DNA from: Trebouxia sp. TZW2008
Taxonomy: Eukaryota; Chlorophyta; Trebouxiophyceae; Trebouxiales; Trebouxiaceae
NCBI GenBank assembly: GCA_002118135.1
Contig: BDIU01000013.1
Coordinates: 186,001-250,000 of the forward strand
Length of the DNA: 64,000 nt
Reading direction: 5' to 3'
Shown here: in pieces, positions 1-64,000 of the stretch
Layout of the letters: each line of letters begins with the position of its first letter
Position numbering within the stretch: position 1 is the stretch's first letter
Notes under the pieces: generated by a model
Told to the model about the DNA's origin: nothing
Seen by the model: only the letters and a program-made list of their open reading frames with translations
Databases searched by the model: none
Program-made: the position numbers and the translations under genes

Positions 1-2250
1 GACGATCTTGGTGACCCAAGAACAGAGCAAGGAGCAGCGACGCAACACCGGACGGCGAGTGCTGTTGACGCTGCAAGCAGCTGTCCAAGCCAGCAGGTCA
101 GTCACCCCTTGTCCCAGCAGCACTGCCGAAGCCACTACATACATCTAATTCATCTCAAGCAGTTGCATGCCACTGGCATGGCATCAAGCATGTGCTCTAC
201 TTCGACTATTGTGGTAATTTTGGTTTCTGTCAGACAATATGCGGGGTACATACACCCATCTCATTTGCAGGAAAGGTCCAAGATGATTGCTACTGTCATG
301 TTCATGATCGATACTATCATGATCACGAATTTTGTGATCCTAAAATGCCCAGTCATTCAGTGTATGCTGAGACCAGCAGTCGCTTGGGTAATGCAGAATT
401 AGCTTTGTTAATTGGCGCGCAGCATATGTGTGGCCATGCCCAGTCATCTCTGTCACACCTTCCCTTCATTCTAGAAGGAGATTGACTTTGTGCTCTGCCG
501 ACCACAAGCGATGAGCTGCCTTGCAGGGCCTCCAAGTCTCAACTGGTGGTGCAAAAACAGACGACACAAAAACAACAGTTGCAAACTTTGAAGCAAGTTC
601 TTCTGTTCTGTCAGCTGTTTTTATATCACCAGCACAGTCGCCGAGGTCCCGCGAGGCAGCTCACCGCATGTGCTTGGTAGACTTGATTGGCCTCGACAAT
701 CTGCAATTTTAGCAGGAGGCATGTTTCACGCTTTGTCAAGCACAAGTCATTGCAGTGCCTCAGCCTGGCTGATGGTGATTTAGAAGTAATCAAGGTCAGC
801 AATCATACAAGTTCTATGATTCTGGCTTGACAGCTTCTACATCACCAGCAGTGACTCTGAAGTCTTGCAAAGCGACTCATCGCTTGTGCTTGCCAGCCTC
901 AACAGTCAGCCTCATCAGGCCACAAGTTGTGCATGACCTGAAGTGCGACTTTGCTTTCTGCAGAGCTGGGGACACCATTGTGCTAGAAGCTGGTCAGCAA
1001 CATGATGCACACGATATTGTCATACCCTGGCCGCTTAAGCTGGTGGGCTCAGGTGCTGCTCCAGAAGACACAGTCCTGGTGTGCCCCAAAGGATCTGAAG
1101 CAGCTCTAGACTTCAGGTAACAGACGATGGCTTCTTGCTTACAGTGGTGCTTTGACTAGACATCCTATGGCTTCTGCATCCTCAGTGATTGACCAATCGC
1201 ACTTGACACCTTGTCAGAGCTTCACTGCGTGATAGCTGATGCCTGCTATGTCTGCGACAGGCTGAGGCGCAAAGCATGGCCCCCAGTGGGACTTATCTGA
1301 AGCAGCATACACACATAACTGTTGCCCTATCCGACTGAGGTTGCCATGTCTGGGTTGTGTGTATAGCAATAGTCTGGTCCATGTAAGCAGAGCTGATTGC
1401 AGAGATCAGCACACAAACAGTTGCTACCTGGTGCAGGTCAACAGGCAAAGTGGCAAACATGACTATACAAGCAACACTGAGCAACTGCATACTGCACCGG
1501 CGGGGCAGCGTAGTAGTCGAGGGCTGCAAGCTGCAGTGCCATGCTGGTGGGCTGGAGCACCTGTTCACTCCTTTGGTGACATTGGCAGCTGCTGGCATCA
1601 AGAGGCGTCAACAGCCAATGCTTAGATCAGCAGGCCGGGAGGCTGGCATGGGCAGCTTGTCTGTGGTTGAGACCAAGATCAGGGTAAGCAGCAGTTGCGC
1701 GTCGTAGGCCTTTCTTTGTGTGTGTTCAGTGAGAAATTTGAGCTGCTGACTTTGCAGTCATAGCATATGCTATCCTGCGATGCATAGCTCCTTAGCGCCT
1801 TTGATCTTGAGGACGTTGAAAATTGTTGTGTAAAGCAAGATTACGCTGCAAGACGGTTCTGTTTGCATGTTCTGACTGTCGTCTTGGTTGCAGGGTGGAA
1901 CAGGCGCAACAGCAGTCAAGTGTGGAGGGACTGGTGCATTGCAGCAAGTGCGGGTCATTCATCTGTCCAGGGATACGTTGTTCTGGTTTGATGTACATGC
2001 TGGCAAGCCAGGGTGTGTCACCACCAGCTCTGCTGATGGCAACAGTCAGACAAGCCTCCTCACAGGCTCTGTTGGTTCTGCACATATAGACAAGCCTACC
2101 ATGCAGCAAAGTTCAGTTGGACAGTCAGCAACCCCTTTGCAGAATGCTATTTCAGCACCACAAGCTGTAGATGCTGGTCATCAGGATGTCATGCTGCAGC
2201 GGATCAAGGCATGGAATGCCACACATCACTTACTCACTGCAATCTCATAG
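1..2250 (+). CDS. SKIP5-like F-box / right-handed beta-helix protein, 5' end cut by window
   Basis: Plant SKIP5 proteins join an F-box (SCF ubiquitin-ligase adaptor) to a pectin-lyase-like beta-helix. Exons read here: <1-96, 964-1116, 1437-1683 and 1894-2250, joined by GT-AG introns in matching phase. The first exon ends in ...LQAAVQAS and, with the next, gives SRAGDTIVLEAG. Later segments are PLKLVGSGAAPEDTVLVCP, LHRRGSVVVEGCKLQCHAGG, GSLSVVETKIR and LQQVRVIHLSRDTLFWFDV. Their order and spacing match the SKIP5 family from memory (AARPGDTI..., HRQGRLIVENCTLQCHIGG..., SVVETRI, QVRVI...FWFEV). The F-box itself would lie upstream of base 1, so the substrate-receptor role is inferred. Intron 1 (97-963) holds a diverged direct duplication at about 596-700 and 806-910. 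The stop is TAG at 2248. It converges on the condensin gene. Confidence 0.8.
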
Positions 2251-2704
2251 GCAGAGACTGCATCCAGCTTTTTACTGTCTGACAGTTGCAGCTGTATATT
2301 ATGCATGTTTCGGCTCTGCTCAACATGATTCTCACATACTGAAAAGTATGTATCAGTAATTGATCTGTTGCTGGTGGAGTGTACAATAGCAGTTTCTGAG
2401 GTGAAGGACAGAATCCTTCGTTGTCAGACTTCAGTGTGTAAATCATGCCCGGTTGTAACTTTGTTTGTGTAGCTGCAGCAGCACCGCGTATTGATTTGCG
2501 CATGCGTGTAGTGTGAACAGATGATTTTGCACCGAGTCCTTGCAGAAAGTGGTGCGTTTGCCTGAAGCTCTTTGCATCACAGACAGTCTTGCAATTAGTA
2601 TGATGACATGATTGGTCCGGCAAAGCATCAAACCACTGAGAAAATCAGGCGAATGTCTCAACAAACAACAAAGTGAACGTCAACAAGCACTATTAGTAAA
2701 GCAA
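2251..2704. other. convergent 3' flank between SKIP5-like and CAP-D3 genes
   Basis: This 450-bp stretch holds the 3' untranslated regions of two genes transcribed towards each other. No open frame in it resembles a known protein, and I see no RNA gene. Confidence 0.5.
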
Positions 2705-5700
2705 TCACCCCTTGCGCTTACGAGCAGGCTGTGAACGTGTGCTTTTCCTGGTGGGCACAGCTGCTTGTGCCTGAGTTCGGTCAACCTGTTTTGACAAAAC
2801 AGCAGAATTATTACTGTCTGCATTGAGGGCTGCTGCATCAGCTGTTGCTGGCTGAACATTCCATCTGACACTTGGTGACCCAATCCTATTGGGACTAGCG
2901 AGCTGTATATCAGCTGCCCTGTTTGACTGATCAACATTCTCATCAGCCACTGGCTGCTGCAATGACACTTCCCCTGCATCAAGGCACACGCAAGGTGCGA
3001 GATGTTCACACAGCTTTAAGCTCTTTGCACTGGACACTTTCAATGCGCATCTTGGCGACCCTCATGCCACAGCATGCACTCCTTGAGTTCACAACTGAGC
3101 ACTGGCCTAGATACACACCTTTGTCGGTTTGTGCTGATGGACGCAGTCGCGGCACTGAGACAGCATTCCCTCCAACAGCTGGGCTACTAGGCCTGAGCCT
3201 TGACTGCACACCAGAACAAGAACCAGGCTGAGCAAAGCATAGCACCCCTGGATACTTATCTACAAAGTCAAAAGGCTGCATAAGCATGCCATTTGCTGCA
3301 TGCTGTGACCAGCTTTGAAAGAGGTGAGCTTGAGAAGGCACATCTCACTCATCATTTACTCCATTGAACAAGCTTGCTAGGCAGGCTCTGGAACCCAGCA
3401 ACCCTGTACATAGGAGCCATATCTGCCTATACAGTCACTTCTCTTTGGGCGATTGCTTTGGTTACCAAGAAGATTGTCCTCACTCAGAAGTGCCACTGCA
3501 GTCAGAATGCAGCGATTGATTACCAATTGCATTGTCCTTACGTTGAGAATGTCTTTATGTCGAGTGTCCTTATCAAGAGAAGTTGCTGTCTAGATATACA
3601 GACTGGGAAGGCTGCATGTGACTCACAAACAGCAGCATGCAGCTGCAGCCTATTGGTGAGCAAGGGTGACTTACAGCTCGCCGCTGAGCAGAGCCTGTGG
3701 GAGGTGTCATGTACGCACAGCCGCAAGCAGTCTGGGGTGTACGAGCCCTGGCACGTACAGCACTTGCAGCCCCTTGAGGGGTGTGCCGGCTACCCACTTG
3801 GGGGGTCTGCCTGCTACCCTCTTGGTGGGGACCAGCCACAGGCGCTGCATCAATGCTAGGGGATGCTTGAGGCAAGCCTGAAGGGCTGGCAGCTGTGTCA
3901 GCCATTGTGACATGCTGCAGTCGGCTTTTGCGGTGGGACTGCTGGAGGGCAGTTGCTGCCAGGACTCGTGCTGTGACAGGGGAGAGAGCATTCACGCCTG
4001 CTGCACCACCTGGAGCACATCATGGCATTACTTGGCACAGGAAGTGTGTTTGGCTACCTCAGAGTCTACACATCTTTGGCCACTGGGCATTATACATTAA
4101 TGAGTGTTATGCTGCATGCCTGTTTCCTGACATTTGCAGAGGTGCAATGGATTGCTGGGACGATCATGTATAACGTTTGCAAATACCAGCAGCATGCATG
4201 CCATGTACAGATAGTAATGCCACAACAGATGCCTTCCTGTCATAATGCAGAGCTGCAGACTCACATAGCACTGACACAGAGACATCACTGCACCTGATGA
4301 GCGGCTGAGGCTGGACTGCCTCTGCCTGTGTAGTGTGTCAGCCTTGAGCGAGTCTGCATGCATCTTGACACCTGGGGCTGGCTGTGATGAGGCTGGTGCT
4401 GCCTGCTGAACAGCTGGGGAACGACGAGTGCCTTGCCGGGCAGCCTGCTGGGGTGCTGCAAAGGGGACAGCGTTCTCTTTGGCCAGCTCAGCTTGTTTCA
4501 TGTCATACATGATTTCCTTTGCCAGCTGCTTGTCTCCCACCAGGATGTCTTCGATCTGCATAAAAGAGAGGTATAACCATCCAGGTTATATGTTGCAAAT
4601 ATAATGAGTCAGGCACAGTGAGCGTGGTTGGTTTAGTGGTAGAATAGTACCCTGCCACGGTACAGACCCGGGTTCGATTCCCGGATCACGCACGTTGATT
4701 CACGCCTTTTGGTTCTGCATGGGCCAGCAAGACACGCACGCGCCGCTGTGGCCCATGCATTGCTTGTTTGCTGTACAGTTGGCCAGGACACACATGTATG
4801 CACAACACTGCATCCTTTTAATTTCGCCTGGGCCTGCAAAATATGCACATACCTCTGTGGCCCATGCTCTCTTTGGCATGGAGCTGCCTTGTGTTTCGCT
4901 GCTGTTTGCTGCACAGTTGGCCAGGACAAGAAAACAAATGCATGCATAGCACTGCAAGCAAAATTTTGGACTGACCTCATTCTTGTGATCCTTGAGGAGG
5001 GCTGTGATGCAGGCAAGCAAGTCTCCCAGCAGCCAGTGGCGCTGCCCTTCAAGGCTGCGCTTCAACTCTATCAAGACTGGCACCACTCCCTCCACCAGGT
5101 GCTTCTTCATCATGGCAGATACCTGCAGTATGCCCATGCTGAAACACCAGCACTTTCACCAACAGCCAGTGGATCAGTCAAGCTGCTGCAGAACCTCAAA
5201 CTTTTGCTGACAATATATGCCGAGAGTACTTGACGCTTTGGCTGACTTTGCTGCATGGCACCAGCTCCTGTTGCTTGACTGCACCAAATGGCACTGCATT
5301 GAATGCACATCAGCAAAGTGTCACGTCTAGTCACTTGTTTGCTGAAGCTTGGCGCAACCTTCAGCAGTCTTGTCTATAGGGGGCATGTGCATGTTGAGAA
5401 TGTATGGCTTGGAGCTACAGCCAATGGGCAACCTGTAAGCTGCAGTTGACAACAAGGTGACTTGCAGGATGCAGCTTGTGGATTGCCAGTTGGCTGCAAT
5501 TCCAAGCCATACATTGAGGGCTCCTGGGCAAGTTCTACAGTTTCACGCCGAGTGCTGCATGGGTGGAACAGCATATGGTGGAATGTTGATGTACTGCTTC
5601 ATGTCTTTTGACAATTCTTGGCCTGAGATGCGAATGACTGTCGCAAAGAGCGTCATCACAGAAGCAGATGCAGATGCCAAACAGAGTTGGAAGAGGCGCT

Positions 5701-8700
5701 TACCAAGCGGCCCTTGGCGGCTCCAACAACAGCAGCTGCATCCTCCTCGTCACCCGCTGCCTGTTTGGATGTGGACACCTGCAGTATGCCATTGCTCTCA
5801 GCCCAAATGCCACCAGCGTTGAAAACATAAAGGCTTTAGCAGAGTGCATGCTGCAGATTCGAGCTGGCTATGCCCAAGCATAATGTTGCACGTCTGTATA
5901 TGTTGACCTCCCATGGCAAGCAAGAGCACTGAAGTTGCGCTCAGAAAGCATGCATGCTACAGAGGTACTTGTCAGAAAGCAGCTGTGCATCTACATTGCA
6001 CGGGACGCTTTTGTGACCTTGACTTCTTTGGAGGCGAGGCGACGCATGGAATTGCTGCAAAGGTGTAACAGACTTACGTCTTCAGATCCAGGATTTAACG
6101 AATCCGGTATGTTACAAAAGGTGTCTGGGGTCGAGGTTATGATGTGTGCCAGGCTGTTGAGGTCACCTTGATATGTTTAGAGGCTAGGCAACGCAAGGCA
6201 TCACCCAGCACCTCCTCACATTGATGCAAGGGCAGCAGCCCATCCGCCACGCCACCCAGCACCTCGCCACACAGCTTGGCAGCTGTTGCAAACTTGTGCT
6301 CTGGTGCCATGCGCTGCAGCAAAGCCCTGCAAGCATGCTTCACATCAGAGAAGACCCAATTGCTTCCCAGATGCTATGCGCGAGCACTGTGGTTCTCAAA
6401 GCAATGACAAAGGCATTCAGCTCTGCTCAGCAGGACCTGCTTCATTACAGGCAATGTGTGATGCTTGACACTGCTTAGTATGGGCTTAAGCGGTCACTCT
6501 ATCAGGTGACCAAGTCTGAGCTAGCGTCAAGACAGCTGAATACCTTACAGGTGGCAGGACCTAAAGGCTTGCCTTGCATTAAAGCAACAACAGCACCTGT
6601 ATATAGACTCCCGCTTGGCTCTAGCTGAGGGTGCTGAGCCCTTGAGCTGGGCAAGGGTGCCTTGTGAGGCGTCAGCCATGTCGGTGTCTGTGATGAGAGC
6701 TGCACTGCCGCCGCCATGCAGCCCAGCTCGGCAGTCGTTGAGCACAAACAGCGCCTCCACAAAGTGGTTGTAGGCCAGTAGGGGAGCCTGCATGGGTCAA
6801 GCCTTGCTCAATTACTACTGATCATGAGAGCATCAATGGCGTATGCTGACAGGCTGTAACATGAGCGCTGATTGAGATTATGCACTGGGTGCACTGGCTA
6901 GCTGTGGGACTGTCAAGTTGGCAGCAGTTGTGCAGAGCCAGCAAACAGCATGCTTGCCGACGGCACAGCACTTGTGCAAGACCACATGATGCTTTGCGGC
7001 TAACAGTGCTGCTGCTCAGATGCACTGAGGGAAACTTTGATCAAGGCCCTGCCAGTGACAAATGGTTTGCACTTGTGGTGATGCTGCAAAGGAGCTCACC
7101 TTTGAAGCCAGTGTGTCAGTGAGGAGATACTCTGCCAGAGCGCGTACACTAGCTGAATCATCAACGATAGCCAAAAGGAACCTGTGAAACAGCGGCCCAC
7201 GCCATTTGACATAGTCCTGCATTCAACAAGTAGCTTGAGCTGAAGTACACGAATGTCTCATGTAGTTCAGCTTGTCCTCATGCTGCAGTTGCATTGCTGC
7301 AGTCCAGACAGCAGCAGTGAGGTGCATGCTAGATAGCAAGGATACCTTCTCAACGCATTGAGCAAAGCTGGCGAGTGACAACTGCGTCTCAGAGCATGCT
7401 GTCATAGTCAAGCATAGCCTGTGAAAGGCTCTCAGCTGGCATCATGACAGTTAGCTGCCTCAAACAGTTGTGCTTTCTGCTGTGTGTACACACCATTCCA
7501 GGTCCAGGCAACAGCACACAAGACGCAATCGCGAGCTGCAAAATTGCTGATTACCTTCTGCAGCAGGCTGGCCAGTGGGGCCAGAGCCTGCCTATACACC
7601 AGCTCATTGGGGTCTGCTAGGCAGACCATCAGGCAGGAGACATGCGTATCTACCAATGCCAGTTACTTGGTAGTTGCAATTTGATAACTGCAGCTACTAA
7701 GGATTACCTTCTGCAGCAGGTTGGCCAGCAGGGCAAGGGCCTGCCTGCGCACCAGCTCATTGGGGTCTGTCAAGCAGGCTGCCAGACGGGGGACATGCGT
7801 GTCCACCAATGCAGTATACTGCATGCACAGGTCTGCCAGCGCCACCATGATGTTGTTGCGCACTGATGGCGCCTTGGCAGCCTTGAGCTGCTGCACAAAG
7901 AGCGGCACGCACTTCTTGGCCAGGCGCTCGTCTGTGAGGCACAGCTTGCCCAGAGCCACCCAAGCATGTGCCTGCAGTCTGCAAGCTGTCAGCATGTGAG
8001 AAGATCTGTGTAATACTACTTGGCTGCAATCAGCACCTGACATTGAGGACTGAAACATTGCTGGCAACTTTTGAAGTATGGGCAGTGTTTGAGCAAAAGG
8101 TATGACACAGATGTCATGAGGCTGTCACTTTGTCTTGACTGCCATGATGCCAAGCTGCACCGGCACAAAACCGCAAGTGCATGCATGTATAGCATATTGT
8201 GAAGAACAACAGAATGAAGCAGACAATGACCTGAATGACGGCAGGCACATCAGTGCCTGGCACAAACGAACCAGCAGGCTGAGAGGTGGCAGCAGCTGCA
8301 GCCACAAGGGTTGGGGTGGTGAGGGCCTGAACTAGCACCACTAGACGCCCTGAAGGCTTGCCCTGCCCCAGCAGAGCCACCTGCACCAGCAGCAAATATG
8401 CCTCAGCCCTGCACTACATGCCACTGGCTTGCTTTGGCAGCATTCAGCACTTGTCACACTTCACGCTGGGTTGGCACACACATGCAAGGCGACGCATGGT
8501 ATTGCATGATGGTGTGTCCCTGAGCACTCCTGCTTGGCTTCAGTGTTTGGTCAAGCAGAAGGTATGATGCAGGCAAGTGTATATCACCTCTCCAGCAGTG
8601 AACAGGGCGGTGGCCACCTTCCATTGACTGGCAGTCATGCCAGGCTGCGCATTTGACTCATCTTCTAAGCTGGCTTCGCCAACCTGCAACATGGCAAGCA

Positions 8701-11700
8701 AATGCTTCAGATGCGCTGCTGCCCTGCAGTGTGCAATTTGGCCTGTCATGGGCAGCGCATCTACATTGCACATTGCACACTGCACAACAATGTGACTTGC
8801 TCAACAGCAGCACACAGCACAACCAGAGTAGCTTTGGCCAAGCAGCACAGAAATGCAACATTTGCTGCTGTTGCAGAAGGGGGCATGATGGATAGCAAGC
8901 TTCCAGAGGGATCATATTGGGAGTCTTTGCATCTATACACATCACATCATGGCAGCCTCACAACAGCAATGTTGCATGGGAGCTGCAGTGCGATGAGCAG
9001 CGTTGTTGAGCAAGCACAAAACAGCCAAACAGATACAGCACCTGCTCTACAAAGTCGCCCAGCACTTCCTCTGCAGCCTGCAGCACCCTGGGACCCCAAC
9101 CTGCAGTGCCGCCTAGGGCATGGTCAGCTGGCTTGGCATCATCTTTAAAGGCAGTGAGCTGTGCCAGCGCTGCTGTGTGAGCTGCTGTTGCTGTTGGGGT
9201 CAAACCAAAGCTTTCTACTGCCTGCAATGATGAAACGCTGCTGAAACAGCAGTTGGACCAGTTGCACAGAACAGCACTTGGCCACTGAACACATGACGCA
9301 GCAGATTGGTCAATTTCGAGCAGAGATATTTTTTCACAGAACAAATCATCAGCTCACAATTGCAAAGTACAGAGTCTAAGCTGCTGGGGAGCATAAGAGT
9401 GTTTCAAGCAAAGCCTAAATTTATGGCGGTTGCTGCACCTGGGCCTAGGTATTATATAGCCTGACTGTTTTCGATAATGGTCTTTGTCTAGCTGCACTGC
9501 AGTGTACTTTTGACCGCTGGCAAGTCTTTTGGACCCAAAAGACAGTGTCAAGGGACTCTTGCCTGGAAGTGCTATCGTTCTCGAGATGAAATGCTGGCTT
9601 TTGCAATTGTCTTCACTCTAGGCTGAGTTGGCAACACAGCACATGTAGCAAGTGATTGGTTGGATGGAGTCGTGTTCAGGTGAATGGCACAAGCTCACCT
9701 TTAAAAGGTCTGCAGCAAGCTCAGCAGCCTGGGCAGCAGGGAAGCAGGTCGCTGCATTGGCAATAACCCGCAAAAGCAAAGTGCTGTCACTGCCAGGCAT
9801 GCATGCTTCAGCACTTCCTGCTTGCTGTTGGAGACGCTGCCAGGACTCCTGCATGCACAGATACTAGCATCAGCTTGATTCCTGAGTTGTGACCCAAGGT
9901 GGATGGTAGTGAAATCAAGGCATACACAGCACTTCATTTCTGTTGAGAAACAGATTTGTACCACAGCTGATATAGAAGCTTTGAGTGACATTGACATTGA
10001 GACCCTTCTGTGCCGAGCAAGCACGCATCGAGCATGTTTGCATCGCACGTCTGTATGTGTGCATGCTGCAATTGAGGTAGCGGCTCTCTTTGACTGATAT
10101 GCTGGCTTCGACCAAACTAATCAGATCAATATTTTGCACAAGCAAAACACAGCGGACAGTGCAGCCCAAGCTGACTCAGCCACAGTGGTCATGCAGTCAA
10201 ATCCTGATGCAAGCACCCTGCAAACAGAGCCTTGACACTTGCGGAACAGCACAGGCGTACAGAAGCAGGAGGGTGTGGCTATGGGGAAGGTTGATGGGTG
10301 AGGGGGCGCGAGGTCCTGGGTGCGGGGTAGAGGGGGCAAGGAAGGATTGTGATGGGGCCTGACCTGCAGAAACTCCCAGGAGGGCGCTGCTGGGTCCTGT
10401 ATGGACACTTCGACCATCAGCATCCAGGCCCCACTCACCTCCTTGCCAGCGATGGTCTCATCTGCAACCATGCGCACAAGCCAACATGTTGCAGGACTCT
10501 GTTCATTCAAGGACATCCTCATATTTAAAACAATGCAATTGCAATTCAATCACTGCACGATTGCCTGTGAAACGGAGGCAGCGGCCTCTAAGGCATTCCT
10601 TGCAATGGAAGGCATTACACTCCTGCCGCTGACAGCATGTCTCCCTGGCCTGCTGTGCTGAGCTGCTGAATGGTTGCCTGGAAGCCAGAAGCAGCAGCCT
10701 TGCCTTCGAGACGCTTCTTGACATGCAGGACATATTTGCGTACAGCCACTTATCCTTGTGAGCATGTGTTCCTAACCTGACGTCAGCTGCTGAATGATTG
10801 CCTGGAGGCCAGCAGCAGTGGCTTTGCCCTTGAGGCGCTTCTTGGCATGCAGAGCAGCGCAAGCACGCCCCAGGCAGGCAGCTCCTGCAGCACCAGCTGC
10901 TGGCAGAACAGCAAGAATGGGCTGCAACAGGTCAGACGCCTCTTGGGCAGCTGCTTCAGCTGCTTGGGAGCGCCCTGTGCTGCCTGCTGTCACTGTTCTG
11001 GCCAACACCAAGTCGTGGAACTGCTCCAAGAGCTGCTCTTGAAGAGATGCCTCCACATCTCTAGCCTGTGCAAGTGACGATTGAAGCACTGTGAGGGCTG
11101 ATGTAGATTGAAGCTGCTTTCTGCTTTATGGCCTGGGCCAACAAAAGGTCTGTTGCTTTGTAGATAGATCCTCGGCATCCTCAGGACACACATGGGCTTG
11201 CATGACACAGCAGCACTGTTCTGGTTATCAAGGTCTTCATGGCCAGGTCCAGCTGAGCATCCATCTCTGGCCGGGTTTGGTCTGGTGTAATGCATGCATG
11301 ACAGAGCAAACCATGCACACAACTGCTGCCCATGCAGAGCCAAACGCATGCAAGCAAAGGTCCACAATAAGCAAGCAACATGAGCTCACCATAGGCAGGG
11401 CAGCGCGCATCCACAGCTCGGTCACAGCAGTCTCATTAGGCAGGTGGCGCAGCAGGCGGGACACTGCCAGCAGCCCTGTGCGCCGCACTGTTACCTGCAC
11501 CAAGCCAATCCTTTGTCAGCAGTGTATAAGCAGCATGGGCAGCTTGGCCTTCGAGCTAGCTCCTTACTGGAGACTTATCACGTGCAATCATCAGCTTGGC
11601 AAGTCTAGTGCTCACACTTGCAGCCTTGATAGGAATGGACCTTTCATGAACATACAGCATAAATCTTGTCAATGGAGCAGCTTATTGTCAAGACTGTATG

Positions 11701-14700
11701 CAAGGGCAGGAGTGCTTTGACATAAATCTGTTGCAGCTCACCAGAGCATCAGCAGTGGCAGCTTCCAGAGCTCTGATGTCTTGCTCACTAGGCAATTCAG
11801 GGTCTGCACCGCCCAGCCCCTCAGCCCTCATCATCAGCAGGGCTTCCAGCAACTGCAGCCCTGCCTTGCGTACTGCTGCTTTGTCATCCATGCACCGCCG
11901 CCTTGCCATGTGAACTAGTGACTCCACATCCTGGCAAGCACACGCAGGCAGCATTGCGTGCAGAGCAATTTTTCCTGATCATGCACCAGCAGTGTATGAT
12001 GTTTGTCAGTGTGTTAGCAACTTATAGCACCATCAGACATGGCTGACAGTGGGTCAGCAAGGTCAGAGCCTGTATTTGCATTGCTGATGAGCTGCAAGTA
12101 TTGCTGATGGCTTTCGCCTTTGTCAAGCGCAGCAGTGCATGGTCATGCAGGTGCAGTATGGATGCTGAAAGTTACTGCATACCAGCTGCAAGCCAGATGT
12201 GCGCGCTGCTCCTTGGTGAGCATTCTCTAGCAGCTGCCGGTGTAGTCCACCCCTCTGTAGATGGGGACCTGTTGAAATGGGGTGGGTGAAGCACTGCAGC
12301 ACAATGCAATCTAGTCAACCGACTTGCATTAATCTCAGAGTCCTTCAAATAAGATGCACACAGCAAATGACGTTTGGTCTGCTGTATGATCACCACAGAG
12401 TCTGGCATGCGCTTTCCAGCGTTGAACTCAGCAACAGCACTGCGCAACACATGGAACAACACATATGCAGATATATGCAGTAATGGTGGTGCAAGCCAGT
12501 GATGACAACATTGTGTATCACAATGTTGTCATCACTGATACCTAGATGCAAATCTTGAGTCACCTCAGGGGTGGCATCATTCATAGGGGTGGCTCCAGGG
12601 TCCCCAGCTGCAGCAGGTGAAATGAAGGGGGGCGTGATGATTGCAGGTGTGCAGCCAGGCAAGCTGCCTTGCATGCGCACAGCATGGCCCAAAGACAGAG
12701 CCTGTGGACAGGAATAGTTATCAGAGAGCAAGTCTATGTCACAGAGCTACCGATAAGGCATAGATCAGTTGTGGGTTCCTTTTGTGTTTTTGGTGCACAG
12801 ACGATCATCAATACTTGTTTGGGCTGCAAAAGAAATGATGGCGCCTTTGCTTGCTCAGACTGAGGCTGCAGTGGTTGACCAATGAGGTTTCAGCAACAAT
12901 GCACATAATTGTGTTGTGCAGACAGACCTTGCTGTATACGTGCTGACAATATGCAGGCAAGCATCCTTATGTGTGCTGCACTGCATATTAATACGTCTAT
13001 GAACTCAAGATCTTTGTAGCATATTAAATATGTGTACAACAAAAGGCCAATTTTGCAAACTATACAGTTGATCACAACAAATGCCAACCTGCCCACAAAT
13101 GCTCATGCTAATGGCTCACCTGTCTGAAGTGTCCAATGCTGTCTGCAAGCGGGCCAGTCTTTTGTGCGCCCCAGTGCTCAATCACGCTGGCCAAGTTGCC
13201 AATGGCTTTAGCCCGTACTGCTGCTGCCTTGTCTGAGGCCCTTTGTATCAGCATGGCAATGCAAATTTGTCCCCATGAGGCTGGCGGCCCAGTGTCTGCT
13301 GTGCTGCCTATGCAGCAAAGTCAAGTGGAATCAAATCTCACAGCAGATTCAAGATGCATGTCATGCATGTGGCAAGACTTGGCTGTCAATTTGACATGCC
13401 TGAACTGCAAAGAGCACAGCAAGCTGAGCCTATTGCACTTAGCAGTTGTCTCAGCATCAAGCTGGACAATGATGCAACCTGGTTGCAGCTATCTCTTTCT
13501 CATCTTGTGTGTTGTTTGTTAGCTGAATTGATAATTTGACGAGCTTACATAACCTCAGTGCTGAGTTACACAATGTGATAAAAAGTTGATGTGACGACCA
13601 AACATACAAACCAGAGCTGTTGTCAAAATTTGTGGTCTTTGCCGTCGAGACAGACTGACCTGAGCTGACTTCAGCAGCATCTCTGTCAGTGATGTAAAAC
13701 TCAAGTCAAATGCGCATGCATTGATATGCCTTGCAGCACCACAAGGCGGCAGCTCACCAGCTGGCTGTGCTGTGCTTGGTCCAGGCCCTGGGCTGTTACA
13801 GTCCATAGCAGAAGCCCCATCGGAAGCGCTTGCTGGACTGCCAGCTATGCTCTCAGGAGCACTGCCACCAGATGTCTGCGCAGCATATGTCAAGCTGTAG
13901 GTTGTACAGGTATACATACGTTGGCAAAGGACTGCTCAGTGCTGTGTCTGACTCAGTGGTCTTGCTATGTTAGCTTCGCGCTAAAGCAGAACAAGCTGCA
14001 TGTGTTGTTTGAGCTTGCAATGCTTACACTGCTAGCAGACTAAGGAGACCAAATCGCATACCCTGTAGCTGTATAGCCTGACACCGTACATGTTGTGCAT
14101 ACAAAGTGTGAAAGAATGGTGAGGATGCCTGTCAAAGTGCAGACAATGCACAATGCTGACATCCAAGGAAGATTACCTGGCGTGAGGCTGGCGTGGCGAT
14201 CTCCATCGCAGGACTAGGGGCAAAAGGGTCCTGGAAGGTTTGCAAAAGCACTGGCGCCAGGTCCACGGCCAGCAGCCTCTGGCACACCTGCATTGCCAGC
14301 CTCAATGGCTTACTTGGTGCTGAGGGTGTGTCTAGTCAATGTCTCTGGCATGCTTCTCTCAGCATGCTTGTCCTAATGCATGCTGAGTTGAGTGATGACT
14401 GTTTCTGGCATATCTGTCACAGCATAGCTGTCAAAATGCACTGATGCAAAGTCTGCCATGCGAGTCTTGGTGATGAAAGCAAACTGTGTCCGCTGTGTTT
14501 GCTGATGTACACATGAGGCCAATCAGGTTTTTGCATGGCGCCTGATCTGTTTCGCTCTGCTGCATGTTGGCAAACGTACCTTTGGAGTACGTGACAAGCG
14601 CGCAGCAAACAGTACAAACTGGTGCTGGCTGATGACGGGTAGATCGGAAACCAATGCTGCAGAAGCATCTGTCGCCACTGCTCTGAAGTCAGCTTTGTCA

Positions 14701-16187
14701 GGCGTTTTGAGGACCACATGCCTTGCAAGAGCGCCAACTGCCTCCCAAGTTTCACTGCTATGCCTACATTTCATGCAGGCTGGTTACAATGTGACGGGTG
14801 AGAATGCTGTACTCTGGATGCCATGGGTCGCTGTGGCGTTCTACGTTGAGTGACAGAGGAAGACGGCATGTGTACAAAGAAACAGTATGGTGGCTTTTTG
14901 ACCTCATGCAAGCATGTGTGAGCATTGCTGAGCAAGGATGCCTTGTTCGTCATCTGAGCTTCTGACGTGATTGGAACGTGACCTTACCTTGCAACATCTA
15001 CAGCAAATTGCAGAGTCTGCGACCTGACTGCCGCCACATGCTTTGCACTGGTCTTTGTCCCAGTAGATCCAGCAGCGTCAGTCAAGCCCAGGATGCTGGG
15101 TGTCATCTGTCGCAATACAGCAGCAGAGAGCTCTCTCACACTACCATGCCTGGTGTGCAGCAAGGACAACAGAGTCCTGAAGCATGCTTGTAGCACAGGA
15201 CCTACAGCACATGCACACTAGCATATTCAGCTCTTGAATAGACTCACAGGGGCTTGCAGCCTGGCCATTGCTGAAGCGAGTGCTGATGTGAAACAACATG
15301 GAGCAGAGAGCTCAGACTAACCTGTGGTGCATTGCCTTGTGACTTGCGGCAGCGTCTCAATGACAGACCGCACAATGTCTGGCTGGTCTCTGAAGCCAAA
15401 ATGCTGAAACAGGTCTGCCAAGTTGCTGATGATCATAGCACATTCATCAGAGGCTGCACTGCTGGTGGGAGCTACTTGACCTCCTGCTGGCTCAGTGTCA
15501 TCGACGTCCATGTCTTGAGCATCATCAGCCTGCCTTTTGCTGGCTTTTACAACTGACACAGGCGCAGTCAACCCTCTGACAAGCTTCAGCAGGCTGCTGG
15601 CTGTCACAACGTCCAGCAAGGACAACACCTGTTGAACCATTTTGCAAATGGCAAATTTTGTTCAGTCAGCATGTCTGATGAGCAGGATGTTGTGCAAACA
15701 TGACAGAGTACGGCTCAATTGTCGGCAGCAGCATGCAAAGACATGTTTGGTGAATAGTAGCGGTGCTCAAGGCAAACCTCACCGGGCATCCAGGAGCCTT
15801 CAGCAAGTATGAGAGGATGAGCGCTGCTGGCAGTCCAGCTTGAGGCGACTGCTGTGTCATGGCCTGGTTGATGGCTCTGCATTCGCTCACAGTATGCTCA
15901 GTCAGTACAATACAATGTGATCGTATGTGAGACTTTTGTTGGCGGAACTCAACTTGCCTGTTTACGTCTGTGAGTGATATGCCAACTTGGGTCAAGCCCT
16001 GCCATACTGTACTGTGTGCAGCAGCCTCTTTAGCAAACTGCTGCGCAACTGAAACATCTTGCATCTGAAGATAAACGCATCCGATCTTTTTGCCAACATT
16101 TCCCTCAGTGCCTTGCTGCTCAGCAGCTATCGCGCGACCGGCGTCAGATATCAACTTCAACAGATCATACAGATCACTGTTTCCCAT
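2705..16187 (-). CDS. NCAPD3: Condensin II complex subunit D3 (CAP-D3), HEAT-repeat protein
   Basis: CAP-D3 is the HEAT-repeat subunit of condensin II that helps compact chromosomes in early mitosis. About 25 exons on the minus strand match NCAPD3 in order: DKAAAVRAKAIGNLASVIEH (~13.2 kb), DDKAAVRKAGLQLLEALL (~11.9 kb), VTVRRTGLLAVSRLLRHLP (~11.45 kb), HAWVALGKLCLTDERLAKK and SVRNNIMVALADLCMQY (~7.9 kb), DPNELVRRQALALLANLLQ (~7.75 kb), DYVKWRGPLFHRFLLAIVDD (~7.2 kb), LLAYNHFVEALFVLNDC (~6.75 kb), CGEVLGGVADGLLPLHQCEE (~6.25 kb), VEGVVPVLIELKRSLEGQ (~5.07 kb) and DKQLAKEIMYDMK (~4.53 kb). The basic C-terminus ends in SQPARKRKG and carries a VRWNV motif like the human WNV tail. The ATG at 16187 (MGNSDLYDLL) is chosen because an upstream one at 16439 gives unfamiliar sequence; the N-terminus is uncertain. 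Several introns hold decayed exon copies. Confidence 0.9.
4622..4692 (+). tRNA. tRNA-Gly (anticodon GCC)
   Basis: A full cloverleaf of 71 nt. The 7-bp acceptor stem pairs 4622-4628 with 4685-4691 (one G-T), followed by discriminator A at 4692. The A box is TGGTTTAGTGG and the B box GGTTCGATTCC (4671-4681). The anticodon GCC is at 4654-4656. There is no intron and no encoded CCA. It lies inside an intron of the condensin gene, on the opposite strand. Confidence 0.96.
4712..4965. repeat. two diverged tandem copies, ~120 bp, in a CAP-D3 intron
   Basis: Both copies contain CTGTGGCCCATGC followed by TGTTTGCTG(T/C)ACAGTTGGCC and AGGACA. They start at about 4712 and 4828, just after the tRNA. Chance frames across both copies give long false ORFs on each strand. 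Confidence 0.7.
7549..7660 (-). pseudogene. decayed copy of a CAP-D3 exon end including its 5' splice site
   Basis: On the minus strand this repeats the last ~110 nt of the exon at 7708-~7976. The true exon reads DPNELVRRQALALLANLLQ and the copy DPNELVYRQALAPLASLLQ. Both end in CTGCAGAAG followed by GTAATC, so the copy keeps a usable-looking donor. It lacks the exon's 5' part and has no clear acceptor. It lies downstream of the true exon in transcription order. Confidence 0.8.
10661..10735 (-). pseudogene. decayed copy of a CAP-D3 exon end
   Basis: The segment matches 10785-10853 (true exon, residues KKRLKGKATAAGLQAIIQQL on the minus strand) at most positions, for example GAATGGTTGCCTGGAAGCCA against GAATGATTGCCTGGAGGCCA. 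The donor region has diverged in the copy. Confidence 0.65.
12497..12537. repeat. perfect 19-bp inverted repeat with 3-nt loop
   Basis: Arm CAGTGATGACAACATTGTG at 12497-12515, loop TAT, and its exact reverse complement at 12519-12537. It sits in a CAP-D3 intron or beside a short exon. A snap-back palindrome of this quality is not expected by chance. Confidence 0.9.
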
Positions 16188-16598
16188 TTGTAGAAGTGTC
16201 CAGGCCTCTCGCGATGCTTTGTCGCACGCTGCGCACAGCACTGCCGTACACTGATACCTGATCCGTTCGTGCTGAAAGCATTCAGCGTGCCAACAGTCTG
16301 TGTCAACACAAGACACCTTTGTGTAGCAAATTTTGAAAGTTGAGGTGACTAACATTGATAATGTCCCGAGCATCAGGAGTGCGACCAACACCTCACTTTC
16401 GATACGGCGCTGCCCAAACCAGCATGACAGAGCAGGCAAATGACGGATGGGTCAGATGGAATACACATCATTCAACGCAAGTCGATGTCGAGCTGTTTGG
16501 GTGCGTGATCTTCTTGAGCGACTAGATTGTGCAGCATGCAGTGACAACTGCGGCGCAGTCTAGACTTGCTGTGTCTTTGCAGAAACACGCTTCGTCTC
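16188..16598. promoter_or_regulatory. bidirectional promoter region, CAP-D3 / METTL21
   Basis: The two genes start head to head about 410 bp apart, so their promoters must lie or overlap here. The distance is smaller if CAP-D3 starts at 16439 or if the methyltransferase has an earlier 5' exon. I recognise no TATA box or named operator. Confidence 0.45.
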
Positions 16599-17696
16599 AT
16601 GCAAAACCCCAACACTAACCACCTTGGCACCACTGTGTGGGATTCTAGTATCGTGCTGGCTAAATTTCTAGAAAAGGTGAGCTGCAAAGCAGCATACATA
16701 CATTGTGAAGTCACATCATGAGCTACATGAGGGCCAACACATATTCGACTGCAATTTTACTGTGTGTGAAATCAACTGCCAATGCAGAATGCAAAAAAGG
16801 GTGATTTTGCCAGACATAGAGTGAAAGGCAAGCGAGCTATTGAGTTGGGCGCTGGCATGGGTCTTGGTGGTTTTGCCTTTGCATTTCTAGGATGCGACAC
16901 AGTAGTCACAGACACTGCAGAAGTGCTGAGCCTCTTACAGCGTAATTATGAAACAAACTTGTCCCCTGCTGCTCTGAAAGGTAAGCTGACAGGCTGTTTG
17001 GTTGTCACCGTGTCATAAAAAGCAGCTCGGCAGCATAGCTGACAACAACACAAGCTGTAACCAGAGCTCAACGTGCATGTCAGCATGTTCATCAGCAAGC
17101 AACACAAGCTGTGATGTTGCAGGGCAGGAAACTCTCCAGATGGCCGGTCATGTCAAAGTACAAGAACTAGACTGGAGCAATACCAGTCATTATGGGCTAG
17201 TGGGTCCACCTTTTGACTATGTGCTGGCGGCTGACTGTGTGTATCATGAACACATTGTGGAAGATTTCCTGCGCACAGTTCTTGCTATGACACACAGCAA
17301 GTCGACAGGTCAGAGATTCTGCTGATAAGTCCATTTGCTACCATTGGCTCTGCATACTTGCAGCCCTGCCTTCTTGCCTGCACTTGTTGTGCAGTTTGAT
17401 TTGTTAAGCGCAGGTCTCCTTGCATTGTCATAGAATTGCTTGGCTGACAACACCTTTGGCTGCCTGCAGTGGTCGTGGTGAATGAGCTGCGTTCACAGGC
17501 TGTTCATGACCGTTTCACAACACTCTTTGAGCAGCACTTCACTATTAAGCGCACACCACGCAGCAAAATGGACTCTGTGCATCAGCACAGTGCCATTGAT
17601 ATCTTGATTCTCAAAAAACGCAAACAGGCGGATTCAGCACAGCACACAGCATCAGCTCATGCAGAACCTGCCAGCACAGCACAGAACACGCCATAA
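16599..17696 (+). CDS. METTL21-family protein lysine methyltransferase
   Basis: Class I SAM-dependent methyltransferase of the METTL21 group, which methylates lysines on chaperones and translation factors; the substrate here is unknown. Exons 16599-16676, 16788-16980, 17123-17308 and 17470-17696 join in phase. Features in order: NHLGTTVWDSSIVLAKFLEK (family entry motif), the SAM-binding motif I AIELGAGMGLGGFAFAFLGC, acidic TDTAEV, VQELDWSNTSHYG, and the DxxY-region PFDYVLAADCVYHEHIVEDF, then VNELRSQAVHDRF and the lysine-rich end SAIDILILKKRKQ. The plant family has the same GTTVWDAS...KFLEKN layout. Residues before MQNPN probably come from an unseen short 5' exon, because a possible acceptor (CTTTGCAG) lies just upstream. 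The stop is TAA at 17694. Confidence 0.85.
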
Positions 17697-18999
17697 CAGT
17701 TTGACAAAAGCATTGTGTCCAGAGCGGAAGCTGTCTACAAATGATGCGCAACACTGGCATTGCCAATGTCCATAGCAGGTCTGGCAACCTTGAGTTTGTT
17801 TGCTATTGCATGCAGTGCACAGCTTTGGCCTGCAAACGTTAACCCGTTGTGTCTGCAGGCATTGCGCTCAGCCTTCAGCAGTTGTTGTTCAGGAGCCACA
17901 GCCAAAATAATCTGCAAGGTGACCTGCATTGTCATGGCCCCCTCAAAACAAGCAGGATTTTATGGTTTGCGCTCTGTTATCAAAGCGCACATGCAGCTAA
18001 ATGGAGTGCGCCTGTCCGCGCAGGCTGCATCCTCCTGGCTGAAGGGATGTAAGGTGGCGTCTTCATGACAAGGCGGGTATATAAGGAGCAATCAGGCTTG
18101 TTTTTATGTAGCTCAGGGCACTTGCAGGCTCCACTGCGGACTCATGCGCAGCATGCCATTGCTGAAGCTTGGCAATTGAAAAGTTGAGTTGCTGGCTTGC
18201 AAACAAGGCCAGGCTGTTTGGCAGAGCTCAACATATTTGCAACAGCAACGCGGCTGACAATTCGTGTTGCTCATTGAACACGTGTTGCGCTTCAAAATTT
18301 GGCTGAAAATTTGTTCTGTGACTGTGCACAGTACACAACAGGTCTGCAGCAACAACCAACGTGGCTGACAGAATCTCTGTGCCTACTCTCTGTCTGCAAG
18401 CGCTGAAGATGTTTTGCTCAAGGGTCTTTGTGCGTGACCATGAGAGGACAACTAGGTTGACTACAGGACATTGTACAGACATTTCATTAGGACATGCATA
18501 TTACCTGCCAATGCTCAGCAAATTTCTCACACCCTCAAGCACAGGAGTCTCAGATGGCGGGGTTATAGTTACATGTTAGCCTTACATTACCTATAAGTGT
18601 CCTTGATTGATGGAGCTTATTTGCTGGGGCTGCTTCCGATCAGCAACTCATATTCACGCTGAGTGTTGATCTGTGAAACCCTCTTGTGCAAACAAGTGTT
18701 TTCAGATAGCTGATGGCATGCCAGTGTTACCACAGGTGCATTCGACGACAGCTGCGCACCAACACGCATGCTGCAGGAAAAGCAATGTGGCATGGTGCAA
18801 TGCAAAATTGCAAACAGGTGCACAGACAGCTTTGGCATGCATTTGATGCACAGCTCAAATCACAATGACAGGATGAACGAGGACGTCTGTGCGCGGCGGT
18901 CGTGAGCAATGCGGCGCTGTCTGATCTTAAACCAGGCCCATTTGTGGATAGTTGTTGCGCTACTCGCGTCAGTGCTTGCGATTTGAGACTTTCAAAATC
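17697..18999. other. intergenic region with one weak candidate exon
   Basis: No confident gene in 1.3 kb. The only suggestive reading is + strand 17935-18052, starting MAPSKQAGFYGLRSVIKAH and continuing LNGVRLSAQAASSWLKG, then a possible donor GTAAGG. Its spacing resembles the N-terminal helical domain of DNA polymerase epsilon subunit 2, but no downstream exon supports this. The last part is the promoter and 5' UTR of the SMARCAL1-like gene. Confidence 0.4.
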
Positions 19000-21900
19000 A
19001 TGGATGACTTCGACAACACCGATCTTTCTGCTCTCTTTGCGGAGGTAGATCAGCTCGAGGCGAGAAGCAAAGCGCCAGAGCCAAATCGCCAGGTGAATCC
19101 TATTCTGCAAAGAATGCCAGCTCTCGCCTGCACGAACGCTTGGCGGCTTGCGTTAGAGGAGGAGCTTCCTACAGAAACCTTCAGCTGTGCGACTGGCAAA
19201 CTTTGATGGTGAGGTTTGCTGTATACGCAGGATCCGCCAATTGGTCCAGGAGCTCATGAATCTCACCTGCACAGGACCGCGCCACAGGTGGTCAACACAA
19301 TGGCAGCTCCAACTCCACAGGCTCCTACTGTGCACACAGGCCCAGCACCATCTTTCACACCCAGAAGCAGAGAAGAAATCAGGAGGCTGTTCACAAAACG
19401 CTCCGCACCTGTGCCAGCAAGTTCAAAGCAGCCCCGAGCAATGTTGCAGCGTGAGCCACTGCCACCAAGCCGTTTGCAGCAGCAGACAGCACTGCCAAGT
19501 GCATCCTCACACCAGCAGCCACATTGTGCAGCTCAGCAGCCCAGTAGTCTGAACAGTGCTCAGCAGGTACAGCATGCAGCAGCTGCTCAGGTGCCTGGCA
19601 TACAGGCTCCACAGTCTTTTCAGCAGTATGCTTACCCCGGAGGCGCACAGCCAGCCACCAGCAATCAACGGTCCCACAGTGGATCAGGGCAGAGTCAGCC
19701 GCGGTCAGGTCAAGCAGCTTCTCAACAGCAAAGCACATCAATGCAGCGCAAGTCAGCTGCTGCCAGTAGTGCGCCAGGCGGTCCAGCTAGAACCAGTGTG
19801 AGCTCAGCTTCAAGCATATCAATGAGAGCAGAGGTTTTGATGGGGCCGGACGGAACTGTAGAAGTCAACGTGCGGTTTCATGACAACATTGCCAATGCGC
19901 TGAAGAAGTGAGTTTCCAAGCTTCAGACAATCAAGCCTTGTAAAGTCTGTCCCATGCCGATGCATGGTCCTGTCTGGGGCTGGTGTGACATTTGCTCAAT
20001 GCCATCTTTGCATCAGCTCTGCCAAGACATATGCATTGGTACAGCAGCAACCTTGAGTGGTCCTGCTGTTGCACAGGCTGAAGGGTGCTGAGTGGATAGC
20101 CAACAAGGGGCTATGGCGTATGCCTATGTCACAGTATGGGCCTTTGATGAAAGCTCTACCTGCTGTTCCTGGTGTGAATCTGACCATTGAGCCCTTGCCT
20201 CCAGTTGCACAAGCCCTAGTGCAGGTGCAGTGATGATGCTGTTCACTTTGATGCCATTGGCAGTTGCACTGACACAGAGCAGTAGCTTCTGCAGTCACAT
20301 TACAACTTTTGCACCATGCTACAAACAAAACACCACCGCAGTGATGCCATCAATGTGGCATCAATGCAGCAACAAGATCAATGCAGTAACATTGCAAAGG
20401 AATGTCATGCACTCTGGACGCTGATCATGTGATTGGTTACAGGGTGCAGCAGTGAAGCACCATATGTAACACTCAAGACACAACAAACAACATGCCAGTT
20501 TCTCACAGTTTGAATGACTGGGATGCAGTGTATGTTGTGGAGTTCACACTATGCTGGCGCCAACTTGTAACCGACACTATGCAGGTCTCCACTACGGGAA
20601 TGGAAAGTATGGTGATTTGATGCTGTGCAGGTTGCCAATGCAGCTGAGGACGACAGCGAGTTGTACAGCAAGATGCCAGCAAAGCTGCAAGAGAAGCTGA
20701 TGGGCTTTCAAAGGCAGGGCATCCAGTTTGCACTAAAGCGCGGAGGCAGGCTGCTGGTGGGAGATGAAATGGGACTTGGCAAGACTGTGCAGGCTATTGG
20801 CCTGATGGCATGCTACAAGGATGAGTGGCCGTGTATCATCATCACCCCATCTTCCCTGAGAGGCAAAACTTCTTCTGTCCAGTTTGAGGCATAACAGCTG
20901 CATGTGCTCTGAGTGACATCACAGATTGTGCCAGCAAACCAAGCATATCAACATTGACCATGCTGTCAAATCTCATCGTGCATGGTGTGATAGCATCAAA
21001 CCAGGCAGATAGCTTTCTGCCCAATGGCAGCTCCACTGGCTGAGGCCGTGATGCTGATTCAGACGCTGCTACCAAGGCTCAAGAAGTATGGCATGCTAGC
21101 ATTAGGCTAGGCAATTAGCTCTGTTTTCCAATGCAGCTGACATGCCTGAACTTTGCATTGCAATTGCAGAGCAATGGGCAGATGCTTTGTATCAGTGGTT
21201 GGGAATCACAGACGACCATGTCCACATGGTCAGCAAGGGCAAGGACTGTCAACTGGAAGGCAAGAAGTTTCAGTTCCTGATCACCAGCTACAACTTTGTC
21301 CCCAAGCTGAAAGACCAGCTGCAGATCTTGGATCCCCAGGTTGTGGTTCTTGATGAGGCTCACTACATCAAAGCCAGCAAGGTTAGCACCTGATTGTCCT
21401 GATGCTTGCAGCTGCTGCTTGCGCAGCTTTGAAGAGCCTCAGCACATCAATGCTGCACTTGAGTCAAGGTTGGCTGCAAATTCAAGCTGCCCCAATCAGC
21501 TTGCATTGTGTGTGCTGCATGCAGAAACAGGCGTGAAATCATGCACATGACTGTACAAATACAAGTGCGTCCTGTGACTGACAAAACTTTGGCGTTTGAT
21601 CCTGTGCAAGTGACCTACCTAACAACACAACTACTGGTAATTTGTTGCATATGTGTTCAAGGACAGGTGCAAAACAATCAGCCACAGTTGAGTGCTGGCT
21701 TGCAGAGTGTACGCAATCAGGTGACGCTCTCCCTGCTGAACGTTGCCAAGAGGGTGGCACTGTTGACAGGCACAGGATCAGAACAAACAGCTCATGCAAT
21801 CCTTGCCTGCTTGCAGAGTGTACGCACTCAGGAGACTGTGCCCCTGCTGAAGGCTGCCAAGAGGGTGGTGCTGCTGACAGGCACCCCAGCACTGTCAAGG

Positions 21901-24900
21901 CCCAAGGAGCTGTTCTCTCAGCTGACAGCTCTAGCCCCTTCAGCCAAGCTCAAAATGAAGGACTTTGGGGAGCGCTACTGTCAGGTCGATCGCTACAGGC
22001 CATATGCAGGGCAATATGATGGTAAAGAGGCTACTGTAGAGTTCTTCTATGCTCATGCATCATCATCACAGTTTGCCCTAATTGTCCTCTCCTGCATTCA
22101 GAAAGACTTTTGCAGCGGGGTGATGGGCGCAATGAGAGATCAAAACCCTTTGCCAAACTGCAACATTTAAGAAAGTTGATGGGTTTGCTGCTGTATGGGA
22201 GGGGCAGACTATGTGCTGCAAAAGTCTGCCTAAGTTAAATTTCAGACACCTCTACTGCTGCCATCAGCTCATGGCATGCGTCTGCTCAATGGTTACACGC
22301 TATCTTTCCCCAATTGCAACAGATTGATACATTGTTTGCAGGCGCTAGCAATCTAGCAGAGCTCAACAGAGTCCTGAGCAGCACAGTGATGGTGCGTCGC
22401 CTAAAGAGTGAAGTGCTGGATCAGCTACCACCCAAAAGGCGCCAACATGTGAGGCATGCTTGCTTATCTGCATAGTTCCATTTGAGCACATCACAACCTT
22501 GCATACCACCATCAAGCATGATGCATGAGCACCCAAAAGCGCTGGACTCGAGATGCAAGACTTTGAGATGCTTACCCGCTTGAGCCATGTTGCAAGCGGC
22601 CACAGGCTCTTTGCATGGGGAACTCAAAGCAATGCACTTGATTCCCAAAATCTGAGCATGCTTGCCTGCTTGATCGTATGGCAAGCAGCAGCAAGCCTTG
22701 ACAGCTGGCGCCATGCTCATGTATTCTCAGCCCCTCTCCAAGCACTGGTGCATAAGGACCTCACAGCAGTGCATGCAAGTCACAAGACTTTAGCACTCTT
22801 GTCTGCTCCAGTGTCATAATAAGTGGCAACAGCCCTGGCATCTGACATCGTGCAGGTATATCTTCAGCTGCAAGAGCCTCAATTGGGTCAGATGAAGGGT
22901 CTGAGGTCCAACCTGGAGAAAGCCAGGGAGCTCAAGAATGCACAGAGTGAGGGGGCAGGAGGAGGAGGTGTGGACAAGAGCCAGCAGCAGATGATCATGG
23001 AGCTGTACATGAAGTGTGCTCAACTTAAGGTAACATGCTGCAATGATGTTGTATGGCAAGTCTGCGCTACAACAGGTTGCATTGACTGCAGTTCTGTAAC
23101 AGGGGCCCACACTACACAAGTGCTTAGTGGAGACATTCAAGTTGACAATTTGTTGCAGTGATGCTGTGCCGCGACTCTGTGCATCTGGACTGCCAACAGC
23201 GATGCAGTGATGGCACCTCTGTAGCAGGGGCTCATACTACCTGAGTGCTTAGTGCATACATTCAGGTTGACAGTGTGCTGCAGTAATGTTGCATGACACA
23301 TTGTGGGCATCAAGGGAGCCAGGAGGCTTGCATTGACTGCAGTCCTGCAGAAGGTCATAACTCGATGTGTGCTTAGCAAACACATTCACCTTGATAATTT
23401 GCAGTGTGCAATGCTGACAGACCAGCAGCTGTTTTGCAGCTTTTCATACAGGAGACATGTGCATAGCAGCCACGTATGTATCCATCATGTACTCATAGGG
23501 CTTTTGACAACGTGCAGAGTAAGGCTGTAGCAGAGCATGTGGGAGTGCTTCTGGATGCTGATGAGAAGTTCCTGATCTTCTCTCACCACACAGACATGCA
23601 CAATGCTGTCGAGGCTGCAGTCAGAGGGTAAGCAGTGCTCCATGAGTATTTTGACAAATGCTGCTCGTACTTATAGACATGGACTACAAAGATGCATGGC
23701 AGAAGTTGATGGGTGATCATGCATGTATTACCACAACCATGCATTGCAAAGCTGCCTTATAAGGGCAACGCTGTTGTCGCCAAAGCAAGCTGCCATCAGC
23801 CATAGCAATTGGCATAAATTGGCATTTTGTGGCTCATCAACATGATGACCTTGGATCTCTGAAAGCATGAGGGTGATATTGATGCTGCAGAAAGAAGGTG
23901 AAGTTCATCAGGATTGATGGGTCGACGCCTGCTCAGACGCGAGGGGAGCTGGTGAACAAGTTTCAGCAGAACTCCGATGTGCGGGTTGCCATCTTGGGCA
24001 TCAACGCTGCAGGCACTGGCCTCACCCTCACTGTAAGTCAAAATACTTGCACAAAGCTTGCGCAAAACACTTGCACAAGCTGACGCACTAGTCATTACAT
24101 GCCAGCATGGCTCCTACCCGCTCCTGCATAGCTCAATTGCTGCTGTGTGCTGCAAAGCTATGCTGTTTGATGTGGAGCATTCACTGCTGCTGCACTGCTG
24201 GTGCCTTTCATCAGCGCAAGGATAGAAGCCAAACACTTGTCAAGATCATGCAGGCAGAGACACACCTGACAGTATAGGCTAAGCTGCAAGCGGCTTTCCC
24301 GACAACAGCATTTTTTTTCTGTGCAGGCAGCATCGATGGTGGTGTTCCTTGGATACTCTTGGGTGACTGGTTGACGAAACATAACATCTTTTGAGCCAGT
24401 CTACCAAGCTGCCTCTAGGTTGCTTGCTAAAGACTAGCAATGGCAATTGCAGGCAGCATCTATGGTAGTTTTTGCTGAGTACTCTTGGACGCCTGGGACC
24501 CTGGTGCAAGCTGAGGACAGAGTGCACCGCATCGGGCAAGCCAACTCGGTGAATGTGTACTACCTGCATGCCAAAGGCTCTATAGATGACATTATTTGGC
24601 AGACCCTGGAGCACAAGCTTGATGATGTTGGCCAGGTAAAAGCAGCAGAAACAAGACAAAGGAAAAGCCTACGCTGTTGAGCTTGTAGTCCTGTAACCTT
24701 TTGTGCAGCCCTTGATGTAAGGCTGCCAGAATGCGTCGTATGTCTGTTATACCATTGACTAGGCAAGACATCACTAGCTAGGCTTGATCTCAGCATCAGG
24801 ACATAACCTTTGAGTTGATTTTCGTCTGTCTACTAGCTGTACAGCATGACATGCAGCTACAGCAGCCCCTTGGATGACACAACGACCACCACATTGCATG

Positions 24901-25947
24901 TCATTCGTTCCATGTGTGCTTGCTCAGGTGTTGAATGGCAAGTCAGATTCCTTCCAGATGGTCAAGTCACAACAGCAAGTCAGCGCAAACCAAGGCAGGC
25001 TAGATGCGTTCATGACTCAGAGCCAGCCAAATGCAAGCACCAAGGCGGTACCAGTTCCAACCGTACCAGCTGCAAGCACACGCCAGCATGTGACTGAAGC
25101 ATCCACAAGCACTGCCACAGTTGCTACCACAGCTGCGCCTGCCGCTCCCGCAGCTGTGGCCGCAGCCCCTCAAGCCTCTGGCAGGCCCTCGTGGGTCAGG
25201 CCTGTCGCAAATCAGAGTATCAGCAGAAACAGTGTTCCTGCAAGCCATGTTGTTGGCCCAAGGGACATCACCAACTTGCCCTTGCCAGCAGGACCTGCTG
25301 CATTGAAGGGTCAGACTAGGCAGCCATTGCCGAATGCTGTGTCACCTGGCAAGCAGATGAGGATGCAGGCATTCTTCCAGCCCAAACAAGCAGCCCAGCA
25401 GCAGCAGCAGGCACAGCAGGGTCAACAGCAGCAGCCACCACAGCATGATTATAGGCAGTGGCCAGGGCAGCAACAGGCTATGGTGGGTCAGCAGCCGCAG
25501 CACCCACAGCAGCAGCATCAACAAGAGCATCACCAACAGCAGCAGCACGGCAACTGTAGCAGAGATGGGCAGCAAGCAGCAGTTGCTGCAGGTTGCATGC
25601 AATCACATGCTGCAAAGCAAGCTCGTATCCCAAGTGGTCAGTCAAGGCAGCAGCAAGCAGACCAGTCATGGCATCCCTCACAGCAGCAGCAGCAGCAGCA
25701 GCGTCAGCAGCAGCAGCAGCAGTCTGTGGCAAAGCCTGAGGTCAAGGTCAGTGGCGTCTTTGCTGACGATGATGACTTTGATGACACCTGGCTGGGTGAG
25801 CAAGCCTTGCAAGGCCAACAGCGCCATGCAGACAGTTCAGCAGCCCTGCAACAGCACACAGGTGTTCAGTCAATTCAGGCCATGCCAGTCATAGACTTGT
25901 CATACAGTCCTGCCCACAAGAAATCAAAGACGTCTGCTTTTAACTGA
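19000..25947 (+). CDS. SMARCAL1: SMARCAL1/ZRANB3-like annealing helicase (SNF2 family)
   Basis: These SNF2 ATPases reanneal DNA and remodel stalled replication forks. Twelve exons (19000-19092, 19231-19907, 20077-20224, 20631-20862, 21170-21381, 21817-22021, 22342-22448, 22856-23029, 23518-23627, 23891-24032, 24453-24635, 24928-25947) give 1100 aa with every phase consistent. Residues: acidic start MDDFDNTDLSALF; low-complexity linker to ~230; HARP domain ~240-306 (KGLWRMPMSQYGPLMKAL); Walker A GDEMGLGKT 350-358; DEAH 445-448; motif III LLTGTPALSRP; motif IV-V IDGSTPAQTRGELVNKF and GINAAGTGLTLT; motif VI QAEDRVHRIGQ ~719-729. The glutamine-rich tail carries a PCNA-box sequence QMRMQAFF (~904-911), a weaker QGRLDAFM (~783-790), and ends SYSPAHKKSKTSAFN. 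Intron 4 starts with GC (AGAG|GCAAAA). It acts in the nucleus. Introns 5 and 10 contain decayed exon copies. Confidence 0.94.
21695..21775 (+). pseudogene. tandem upstream copy of helicase exon 6 (motif III)
   Basis: It copies the start of exon 6, including its acceptor (GGCTTGCAG against CCTGCTTGCAG). The copy reads SVRNQVTLSLLNVAKRVALL and the true exon SVRTQETVPLLKAAKRVVLL, 111 bp apart and in the same frame. The copy stops at LLTGTG and has no clear donor; only the downstream copy continues into TPALSRPKEL. Confidence 0.85.
23035..23420. repeat. three ~124-bp tandem copies in a helicase intron
   Basis: Each unit has GTGCTTAG, then ACATTCA and TTGCAGT or CTGCAGT with a following ATGCTG or ATGTTG, near 23120, 23244 and 23368. 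The units are strongly diverged. No exon of the helicase matches them. Confidence 0.65.
24322..24375 (+). pseudogene. decayed copy of the helicase exon 11 start with its acceptor
   Basis: TGTGCAG then GCAGCATCGATGGTGGTGTT copies TTGCAG then GCAGCATCTATGGTAGTTTT at the true exon start (24453). The match runs to ACTCTTGG and ends after about 45 nt. Confidence 0.75.
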
Positions 25948-25978
25948 TGCTGTGAAAGATTTGGTGTTGCTTTAATGT

Positions 25979-25983
25979 GTAAG
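25979..25983 (+). terminator. TGTAA poly(A) signal of the SMARCAL1-like gene
   Basis: TGTAA lies 32 nt after the stop codon. It is the common polyadenylation signal of green algae; use here is inferred. Confidence 0.4.
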
Positions 25984-26882
25984 CCTGACATGAACTAGAA
26001 GGGTTTTGTCCTGCTAGCTATATGTGCTAGAGCAGGATGGCTGATTATGCAGCACAGTCTGTGCTTTGTGTAAGGCACCATTTCCTTTGTCAGCATGCCA
26101 TAGAGCAACAGTCTGCACGCTTGCTGTCAAGCTGCCTTTGCGTCTGCACAAGAGATGCTGACCACATTTTGCCCAAGCTTGTCACACTCAGCAGTGTTTG
26201 CTGTACTTGTGTAATATATCATAGTCTTGACTCGCACATGCCCTAGGTGCATTGCAAACAGTGCTGTCAATACCTTTTGACCCAATCTTGGGTTGGAGCG
26301 GCATACCTGGCGGTTACAAATACAAGTGTGTTGCAAGCAGTCTTGCAACTGAGACACACGCGGCAGTCATGCGCGACTCAAGCTTGGTGGGTTTCGCAGC
26401 AAAGCACATGTGCTGAATGTGTAACCTTGGCACACAATTAGCTTGTCGGTTGGTCCAGATGAGTACGCTGCTTCACATGAAAGTCTGTTCAGCAACCTGT
26501 GTTCAGGATGTGTTGTCTTGAATGCGTTCAGAATTTCAGCAACACTTTGATGCATGCCCAGTAGTGCAGCTCAATGCATTCATTCAATGAAGTTATTGGT
26601 ACGTGTGCATGTGACACTAGAATAGCATGAAACCTTATCTGCGGTAGCATGCTGCGTTGCCAGCCATGGCCTACAGCAACATTTGTAAGAACGTTACCTC
26701 AAGTTGAATGCAAGCTCAAGCCATCTCAGGCTGCTATAATACCTTCAGCATTGGTGCAAAGTGTGTGGCTCATTCCCATATGAATCTAGCAAAGCGAACA
26801 GCCTGTAGCGTCTAGAAGCAAAAGGCTGCATGGCTGAGTGTGACTGCGACAGCGGACCATTGCTGACCAATGCTACAGTAAA

Positions 26883-26950
26883 TGCTGACTGCTGACTGCT
26901 GATGCTGACGCTGATGCTGAAGCTGATGCTGATGCTGATGCTGATGCTGT
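26883..26950. repeat. GCTGAT/GCTGAC hexamer microsatellite
   Basis: About eleven imperfect units of GCTGAT with GCTGAC and GCTGAA variants, in non-coding DNA. Confidence 0.9.
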
Positions 26951-27634
26951 CTACCCGCTGACAATGGCTGATTCATAATGCTGTCGCTGACCGAAGTTGT
27001 GCCCTCTTCTTCCTCCGTTGACCACCTTGACTCGCACCTTCTCCAACTTCAGCTCCAAGACGACGGCACAGCTCCAGCGCCCAATCCCGCTCTGGTAGCA
27101 CTGGCTGCAGTCCGTAAATATAGCCTGCAGATGACGTTGTACATTGCATCTATGGGTCAGGTTTGATATACCCTGTTGGACGACATACGAGATCGGAAGC
27201 AGGCTGGCTGCAGCGGTGCCAAAATGCGTTCTTTCCGTGCTGATGGGTCGAGTACAATTCTGAAGGCGCGCAAGGTACCCACGCTGCATCGCCTTGGGGT
27301 TTCCCGTGAGCAGCGGAGAACTGCAGTGCCCCGGCATAAATATGATGAAAATCCTGATGTGCATCAAGATCATTGTCAATATCGCACAGGACGTGGGTCA
27401 CACTATGCCTACTCTTGCAGCCTCACATGCCAGCATGCACTTCTCGGTGATAGATGGTTCCGTTGCCACAGACAAAGCTGCATACCACAAATCGCCCTAT
27501 CAAGTTATTGAGCATTCTTTTTGGTAGGCATGCTCGAAGCTTTGCTGGGTGCATGAGGGTGCATGCTGCTGCCTTCACGCTTGACATAGCATGATCAACA
27601 TCCTTACACAACAGCGTCTCCTTTCCTACACGAC

Positions 27635-28025
27635 TGCCACCATCTTTTGCTGCTGATTCTAGAAACCCTAGGGAGGGTTTCTGGTCACATAGCCACTGCT
27701 ACAGCAAGATGTTCATCACCATACATAAGGAGCCTTCAAATCAGCAGGATCATCTTTCCAGCCGCAGGCAGCTACAGCAGCAGCAGCAGCTACAGCAGCA
27801 GCAGCAGCAGCAGCCACCGCTACAGACCGCAGCTGCAGCTTGGCTGCACCCAGCCCAGACGGCCGCCAAGGAAGGCCCTGTGTTCATACGGTCTTTGCCC
27901 TTGCACAGGGCTGCAACAGGACGCCCTCATGATCTTTGACAGAGATCATACAGTGGACGGTCCCGCCTCTGTGATTCTCAGCGCATAGTTAAGGGGACTG
28001 GTTGCTGTATGCAAGACTCCAAGCA
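27635..28025 (+). repeat. duplicated block A, copy 1, with a Q-rich frame
   Basis: It begins TGCCACCATCTTTTGCTGCT and ends near GCTGTATGCAAGAC, and is repeated about 779 bp downstream. An open frame from 27709 reads HLSSRRQLQ, a glutamine run, then AQTAAKEGPVFI...RAATGRPHDL and stop (27939). The second copy keeps the same frame and the same stop position, which hints at past or present coding. Confidence 0.75.
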
Positions 28026-28054
28026 CCTCAACTTCCAATGCCAACACCCAGGTA

Positions 28055-28185
28055 TGACCATTGAGTCTCAAATGGCACAAGATTACTCACCGGAGGCTGA
28101 CCACGAGATGGACAAAGAAGTGTACACAATGAGCAAATTGAGTCAGATCAAGGTTGTCGACTGACGCTGCAAGTACCACGCTCAG
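28055..28185. repeat. duplicated block B, copy 1
   Basis: GACCATTGAGTCTC...TGTACACAATGAGCAAATTG...TCAGATCAAG matches a second copy at 29245-29370. Blocks A and B occur in the same order, so a larger segment was probably duplicated and the spacing changed later. Confidence 0.7.
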
Positions 28186-28413
28186 CAGGTGACATCATCT
28201 TAACTCCTGCAAAAATTATGTTGATGCTGTCATAGCAGAGCTGTAGCTGGTCTTCGTAACCTTCAGCTATGCGTTGACCGTGGGTGCAGCATTTTCCTAT
28301 TTTGTTGTCTGACGCCATGAATCAACGTCTCATGTAGGTAGTGCATGATCTTGCCCCAGAGCTCAACATGTCATCGTCACAGTGTGCCAGAACAGCTTGT
28401 ACAGTCCACATGC

Positions 28414-28795
28414 CTGCCACCATCCTTTGCTACTCGCTGCCAAAAGCCTAGGAAGGGTTTCTGCTCCCATAGCTGCTGGTGCATTGGACTCCTCATCATA
28501 AGAAGCTTTCAGAACAACAGCGTCATCTCCTCCAGCAGCAGGCGGCGGCGGCGGCAGCGGCAGCAGCAGCACTAGCAGGAACAGCAGCGCAGCTACAGCC
28601 GCAGCTGCAGAACACTCAGCTGCGGTCAGCTCAGACAGCTAGCCAAGAAAGGCCTGTGTTTTTGCATGATTGTTGCCCTTGCACACGGGCTGCAACAAAA
28701 TACCCTGATGATCTGTGACATACAGGAGCGGTCCTGCCGGTGTGTTTTCAATGTACTGTAGGGGGACGCATTGCTGTATGCAAGACACAAATCAC
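28414..28795 (+). repeat. duplicated block A, copy 2, with a Q/A-rich frame
   Basis: It begins TGCCACCATCCTTTGCTACT. The open frame from 28479 reads EQQRHLLQQQ, an alanine run, AQTASQERPVF...RAATKYPDDL and stop (28718). The trinucleotide run has expanded differently from copy 1 (GGC/CAG here, CAG there), while the flanks align codon by codon. Confidence 0.75.
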
Positions 28796-29244
28796 CCATA
28801 CACCCAATCACTGATCCACCCAAGTATATCAGGGTGTGTTCATATCAAGGTGAGCTTTGATTGTTCAATACAGACAAGCTATGGTGCATCCTCTGGACTA
28901 TGGACCACACTGACAATCACAAACAGCCCCGTGTAAGCTTGGGGCCAGCAGGAGTCTCTGAGGACTTGGGACAGGGGTGCCAAAAGCTGTGGACAAACTG
29001 TACAGCGCAACGCATGATCATGAGCCAAGCAAGTTCTTTTGTTTTTGTTTCTTGTAAGCAGAGGTCTTGTGCTCTCTGCAAATTGACCGAACAGAACAGC
29101 TTCAGCTCAACTTGAAGTTACAGCTCGGTTCAAATGCAGCAGCGCTGCTAGCATTTAAAGCAACTGTAAAGACTATGTCCTGCGCAAAGCTTTGCGGCAT
29201 TGCATCAGCTTGCGCGTGATTTGTGTCACATATGCTCTCATGCG

Positions 29245-29370
29245 GGTGGCCATTGAGCCTCACTAGATTGCTCACCTGAGCCTGATCACGAGACGAACGA
29301 CAATGTGTACACAATGAGCAATTTGAGTCAAATCAAGATTTCCACCTCATTCTGCAACCACCATGCTCGT
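29245..29370. repeat. duplicated block B, copy 2
   Basis: GGCCATTGAGCCTC...TGTACACAATGAGCAATTTG...TCAAATCAAG, about 1190 bp after copy 1. Confidence 0.7.
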
Positions 29371-29727
29371 AGTTCTGTTGTGTGTGTTGCATCGCCACTC
29401 AGTGCGCTCAGATGCAACGCATGACGTGACTAGTTTCCAGCACGCCCGCCCGGCTGCTAGAGAAACCTGATCACGTCAGTCTTTGTTCGAGGTGTTGGCC
29501 GATCCCTTGTCAGTGTTTGCAGTTGCGAATAGGTGTTGCCTATCAGCTTTGACAGTAAGCACCCTTTTACAGTTGTGTCGGCGCATGTAGCAGGCTTCGA
29601 GCCATTGTGTTGAGTGTCGAAGTCGAAGCCGTGCCTCGGCCGCTGTGAAGGACACACCTCTTGCACCTGCTGCTTACTTGAGGTTTAGCTTGTCAGCATC
29701 AAGAGTGAGAGTCCGGGTCAGGCAGCC

Positions 29728-32700
29728 ATGGGGAAAGCTAAGTCTGTTCCAGATCTTGTTTCCAAGCCTATGGCGTCATGGACTGGTGACGATGTGAAGC
29801 AGTGGCTGAAAGAGCATGAATCTCTGAACAAGTATACCAAGTTGCTCAAGGTGTGTATCGCTCTGTCCTTCATGTTGCGTGGGCCTTTACTGGTGGAAGC
29901 TTGCAGACTGAATTATCTACATGCACGCTACAGGGAACCACTGGCAAGGATCTTGTCAAGTTGTCAGAGGAAATTTTGGCTCAGATTGGCATCAAAAACC
30001 CCTTGCACAGAATGCAGCTCATCAATACAAGGGATGACCTCTTAGTACAGCAGGAGCAGGCCAATGCATCTTCATCCCCATCGCAGTTGACACCCTCTCC
30101 TAGCAGTGGCACAGTGCCATATACTGCAACCCCATCAACTAGCAAGCCGTCATCACCCTCACCATCTTTCATTGCACCTATGCACTCGCCCAAGGTGATT
30201 TCTTTAGCCTTTCCAGAATCTGTTTTGCCTCTTGATGTCCATTTTCTTCTCTGTATTGCTCATTTGGCAGTGCCTCATGCAACTGTGCATATACCATTGC
30301 CAGGATACAGACGTCCTGCTGTCACACGCTTTTGATGCCCCATATGCCACATGCTCTTGCTGCTGCAGCATAGCCTTGATAAGCAGTGGAGCACATGTAG
30401 CTGGTGTGCCAAGCCATTCTATACAGGTGTATTGAGAAGATTCAGACCTGCATCTCTAAACGGTGACTTATGCAGGGGAAGGGTCCGATTCTGCTGCAAA
30501 GCTTTTCCAGAAGCCAATTCTCTGGAAGTGGTGTGTCTAGCAGCAGTACCTTCAGCTTTGGCGACTCTCTGAGGCCACCCAAGGAGACCAACATGGTCAT
30601 TCTGGATGATGATGGTCTCTTGCTGGTGCGTCACTGCTAACATGTCTACCGCCAATCTGCTTTGGCCACGCACTTCACATTTTGGTCAGCATCAGATCAG
30701 AAACATACATGCCATTTGGCAGGAGAACTCAAACCTTGCAGGTGTATGTTGCAGCGCCAATCCCCTGTGTGCACAGGAATTGATGACTGTAGCGCTGCCC
30801 ATGTTGGCGCAAATCTTCATACTGGCTCATTCAGCATTGAGTTGTCTGCATGCAGGTTCCCATGAAGGGTGTGCAAGGCAAGGCGTGCAGCCTGGTGGAG
30901 GTTGTCACTGAAGCATATGGGTAAGCTCAGTTCCCCAAACGTTTCACACAGTATGAGCTTGCACAGTCAGGCTGTTCAGCACCTTGGACACCGCAACATG
31001 CAGCTGTGGCAGGGCACAATGCTATGCCTGAAGCTCTGGTTCAAGCATGTTGGCTGTGATATGATTATTATCAAGAATAAAGCAACGCATTGCTCACTGT
31101 TTGTTGGCACACAGTAATTACAATGCGAGCAGAGATGTGTCAAGAGCATTACCACAAACTGAGCATTAAAGTCAGAAAGAAGTCATTGACCATCTCGCCA
31201 TGAGACTGTCTGACACATTGAGTGGGCATATGCACAGTTGATGCAGTAGGAAGTCAGGCATCCCTTGATTGCTGCCTAGCTACACCCTTTTGCCTTGATG
31301 AAGCTGACACCTCTTGGTCGGCAGAATGCTGCTGTCGCCCTGAATTATTCTGTAAGGAAGCACGCAGCGGCAATCGTTTGAACCTGAAATGGTATGATCA
31401 GCTGGCATCTGTATCAGCCAATATCTCAGAAAGGATTTAGCTGCATATGACAGACATCTTGGCAGAGATGCCAGCAACAGGCCCACACAGCTCGACTTGC
31501 AGCAGCAAATACAAGCAGTGGCAGAGGAACGGCAAACTGGGCCACTTGACTGCCAGCGCAGTTTATCAGATGTAGCAAGACAGCGAGGCTGCAGGTCTGA
31601 ATACACCTTTACCTGAGCTCAAGCTGAAAGGACTCTTCAGCTCAACTCAAGCTAAGCATAGTTTACAGAAACTGTAAACTATGCTTAGCTTTGAAATATG
31701 CAGTACACCAACAGCAGAATGACTCAAGAGCACAAACGCAGACATGCTACTGCAGAGCTGGCACAAGTTTTGCCTGAAAATGCGCAGCTGCAGCTGCATA
31801 GCATGCAACAGGCAGAGGCAGACATCAAGCACACTGCTCAACTGAGAACGTTCTGCCCTGACCAGACGCACAGCTGCATTGTCACTTTAGCAAGTCACCA
31901 GCAAATGCTTGCAGATCAAATTGTGCAGAAGACATGCAAGTATGCAGCAACACAGCAGTCAGCACTTTGCATGGCTGCTGAGCAGCAACCACAATCAGCC
32001 GGGGGTGAGCGCCAGCATACCAAACCTACCCATCTCTTCTTGTGTTGCTATTCAACAGCCCTTGCCCAGGGAATCAGCTCTCTCTGACTCGTGCATCAAA
32101 CCAGATTGAATGCAAAGCAAGCTCAGCAGGACCCAGATACATCAGTTTCTGCATCTCATGCTGCAGCACTGGCCGAACAGTCAGCAAAGCACGGCTCACA
32201 ATGGTGTCAGATGCAGATATATCAAGATCCACTCAGCTCACCAGCTGAGGCACATAAATGCTTGCCATTTGTGTATGGCACAAGGCATCAACAAATGGCG
32301 CAGTCAGCCAGGCTGTTGTGGTGATGCAGGCTATGGCGACAGGCATACTACAATGCCAACAACTGTGAAGCCCTAGTGAGCTGTGCAGCAGAGCTACAGG
32401 GGCTCATCTTGGCCAACAGCAGCCTGGCAGCCCGCCCCACTCTCATGGCCAACCTGCTGGAGGCCGTCACCGAGGTCAAGGAGTTTGTTGCCACGTTCTC
32501 AGAAAGGTCTGCCGGCCAATCACTTCTACAGCAGTCTAGGCATTGCCTTTTCCCTTGCAAGCCTCAAAACGGGCGCTGATGTGTTTGGCAAAGCTGCCTG
32601 GGAGGTCTTGTTTGTCATGACAGCCAGCCAAAGCTGCTGCATGCCATACTGACATTACACATCTGGCAAGCTGCAGCTCATAAGTTTGTGGCATGTTTGT

Positions 32701-35700
32701 AGGGGCTGGTTGTCTAGGCTAGAGCGGGTGAGCAGTGACAAGGAGGAGTTCTGCCGTCTGGACAGGCTGCTGATTTCCATTGCTGCAGAGGGCGGCAACC
32801 AGCCTGGACCTGAACAGGTATGTGTCTGCCATACATGCATTTGCAATCACTGCAACAGGATCATTGGTGCCATATGCTGCACTCCTTGCTTTGCGCTGAC
32901 ATACAATGGCATTGATATACTCAGTGCACGGCTTTATGACTGAAGCATGATTCACATAGCCTGTTGCTGACTACCCTATACTTGCATGGGTTTGGTTCTC
33001 TTCACCTGTGAATTGCCTCCCACCCCACGCTGTGGTGGCACATGAGCACACAGAAAGCACATCTTAGAAAGCACATCTGAATTCAAGCAATGCATATGCC
33101 CTAACACAGGTCAATAGCCTGCTTGCCAACTGTCCTGGGTCTGACTGCATTTTGATAACCTATACTTGTACTGAAAGCAAAGCACTCTGGTGGTCATGCA
33201 GGAGCACAACAAGTCAACTGCTGACTGTCCCACATGGGAACAGTCTGTGCTTGAGCCAGCTGTTTACAATAGTGAAGGTGAACTTGATTCTGGCGGTGCA
33301 GGAGTTTACAGATTATATGCCAGACCCGAGCCAGGCACTTGATCAGCTAATCTTGTCTTGAAAAGCTGTGTTGTGATGATGCAGGAGTACACAGATGACA
33401 CAGCAGACCTGAGGCGGGCACTGGATGGGCTGGGTGGCATGGCGGCCCTCACAGACCCTGACATGCAGCTCAAGGCCTTGCCAGAGCTTGAACAATATGT
33501 ATCAGCGGTATGCTCAAGATTGCTGCTTTGCCTGACACAGCCAACGCATGCATGTTGCACAGGCAGTGTGCGACCGCACGCCCAGCCAGTCTGACTGCAT
33601 GATTGCATGCTGGTACAACGCAATGCTGCTGCGCTGCTTTGGGTAACAGGTTCTGCTGCCAGGAGTTGGCACCCAAATTGGGGGTGCATGATGTCACCAC
33701 AATACATGGCCATAAGCTGCGTCAAGCCCAATGCCACAATGTTGTCTGCAGAAATCTTCTGCTGATGTGCTCAATGGCCAGAAGGATAATTTTCATCTCG
33801 CTCTCAGGTACAGTCGCCCAACAGGCCCTGTGCTGATGATGTGCTGAGCCAAAGTCCACAAAGTCACACACAATATGGCACTGAGCTGCGCATAAACACA
33901 TGGCCTGTGGTGATTTGTCGCAAATCTACCCAAGCGTGCTCGACATTGCTGTTGAGTGCAGCGTGCAAGGGCAGTGTTGGCCAGCCTGGTGGCTCGTGAG
34001 GTAGCCTGGCGAGAGGCCAGCCTGCAGACAGGTCCCCACCAAGTCATTCGCAACCCTGAGGTGCGCCTGTGGTGGTGGAAGAGCTTTGGCTCAGCCCTGC
34101 TGCAGACGTATGGCAGCCTGGGCACTGAGGAAATCACCTGGGAGCGCTTCTGGAGCAAGTTCCCCAAAGGCTTGGAAGAGTGAGCTTCTGCGCAAGCTTT
34201 CTTTGTGCTTGAGACAGTTGCATTTCACAGGGGTTAACAAGTGTCCTTGCAATGACCATACACAAAAGCATACAAAAGCTGCATATGTTGAGCATCTGCT
34301 CTGCTTGTTGCACATCAACAAGATAGTGCTGCGATGTGCCAAGCATTGCAGCAGGTTTTGAGCAGATTCCCTGGACTGCTTGCTTGCACAAAAGATACTT
34401 CATACTGCCCAGCAGGTTCTATTCAGTGTCCAACGTTGCGCAGGCAGACAAGACAAGAGTGCTCAATGGCATATGGCATTGAATACATGTACCGCTGCGG
34501 CAGTGTCTCATCGTTTTGACAGAACTATCCAGCAGCGTCCAGGAGGCCATTGCTTTGGGCAATCCTGTGCCTTGCTTATACACCCCAATGACAAGGATTA
34601 AATCTGATACTGTTTGCATGTGCAGTGAGGCAGCAGCCAGTGTCGCTCAGGTAGTGTACAACAAGCACACCAGGGAGGCCTTCCAGGCCGCCATCAGCCG
34701 CGGCAACCCCAATTTGATCACCCCTGTGGAGCTGGATTTCAGCCTGCCCCGCAATGCTCCCCTTGCGCAGCAGTGCAGCGTCCTGCTCAACTGGGAGAAC
34801 AGCTACAAAACTCTCTCCAGGTGCGCTGCTGCTATGTGCCACTTGCCTCAAATGTGATCACTAGCAGTACAGATTTGCCGGCTGCCACTGTTTGACATCA
34901 CACACTATATTCAGTGTTCAGCGTCAGACAGCATACTGTGAGCCCACAGTGTAGCTAAGACAGATGCAGTTTGCGCATTCTAGGAACCAATGACATCCGA
35001 CTGTGGTCAGGAGTGTCACCTGCATGTCACTGCTTCTGCACGCATAGAGCAAGTGCTCAGGAGCGCTTCTCTAGATCCTAGATTATCACAGCATGAACTG
35101 CTGTCACACATGCACCTTGGGAAACCATCACTTCATCAGGCCATGCCTAGTCTCATGTGCAATACATGCAAGTGCACCCATATTGCATGTCATTTTGCTG
35201 CATACATGTGAAAGCTGACAAGTCTGCGCGGCTAGACCTTCTGGGACTTCTGCTACAGGAGTGCTGGCAGGCTGGGGTCAGGGACTCGCAGCACAGGGTC
35301 CACTCTAGGGGCAACAGAGGAGTACAAGCCGGTGGTGAACACCCTGCCTGAGGTGACGCAGCTGCTGCTGGGGCAGGAGCGGCACTGCCAGGGCCTGCTG
35401 GATGTGCTGCAGCCCGACCAGGGCCAGCCACCGCAGGTTGTCTCCCTCTGCGGCGCCCCTGGAGCAGGTACTTATACTGTTCTCAGGCTGTCTTCACCTC
35501 TTTTCCATATGCCTGTATACATGAAAATTTACAATTCGCTGTATGTGGGGACCATGAGGTGCACATGCCTTTGCCCTTGCTCTTGCCCATGTCCTGATGA
35601 CGATGCTGGTGATGACAGTTGTTTTGGTGATGATATTGCTTGTGAGGACACTGTGGTCTCCCAGCTATTACCAGGGCAGGTGCCTCAGCTCTTGCCTTTG

Positions 35701-38700
35701 CTCTTGTTGTGTGGTAGCAGGCTGATTGAAGTTCACTGGGCGTAGTTGGTGCTTGCTTCCTGACGTGTGCTGCCTGCCGGTATGTGTACACTTTAGCCTG
35801 ACCAGGGCCAGCTGCCACAAGTTGTGTATCTCTGTGGTGCCCCTGGAGCAGGTGCCTTGCCCTTGTCCCAGCTCATGCCCTTGCCCACAAACTTGTCCTT
35901 GCCTTTGCCCTTATGTGTATGTTCTCGCTTGTGCTGCTGTGCCCGCACTTGTTCTTGCGCTTCCCCTTGCCCATGTCTGTGTCCTTGCCCACAACCTCCG
36001 CCCTGAATCATGTTGCCTGCTTTAATGAGAGGGCGTGCAAGAAGCTGGTGCTAATCAATTGCTGACAAGCTTCTTATGTGCAGGCAAGGTGAACATAGCT
36101 GTGATAGCAGCCGAGACCTTGTTCAGCAGCTGCTTGTGGTGCAACGCCTTCTTTGCAGATATGGAGAGGGTAGAGACTGGTGTTGAATGCGCCTTTCAGC
36201 TCATGGCGGCCTTTGCTGTAACAGCTGACACCTCAGACACCTGCACCCTCATGGCATGGCTGGCCAAGTGGGCGGCTATGCCCATGGGTCTCATCGTGCA
36301 CTGCCCATCAGACATGACGGCCCGCCTCCACAAGCATGTCATACACAATGTGGAGAAGATGATCAAGGCAAGTCTAGCCTGGAACAAAATGCAGTGCAAA
36401 GTATGAAACGACATTGGCCTGGCAGTTGAGAACCCATGTATGAGCAGCTAGTCATGATCTGAATCTGGCCTTCCAAGGATGAGCGTGAGATTTGCATCAG
36501 CTTGCAACGCTATCAATAGCAACATGCTGATACCCCATCCTAGGCAATCCAGCTCTGGCTACACACATCTGCTACATATTGATGATTTCGCCGGCCTTCA
36601 CAGCGCCCCACGGCCTGTTGCCACCTTGTAAGCAGCAAAACAAGGAGTACAGCACAATCACTGACCAGCGGTTGCAGGACACATTGCGTGCTGCACACAG
36701 TAGATCTGCGCTCTCTGTTGATGCTGTCAACTACTTGACTGATGAGGCTGCTACTGCCATAACATGTTGTGACACACCTTGTTGCAGGCTTCGCCACAAA
36801 TGCAAGTTGTGCTGTGTGCCACTGACCCCATTGAGGTCCCAGGAGTGGAGTGTGTGACATATGAGCTTGAGGACCTAGGTGTGGAAAACGTGGCTCAGAT
36901 TCTGACCAGCATTGTGCCTCAGGTAGATGCTCTGCCCAGCACCAACATGACTGGCTTGCATTCTCTGCAACACTCCTCATCTTGTGCCTCTGGTGTTGCA
37001 ATGACTGTGTCATCAGGCATTGCAAGTCATGCTTGACGGCAAATGGCATGGTCCAGATAGATCCCTGTATGCAGCTAGTCCTGCTAAAATGCTCAGCATA
37101 CAAAGCTGTGCTTCAGCAGGCTTGAAGGCGACAGGTGCTTGCATTTGCCATTCCTGCAACATTCACATAAAAGACTGTGGCTGCTGCTCTCCTGAAGAAG
37201 CAAAACCCGCTCCTCCTTTCCCTTCCATTCTCAGAACTCAACTATAACTGCTGTTGCTTCAACGACTGACAGAACATTCTGAAGTAAACTATCTTATCTC
37301 TGCGCAGATTGGTGACAGAGCTGTTGAGCTAGCAGAGGCATGTGGGGGCCGGCCTCTGGCTGCTCACATGGTGGGGAGTGCTTTGGCCAGTGGCACTGCT
37401 CAAATGGAGGAGGTCCTGGTTGCTGTAGCCTCTCCAGCTGTGGCCCACCTGCAGCCCCTGGACAGGTCTGTCACTGAGTCTGATATGTTTTTCCACCCTG
37501 ATTCTGCCTGCTGTCAGTTTCCCCTATCAGCTTTTGGGCCAACATCATGATTGCTATAAACAACTGCCTCACAGCAGCAGTGTTTACTTGTGGGTTCGGT
37601 GTTGATCTTGCCTTTCTGAATCTTCCCTTGTGCTTCTGTTCCCAAATCCTTGTCTTTGTTGATGTCCACGTCCATCATAGCACACGCCAGCCTTACCCAG
37701 TTTGCAGCACCTGTCCCTTTGTTCCTGAACATGCTCTTGACTGCTGTGCTTGAAGCTCTTTGAGCGGCGTAACAGCATTGTGATATGCTGTACAGGTGCA
37801 TCCGCTTCATAGTGAGCACCTTACCAGATGAGTTCCTGCACGCATTGCTGCTGCTCTCAGTCTTTCCTGGGTCCTTTGAGCGGCGAGCAGCAGCAGAGCT
37901 GCTGGGCATGACCAGCATTGCACTGTCCAAGACACGCAGCCTGCTACGCATCCTGGCCACCTGCAACCTGCTGCAGTACAGCAGCACCTCAGAGCGCTAC
38001 ATCATGCACGCCTCTGTCAGAGCCTGCTGCAGAAGCCTGGCTCAAGAGCTGGGACTCACCCATGAGTCTGCCAGGTAATACTGCTGACTATGTCCCTTGT
38101 CAAACTGGTTGCACCTGATCTGCAGCCTGCCTGAAGCTCCACCAACTTTTTGGTGCTGGTAGCAGCCACATTTGGTGGCCTGTTAATCTTGTTGGCCAGT
38201 TGCACCAACCTGTGCACCACTGAGTTGCTGATCCATGGTAGCTAGCTGCAAGTTGCATCATTAGTACTGCTCAACGCCGCTTGAGGAAGTCTGCACTGAA
38301 TCTGCTGCATTCCTATGGTGCAGAGTGACATTCATAGAGTACTACACCAAGTACCTGGCAAAGGCTGCAGCGCTGCTTGCAGCTCAAGCACCAGTGTCAG
38401 CCATGCGCCTCTTTGATCGTGAGCACCAGAACATCCACGAGATTGTGCAGTGGGCCTCATCGATGCCGCCTGAGGAGGCCCTGCCCTTCTACAGTGACAT
38501 CTTGTGGGACTCCATGCCACTGCTGAGTGGCAGGCTGGACCTAATGCAAAGAGAAGTCTTCTGCAAGGTCTGCTTGCTCTGCTGCTGCACAAACAAGAGC
38601 AATCGATGTTGTGTCAACAAGCCCTGAGAAGTTGCTGAGTGGCAGGCCGCACCTCATGTAACCAGAGGTCTTTTGCAAGGTCTGCTTGCTCTGCTGCTGC

Positions 38701-41700
38701 ATGCTTTGTCTGCTGCACAAACAGCTTGGATAGATGCTGCAATGGTCTTTGGACAAACGCTGAGCAGCACGCTGGACCAAATGCAGAGAGAAGTCTTCTG
38801 CAAGGTCTGCTTGCTCTGCTGCTGCACGAATGACTGCACCGGCAAGGAGGTTGTGTCAAACCCTGAGCAAATACTGAGCAGCATGCAGGGTCTCATGCTG
38901 AAACAAGGCTTCTGTCACTTTGCCCTGCATGCCTTTGTATAAGCTCCTTGCTCTGTTGTCCTGCTGATTATGGCTGCATAGGACTCATGTCACATAACAG
39001 GTGTGCTGTACTTGTTGGGGGCTGTGCAAAAGCTTCAATCAGCTGTGCGATTTGGTGGGGGGTATAAGAATGGCGACACTGCATTTGAAGCTTCTCTCAA
39101 CAAGATGACTGCTTTTCAAACAGCACTCCTGGCCCGATGCAGGCAGTGCATGATCAAGCAAAAGAACAGCCAGACTGCATCTCGTCAATCACGCTGAATC
39201 TCATGGTGTTCACTGCAAGATGATAGCTCAGCGATCTGCTGTCTAATTGTTGAACAGCTCAGCAAGATGTTGTTCCATCGCTCAAGGGCTCAGCAAGATG
39301 CTGTGCCATTGTGCAGTAGCTCAGCACAATGCTTTTTGACTGTTCAGTGGCTCAGCAAGATGCTGTCTAATTGCTTCATGGCTCAACAAAGTGCTGGGTG
39401 CAGGCAGTGTATCAGCAAGCAGTGGAGCAGAAGGACAGGGTGGCGCAGGGCAGGGCCCTTTGGCAGCTGGGCAGCGTGCTGGGAGACCAGGGCCAGTTCA
39501 AGAATGCAGAAGTGCCCTTGCGGGATGCCCTTGCCATTCTGGAGGCTGAACTGGGCAGTGACCATCTGGACATTGCCAAAGCCTGCAATGGTACGCCAAA
39601 TTGCTTTTGCTTGAGAAAGAAAAAGGAGGAAGCCTCTGCTGATAGGCATCATAAGACGTGAATAGAAGCAGCTCTGTTGCTGAAGTCAATACAAAGCAGC
39701 AGTGGAAAGATTTATAGCTGTCCATGTTGTTGTGCCGTCTCAGAAAATGCAATTTGGGCACTCAATTTATGCTGCATGATTGGAAACAGGCTGTGACAGC
39801 GCTGCCTAACCCATATACACCTGTTGCAGCACTGACTGCTGTTCAGTAAAGTGCAACAAAGGTCTCATTGACCTGCCAAGCATGGATCCTGCCAGTCTGT
39901 GCCGTGAGTTCAAGGCAATGACACTACTGCCCCCTGCCCTCAGGTCTTGTGATTTGATTGCAGGTCTGGCAGTGGTGTTGTTTCGGCTGCATCAGTACCA
40001 GGGGGCACAGGACCTGTATGCCCGGGCGTATGACATACAGAGTAGCAAGCTGGGCCCTGAGGACAAGGAGGTGGCCACCACCATGAACAACACAGCTGGC
40101 TTGCTGAAGGCCATGGGCAAGCTGGCTGATGCTGAGATAGTGTACCGCACGGCAAGTCACTCTTGCGTACATCTGGCTCAGTTGATTGGTGCTGGGGTGG
40201 CGCGTGGCAGGGAAGCTGCAATGACCTAGACTTCAGACTGCACTGCTGTACTGCTAAAAGTATAGTTTTGAGCACAAGTATAATCAAGTGCCCTAGGCAT
40301 AGGTATGGGAGCTTTCTGCGGGCCGTCTGGTAATGGCATGCCTTGACAGCAGCAAGGCTCATACTGCATCATGCGATGTTTTGAATCCAGGTGCATGGTC
40401 TTGCACTGGACAAAGTCCCAGTGAGGGGCAAACAGAGTGTAAGCCTTACTTCTGATTTTTGGCTTGACGCAGGTGTTAGACATCCGTGAGAAGGAGCTAG
40501 GCCCTGACCATGTGGATGTGGCCGCCAGCCTGAACAACATAGCAGTCCTGCTGAAGACCAGTGGGCAGTTTGAGGAAGCTGAGGAGATGTACAACCGCAG
40601 CATTGCCATCAAGGAGAATGCCCTGGGGCCAAACCATCCACAGGTTTGCAGCAGGACTGTGCAGATGCAGCCTTGATGCCTTCCCTGCATTTCAGGAGGC
40701 ATTTGCCCAACAGCAGCAAACACCTGTGCATAGTCCAACTCAGCTATGCATGACCACACCAGAGATGCATACTTGATCAATGGTCCTTTGGGACACCATT
40801 CAGGAGTTGGCAGCTCTTGACCAAACCATGCACCCAAGCTGCATTTATGGCAGCATTCACCTGAGTGGCATGGAGTCTGTTGCACCTTGCAACCCAGAAT
40901 CACTGCTGCAGAGCATAATCTACTTGCCCTTGCTTTGCCAGGTGGCGCTGTCCTTGAACAACTTGGCAGCACTCTTGAGGAAGATGAGCAAGGGCGAGCA
41001 GGCTGAGAAGCTGTACATGCGCTCCCTGTCCATACGGGAGGAGGCACTGGGCCCTGACCACCCCCAGGTGGGTCACAACCACCCCTTTCACTGTGCCTCA
41101 GCCATGTTTGCATACCTTTCCTCATCTTTCCTCTGCTGCCTGATGCATTTGCTCATCCCTATGCTTGACCCTTTCGGTGCCACGTGTCTGATCTTGCAAG
41201 ATGCTGGGACTGTAGCTGCTGTTCATTGCCTGTCAGGCAAACTTATCATGTCTTGACTTGGCAACGCTTGCCATAGCATGACCAAAACTTATGCTTGTTT
41301 GGTCGGCAGCTGGCAGTGTCATTTTAGCAGGTCTGCTGAAGTCAGAAACCAGCTGATGAAGACCCTGCCCTACATCAACAAGGCAAGCGTCCTTGTATTG
41401 AGATACTGCTGAAGTCAGAAAACCGGCTAATGCAGGCCATGCCCTACTTCAACAAGGCGAGCGTCCTCATGTTGAGATACTGCTGTACAGCTAGTGCCAA
41501 GATGGTGTGTGCAGGTGGCAGCTAGCTATGTCTACCTGGCAGGTCTGCTGAAGTCAGAAGACCGGCTGATGAAGCCCTGTTTTGCTCCCACAAGGCAAGC
41601 GTCCTCATATTGAGACAACTACTGTATAGCTAATGCTGGATTGGTGTGTGTAGGTGGCGGCTAGCTATGTCAACCTGGCAGGTCTGCTGAAGTCAGAGAA

Positions 41701-44331
41701 CCGGCTGATGGAGGCCCTGCCCTACTTCAACAAGGCCCTGGACATCAGGGAGCGCGCTTATGGCCCTGACCACCCAGACGTCTCAGCAGCGCAGATCTCC
41801 CTGGCTGAACTGCTTAAGGACCTGGGCAAGTAAGCCTCAAACCATTCTCAAACTCATGTCCCTCAAGTAGAGCCCATCTTACTCCACTTCACTTGAGTCC
41901 GCTTCCCGTCACTTCACTTGGCTACCTTTCAGAAGAACATGCACATTGCTAATCTGTGGCAACGCTGCACCTGTGACCTCGCAAAGCTATCACATGGTAT
42001 GTGTCACTTCAACTGATGTGCTGCCATGCTGAGTCTTGTCACACCTTGACAAATAGTCTTCTTGAGTGATGCTTGTACTAAGCAAGGCTTGCCCCCGACA
42101 TGGTCACAGTCACATCACAAAATGCAGGTGAAGATTTTGAACAAACTGTGATGTTTCCATGCTCTGTCATCAAATTGCCGATGTTAGGAAGAGCATTGAC
42201 GGGCTGTTTGTTGCAGGTTTGAGGAGGCTGAAAGGCTGTGCAGGAGCGCTATCAACATCCTGGAGAAGTCTGTCGGCGAGGCTGATGTCAATGTGGCAGC
42301 TGCACTGTCTCTACAGGCCACTTGCCTTCAGTAAGTGCAACTTTGATGCAGCTGAACTTGATGCCAATAGGAAATTTGCACCTTTGGGCACGACCAATGC
42401 AGAAAGCTGATGCATGCACTAAGACTTATCTTGATTTGGCTGGAACAGATACAACATGTCCTGGAAGCATCATCCTGTTGTTACGCCTGATAGCAGAGCT
42501 GTGCTCGCCCGTGAAGTTTGCAATGTGCGGAGCGGAATTGAGCCTGGATGGGCAACACCAGGAAGGTGGAAGAGCGCTGCATCAGCTTGTTGCTTGAAAT
42601 GCAGCTCATCCCAGTATGTGATGTGCAGGGGCCTTGGCAAGGCCAACGAGGCAGAGCCACTGTGCAGGCGGGCACTGCAGATTAGGGAGGGCACCTATGG
42701 TGCTGATAGCCCAAATGCAGCGACAGCTCTGACAGCCTTGGCAGACGTCCTCAAAGACATGAGCAGGTCTGGCAGCTTGCATGCTTGCTCCTGTGTTGGC
42801 CTGCATGCCTCTTGCTGTCAGACTGCTTCTGTTTGTGCTTTCAGCGTACAAGAATTCACTCTTCAGTTTTGTTTGGAGTGAGTATTTGACAACGACCCTT
42901 TCATCTTGAAGTCCTGAGCGCTCTTCTGCATGCACTGCCTGCATTAATGATAACAAAGTCACCCTGGACATGAATGCAAAGGAGGTTTAACCCACATGCA
43001 AACAGCAAGCAAATTGATACAGTGGCTCTGATCATCAACCTGTGTGCAGCTTTGCGGAGGCAGAGGTGCTAGCAAGGCGCAGTCTTTCCATCAGAGAAAG
43101 GGCGTTTGGGTCTGATGACCCCTTGACAGCCACCAGCCTCAACAACCTGGCGCTGCTGCTCAAAGATGCCAATCAACTAGTGGAGGCTGAAACCATGTGC
43201 CGCAAGTGCATAGACATCAGGTACACATAGACTTGCTGCTGCATCAATGTTGTCCATGGTGCTGCCACACAAAAGCATGTGAATTCACGTCCATCAGATT
43301 TCAGTTTACGACCGCAGTCTTGATACATTGTCCTCTGCAGTGACATCCATTGGAAATGGTGACTGATCTGCCGCGGGAATGAGCTGACATGAGGCATCTA
43401 CACCAGCCTACACATCATTTTGCCACCAAGCTGATGCTCATGACCTGGGTTGTTACGCATCACCTGAGTGTAGCTCACCTCTGTTCACATGCATGGTCAG
43501 AAGGACGCAGCCTGGCAAGCATAGACCTGCTTCACATGCACCCAGCTTGTGTTGTACTGCGTCTCAGCAGAACATAAAATGACGCTTTGTAGGTAGCAGT
43601 TGCTTGGGAAGAACAGCCTAGTAAAACAAAAACTTGGTGCAGCTGGCTTTTGCTGAAGTGCATCTCAGCAGATCACAGGACTGGGCTGCACAACTCCTAG
43701 CATGTAGGAGAGCATATGTAACCACTAGTGTCATCATTCTCACATCATATGGTGATGATATGTAGGCAGCGGGTGCTAGGAGAGGACAGCCTGGAGGTGG
43801 CCTCCACCTGGCTGAACCTGGGGTCAGTGCTGCGGGCTGCGGGCAAGCTGGAGGAGGCAGAGGGAGCTTGCCGCCAGTGCCTTGACATCCGGGAACACCA
43901 GCTCGGGCCCCAGCACTCTGACACAGCTGCTGCCCAAATAGGTAGGGTGTGCATCACAGCTGCTGCACAAACAAATGCATCATGTAGGGATGGTCACAAG
44001 CATGCTGCATGTTGATGCAGAAGAGCAAGGTGTATAGCCAGTTGCTGCATGTGCATGCAACTGATCGGCCGGATGCTGTTTGTATAGTCTATGCAAAGTT
44101 TGTAGTCATGTGCGGCAGCATGCGCCGCATGCACTGACCTAGTCTTGCGCGGTATGTTTTGCAGGTATAGGAGCTGTCCTGCTCAAGCAAGGACGGGTGG
44201 ACGAAGCCAAGAACATTTTGTCCAAGGCTGCTACCTTGACGTTTGTCAAGCTTGGGGAGCGGCATCAGCAGTCCTTGGATGCCATGAACTGGCTTGCAGA
44301 ATGCAAAAGCACTCAGCGGAATATGACATGA
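29728..44331 (+). CDS. NLR-like STAND protein: SAM - four-helix bundle - NB-ARC - WHD - TPR
   Basis: About 26 exons, ~1466 aa. Residues: SAM 15-70 (SWTGDDVKQWLKEHESLNKY, DLVKLSEEILAQIGI); Ser/Thr linker; helical bundle 179-297 resembling MLKL/MCAfunc bundles (ANNCEALVSCAAELQGLIL, LEAVTEVKEFVATFSER, GWLSRLERVSSDKEEFCRL); W/F-rich segment ~370-460 (VRLWWWKSFG, EITWERFWSKF); NB-ARC from ~476 with P-loop GAPGAGKVNIA, Walker B HLLHIDDFAGL, VVLCATDPIEVPG and GGRPLAAHMVGSAL; winged helix with MHD-like YIMHASVR; then about ten kinesin-light-chain-type TPRs from ~940 (SLNNIAVLLK, SIREEALGPDHPQ, SLNNLALLLK), ending STQRNMT. NLR-type STAND proteins switch on ADP/ATP exchange and oligomerise; that role here is inferred. 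P-loop Thr/Ser is Val and MHD Asp is Ala. Introns after exons at 36367 and 40151 appear to be GC-AG. Splicing around the Walker B exon (36501-36788) is not settled; all other junctions close in frame. Confidence 0.85.
31649..31691. repeat. perfect 20-bp inverted repeat with 3-nt loop
   Basis: Arm AAGCTAAGCATAGTTTACAG at 31649-31668, loop AAA, and the exact reverse complement at 31672-31691. It lies in the long intron between 30920 and 32330 of the NLR-like gene. Its design matches the hairpin at 12497. Confidence 0.92.
33296..33355 (+). pseudogene. decayed upstream copy of an NLR-like exon start
   Basis: GTGCAGGAGTTTACAGAT copies ATGCAGGAGTACACAGAT at the true exon start (33385), and GGCACTTGATCAGCT copies GGCACTGGATGGGCT. 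The acceptor is kept. The two starts are 84 bp apart. Confidence 0.75.
35800..35862 (+). pseudogene. downstream copy of the P-loop exon end with its donor
   Basis: CTGACCAGGGCCAGCTGCCA...GGTGCCCCTGGAGCAG|GTGCC copies CCGACCAGGGCCAGCCACCG...GGCGCCCCTGGAGCAG|GTACTT at 35413-35467. The copy therefore repeats the GAPGA codons and a possible 5' splice site. The surrounding intron (35560-36005) is rich in CTTGCC-like repeats. Confidence 0.8.
38523..38905 (+). repeat. tandem copies of an NLR-like exon end with splice donors
   Basis: The exon end reads LSGRLDLMQREVFCK|GTCTGC (donor at 38568). Copies start near 38634, 38758 and 38874, about 110-124 bp apart. The first two keep TGCAAG|GTCTGCTTGCTCTGC; the last is decayed. 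The second copy has ATGTAA in place of ATGCAA, an in-frame stop. Confidence 0.85.
39220..39400. repeat. short-period tandem repeat before a TPR exon
   Basis: GGCTCAGCAAGATGCTGT and variants recur about five times at 33-70 bp spacing up to the acceptor of the exon at 39404. A decayed copy of that exon's start (GATGCAGGCAGTGCATGATC) lies upstream at about 39136. Confidence 0.65.
41325..41653 (+). pseudogene. three decayed upstream copies of a TPR exon
   Basis: The true exon (41654-41829) reads GLLKSENRLMEALPYFNKAL. Partial copies of GGTCTGCTGAAGTCAGAAA...CTGATG...CCCTGCCCTAC...AACAAGG lie at about 41330, 41406 and 41542. The third also repeats the acceptor context TGTGTGTGCAGGTGGCAGCT. All end at AACAAGG or CACAAGG followed by CAAGC or CGAGC. 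Frames are broken. Confidence 0.82.
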
Positions 44332-44879
44332 TTTTTGTGAGCGTGCCATGTCTTTGTATCCCTTTTGATCCTGAGAAGCACGTTCACAGTTGTTGCAGGG
44401 GACCATGCAATTTGTTTTCTTCCAGTATGCGCCACCACAACTTGGAGGGGATGCATGCTGACAGCGTTTTCCTTTCAAGCTGTATTTTGTGTGATTGTCA
44501 TGCTGTGATCAACCTTGTGATTCATCCCATACCTCCCTTGTAGCAATGCTAGTGAGTGTAATTTAGCAAGAAGCCTAAGCAATTTCCACCTGCCTCAGCT
44601 GAACATGGTAGTCATTTCTGCTTTCGAATTCCCGCCAACACCACAACTCCCTACAGAACATGACGCCTGGCCAGGCTCCGCAGCGTGGTCCGTGTGTCTA
44701 TGTGTGCTGAACTCGAGTTGACAACCGCGAAAGCATCGAATGGTCTGTTGTGATTGCATGACAAGCGCCTGATCCTTCCGTCGTGCTAAGCAAAGTTGGG
44801 TGTCAACACACATGGTCACAGGCAGCGACTGTACCTAGAGGCTGCAAGGCATTGAGCCGTCTTCCAGCACTACTCCATT
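44332..44879. other. intergenic: NLR-like 3' end and TXNDC9 promoter
   Basis: The 3' UTR of the NLR-like gene, with a TGTAA poly(A) motif at 44557, then about 300 bp of upstream sequence for TXNDC9. I see no gene in it. Confidence 0.5.
44557..44561 (+). terminator. TGTAA poly(A) signal of the NLR-like gene
   Basis: TGTAA 226 nt after the stop codon at 44329-44331. Green-algal poly(A) motif; its use is inferred. Confidence 0.35.
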
Positions 44880-45983
44880 ATGGAGCAACTTCAGCAGCAA
44901 ATTGTGGAGCAGCATCTGCTGGCAGCAGCCCAGAAGGTCGAAGATCAGCTCGACAATGAGATGCACCAGCTGCAAAAACTGGACGAGGATGATATGGAGA
45001 ACTTGCGGCATCAGCGGTTACAGCAGATGAAGAAGGCTGCAATCAAGAAAAAGGAATGGCTCAGCAAAGGGCATGGCGAATACAATGAAATAGCCACAGA
45101 GAAAGAGTTCTTTGCAGAGATGAAAGGCGAGGAGAGAATGATATGCCATTTCTACAGAGAGAACTGGCCATGCAAGGTAACACATTGCTGAAAACTGGTT
45201 CACTTTGCTTGGTCATGGCCATGCACGCTCAATTTAAGCTGAACGCAGGTCATGGACAAACATCTGCAAATACTGTCTAAGCAGCATGTAGAGACCAAGT
45301 TTATCAAGGTATTGCAGCTGCTACCTGCCTCACAGAACGCTATGAACTTGCATCTGACTGCTAAGAACGGACTGGATGCTGGCTTTGGTGCCCAATGCAT
45401 CTTTGACTTGAATACCTCAACTCAGCATGTTTGCAGATTCATGCAGAAAAGAGCCCATTCCTGACAGAGCGATTACGGGTATTCATGCTGCCAACACTTG
45501 CTTGCGTGAAGAAGGAGAAGACAGTAGACTATGTTGTTGGCTTTGATGAGCTTGGGGGCTCGGACGACTTCAGCACGCATACTCTTGCAGCTCGTCTCAG
45601 CTTGCATGGTCTCATCACATATGACGGCACAGAGGATTATGGTGGTGGACCAAACCCGAATCAGCAGCAATCAAAAGGTGAAAGGCCATATCTGCAGCAT
45701 GAAATCTCTTTTCCTGCTAGCAACATTGGCCTCTTGTAAATAAGAACAGGCTAGGCTTTCATTCTTATTTTGGTTTGCTTTTGCCTTGGTTCATGCCATT
45801 GCTTGTGGTCTATAAGCAAGCATATTGAACCTGATTGCTATGTTTGACAGAGACACGCATATCTGTATCCGTTGGTGAGCATGAAAGCAACAAGTAAACA
45901 TGTCTGCAGGTGTTCAGCGCTCTGTTCGCTATGGTGAGCACAGGAATACAGGTTCAGATGATGAGGACTCGGATTTTGAGTGA
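44880..45983 (+). CDS. TXNDC9: Thioredoxin domain-containing protein 9 homologue (phosducin-like)
   Basis: Exons 44880-45176, 45249-45308, 45437-45677 and 45910-45983 give 223 aa, close to the 226 aa of human TXNDC9. A glutamine- and lysine-rich helical N-terminus (MEQLQQQIVEQHLLAAAQK) leads into a thioredoxin fold: MICHFYRENWPCKVMDKH, HVETKFIKIHAEKSPFLTER, LPTLACVKKEKTVDYVVGFD, ELGGSDDFSTHTLAARL. An acidic tail ends TGSDDEDSDFE. There is no CxxC redox site, as usual in this family. TXNDC9/phosducin-like proteins are cytosolic co-chaperones that modulate the CCT chaperonin in actin and tubulin folding. Start is the first ATG of the first exon. It converges on the coiled-coil gene. Confidence 0.93.
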
Positions 45984-46688
45984 TCCCTTGATTCTGCGAG
46001 TGTCAAACAAGGTCCCCGGCATGGTTGAATATCAAGCTGGAAAAGCACTTGTTACAGTCTGTCTTATGATAGCCAATGCCCTGCGTCATTGGTGAAGCTT
46101 GTTGACGAATTGCATTCAGCTTGAATACTCCAGGGTGCCTTGTGGCATGCTGTCTGCATATACAACAGAGGATTGGACCCATGTTTTTGGCAAAATGCAG
46201 CGCCTACACCATCTGTGCATGCGCCAATAGAGAAAATGCAACACACTTTCCCTGTTTCATAGGATTGGAGATGCTTCTGGGTTTGCACAAAGATGACGTG
46301 TGCAAATGTGGATGATGTAGTACTAGCAAGTCGCAATCATGCCTTGTTTATGAGGCACATCGACAATACACGAACAGTGTCATACATACGCCCAAGAGTT
46401 AGAAGCAACATCCTGTAAGGTGGTCAAGAGGCTATGATGACCTTTTATCAATTGGTTGGCAAGCACCTGCCCAGCATGCACCAATGCAGGCTAGGCAATG
46501 CCTGCACTTCACTGCAAATCTGGCATCAATCAGCCTGTGCCACAAACGTGCCATTGCATGCAAACAATATCAAGAACTGTATGTGATTTCTACATTCAAA
46601 GTTCTTGCATCAGCCAGGACTCATGCCAAGCCAATTGATCGGTATGCCAGCTGGGCAAGTAATGTCAGCTTGTGACAGCCACTTGGCT
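45984..46688. other. convergent 3' flank, TXNDC9 and coiled-coil gene
   Basis: 705 bp between two genes running towards each other. No open frame resembles a protein family and no RNA gene is seen. Confidence 0.5.
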
Positions 46689-47750
46689 TTATTGCTTCAA
46701 GGAACCTGCAGCCTGTGCCTCTAAACATTCAATATAGTGTTTGCATGTGAACTCCAAATGGGCCTCTTTGTTGCCTAGCTGCAACAACATTTGCTGTATA
46801 TGCTGCAATTGCTGCTGCAGCTCCTGCCTGAGGTCTCCACATTGCTGCAATTGCATCTGCTTTTCTTGGTGAAGCGCTGCAATCTGCGCCGCACTCTGCA
46901 CATGTATAGCAAAATTGACATATCTCTATTGATAATGCACTGCATCGACTGCACTGTCAGTAGGAAGCAAGAAAATCAAAGCTGACCTGAGTTGCACCAG
47001 GGTGAAAGCGCTGAGCTTCTACATTAGGGTTCATGTTCTGCAACGCTGCAAGTTGAGCTGACAGTTGTTGTTTCTGATTGCAAAGGTGCTGTGCATCATT
47101 GCCAAATTGTGAAGCCTGTTTCAGTTGGCGCACATTCGTTTTCACCGTGCCTCCGTCAGCTGCTGCAGGCTTGATGCGACTGCAGTGTGTCTGCTTGGCC
47201 ATGGCTTGGCGCTGTGTGAGAGGCGGTGCATGGTTTCTGTGCCTTACAGTCTGAGTACCCCTTGAGACCTGAAGAGGCTGTACTGGCAAAGCAATGGCCA
47301 TGTCTGGATCTGCCACCTAGAGATGAGCATGCCATAGGTACCATAGATATAGCTGCACACCTAAAATAGCTGCAGGCCGCAGCATGCATGCAATTTGGAG
47401 ATGCTGCACCTGTTGCTGATGCTGCCTGTCAGTAAGCTTTCTGGTCTGCTGTGCACGTATTGCCGCTTGTTGAACACTTCTTGAAGCATCTTCGGTGTCT
47501 GAAGCCCACAGATCCAGGTCGTCCATATACAGCGGCGTCCTTGCTTACTTGACTTGTAGACAGTGAATGTCTGCCAAGCCTGTATGCGAACAGCTTGTAA
47601 CGACGAGCAAATCTGCACAGTGTTGGCTTGAAGCTGTCCCTGTCTTGCTTTGAACTGTCGTTTAAGCTTGGCCAGATGCCCAAGGCCTTGGCTGACTGCA
47701 GCAGTGCCAAACCTGATCTCAGCGCGCGAGTCAAGTGTCATCGGCTGCAC
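46689..47750 (-). CDS. unknown coiled-coil protein
   Basis: I do not recognise the family. Minus-strand exons read 47750-~47547, ~47501-47397, 47313-46988 and 46896-46689. The product is rich in Gln, Ala and Leu with heptad-like stretches: GLGHLAKLKRQFKARQGQLQ, QQAAIRAQQTRKLTDRQHQQ, QKQQLSAQLAALQNMNPNVE and a final LRQELQQQLQHIQQMLLQLG, ending AQAAGSLKQ. The start is open: MTLDSRAEIRFG (47741) with a very short intron of about 46 nt, or MDDLDLWASDTED (47526) in the other frame without it. It shares a 240-bp divergent promoter with TOP3A. No membrane segment or signal peptide is visible. Confidence 0.6.
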
Positions 47751-47988
47751 TGGACATGAGGCTCACGCTAAATTTGCGATTGTGACGCATCCGCATTGCC
47801 GCTGATGCGTTTTGTTGCGGCAAAAGCCGGGAGTCAAGCCTGACGATCACTTGATATTTCGGATACTTTGACGAGCGACGTCGGAAAGTGCTTGGCTGTA
47901 TCACGACTGCAGCTCTGTGTCAGCAGTCAAGGCGCAGTCGTACACATGCCCGCGCGGCGCTCGAGTTTGGGCAGGATCTTGACGTGGC
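47751..47988. promoter_or_regulatory. bidirectional promoter region, coiled-coil gene / TOP3A
   Basis: 238 bp between divergent starts, more CpG-rich than the surroundings (several CGCG, GACG and CGAG). No specific binding site is identified. Confidence 0.45.
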
Positions 47989-50900
47989 ATGCCAGGCCGG
48001 ATCAAAGTACTGAACGTCGCTGAGAAGCCGAGTGTCGCTCGAGAGGTGTCGGCCTGTCTCAGTGGCGGGAATTCAAGGCGTCAGCCCTCTGGGTACAGTA
48101 TTCTGTACTTTGCCAAACGCCTCAATATACTCCCTGCTGGCTATACAAGTGGCTTTGCGTTCACCGCAGCCGACAGCAAAACCATGTTTTTGACTACACC
48201 ATCAATGGCCAGAACTGCGAGATGGTGTTTGCTGCTGTGGTCGGGCATCTGCAAGCCCTCGAATTCGCAGAAGGTTTCAAGAAGTGGCATAGCTGTTCCC
48301 CAGGGGATCTGTATACAGCACCTGTCCACAAGTTTGTTCCAGAGGTGAGCATCATCAATCATACTTCATCACACCCTCAAGAGGCACTGCAGCACATTGC
48401 AGTACAAGCTGCACCTTGATTGCGTGCTCGCTACGCTGTGCCTTGGTGCATTTGACGCTACAGGCATACAGGGCCATGTCAGACTTGGAAATGGCATTGA
48501 ACAGCACATACAGCTTGGCTTCAGCTGCATAGCAGCACAGGCCTGCACAGGTCTGCACGTGGATAGGATTTAGATTGCTGTCTGCTGCAGGACAAGAAGG
48601 ACCTTCAAAGAAATCTGGAACAGCTAGCCAGGCAAAGCGATTGGCTTGTATTATGGCTGGATTGTGATAGGGAGGGAGAAAACATAGCTTTTGAGGTCAG
48701 TGTTAGCAAGCTGCAGAACAAGTTGCTGGTGTTTGTCACCAGTCTATTCAGCAGTGTACCATGCTCTTGCAACCTACACAACACATGCAGTATCGTGAAA
48801 TGCAATGGCTCTGCATTTGCATGGATCATGTGCATTTGCATGGTTGATGTGCAGGTGATTGATGTTTGCAAGAGAGTGAGGCCCAGGCTGGTTGTCAAAA
48901 GAGCCCGATTTTCCGCCCTGATTGCACGCGATCTGCACCATGCTGTCAATAATCTAGTGGAACCCAATGAGAACGACTCAAAAGCCGTTGATGCCAGGCA
49001 AGAGATTGATTTGCGCATCGGCGCATCATTCACCCGGCTACAAACCCTATTGCTGCAGGTGTGGCTTGCAGTGTATGCTTGTGTCTGGTGTCACACATTT
49101 AGCTGCTTGATTTGCTCAGATACATACGCAACACGATCTCCTTAATTTCTTCAGTCTAGTCAGTCTATTTCAACTGCAGGATCATTTTGAGTGGCAAGCT
49201 GTCATACCTGAGGGTGAACGGACACTGTTGAGCTATGGACCCTGTCAGTTTCCGACTCTTGGCCTCATTGTTCAGAGAGCATGGTAATCAAAATAGCTTT
49301 GATCGACGTCATTCACATGATTGGCGCCTTGACTGTGTGCCGCAATGCCTAAGTCCGTTAATGTCTAATTGTGGCACTGCCTGCATGCAACAACGTCTGC
49401 ATGCGTAAGCAAGCAGTCAGTTGTATCAGGCTAACGTGATCCTCTCATCTGCCTCATGTAGCAAGTGGTGACTGTGTGAGCCTCATGTAGCAAGCGTATC
49501 AGGCTAAATTTGTCCTCTCATCAGCCTCATGTGATGATAGCTTGCAACATGTGTCATGGGCAATTGCCAGCTTGGGTGCCTGTTCTGCAAAATGATTCCA
49601 GTATAGTTAATCGAAGTTTAATTGCTGGTCTTCCTGTATTTTTGTACGACTGAATTCATCACAAACAATTCTATGTTCTGATCCCGCTTGTTTGGCAGGG
49701 AGATCCAAGGACATGTTCCAGAGGACTTTTGGCACATCCAGGTGACTCATACAGGTGAGGACGGCAAGAGGTGTGACTTCAGCTGGGATAGAGGCAGACT
49801 TTTTGACCACACTGCTGCCACCATACTGTATGAGATGTGTGTGGAGGAGCCAGTGGCAACAGTCACTAAGGTGTGTAATCTCATCAGCAGCTTCAAGCAA
49901 TCATTTGCCTCCAATCTATCATTTGCTGTGTCTTTTGCTGTTACACACGCCTGGCCCCAAAACCACCTGCACAACACTCTCTTGCCGGACTTATGCAAAT
50001 GTATATGCAACCTTGCAATTCCTTTCATGCCTTGCTGTTTGACCTCAAAGACAGCTGGCAAATGCTGTCATTGATGGATCATATCGCGTCTCTGCAACAA
50101 CAACTTTGCATCCTGCGCCTGCGGCGAGCGTGTGTCAAAGCCTGCAAAGTTGGGTGCAGCTGGTGCATGAAAGAGTTTTGACACCTGCAAATTTGTCTTA
50201 TTGTGGCCCTTACAATACAGGTGCAGGGTAAAGAAAAGAAGCGGTTTCCACCACTGCCTTTGAGCACCCTAGAAATGCAGAAGAAGGCAACTCAGTCCTT
50301 GTCCATGCCTGGAGAGCGTATCATGAAGTATGCAGAGGAGCTGTACCAAGCTGGTTTCATCAGCTACCCTCGGACAGAAACAGACAGCTTCCCTCCTGGC
50401 ATGGACCTCATGGTACCTTCACACCAACCCACATACAATCTCTAAATTCCTGCTCATCACAGTCGGAGCAGCGTGTGACAGACTTCTCTTTGCTGTTGAT
50501 GTTGCAGCATAATGCCCAGTCCCTCATGGCAGCAAGGCTGTCCTAGATCCTGCTGATGCCAGCAAAAGTTTATGGCAAACTACTGCTAGTCTTCTGGGCA
50601 ACCTGGCCATCATCCACACACTGCACAGTGCCTGCTGCATGCTCTGTCAGCATGACAGTCCAAAGTCTCAGATCTTGCATTTGGCATTGCCTGATGCCCA
50701 ATCCCTGCTCATGCAGTTGGGCTTTCTCTGCTGTTGGGAAGAAACAACAATCTGCATGACTGTGGACAAAATTGTAACCATTGCTAGCATGAGCAGCTCA
50801 AGGACGCCAGCATGCGCCTGCCTGATGTAATTGACTGGAAAGCTGGTGATTTGACTCAACCAGCAGGTTTCGACCCTTCCTGCTGCATCGCTTCACCAAT

Positions 50901-52394
50901 GATCCTGAAGCATGAAGACTGTCCCTTGTGACATTACTGTCCCTGACAGTCTGGTGTGGGCTGCATCAGCACAGAGCAATGTCAAGCTCAAGACTCTAAC
51001 ACAGTCAGCTGTGCGCATTGCTGTACACTGTAGCGGTTGCATCTGGTCCCAGGAAGTACCATTGCAGGCAAATTGCGTTGTGTAGCTGCAAGGGGCATTG
51101 TCCTAAAATGTCCTTATACCACATGTCTCTATATCATTGCGTGAGTGTATGCTGGTGCAGGCAATGATCAGGGAGCATGAGGGGGATGCCAGATGGGGTC
51201 AGCATGCTCAGGCCATTGTGCATGGCAACATGTGGAAAGCGCCAGGCAATGGTGGTCATGATGACAAGGTCTGTGCTACATCTTATCAGTTTGTCGACAG
51301 CGTCATTCACAGCAAAATGACTTTCTTGCCTCCTGTTGCCTCAAGGCTGGAAATGCTTACCATGTCAAGGATACGTGACAAAACAGGCTAATTGTGAGAC
51401 ATAGCTAGACTTCCTGTGAGCGCGTCCGCCATAGCCGACAACACCACACTGCTGATGCCATGGTCAGATTTGCTTTGCCTGTCTGCTCACTTGGTTTTGG
51501 GCCATGCTCAATGGTGCCTAGAATCTCAATGTCATTTGCAGCTGACATGCATCTGAGCCATCCAATATCCAGTCTACATGCAAACTCAGTGGCATCCTCT
51601 GCTCGTCTTGCAATTCAGAAGCTTGCCATGGGTAGCTGTTCTGATCGCTGCCGTCTGTGATTCATAACCAAGCAGGTTTTTGCTTTGACAGGCTCACCCT
51701 CCAATTCATCCCATCAGGCACACAGCAGGGGAGAGTGACTGGCCTCAGGATAAAAAGAAGCTGTACGAGTTTGTAGTGCGGTCATTCCTTGCAACATGCT
51801 CCAAGCCTGCTGTGGGCTTTGAGACCAGGCTTGAAATCAATGTTGCTGGAGAAGGCTTCAGCACCACAGGTGAAGCACTGTTTTAGTGCAGGCTGGATGT
51901 GCATATTCTGCTCAACCCTACAATATATGGATCTAATCGTGTGTCACAGTTAGCTAGACTGAACGCCAGCAAAAGTCATGTTGCATGCTCCAACTGTGTC
52001 AATGAAGCACACAAATTTTCTTGGTCCTGCAGCTGTGCAATGTGAAGTCAAGAGGGCTTGATGCTCACACAGCTTGCTGCTCTGTCATGAGCTTTGAAAG
52101 GATGTCATGATTGATTGCATGATACAGTCAAGCACATTATTCATATACAGGTCTTATGGTGACCGAGCGCAACTGGCTGGAAGTGTACCCCTATACCAAG
52201 TGGGGCGGCAATGACAGCCTGCCTCATCTGCAGGAAGGCCAAACATTCCTGCCATCACATCTGCTGCTGAAAGAGGTCAGCAGCCTGTTCAAGGCTACCT
52301 GCTCATCACATGCCTCTTGCCACCAGCACAAGTGCATTGCAGAGCCTGCACAGCTTTAAACCCAGGCGCCAGTGATGGGGACGATGGCAAGCAT

Positions 52395-52432
<38 letters not shown>

Positions 52433-55400
52433 CAGTACTGATCAAACAGTACTACCATAACGACCCAGCGTAGGTTTGGACACACAATGTCAGAAACGCT
52501 GCAAATCACGTGGGAGTTGGCCTTGCCCTTATGCGCCATGTGGCTTGTCAGGCCCAAACACAGCAGCAATGACCAGTTGGTTGTTGCCTTCAGAGCAGAA
52601 CTCAGCCTGCACCACGGCTTGCTGAGAGAGATCTGATCGCCCTGATGGAGCATCATAACATTGGCACAGATGCAACAGTTGCTGAGCACATTCAGAAGCA
52701 GATGGAGAGGTATTACGCCACCAAAGACCACAACATGCTGTTCTGGCCAACGCCTCTAGGGGAGGCTATGATTGGAGCTTACCGCAAGATGGGCCTGGAG
52801 AACTTGTGGCTGCCCAACTTGAGGTGAAAGTCTGGCCTCAATTCATGACAGAAAAGCTTACCATGCGCACACACCAGGAAGTTGCACCAGGATTTCAAAG
52901 ATTCACATGCATGCACATGCTGTGATACAAACGCCAGTTGAGAATTGTTGAGGTTCATGCAGCAAGCCTACAGCTTTTTAAAGGTCTGTGTTGTTTTGTT
53001 TGATTTCAAGTTTTCGCTGCCGCAGGTACATGACTGCCTATGGCTCTAACATACAAGTGCCAATTGGTGTTGAGCTGGTGATGATTGTGACAAGAGCAAA
53101 AGGGACATTCTGTGTGAGACTCTGCCAAGTCTGCATGTGCTGCAGGGCAACCATTGAAGCCAACATCACAGCAGTGGCACGTGGACAGCGCAGCAAAGAG
53201 AGCGTGCTGGATGAAGCTGTGCAGTTTTTCAAAGCAGACTTCAACTCAGCATCTCAAAAGCAGAGTATGCATCCACCTGCAGCTGTCCATACATTATGCT
53301 AGTGTGAATACTCCTGCCCCTGGCACACAGCATGCTTTGCAAGAATGTGACGTCTGAAGGCTTTTTGCAGCTTTTGTTGCATACTCCAGACTTACATGAC
53401 CTGTCATGAATGACACAACATGACAGATTATGGCTTGCAATCATGTACAGCTTCGCACACCAGTATGGCATGTGACACTCACAGCAAGAAAGTCAACCAA
53501 TCTGGTCCAGCTTGACGCTGTTATCACAATAGCCGGCCGTTGCTGTTTTGAGAGGCCTAACCTCATGATTGTCAAGCATCACGCCCTTGACACTTACTTG
53601 AAACAAAGGTCATCAATGTGCTGATGCAGGCATGATGGATGCTGAAGTGGCCCTCTTCTTCAACAGAGTTACAAGAAGCAGTGATGACTACAACAGCAAT
53701 GGCAACCGTGCAGGGGAGCCCATTGGGCCCTGCGAAAGCTGTGGTTTTGACCTCATGCTCAGACAGCGTGAAGGGCAGCCCCCAGTGATTGCATGCTCAG
53801 GTGTCACATGCCGGGAGAAGGTGTACCTGCCTAGGGCGACTTTGTCTGCAGCAGTCAGTGAGCATCACTGCCAGGACTGTCACCATGGCATTGTGCACAA
53901 GCTGGATCTCAGGTAAGCGATGACACATCATTGCATGCGCGGATGTCACATGCAGAGAGAATATGTATTGGCTTAGGGCCACCATGTCTGCATAAGTCAG
54001 TCAGAAACACTGCCACTGACTCAGCTCTTCCTGAGACAGACCATGCAGCTGGTGACCAGATCAGGGTGTTTTTGATAAATCCATCAATCTCAAATCTGCC
54101 TTTTCCTGCCTGACATGGAGAAAAGCAAACTAAGTATGATCAGACTGCTCTGAGGCATAGCAATGCTCATGCACAGGTTTCGCCAAGCTCAGATGCCTCT
54201 TGGGTACCCTTCCGCCTTCTGCAGCTGCATCATATGTGACAGGCAGCTAAAAACGCTGCTGGCAACTATGGGCTCAAGCCGGCCTGCTAACATGCCAGCG
54301 TCAGCAGCAGGCAGGGGCCGAGGGCGTGCTCCAGGGCCCCCTGGCAGGGGTCGCTCACCAGCTAGTACGTCACCTGACACCCTGATGTGTGACTGCAATG
54401 AAACATGTCTTGCTCAGTCTGCATCTGTGCTGCTAAGCTGCCAGCGGCAGCAGCAGGCAGGGACCAAAATGTTGCCCCAGGGGCCCCTGCAAGGAGTTTT
54501 TCACCAGCTAGTATGTCACCTGACACTCTCATGTATGACTGCAACAAAACATGTCTTGCTCATTTTGCATGTGGGCTGCTGACCTGCCAGCATCAGCAGC
54601 AGGCAGATGCAAAACTCAAATAGAAAATGGCTTTTTGATTTTGAAAGGGTCTGGAGAGTTGTAAGGCTGGGGGTGCTTTTGCAATTTGCAGGGTAGAAAT
54701 TGAATTCTGATGTGTCGTAATGCAGGAGCTCACAGAGGGGCTGGAATGGGCTCAAGAGGGGGTGGCAGGCCAGCTGCCAATCACAGAAGCCGCCACTCAG
54801 ATTCCGATGATGGTGATGACAACCCAAGGCCAGCCAGGCGCGCCAGAGGAGCCACTTCCAGAGGTGCCACTAGAGCGCGAGGTGCTGGCAGGTACTTGAT
54901 CTATTTCATGCTCAACGTTCATTTTCAGCAAGTCACAGTGCAAGTCATGCTGCAGCACATTTTGATGTGAGTAAACAGTCTGCGCTGAGATGACTGATGC
55001 ACCCAACCTTTGACGGCTAGGGTGGTTGTGCTCAACAAGTTACGGTGTGTGCATGCTCTCAACAAGTGCTATTGCAGTATCCCAACTGGCTACAACAGGC
55101 TTGCATGGAAAATTGCTCGTCAGCTTCCTTGTCATGAGTAATATCAACTGTTGCCCTGCTGAGTGCAGCTTGTTGTGACCAGAAGCTGCTGTATATACAC
55201 TACACCACTAACTATGTTCCCCATGAGCATCCTATTGTGCTGTGTTCAAACAGCGCACATACATATTTTTGCTTGGAGCTTATGGGACAAAACCTGATGA
55301 CATCTTTGCAGGAATAGCAGAGGGGGTCGCTCTGCCAATGCTGGCCGCAGTAGCAACACTGGATGGGGCAGAGATGGCAATCCACTGTGCCCTAAGCATG

Positions 55401-56307
55401 GCATCGAATGCCTTGCCTTGACAGCCAACACAGCCGCCAACCCAGGTCGCAGGTTTTTCAAGTGCGCACACCCAACTGAAGCAGACAGCTGTCTTAAGTT
55501 TGCGTGGGCAGATGAGTATGAGGGCAGCTCTACAGGTCAGCCAGGAAGTTGCTCATGAACCCCAACATGTGTAACATGCAAATTGACATCCATGATGTAT
55601 GTGCGTGAGCAATGACACTCTGACAGCTTATGCCTTGTCAACTAGCCAAACAGAGGCGAGACTATTTCAGGTTGTAATCTTTGCAGCAAGCGTGCGCAGG
55701 CTGACAATTTGCATACAGCCTTTCTCCAAGCCATGTCATTCAGCACAGCTGAAGATCATCTCACTACACTGTGTCAGCAGCGCCATAAGCCTGATATCAC
55801 AGCTTAGATTCTGTTGGATTATGGCTCATGATGCATTGATACAGGATCAGGCAGGGGCAGTAATAGCCGAGGCGGAGGTCATGCCAATAGGGGCAGCTCA
55901 AGGAGCCATGGTCAGAGGGGTGGCACATCTGGAGGCCAATTTGTGACAGCTACAGGTAGATGCAGTGACACTTGAGGGGTTTGTATATTCTGAGTCCAAA
56001 GACATGCGATCAGCCTTTTGCATGATCATTTGCTCACGCTTGCTTGCTGACTGGGTGAGGCAATGATTCCTGTGTTTAGTCTGCTTTAAATGCAGGCTCA
56101 AGATTTACACCTGCTGCTGTCTGTACGTTGACAGTCCAGGTCAATCTTGTGCAGCTTCAAAAAATGGACTATGCAACACAACTGGAACGTGAAATCTGTG
56201 CTGCACTCACGTCGTGTGTGTCTGCAGGGCACACTGCCAACAGTGACGCAAATGTGTGCTTCAACTGCGGCCAACCTGGACATTGGTCAAGCAACTGCCC
56301 TAACTGA
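47989..56307 (+). CDS. TOP3A: DNA topoisomerase III alpha
   Basis: Type IA topoisomerase that decatenates single strands and, with RecQ helicase and RMI1, dissolves double Holliday junctions. Eighteen exons (47989-48092, 48170-48344, 48591-48695, 48855-49058, 49180-49283, 49699-49870, 50221-50412, 51161-51268, 51692-51869, 52151-52275, 52594-52823, 53146-53264, 53630-53912, 54177-54364, 54726-54891, 55312-55535, 55845-55955, 56228-56307) give 955 aa with all phases closing. Seen: Toprim start [13 protein letters not shown], acidic triad [10 protein letters not shown] (~116-125), [16 protein letters not shown], catalytic Tyr ~337 in [42 protein letters not shown], zinc-type CESCGFDL...CREKV, an RG-rich linker, a GRF zinc finger ([13 protein letters not shown]...RRFFKCAHP) and a final CCHC knuckle [14 protein letters not shown]. 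The two C-terminal fingers are typical of plant TOP3A. Confidence 0.96.
49424..49540. repeat. short direct repeat in a TOP3A intron
   Basis: GTATCAGGCTAA and CCTCTCATC(T/A)GCCTCATGT recur about 75 bp apart, with a third CCTCATGTAGCAAG between them. Non-coding. Confidence 0.65.
52393..52431. repeat. ATCA tetranucleotide microsatellite
   Basis: About nine perfect ATCA units in a TOP3A intron, followed by a short direct repeat of AACAGTACT. Confidence 0.95.
53925..54012 (+). pseudogene. downstream decayed copy of a TOP3A exon
   Basis: CATTGCATGCGCGGATGTCACATGC...GTCTGCATAAGTCAGTCAG copies the exon at 53630-53912 around GATTGCATGCTCAGGTGTCA. The copied frame has stops. It lies immediately after the true donor. 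Confidence 0.75.
54365..54625 (+). pseudogene. downstream copies of a TOP3A exon end with its donor
   Basis: The true exon ends TCACCAGCTA|GTACGTCACC (donor at 54365). A ~150-178-bp unit repeats: CCAGCGGCAGCAGCAGGCAG...TTCACCAGCTA|GTATGTCACC with a donor near 54511, then a third partial unit CCAGCATCAGCAGCAGGCAG near 54590. The copy reads through the RG-rich linker region with several changes. Confidence 0.85.
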
Positions 56308-57299
56308 CTGCAGCAGTTTCATTGGCCTGGCTCAATGCTTGCCCTTGTCTACCATCACTGCCAATCTCTGACATGCATCCACAGCGGCTGGCACTCCACA
56401 CAAGATCGGCATTTTGACCAACACAGTTCAATTGCACGAGAGAAAGCTTGCAAAATCATCGCTGTTTTGATTATCCAAAATTTGTATTGGTAAACAGGCA
56501 CTGCAGTCACAAGTCTGGCATGACATCTCGCTTGGATCAATCACATTTCATTGCCCTCAACTCAGCACGCATGCGTATAATCACAGAACCCTGAATATAC
56601 TTGAGGCTCACAGCCAGAAGTCCTCCTCAGCGGACGTGCCATTTTTCTACTTAATCTGAGCTGTTCCACATACAGCGTTCGCATACCGACCATGTCACCT
56701 GGAACATTTCAGCGGTCTGAAACTAGCGTTCTGAAACTGGTGTAGACTTTGCGACAGTCCTTGGCTCTGCTTGGATTGCTTCGATGCATCATGCTGCATG
56801 CTGACCTGCATCTGCAAACTTAGTCAGAGCGCAGCATGTGAATTGCATTTAAGTTCCTCTACCTTCACGCTCTGTTGGCTAATGATCTGCGACGATGTTG
56901 AGCGTCAAGTACGCCAACATCTTGTGCAGGTAGGACGGCTTTCCAATGCGATCCAAGAAGCTGGCGATGCGACGTTGAGATCAACACTATGGTGCGTGAC
57001 CCCCCAGCAGTGCAAATGTCATCTTTGCGGACCTTGACGCTATACACCCACCAGCATTCTGCCGATATGCGTGACTGCGTTTGGCCCCTGATCTACAGTA
57101 TCTGTTGCGTAGGAAACGGCCGACGTGGAGACATATCCCAGTCTTAGGTCAATAGCACCTGCACAGGTAAGCTTCAGACACTCGGTCGCCATCTGTTCGC
57201 CAGCACAAGATGGATCACAGCATACCATCAGCTGTCTGCTGTGACAGCCTTCTCAAGGTTGACGCCGAGTGTACTGTTCTGAAGCAGCAGACAACTCAA
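56308..57299. other. intergenic between TOP3A and dynein gene
   Basis: About 1 kb. It holds the TOP3A 3' UTR and the dynein promoter. No ORF resembles a known protein. An in-frame ATG at 57210 would extend the dynein start by 30 residues. Confidence 0.5.
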
Positions 57300-60200
57300 A
57301 TGAGCTTCCGCAACTGTTCGCAGGCCAGAACAGCATTTCCTGCTGCACCGCCTCTGCTTGACGAAAGGTCACTGTTCACCAAGGCAGCTACCTATGGCGA
57401 CCGAGGAGATCCTTTCTATCACTCTCCAAGCAGCCGCATAGGCAGCTATTACACACCCACAGCTGCCAGAGCAAGTGATTTGCTGGAAAAGGTAATTGCT
57501 TTGAACAGATCAGTCATTCGGCATGTGTCAAGCTACACCATCGAAAGCTATCTGCTGTCCCACCCCCTTCTTCACATCTGTGATGAGCAGCAACAGCTGA
57601 CATGACCTAAAGGCGATCACTGTCTCTACTTTGCTTTCGCAGGCTGCTAGTCATGGCTCAAAGCAGAAGACCAAGGGCTCCTCTGTGGTTGTACCTATCA
57701 CAGCTGGGAGCAGAGCTCTCAAGACACCAGCGTTCCAGGCCAGCCCTGAGGCAGTGCCAACAGATGGCGGTGTGGCCAGCAGATACGCACGATTAATGCC
57801 TACACAAGCCAAAGACGATGCTCCACCTGCTCGCCGCCATGCAGAAGAAGTGCAAACCACATTCACAGAGCAGCAGACTGCCACAGCCCTGGCACGCTGT
57901 CAGCATTACGTCGCAGCTGGCATTGATGACAAACACATCACAGCGTTCCAGGAGGACTGGGCAGTCAATGCAGTCTCTATGTTGCCTCATCAAGAAAGGT
58001 GCGGTGCATGATGCATTTACAAGCACACCATCAAAGTCCTCCAGTTTATCAGTACTATCTTGTATGTCCATGCCAAGACAATATCATTTCCTTGTACTCC
58101 TGTGTGCATATTGTCAAATCATCATCAATGACTAGTCTGCTGTCGGCTAGAACACAAGACAAGACTCATGCTTTCGCTTTGAAAGCAAGGGCCAGAGCCG
58201 TAGCTGCAGGCATGCATTCATGCCAATTTTGTTCTGACATGAGCTTGTCTGCTTGTACAGCTGCAACATGACTGGCGACACCTACAAGCACATTGTACAT
58301 AGCTGTCTGGATGAGGTTACAGCAGAGTACATGGCGTCAGCCAAGCAGGCTATTGTAGACTACATCTTGAGAAGCCCTGTGGAACAGCGGCGGCTAGGGC
58401 TGCAAGCCCTACAGCCCATGCTTGCTCAGAAGCAGATTGCTCAGACTGGCAAGGCCAGGATTGCCAATTGGGACATGCCTGATTGGTGGCACAAGTCAGT
58501 TGCTGCAGCACGAGAGGAGATTGCTTGGACTCTGCAGACGCTCAGCGCCAACGCTCTTGAGCTGAATGAGCTTTGGATCATGCAGGGCTTTGCATCCAGG
58601 TCTGTCTGCATGCTATGTGCTGCATGCTGCATTGTCACCCTGCCCAAAGCAGCCAAGAGCGGCGCTTGCTAGAGAGCAGCCATTTAGGAGGGTGTTACAA
58701 AGACTTGTAAATGCTGGCTGCGTCCTGGTCTGGATCAGACCCTGGTGTTGTCAAATGACCAGCATGCATGTTGGTGACGAGTAACTTTGCCTACAAGGCA
58801 ATGGCATCTCTTTGTCCTGGCACCCTGGATCTCCATAGCATGGCTTAGGATGTATTGAAGCGGTCTACTGTTGCAATCTGAAGGACATATTTGGGAGATG
58901 GCTGTCACCAGACATTGAAGCTACACATGCTGCTACAGATTGCCTTCAACTTACGCTTGATTTCAAGGCATTGAATACACGCCGCTATGGGTTGTGGTCA
59001 TGCCGTTGTGAGATAGTTTGTTGATATGCAAGCATTTTGAGCAGCCTGAGGTTCTACACGCCAGAGCCTTATTGCTGCTAATTGTGACCATCGCTCCTGC
59101 CTTCCAGGCTTCTGCTGGATGTGAGCAGCGCTGACTTCCAAGCAGCACAGCCAATAGAGGTAGAGGCTTTCAAAACCTGGCAGGCTGAGTGCACAGAGCG
59201 TGGCAAGGCGGGCCTGTGGACTTCCTGGCTGCCTAAGTGTGTGGAAGTTTTCCGCCGCTTACTTCCCATCTTCATTAATGGCAACTCTGAGGCCTACTAC
59301 AGCTCAATTGCCACCCTTCAGGTGTGCACCTGATGCACAGAGTTGCTTTTGTGTATCGATCATGGCAGTGGTGATGCCTACTACAGCTCAATTGCCACCC
59401 TTCAGGTGTGCACTTGATGCACAAAGTTGCTTTTGTGTATGGATCATGGCAGTGGTGATGCCTACTTCAGCTGAATTGCCACCCTCAGGTGTGCACTTGA
59501 TGCACAGAGTTGCTTTTGTGTATGGATCATGGCAGTGGTGATGCCTACTTCAGCTGAATTGCCACCCTTCAGGTGTGCACTTCATAAACAGAGTTGCTTT
59601 TGTGTATGGATCATGGCAGTGGTGATGCCTACTTCAGCTGAATTGCCACCCTTCAGGTGTGCACTTGATGCACAGAGTTGCTTTTGTGTATAAATCATGG
59701 CAGTGGTGATGCCTACTTCAGCTGAATTGCCACCCTTCAGGTGTGCACTTGATGCACAGAGTTGCTTTTGTGTATGGATCATGGCAGTGGTGATGCCTAC
59801 TTCAGCTGAATTGCCACCCTTCAGGTGCATGCTTCATGCACAGCACCATTCTGACACGGCTCAAGCAACGCTGGTTGAATTGCTGATTTGCTGCCCATCT
59901 GCATTGATGCCAACTCTGAGGCCTACAGCTGAATCGCCACCCTTGAGGTAATTGATGCACAGGGCATCTGATCTATGTCAAATGATGCAGCGTGTCTTCT
60001 GCCATACTAGTAACACCTTGTTCAAGAAACACTCATCCCTATTCTTACTGAATGTTCATGTCCTACTCATCTAAGGAGTGTTGGGTGCATGTTTGACATT
60101 GCCTTGATATGCAGCCTGCTGCTTTACAAGTACTGTTGCCTCATGTGGTGAGAAGTTTGACGCTGCTGGCACTGAGCAGCTGTATTGTGTGCCAGATCTT

Positions 60201-63200
60201 GTGCAGATCAGAGGCATATATGCACTTGGGCAGCATGCTGAACAGGATTTCTTTGCCATGCAGAGCAATCAGCTCAGGCAGCTGGTGCAAGATTCTTTGA
60301 ACAGCTACATGGCCTTCTTTGAGCAGTACAGAGATGCAGGCAAGGCTGCTAGCCAGGTGAACTGCCTTGTGCTTCCAATACGGCTCCTGCTGGCTATGAC
60401 GCTGTAACGATGTGATCATGTGCTGACACAGCGAATGCCTCAGCATCTGAATAGATTTGCTAGCTGCTTGAAGTGACTGTGAGCTGAAGAACCCCATTTG
60501 TAGAATTGTGGCTTACTATATCAGCATTGCCGACTGGCAGGACTACCGCAATATCCATCCCTTTCATGAGGGGTCAACATAGCATGAGCAGAAGGCACTG
60601 CTACAGGCCGAAGGAGAGACATGGGCACGCACTCCAGGGTTTGCTGTAGAGTTGGTGGTGGGAGGGGACGGCTTCACAGGCTTTAGCCCTAGCTTTGCCC
60701 AGCTGGAGGATGTGTGCCTACAGGCCCTGGAGCAGTGTGTCACTGCTGCTGGCTCCATCCCGCGCGTGGGCGGCACCTCTACCAAAGGCAAGCTGGCTAT
60801 AACCTGCTGTGTGATCTCTGCATGGCTTTGCATAGTTGGAAAAGCCAGGTGCCTGCATGCCCTGGAGCAGCGCGTCACTGCTGCTGGCTCCATCCCTCGC
60901 GTGGGCGGCACCTCTGGTAAAGGCAAGCCTGCTGTCATATGCCATTTGCTATATGGTCTCTGCATGCTTTCTGACAGTTGGACAAACCCAGAAGCCCTTG
61001 AGCAGTGCGTGACTGCTGCTGGCCCCATCCCTTGCGTGGGAGGCACCTCTACCAACGGCAAGCTGGCTATAATCTGCTGTGTGATCTCTGCATGCTTCTG
61101 CCACACACACACAGTGACTGCTGCCGGCTCCATCCCACAAATGGGCGGCACCTGCACCACAAGCCTAAGCCATGTGATCTTGGCATGCTTTCTGCTGCGG
61201 ACGCATAGTGGGATGCATGACTGCTGCTGGCTCAGTCTCTTGCGTGTGGCCCACTCCACCAAAGGCAAGCTTGCTGCAGTACGCTGTATGGTTTTTGCAT
61301 GCTTTCTGCCTCAAACACAAAGTGACTGTTGCTGGCTCCATTCCCCGTGTGACTGGCATCTTCACCTAGGGCAAGCCCGACTTGTGTGATATTTGCACTT
61401 TCTGCCAGATGCGTGGTGGGGTGCATCTCCAGCTGTAATACCTCTGCGTGCAAGGGCAGCTCAGTGCTGTGATCAAGCCACTGCTGCACTAGGCGTGCTT
61501 CAGATTTTGCTGCCATGCAGGTGCTGCTAGCAAGGCCACCATCCGATGCATGTCTCTAGAGGACAACTCAGTATTGGCAGCCAGTCAAGCCTTGAGGGAG
61601 GTGCTGCGCCTCAATCAAGCAGCAGCCCTGCGCCTAGCGGCTCTCTTTGACCAGTACCTCTACCTGCTCAGTGATGACACTGAAGCCCTGCTGGTCAAGT
61701 TTGCCCAGCAGGCAGACGCCCCTGCAGTGGAGGAGTACGAGGAGCACCTGTCCAAGTGCTGCGCTGCTGCTGAAAGTATCAGGTGAAATGCCTTGAAGTA
61801 TGATGTAGCGCTTGTTTTGTCTAAGTATGATCTAGCGCTTGTTTTGTCTTTAGCGCTTGTTTTGTCTAAGTATGATTAGCGCTTGTTTTGTCTAAGTTCT
61901 GTGCTGCTGCTCGAAGCATCAAGCGAGTGCAGAGGCACCCTGTCAGGTGCTTCAGCATGCTCACATCTGTCTTGCCCAAAGCTGGTGCTGCTGCTGAAAG
62001 TATCAGGTGAGCTGAACAGGAACTCTGTTTGGTCCTTTAGTATGTTCTGCACCTGATCTTGTTCCAGAAATTTGCTGCCGCTTAAAACATCAAGCTGTCT
62101 TTGGGCACAGTGACGAATGGATGATCAGAAAAGCTGCACAAGCATGCTGTTGGGTTGCAGGGGTCTGTGCAGCAATGAGATGCACACAGGGCTGTACCTG
62201 GTGCGCGCCACTGCTCTGAAGCAGCGGTTAGAGGCGGCAGCCAGCACCACTACCAACAAGCTGCTTGATCAGATCCAGACCATGGCCAGGGACAGCAATG
62301 ACCACATTTGCCAGACCTACATCCACATGGCTGCCAGCGTTGCTGTGGTAAGTCCTTTCAAGATGAACACAACAATGCCTCAAACTGACAGACTTTTTTT
62401 CAGAGCCTTTTTGGCTCAACTGTGCTTGTTCTTGACATTGTCTGTATGACCCCCTGCTGTGTCCCTACGACAGGAAAACAATGTAATGTACTGTAAACAA
62501 GTCAAGGCATGCACAGTACTCTGTGCCCAACGTGAAGTTTGTCACAGCAGTCGCAGACCACTGGCTGTCACTGTGCGGCTCAGCTGCATGTACCTTGTCT
62601 TATACAAACTTGACCATGGAGTGCTTGCAATGTCGATGTCTTCTCGTACACTTTTGGCAATATCTGACTTAAGCTGTTTGGCTCGTCCAAGGGATGCAGC
62701 GTGCATGATTGCAGGACATCATACAATGCAGGCTCTGACAGCATGCTTGCATCACCGCAGGTGTCACATTCCAGTGAGGAGGTCCTTCAGCTGAAGAAGG
62801 AGATTGCGCGGTGCACAATAGAGGCTGACAAGCTGCGCACTGCAATTGCTTCGAACAAGGTATGCGCCAGCCCAAAGCAATACAATGGGTGCAACACTGC
62901 AGCTATGGTTGCTTTTTGCCATCACAAATGGATGGGAACACATGCTTCAACCACCTGCTGCGTGTGCTCTCTCCGTTTGGTCTGACATTGACTGCGTGAT
63001 AGCTGCTGCATCAGTTTGACTCACAGATCAGGCAGAAGTGAGGCATGTCTCAGATCTGTGACATGCTGTCTGTGCCATGCACCCCAACCCTGTGCAGCTG
63101 TATGCAAGCGTTCAAAGCTGCGTGCCACAAGCACCAACATAGATTGCATCACCAGCTACATCATTGCAGCCTGCACATCATGATTACAATGAACAAGATG

Positions 63201-64000
63201 GCCCTTTCGTCTGACAGTGCACTGTGCAAACCTGGCAGGAACGGTTTGACTTCTTGGCCAAGTACAGACACACTGTGCCAGAAGAGGACTTTGAGGTCGC
63301 AATGAAGGCTTATGAGTGGCCCAAGAAGTTTGTCAGCATCATGAAGGAGGCAGCAGCCAAGGCCACATCAGGTCAACTATGCCATGCAACTCCTTGTCAA
63401 AATGAACGTCTCCTCTGCATCAGACTGCTGCACAGTGCATCTTCCTGCCGCATGCAAGCCAGGCTCAAGAAGTCCTGAATGAATACTTTTTGAGCACTCT
63501 TGAATGGTTTGTAAATGCTTGACAACTTTTTCTGGAGTTTCTCAGAAAGTATGCCTGGAGCTTTAAGAAGACTTGACAAAGCACCGCAAAATCATTCAGG
63601 CATACAAAGTTGGCACCATCAAGGCATCTGCTGTGTGTTGCAGAGCAGCGTGAGTTTGAGACCAATCTCAAGAAACGTAAGCGCGAGTTTGGTGAGACCC
63701 TGGAACGGTATGAGGCTGAGGTTGACAAGTATGCTCAGCGCTCAGAGCTGAGTAAGCGTGATGAGGTGGCGGCGCAAGTCACTGAACTGTCTCAAAAGCT
63801 GAAAGAGGTAAACTACGGATGCCTGGACTTTCTTGCTTGCCCAGCAGCCTCATCTTAGCATGCAATCACAGGCATGTGTTACGAGCTGTTTTGCTAGGGC
63901 TAGAACTTCCATGCAGAAGAACTCAGTCTCGTGAGCTGCATCCTGATCGAGAACCTTCAATTTTCTGTGTTCATGCTTGTCACCATGTGTGCAGCCTTCA
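57300..64000 (+). CDS. axonemal-type dynein heavy chain, N-terminal stem, cut by window end
   Basis: Exons 57300-57491, 57643-57998, 58261-58599, 59108-59321, 60264-60356, 60607-60787, 61521-61782, 62161-62347, 62761-62859, 63239-63371 and 63644-63807 join in phase for 740 residues, with a further acceptor near 63994. The text matches the dynein heavy-chain stem (DHC N1/linker side): EYMASAKQAIVDYILRSPVE, ATLQSNQLRQLVQDSLNSYM, FAVELVV...FTGFSPSFAQLEDV followed by GSIPRVG, LEDNSVLAASQALREVL, DKLRTAIASNK, PEEDFEVAMKAYEWPKKF and a coiled-coil REFETNLKKRKREFGETLER. The short N-terminus suits the monomeric inner-arm group (DNAH1/3/7 type); the exact class is inferred. The motor domain is beyond the window. 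Exon 6 ends at a GC donor (AAAG|GCAAGC), because GT alternatives break the frame. Two introns hold large arrays of exon-edge copies. Expected site: ciliary axoneme. Confidence 0.88.
59290..59955 (+). repeat. 84-bp tandem array of an exon end plus splice donor (7 copies and a diverged one)
   Basis: The dynein exon ends GCCACCCTTCAG|GTGTGCAC at 59321. The CAG at this junction recurs at 59403, 59486, 59570, 59654, 59738 and 59822: an 84-bp period (28 codons) with one 1-nt loss. From the third copy on, AGCTCAATT has become AGCTGAATT, a stop in the exon frame. A further, larger diverged copy (CAACTCTGAGGCCTACAGCTG...CTTGAG|GTAATT) ends near 59955. Confidence 0.95.
60720..61385 (+). repeat. ~135-bp tandem array of a dynein exon end plus GC splice donor (~6 copies)
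   Basis: Copies of CTGGAGCAGTGTGTCACTGC...GGCTCCATCCC...ACCAAAGGCAAGC start near 60727, 60862 and 60997 at exactly 135 bp, then shorter, more decayed ones near 61100, 61210 and 61315. The first is the true exon end. The AAAGGCAAGC donor is kept in copies 1, 2 and 5 and altered in copies 3, 4 and 6. Open frames across the array give 234-245-residue false ORFs on both strands. Confidence 0.92.
61795..61897. repeat. ~25-bp tandem repeat in a dynein intron
   Basis: Four copies of TAGCGCTTGTTTTGTCT, three of them followed by AAG, starting just after the donor at 61783. Confidence 0.9.
61896..62012 (+). pseudogene. downstream copies of a dynein exon end
   Basis: The true exon ends GCTGCTGCTGAAAGTATCAG|GTGAAA at 61782. 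GCTGCTGCTCGAAGCATCAA|GCGAGT near 61900 and GCTGCTGCTGAAAGTATCAG|GTGAGC near 61990 repeat it; the last keeps a perfect donor. Confidence 0.82.

Follow-up and report, generated by a model that had tools for sequence, protein, structure and literature searches.

Within the window, a 64,000-nucleotide stretch of the genome of Trebouxia sp. TZW2008, positions 29728 to 44331 of the forward strand hold a single coding gene of 25 exons and 24 introns that runs from ATG to TGA without internal stops and encodes 1449 amino acids. Exon joins were set by eye from splice sites and phases. The initial model comprised 26 exons and 1461 amino acids; the ortholog of Trebouxia sp. C0005 lacks one of these exons and uses two other acceptors, which led to the 25-exon model. 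Phases are consistent across this model. Of its introns 22 are GT-AG; the two that follow exons 11 and 17 have GC donors and are GC-AG. The encoded protein consists, in order, of a SAM domain, a helical region, an EF-hand-pair-like domain, an NB-ARC-like core with winged helix, a spacer and 12 TPRs. Residues 179, 297 and 476, which had served as domain limits in the first-pass annotation, fall on exon edges.

29728..44331, + strand: whole coding region, 25 exons, 1449 aa
29776..30041, + strand: SAM domain, residues 17-77, exons 1-2 (Pfam SAM_2, 7.1e-07)
30042..30625, + strand: linker, residues 78-178, exons 2-3, Ser/Thr/Pro/Gly-rich, the least conserved part
30856..32817, + strand: helical region, residues 179-297, exons 4-6 (sub-threshold MLKL_N; predicted helix pattern)
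34031..34800, + strand: EF-hand-pair-like domain, residues 362-469, exons 8-9 (nearest fold Cbl TKB)
35259..36922, + strand: NB part of the NB-ARC-like core, exons 10-12 (placed by motifs)
35452..36091, + strand: Walker A place GAPGAGKV, residues 541-548, split between exons 10 and 11 (motif position)
36287..36313, + strand: Walker B place GLIVHCPSD, residues 614-622, without an acid at the Walker B position
37347..37361, + strand: GRPLA (GxP motif), residues 699-703
38004..38012, + strand: MHD-like motif, here MHA, residues 808-810
38324..38567, + strand: helical spacer that separates the winged helix from the TPRs, about residues 832-912, exon 15 (exon limits)
39404..44331, + strand: twelve TPRs, residues 929-1432, exons 16-25 (TPR_10, 5.9e-103; repeat spacing)

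Two orthologs were identified among the 7991 and 7995 candidates scored from a collection of 5.77 billion proteins. WJX79_009990 of Trebouxia sp. C0005, a hypothetical protein, is 89% identical to the window protein, and WJX72_011692 of [Myrmecia] bisecta, also a member of Trebouxiaceae, is 52% identical. Each is annotated as a single protein, and the whole-length alignment to them, together with the consistent phases of the 25 exons, upholds the earlier claim of one gene with a continuous frame. Chance does not account for the gene, as its spliced product can be aligned from end to end with a protein annotated in another Trebouxia. Annotation of the Trebouxia and Myrmecia genomes used RNA-seq hints, according to the accessible text of PMC11126685, and we infer that both orthologs stem from that study. 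The joins of our model were made by eye and introns of the gene contain decayed partial exon copies, as might be expected if two genes had been wrongly fused or the locus were a relic; yet this explanation is very improbable in the face of full-length alignment to annotated proteins from two genera, consistent phases and a frame free of stops. The Myrmecia annotation (WJX72_011692) appears to lack the exon between the P-loop and RNBS-B, perhaps through a gene-model error.

Several further observations were made at the locus. The intron segment 38634-38830 holds two decayed partial tandem copies of the end of exon 15 (83% and 92%), 35795-35853 a decayed copy of the P-loop end of exon 10 (83%), and 41296-41615 several decayed copies of parts of TPR exon 20. 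A ghost of exon 7 was seen by eye at about 33301-33357, and a 31-base tandem repeat occupies 39224-39396 in the intron preceding exon 16. The N-termini of the two Trebouxia proteins (MGKAKS/MGKSKS; 29728-29745) resemble the N-myristoylation pattern known from protein N-termini; that of Myrmecia, MGVAAE, does not. Two of the 10 other frames tested in the window matched a family: a condensin-type frame at 7666-8124 (Cnd1, 3e-08) and a Toprim frame at 48567-49142 (2.4e-05).

The genome itself (68,541,624 bases in 527 contigs, the window lying on contig C13) was searched for related genes. Of 15 rows, 14 fell inside the window's gene, 11 of them with E <1e-16; the three weaker ones trace to exon 4, to the P-loop copy in an intron and to the exon that the final model leaves out. 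The remaining row (32%, E 1.8e-06) revealed a divergent paralog on contig C258, whose pieces, at about 5607-19903, are arranged as in the window protein between helical region and TPR; those noted are 24-44% identical. The segment of the paralog equivalent to the P-loop, placed by eye, reads ESQAGDA, although a better exon could be missing, and a MAFFT alignment did not put this piece at the P-loop. In the translations, an extended tract of tandem repeats could be made out by eye within a paralog intron at about 9700-11150 of C258. A second search with the front part of the paralog returned only C258 and the window's gene. The NLR-like order of parts recurs in an ortholog from another genus and in a divergent paralog. 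An exon-wise NB-ARC search of the same genome, which has low sensitivity, gave five rows, all below the cut-off and the best at E 0.016; no plain canonical NLR was thus seen there. A further TPR_10 locus over the cut-off lies at C129:296665-296790, with no NB-ARC-like match nearby.

The window protein was scanned with Pfam using the first, 1461-aa model, and 22 families were listed at E <= 1. The proposed SAM motif is well founded, with both SAM_2 (E 7.1e-07, 29.7 bits against a cut-off of 20.5) and SAM_1 (E 1e-06, 29.4 bits against 23) above threshold. PDB matches to this domain include ETV6, Shank2, liprins and tir-1, some of which cluster or polymerise. A linker follows in which Ser, Thr, Pro and Gly make up 53% of residues 81-178. 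The helical segment proposed for residues 179-297 took an h1-h2-h3-short-h4 pattern in two models, both of low confidence (pLDDT 34-49 over that part). Scanned alone, the helical regions of all three orthologs gave MLKL_N as the sole Pfam family listed (E 0.0058 for C0005, 0.0082 for the window and, over profile positions 11-101 of 142, 0.13 for Myrmecia), the best score of 16.6 bits lying under the 27-bit cut-off. The Myrmecia match is fragile, since a slightly different cut of its helical region gave no family, and MLKL_N was not listed for the helical region of the C258 paralog. Over its whole length the C0005 protein showed a Pfam pattern like that of the window protein, with NB-ARC and MLKL_N under cut-off, and the Myrmecia protein showed SAM and TPR, with NB-ARC and MLKL_N absent at E <= 1. 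The label "MLKL-like" therefore survives as a hint in three orthologs, sub-threshold in each and unmatched in the paralog. MLKL, HeLo and RPW8 four-helix bundles share with the predicted helix pattern of the window protein a short helix ahead of the last long one; in contrast to them, its helical region is not N-terminal, its fold is predicted with low confidence and MLKL_N stays below cut-off. Resistosome or MLKL executioners have a strongly hydrophobic or cationic first helix. The first helix of the window protein's helical region is neither, and with a highest 19-residue Kyte-Doolittle mean of 1.53 no strongly hydrophobic helix is present.

Residues 362-469 form a domain absent from the first-pass annotation, predicted by structure modelling and fold search to be an EF-hand pair with the Cbl TKB region as its nearest fold. 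Pfam and PDB sequence searches returned no hit to Cbl, and unlike Cbl the window protein has no SH2 or RING domain, nor any catalytic domain, listed in whole-protein Pfam scans (E <= 1).

Downstream of this domain, Pfam NB-ARC scored below its 23.5-bit cut-off, with 17.8 bits (E 0.0021) for the core piece and 14 bits for the whole protein. A core profile built from three sequences and run against the PDB gave 13 rows at E <= 10. It matched 9h2l, an NB-ARC domain-containing protein, over the GxP-to-MHD segment (E 0.0011) and, more weakly, NRC1 (6s2p, 0.23) and an RPW8-domain protein (8zf0, 0.42); its P-loop end matched SRP receptor chains (0.017-0.06). The assignment to NB-ARC thus rests mainly on the GxP-to-MHD half of the sequence. 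In an 802-aa structural model (mean pLDDT 46, pTM 0.28) the NB part was unformed, and neither of the predictions (mean pLDDT 46 and 51) formed a confident four-helix bundle or NB-ARC fold.

The motifs of this core are partly degenerate. In place of the Walker A pattern GxxxxGK[S/T], both Trebouxia proteins read GAPGAGKV, so that the P-loop noted earlier keeps its lysine and lacks the following Ser/Thr; Myrmecia reads GDTGVGK as far as the lysine. Nucleotide binding is possible, since the Walker A lysine is common to all three orthologs. The Walker B assignment could not be sustained: its place reads GLIVHCP[S/P]D in the two Trebouxia, with no Asp or Glu where the acid is expected, a loss seen only within these two close sequences because the Myrmecia annotation skips that exon. 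No Arg occupies the RNBS-B place. The proposed GRPLA lies at residues 699-703 (GxP motif GRPLA/GWPIL), and the winged helix and MHD-like segment are present, the latter retaining Met-His and having lost its Asp to Ala in both Trebouxia (MHA) and to Gln in Myrmecia (MHQ). The GxP proline and the MHD histidine are retained in all three orthologs. The two Trebouxia agree at both places (GAPGAGKV and LIVHCP[S/P]), so that the changes in the switch motifs are, judged from these sequences, inherited and not fresh decay.

The C-terminal array, given before as about ten TPRs, numbers twelve (residues 929-1432), with 42-aa spacing in 11 of 11 intervals; TPR_10 matched with E 5.9e-103, many TPR families were over cut-off, and no LRR family occurred among the 22 Pfam families listed at E <= 1. 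Identity in the TPRs is 501/528 (95%) to C0005 and 317/528 (60%) to Myrmecia, and in the NB part 137/164 (84%) and 25/84 (30%). The corresponding values elsewhere are 80/61% for the N-terminus with SAM, 67/35% for the linker, 92/53% for the helical region, 80/42% for the second linker, 88/45% for the EF-hand-like domain, 85/26% for the third linker, 90/37% for ARC1, 94/57% for the winged helix and 94/59% for the spacer. Gapped positions were excluded from these identities: for C0005, 15/98 in the linker; for Myrmecia, 4/80 in the N-terminus, 21/98 in the linker, 12/108 in the EF-hand-like domain, 11/34 in the third linker, 80/164 in the NB part and 1/93 in the winged helix. Conservation of the TPRs is not unique, as the winged helix and spacer (94%) and the helical region (92%) are close to it in C0005 and the SAM part (61%) equals it in Myrmecia. 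A pathogen sensor is expected to vary most in its repeats. The comparison with one close and one distant ortholog hints that the TPRs are instead among the least variable parts of this protein.

NB-ARC-TPR proteins of the bacterial FxSxx-system, of fungi, of brown algae and of Ulva (UM014_0006.1) likewise have an NB-ARC-derived core followed by a TPR array, and the window protein appears to have this architecture with a degenerate core. NCBIfam FxSxx_TPR matched residues 915-1224 of the C0005 ortholog (E 5.3e-69; 233.6 bits, under the cut-off of 300). Set against the descriptions of these proteins, the window protein differs in its sub-threshold NB-ARC match and degenerate catalytic motifs and in the SAM, helical and EF-hand-like parts added in front. 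The available text of earlier studies describes an NB-ARC with TPR in Ulva (PMC8891106), NB-ARC-TPR genes with exon shuffling in brown algae (PMC10197012), TPR-bearing NLRs in bacteria and fungi (PMC9815663, PMC10197012) and a SAM family among fungal NLR N-termini (PMC9815663); two streptophyte algae are covered by PMC11218826. Within the accessible text of the literature searched, we found no protein that joins a SAM domain and a helical region to a Cbl-like EF-hand pair, a degenerate NB-ARC and TPRs. Plant CC-NLRs and RPW8-NLRs are akin through the core-profile matches given above, but the window protein has TPRs and not LRRs, carries a SAM and an EF-hand-like domain, and lacks the Walker B acid at its place.

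An NLR-like order of helical part, NB-ARC-derived core and repeats is thus borne out by the 9h2l match and by its recurrence in ortholog and paralog. Several features weaken the accompanying proposal of a sensor whose effector acts on membranes or in cell death: the Walker B acid and the Walker A Ser/Thr are missing, the helical region does not begin until residue 179, a strongly hydrophobic helix is lacking, and the TPRs are among the most conserved parts. In a working immune or cell-death receptor of the NLR type, the TPRs would sense non-self or damage, ADP would be exchanged for ATP, a ring would form and the helical bundle would act at membranes as in MLKL, HeLo and CC-NLRs. Domain order, the plant NLR matches, sub-threshold MLKL_N in three orthologs and the retained lysine, proline and histidine speak for such a receptor, but we consider it unlikely, given the features just named and the finding of two such genes in the genome and not a variable family.

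The same degenerate motifs and conserved TPRs, together with the Cbl-like EF-hand pair and with flanking genes of housekeeping type, judged from the two frames with a family match, would also suit a constitutive TPR adaptor with no switch. Partners, perhaps of trafficking or of Cbl-TKB-like ubiquitin signalling, would then be bound by each of the SAM domain, the helical region, the EF-hand pair and the TPRs, and the NB-ARC-like part would be no more than a spacer fold. A plain spacer, however, would have no need of the GxP proline and MHD histidine, and an SH2, RING or catalytic domain is not listed; we regard this adaptor as rather unlikely.

We tentatively favor a third reading, that the protein is a degenerate descendant of NB-ARC-TPR (STAND-type) proteins that has kept their domain order and may serve as a scaffold not needing ATP hydrolysis. 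Kept signs of the fold and lost signs of hydrolysis together fit a STAND scaffold of this kind. Since the nucleotide switch has lost key residues and the sensor repeats change little, a role as a scaffold in signalling seems likelier than one in sensing pathogens, and a first helix that is neither strongly hydrophobic nor cationic, in a region starting at residue 179, makes a partner-gated scaffold preferable to a membrane killer. The intact 25-exon frame, orthologs in two genera, the PDB neighbors of the SAM domain, the likeness of the EF-hand pair to Cbl TKB, the retained GxP proline and MHD histidine, the failure of the low-sensitivity exon-wise search to turn up a plain canonical NLR and the paralog's ESQAGDA, with its by-eye placement, are in favor of such a scaffold; the non-unique conservation of the TPRs, the retained Walker A lysine, a Walker B loss known within Trebouxia only, the unformed NB fold in the 802-aa model and the MAFFT placement of ESQAGDA away from the P-loop count against it. 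The twelve-TPR superhelix would bind a conserved partner of the cell itself, while the block of NB-ARC-like part, winged helix and spacer would act as a clamp for which ATP hydrolysis is not required. Partner binding would release the N-terminal part with its SAM domain, helical region and Cbl-like EF-hand pair, which could then cluster via SAM and recruit client proteins.

A bolder reading, which we hold to be doubtful, is that of a green-algal receptor-like family in which the binding of a ligand to the TPRs would suffice to drive assembly through SAM, making the protein a nucleotide-independent NLR-like switch. A Cbl-type module of helical bundle and EF-hand, known from animal and choanoflagellate ubiquitin ligases, would here be fused to a STAND core without ATP hydrolysis, and MLKL-type and Cbl-type bundles would be linked.

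Few descriptions exist of NLR-like proteins from chlorophyte algae. The gene studied here, from a genus of lichen algae, is conserved and low-copy and combines an unusual front end with a degenerate switch. [Myrmecia] bisecta is classed as non-symbiotic in the accessible text of PMC11126685, and its ortholog suggests that the gene is not lichen-specific. With this gene one can ask whether proteins of the STAND type are able to function when ATP is not hydrolysed, and whether the green lineage possesses an EF-hand module of the Cbl type. Should the protein prove to be merely a TPR adaptor, it would serve as a warning that an NLR-like domain order in algae need not mean immunity.
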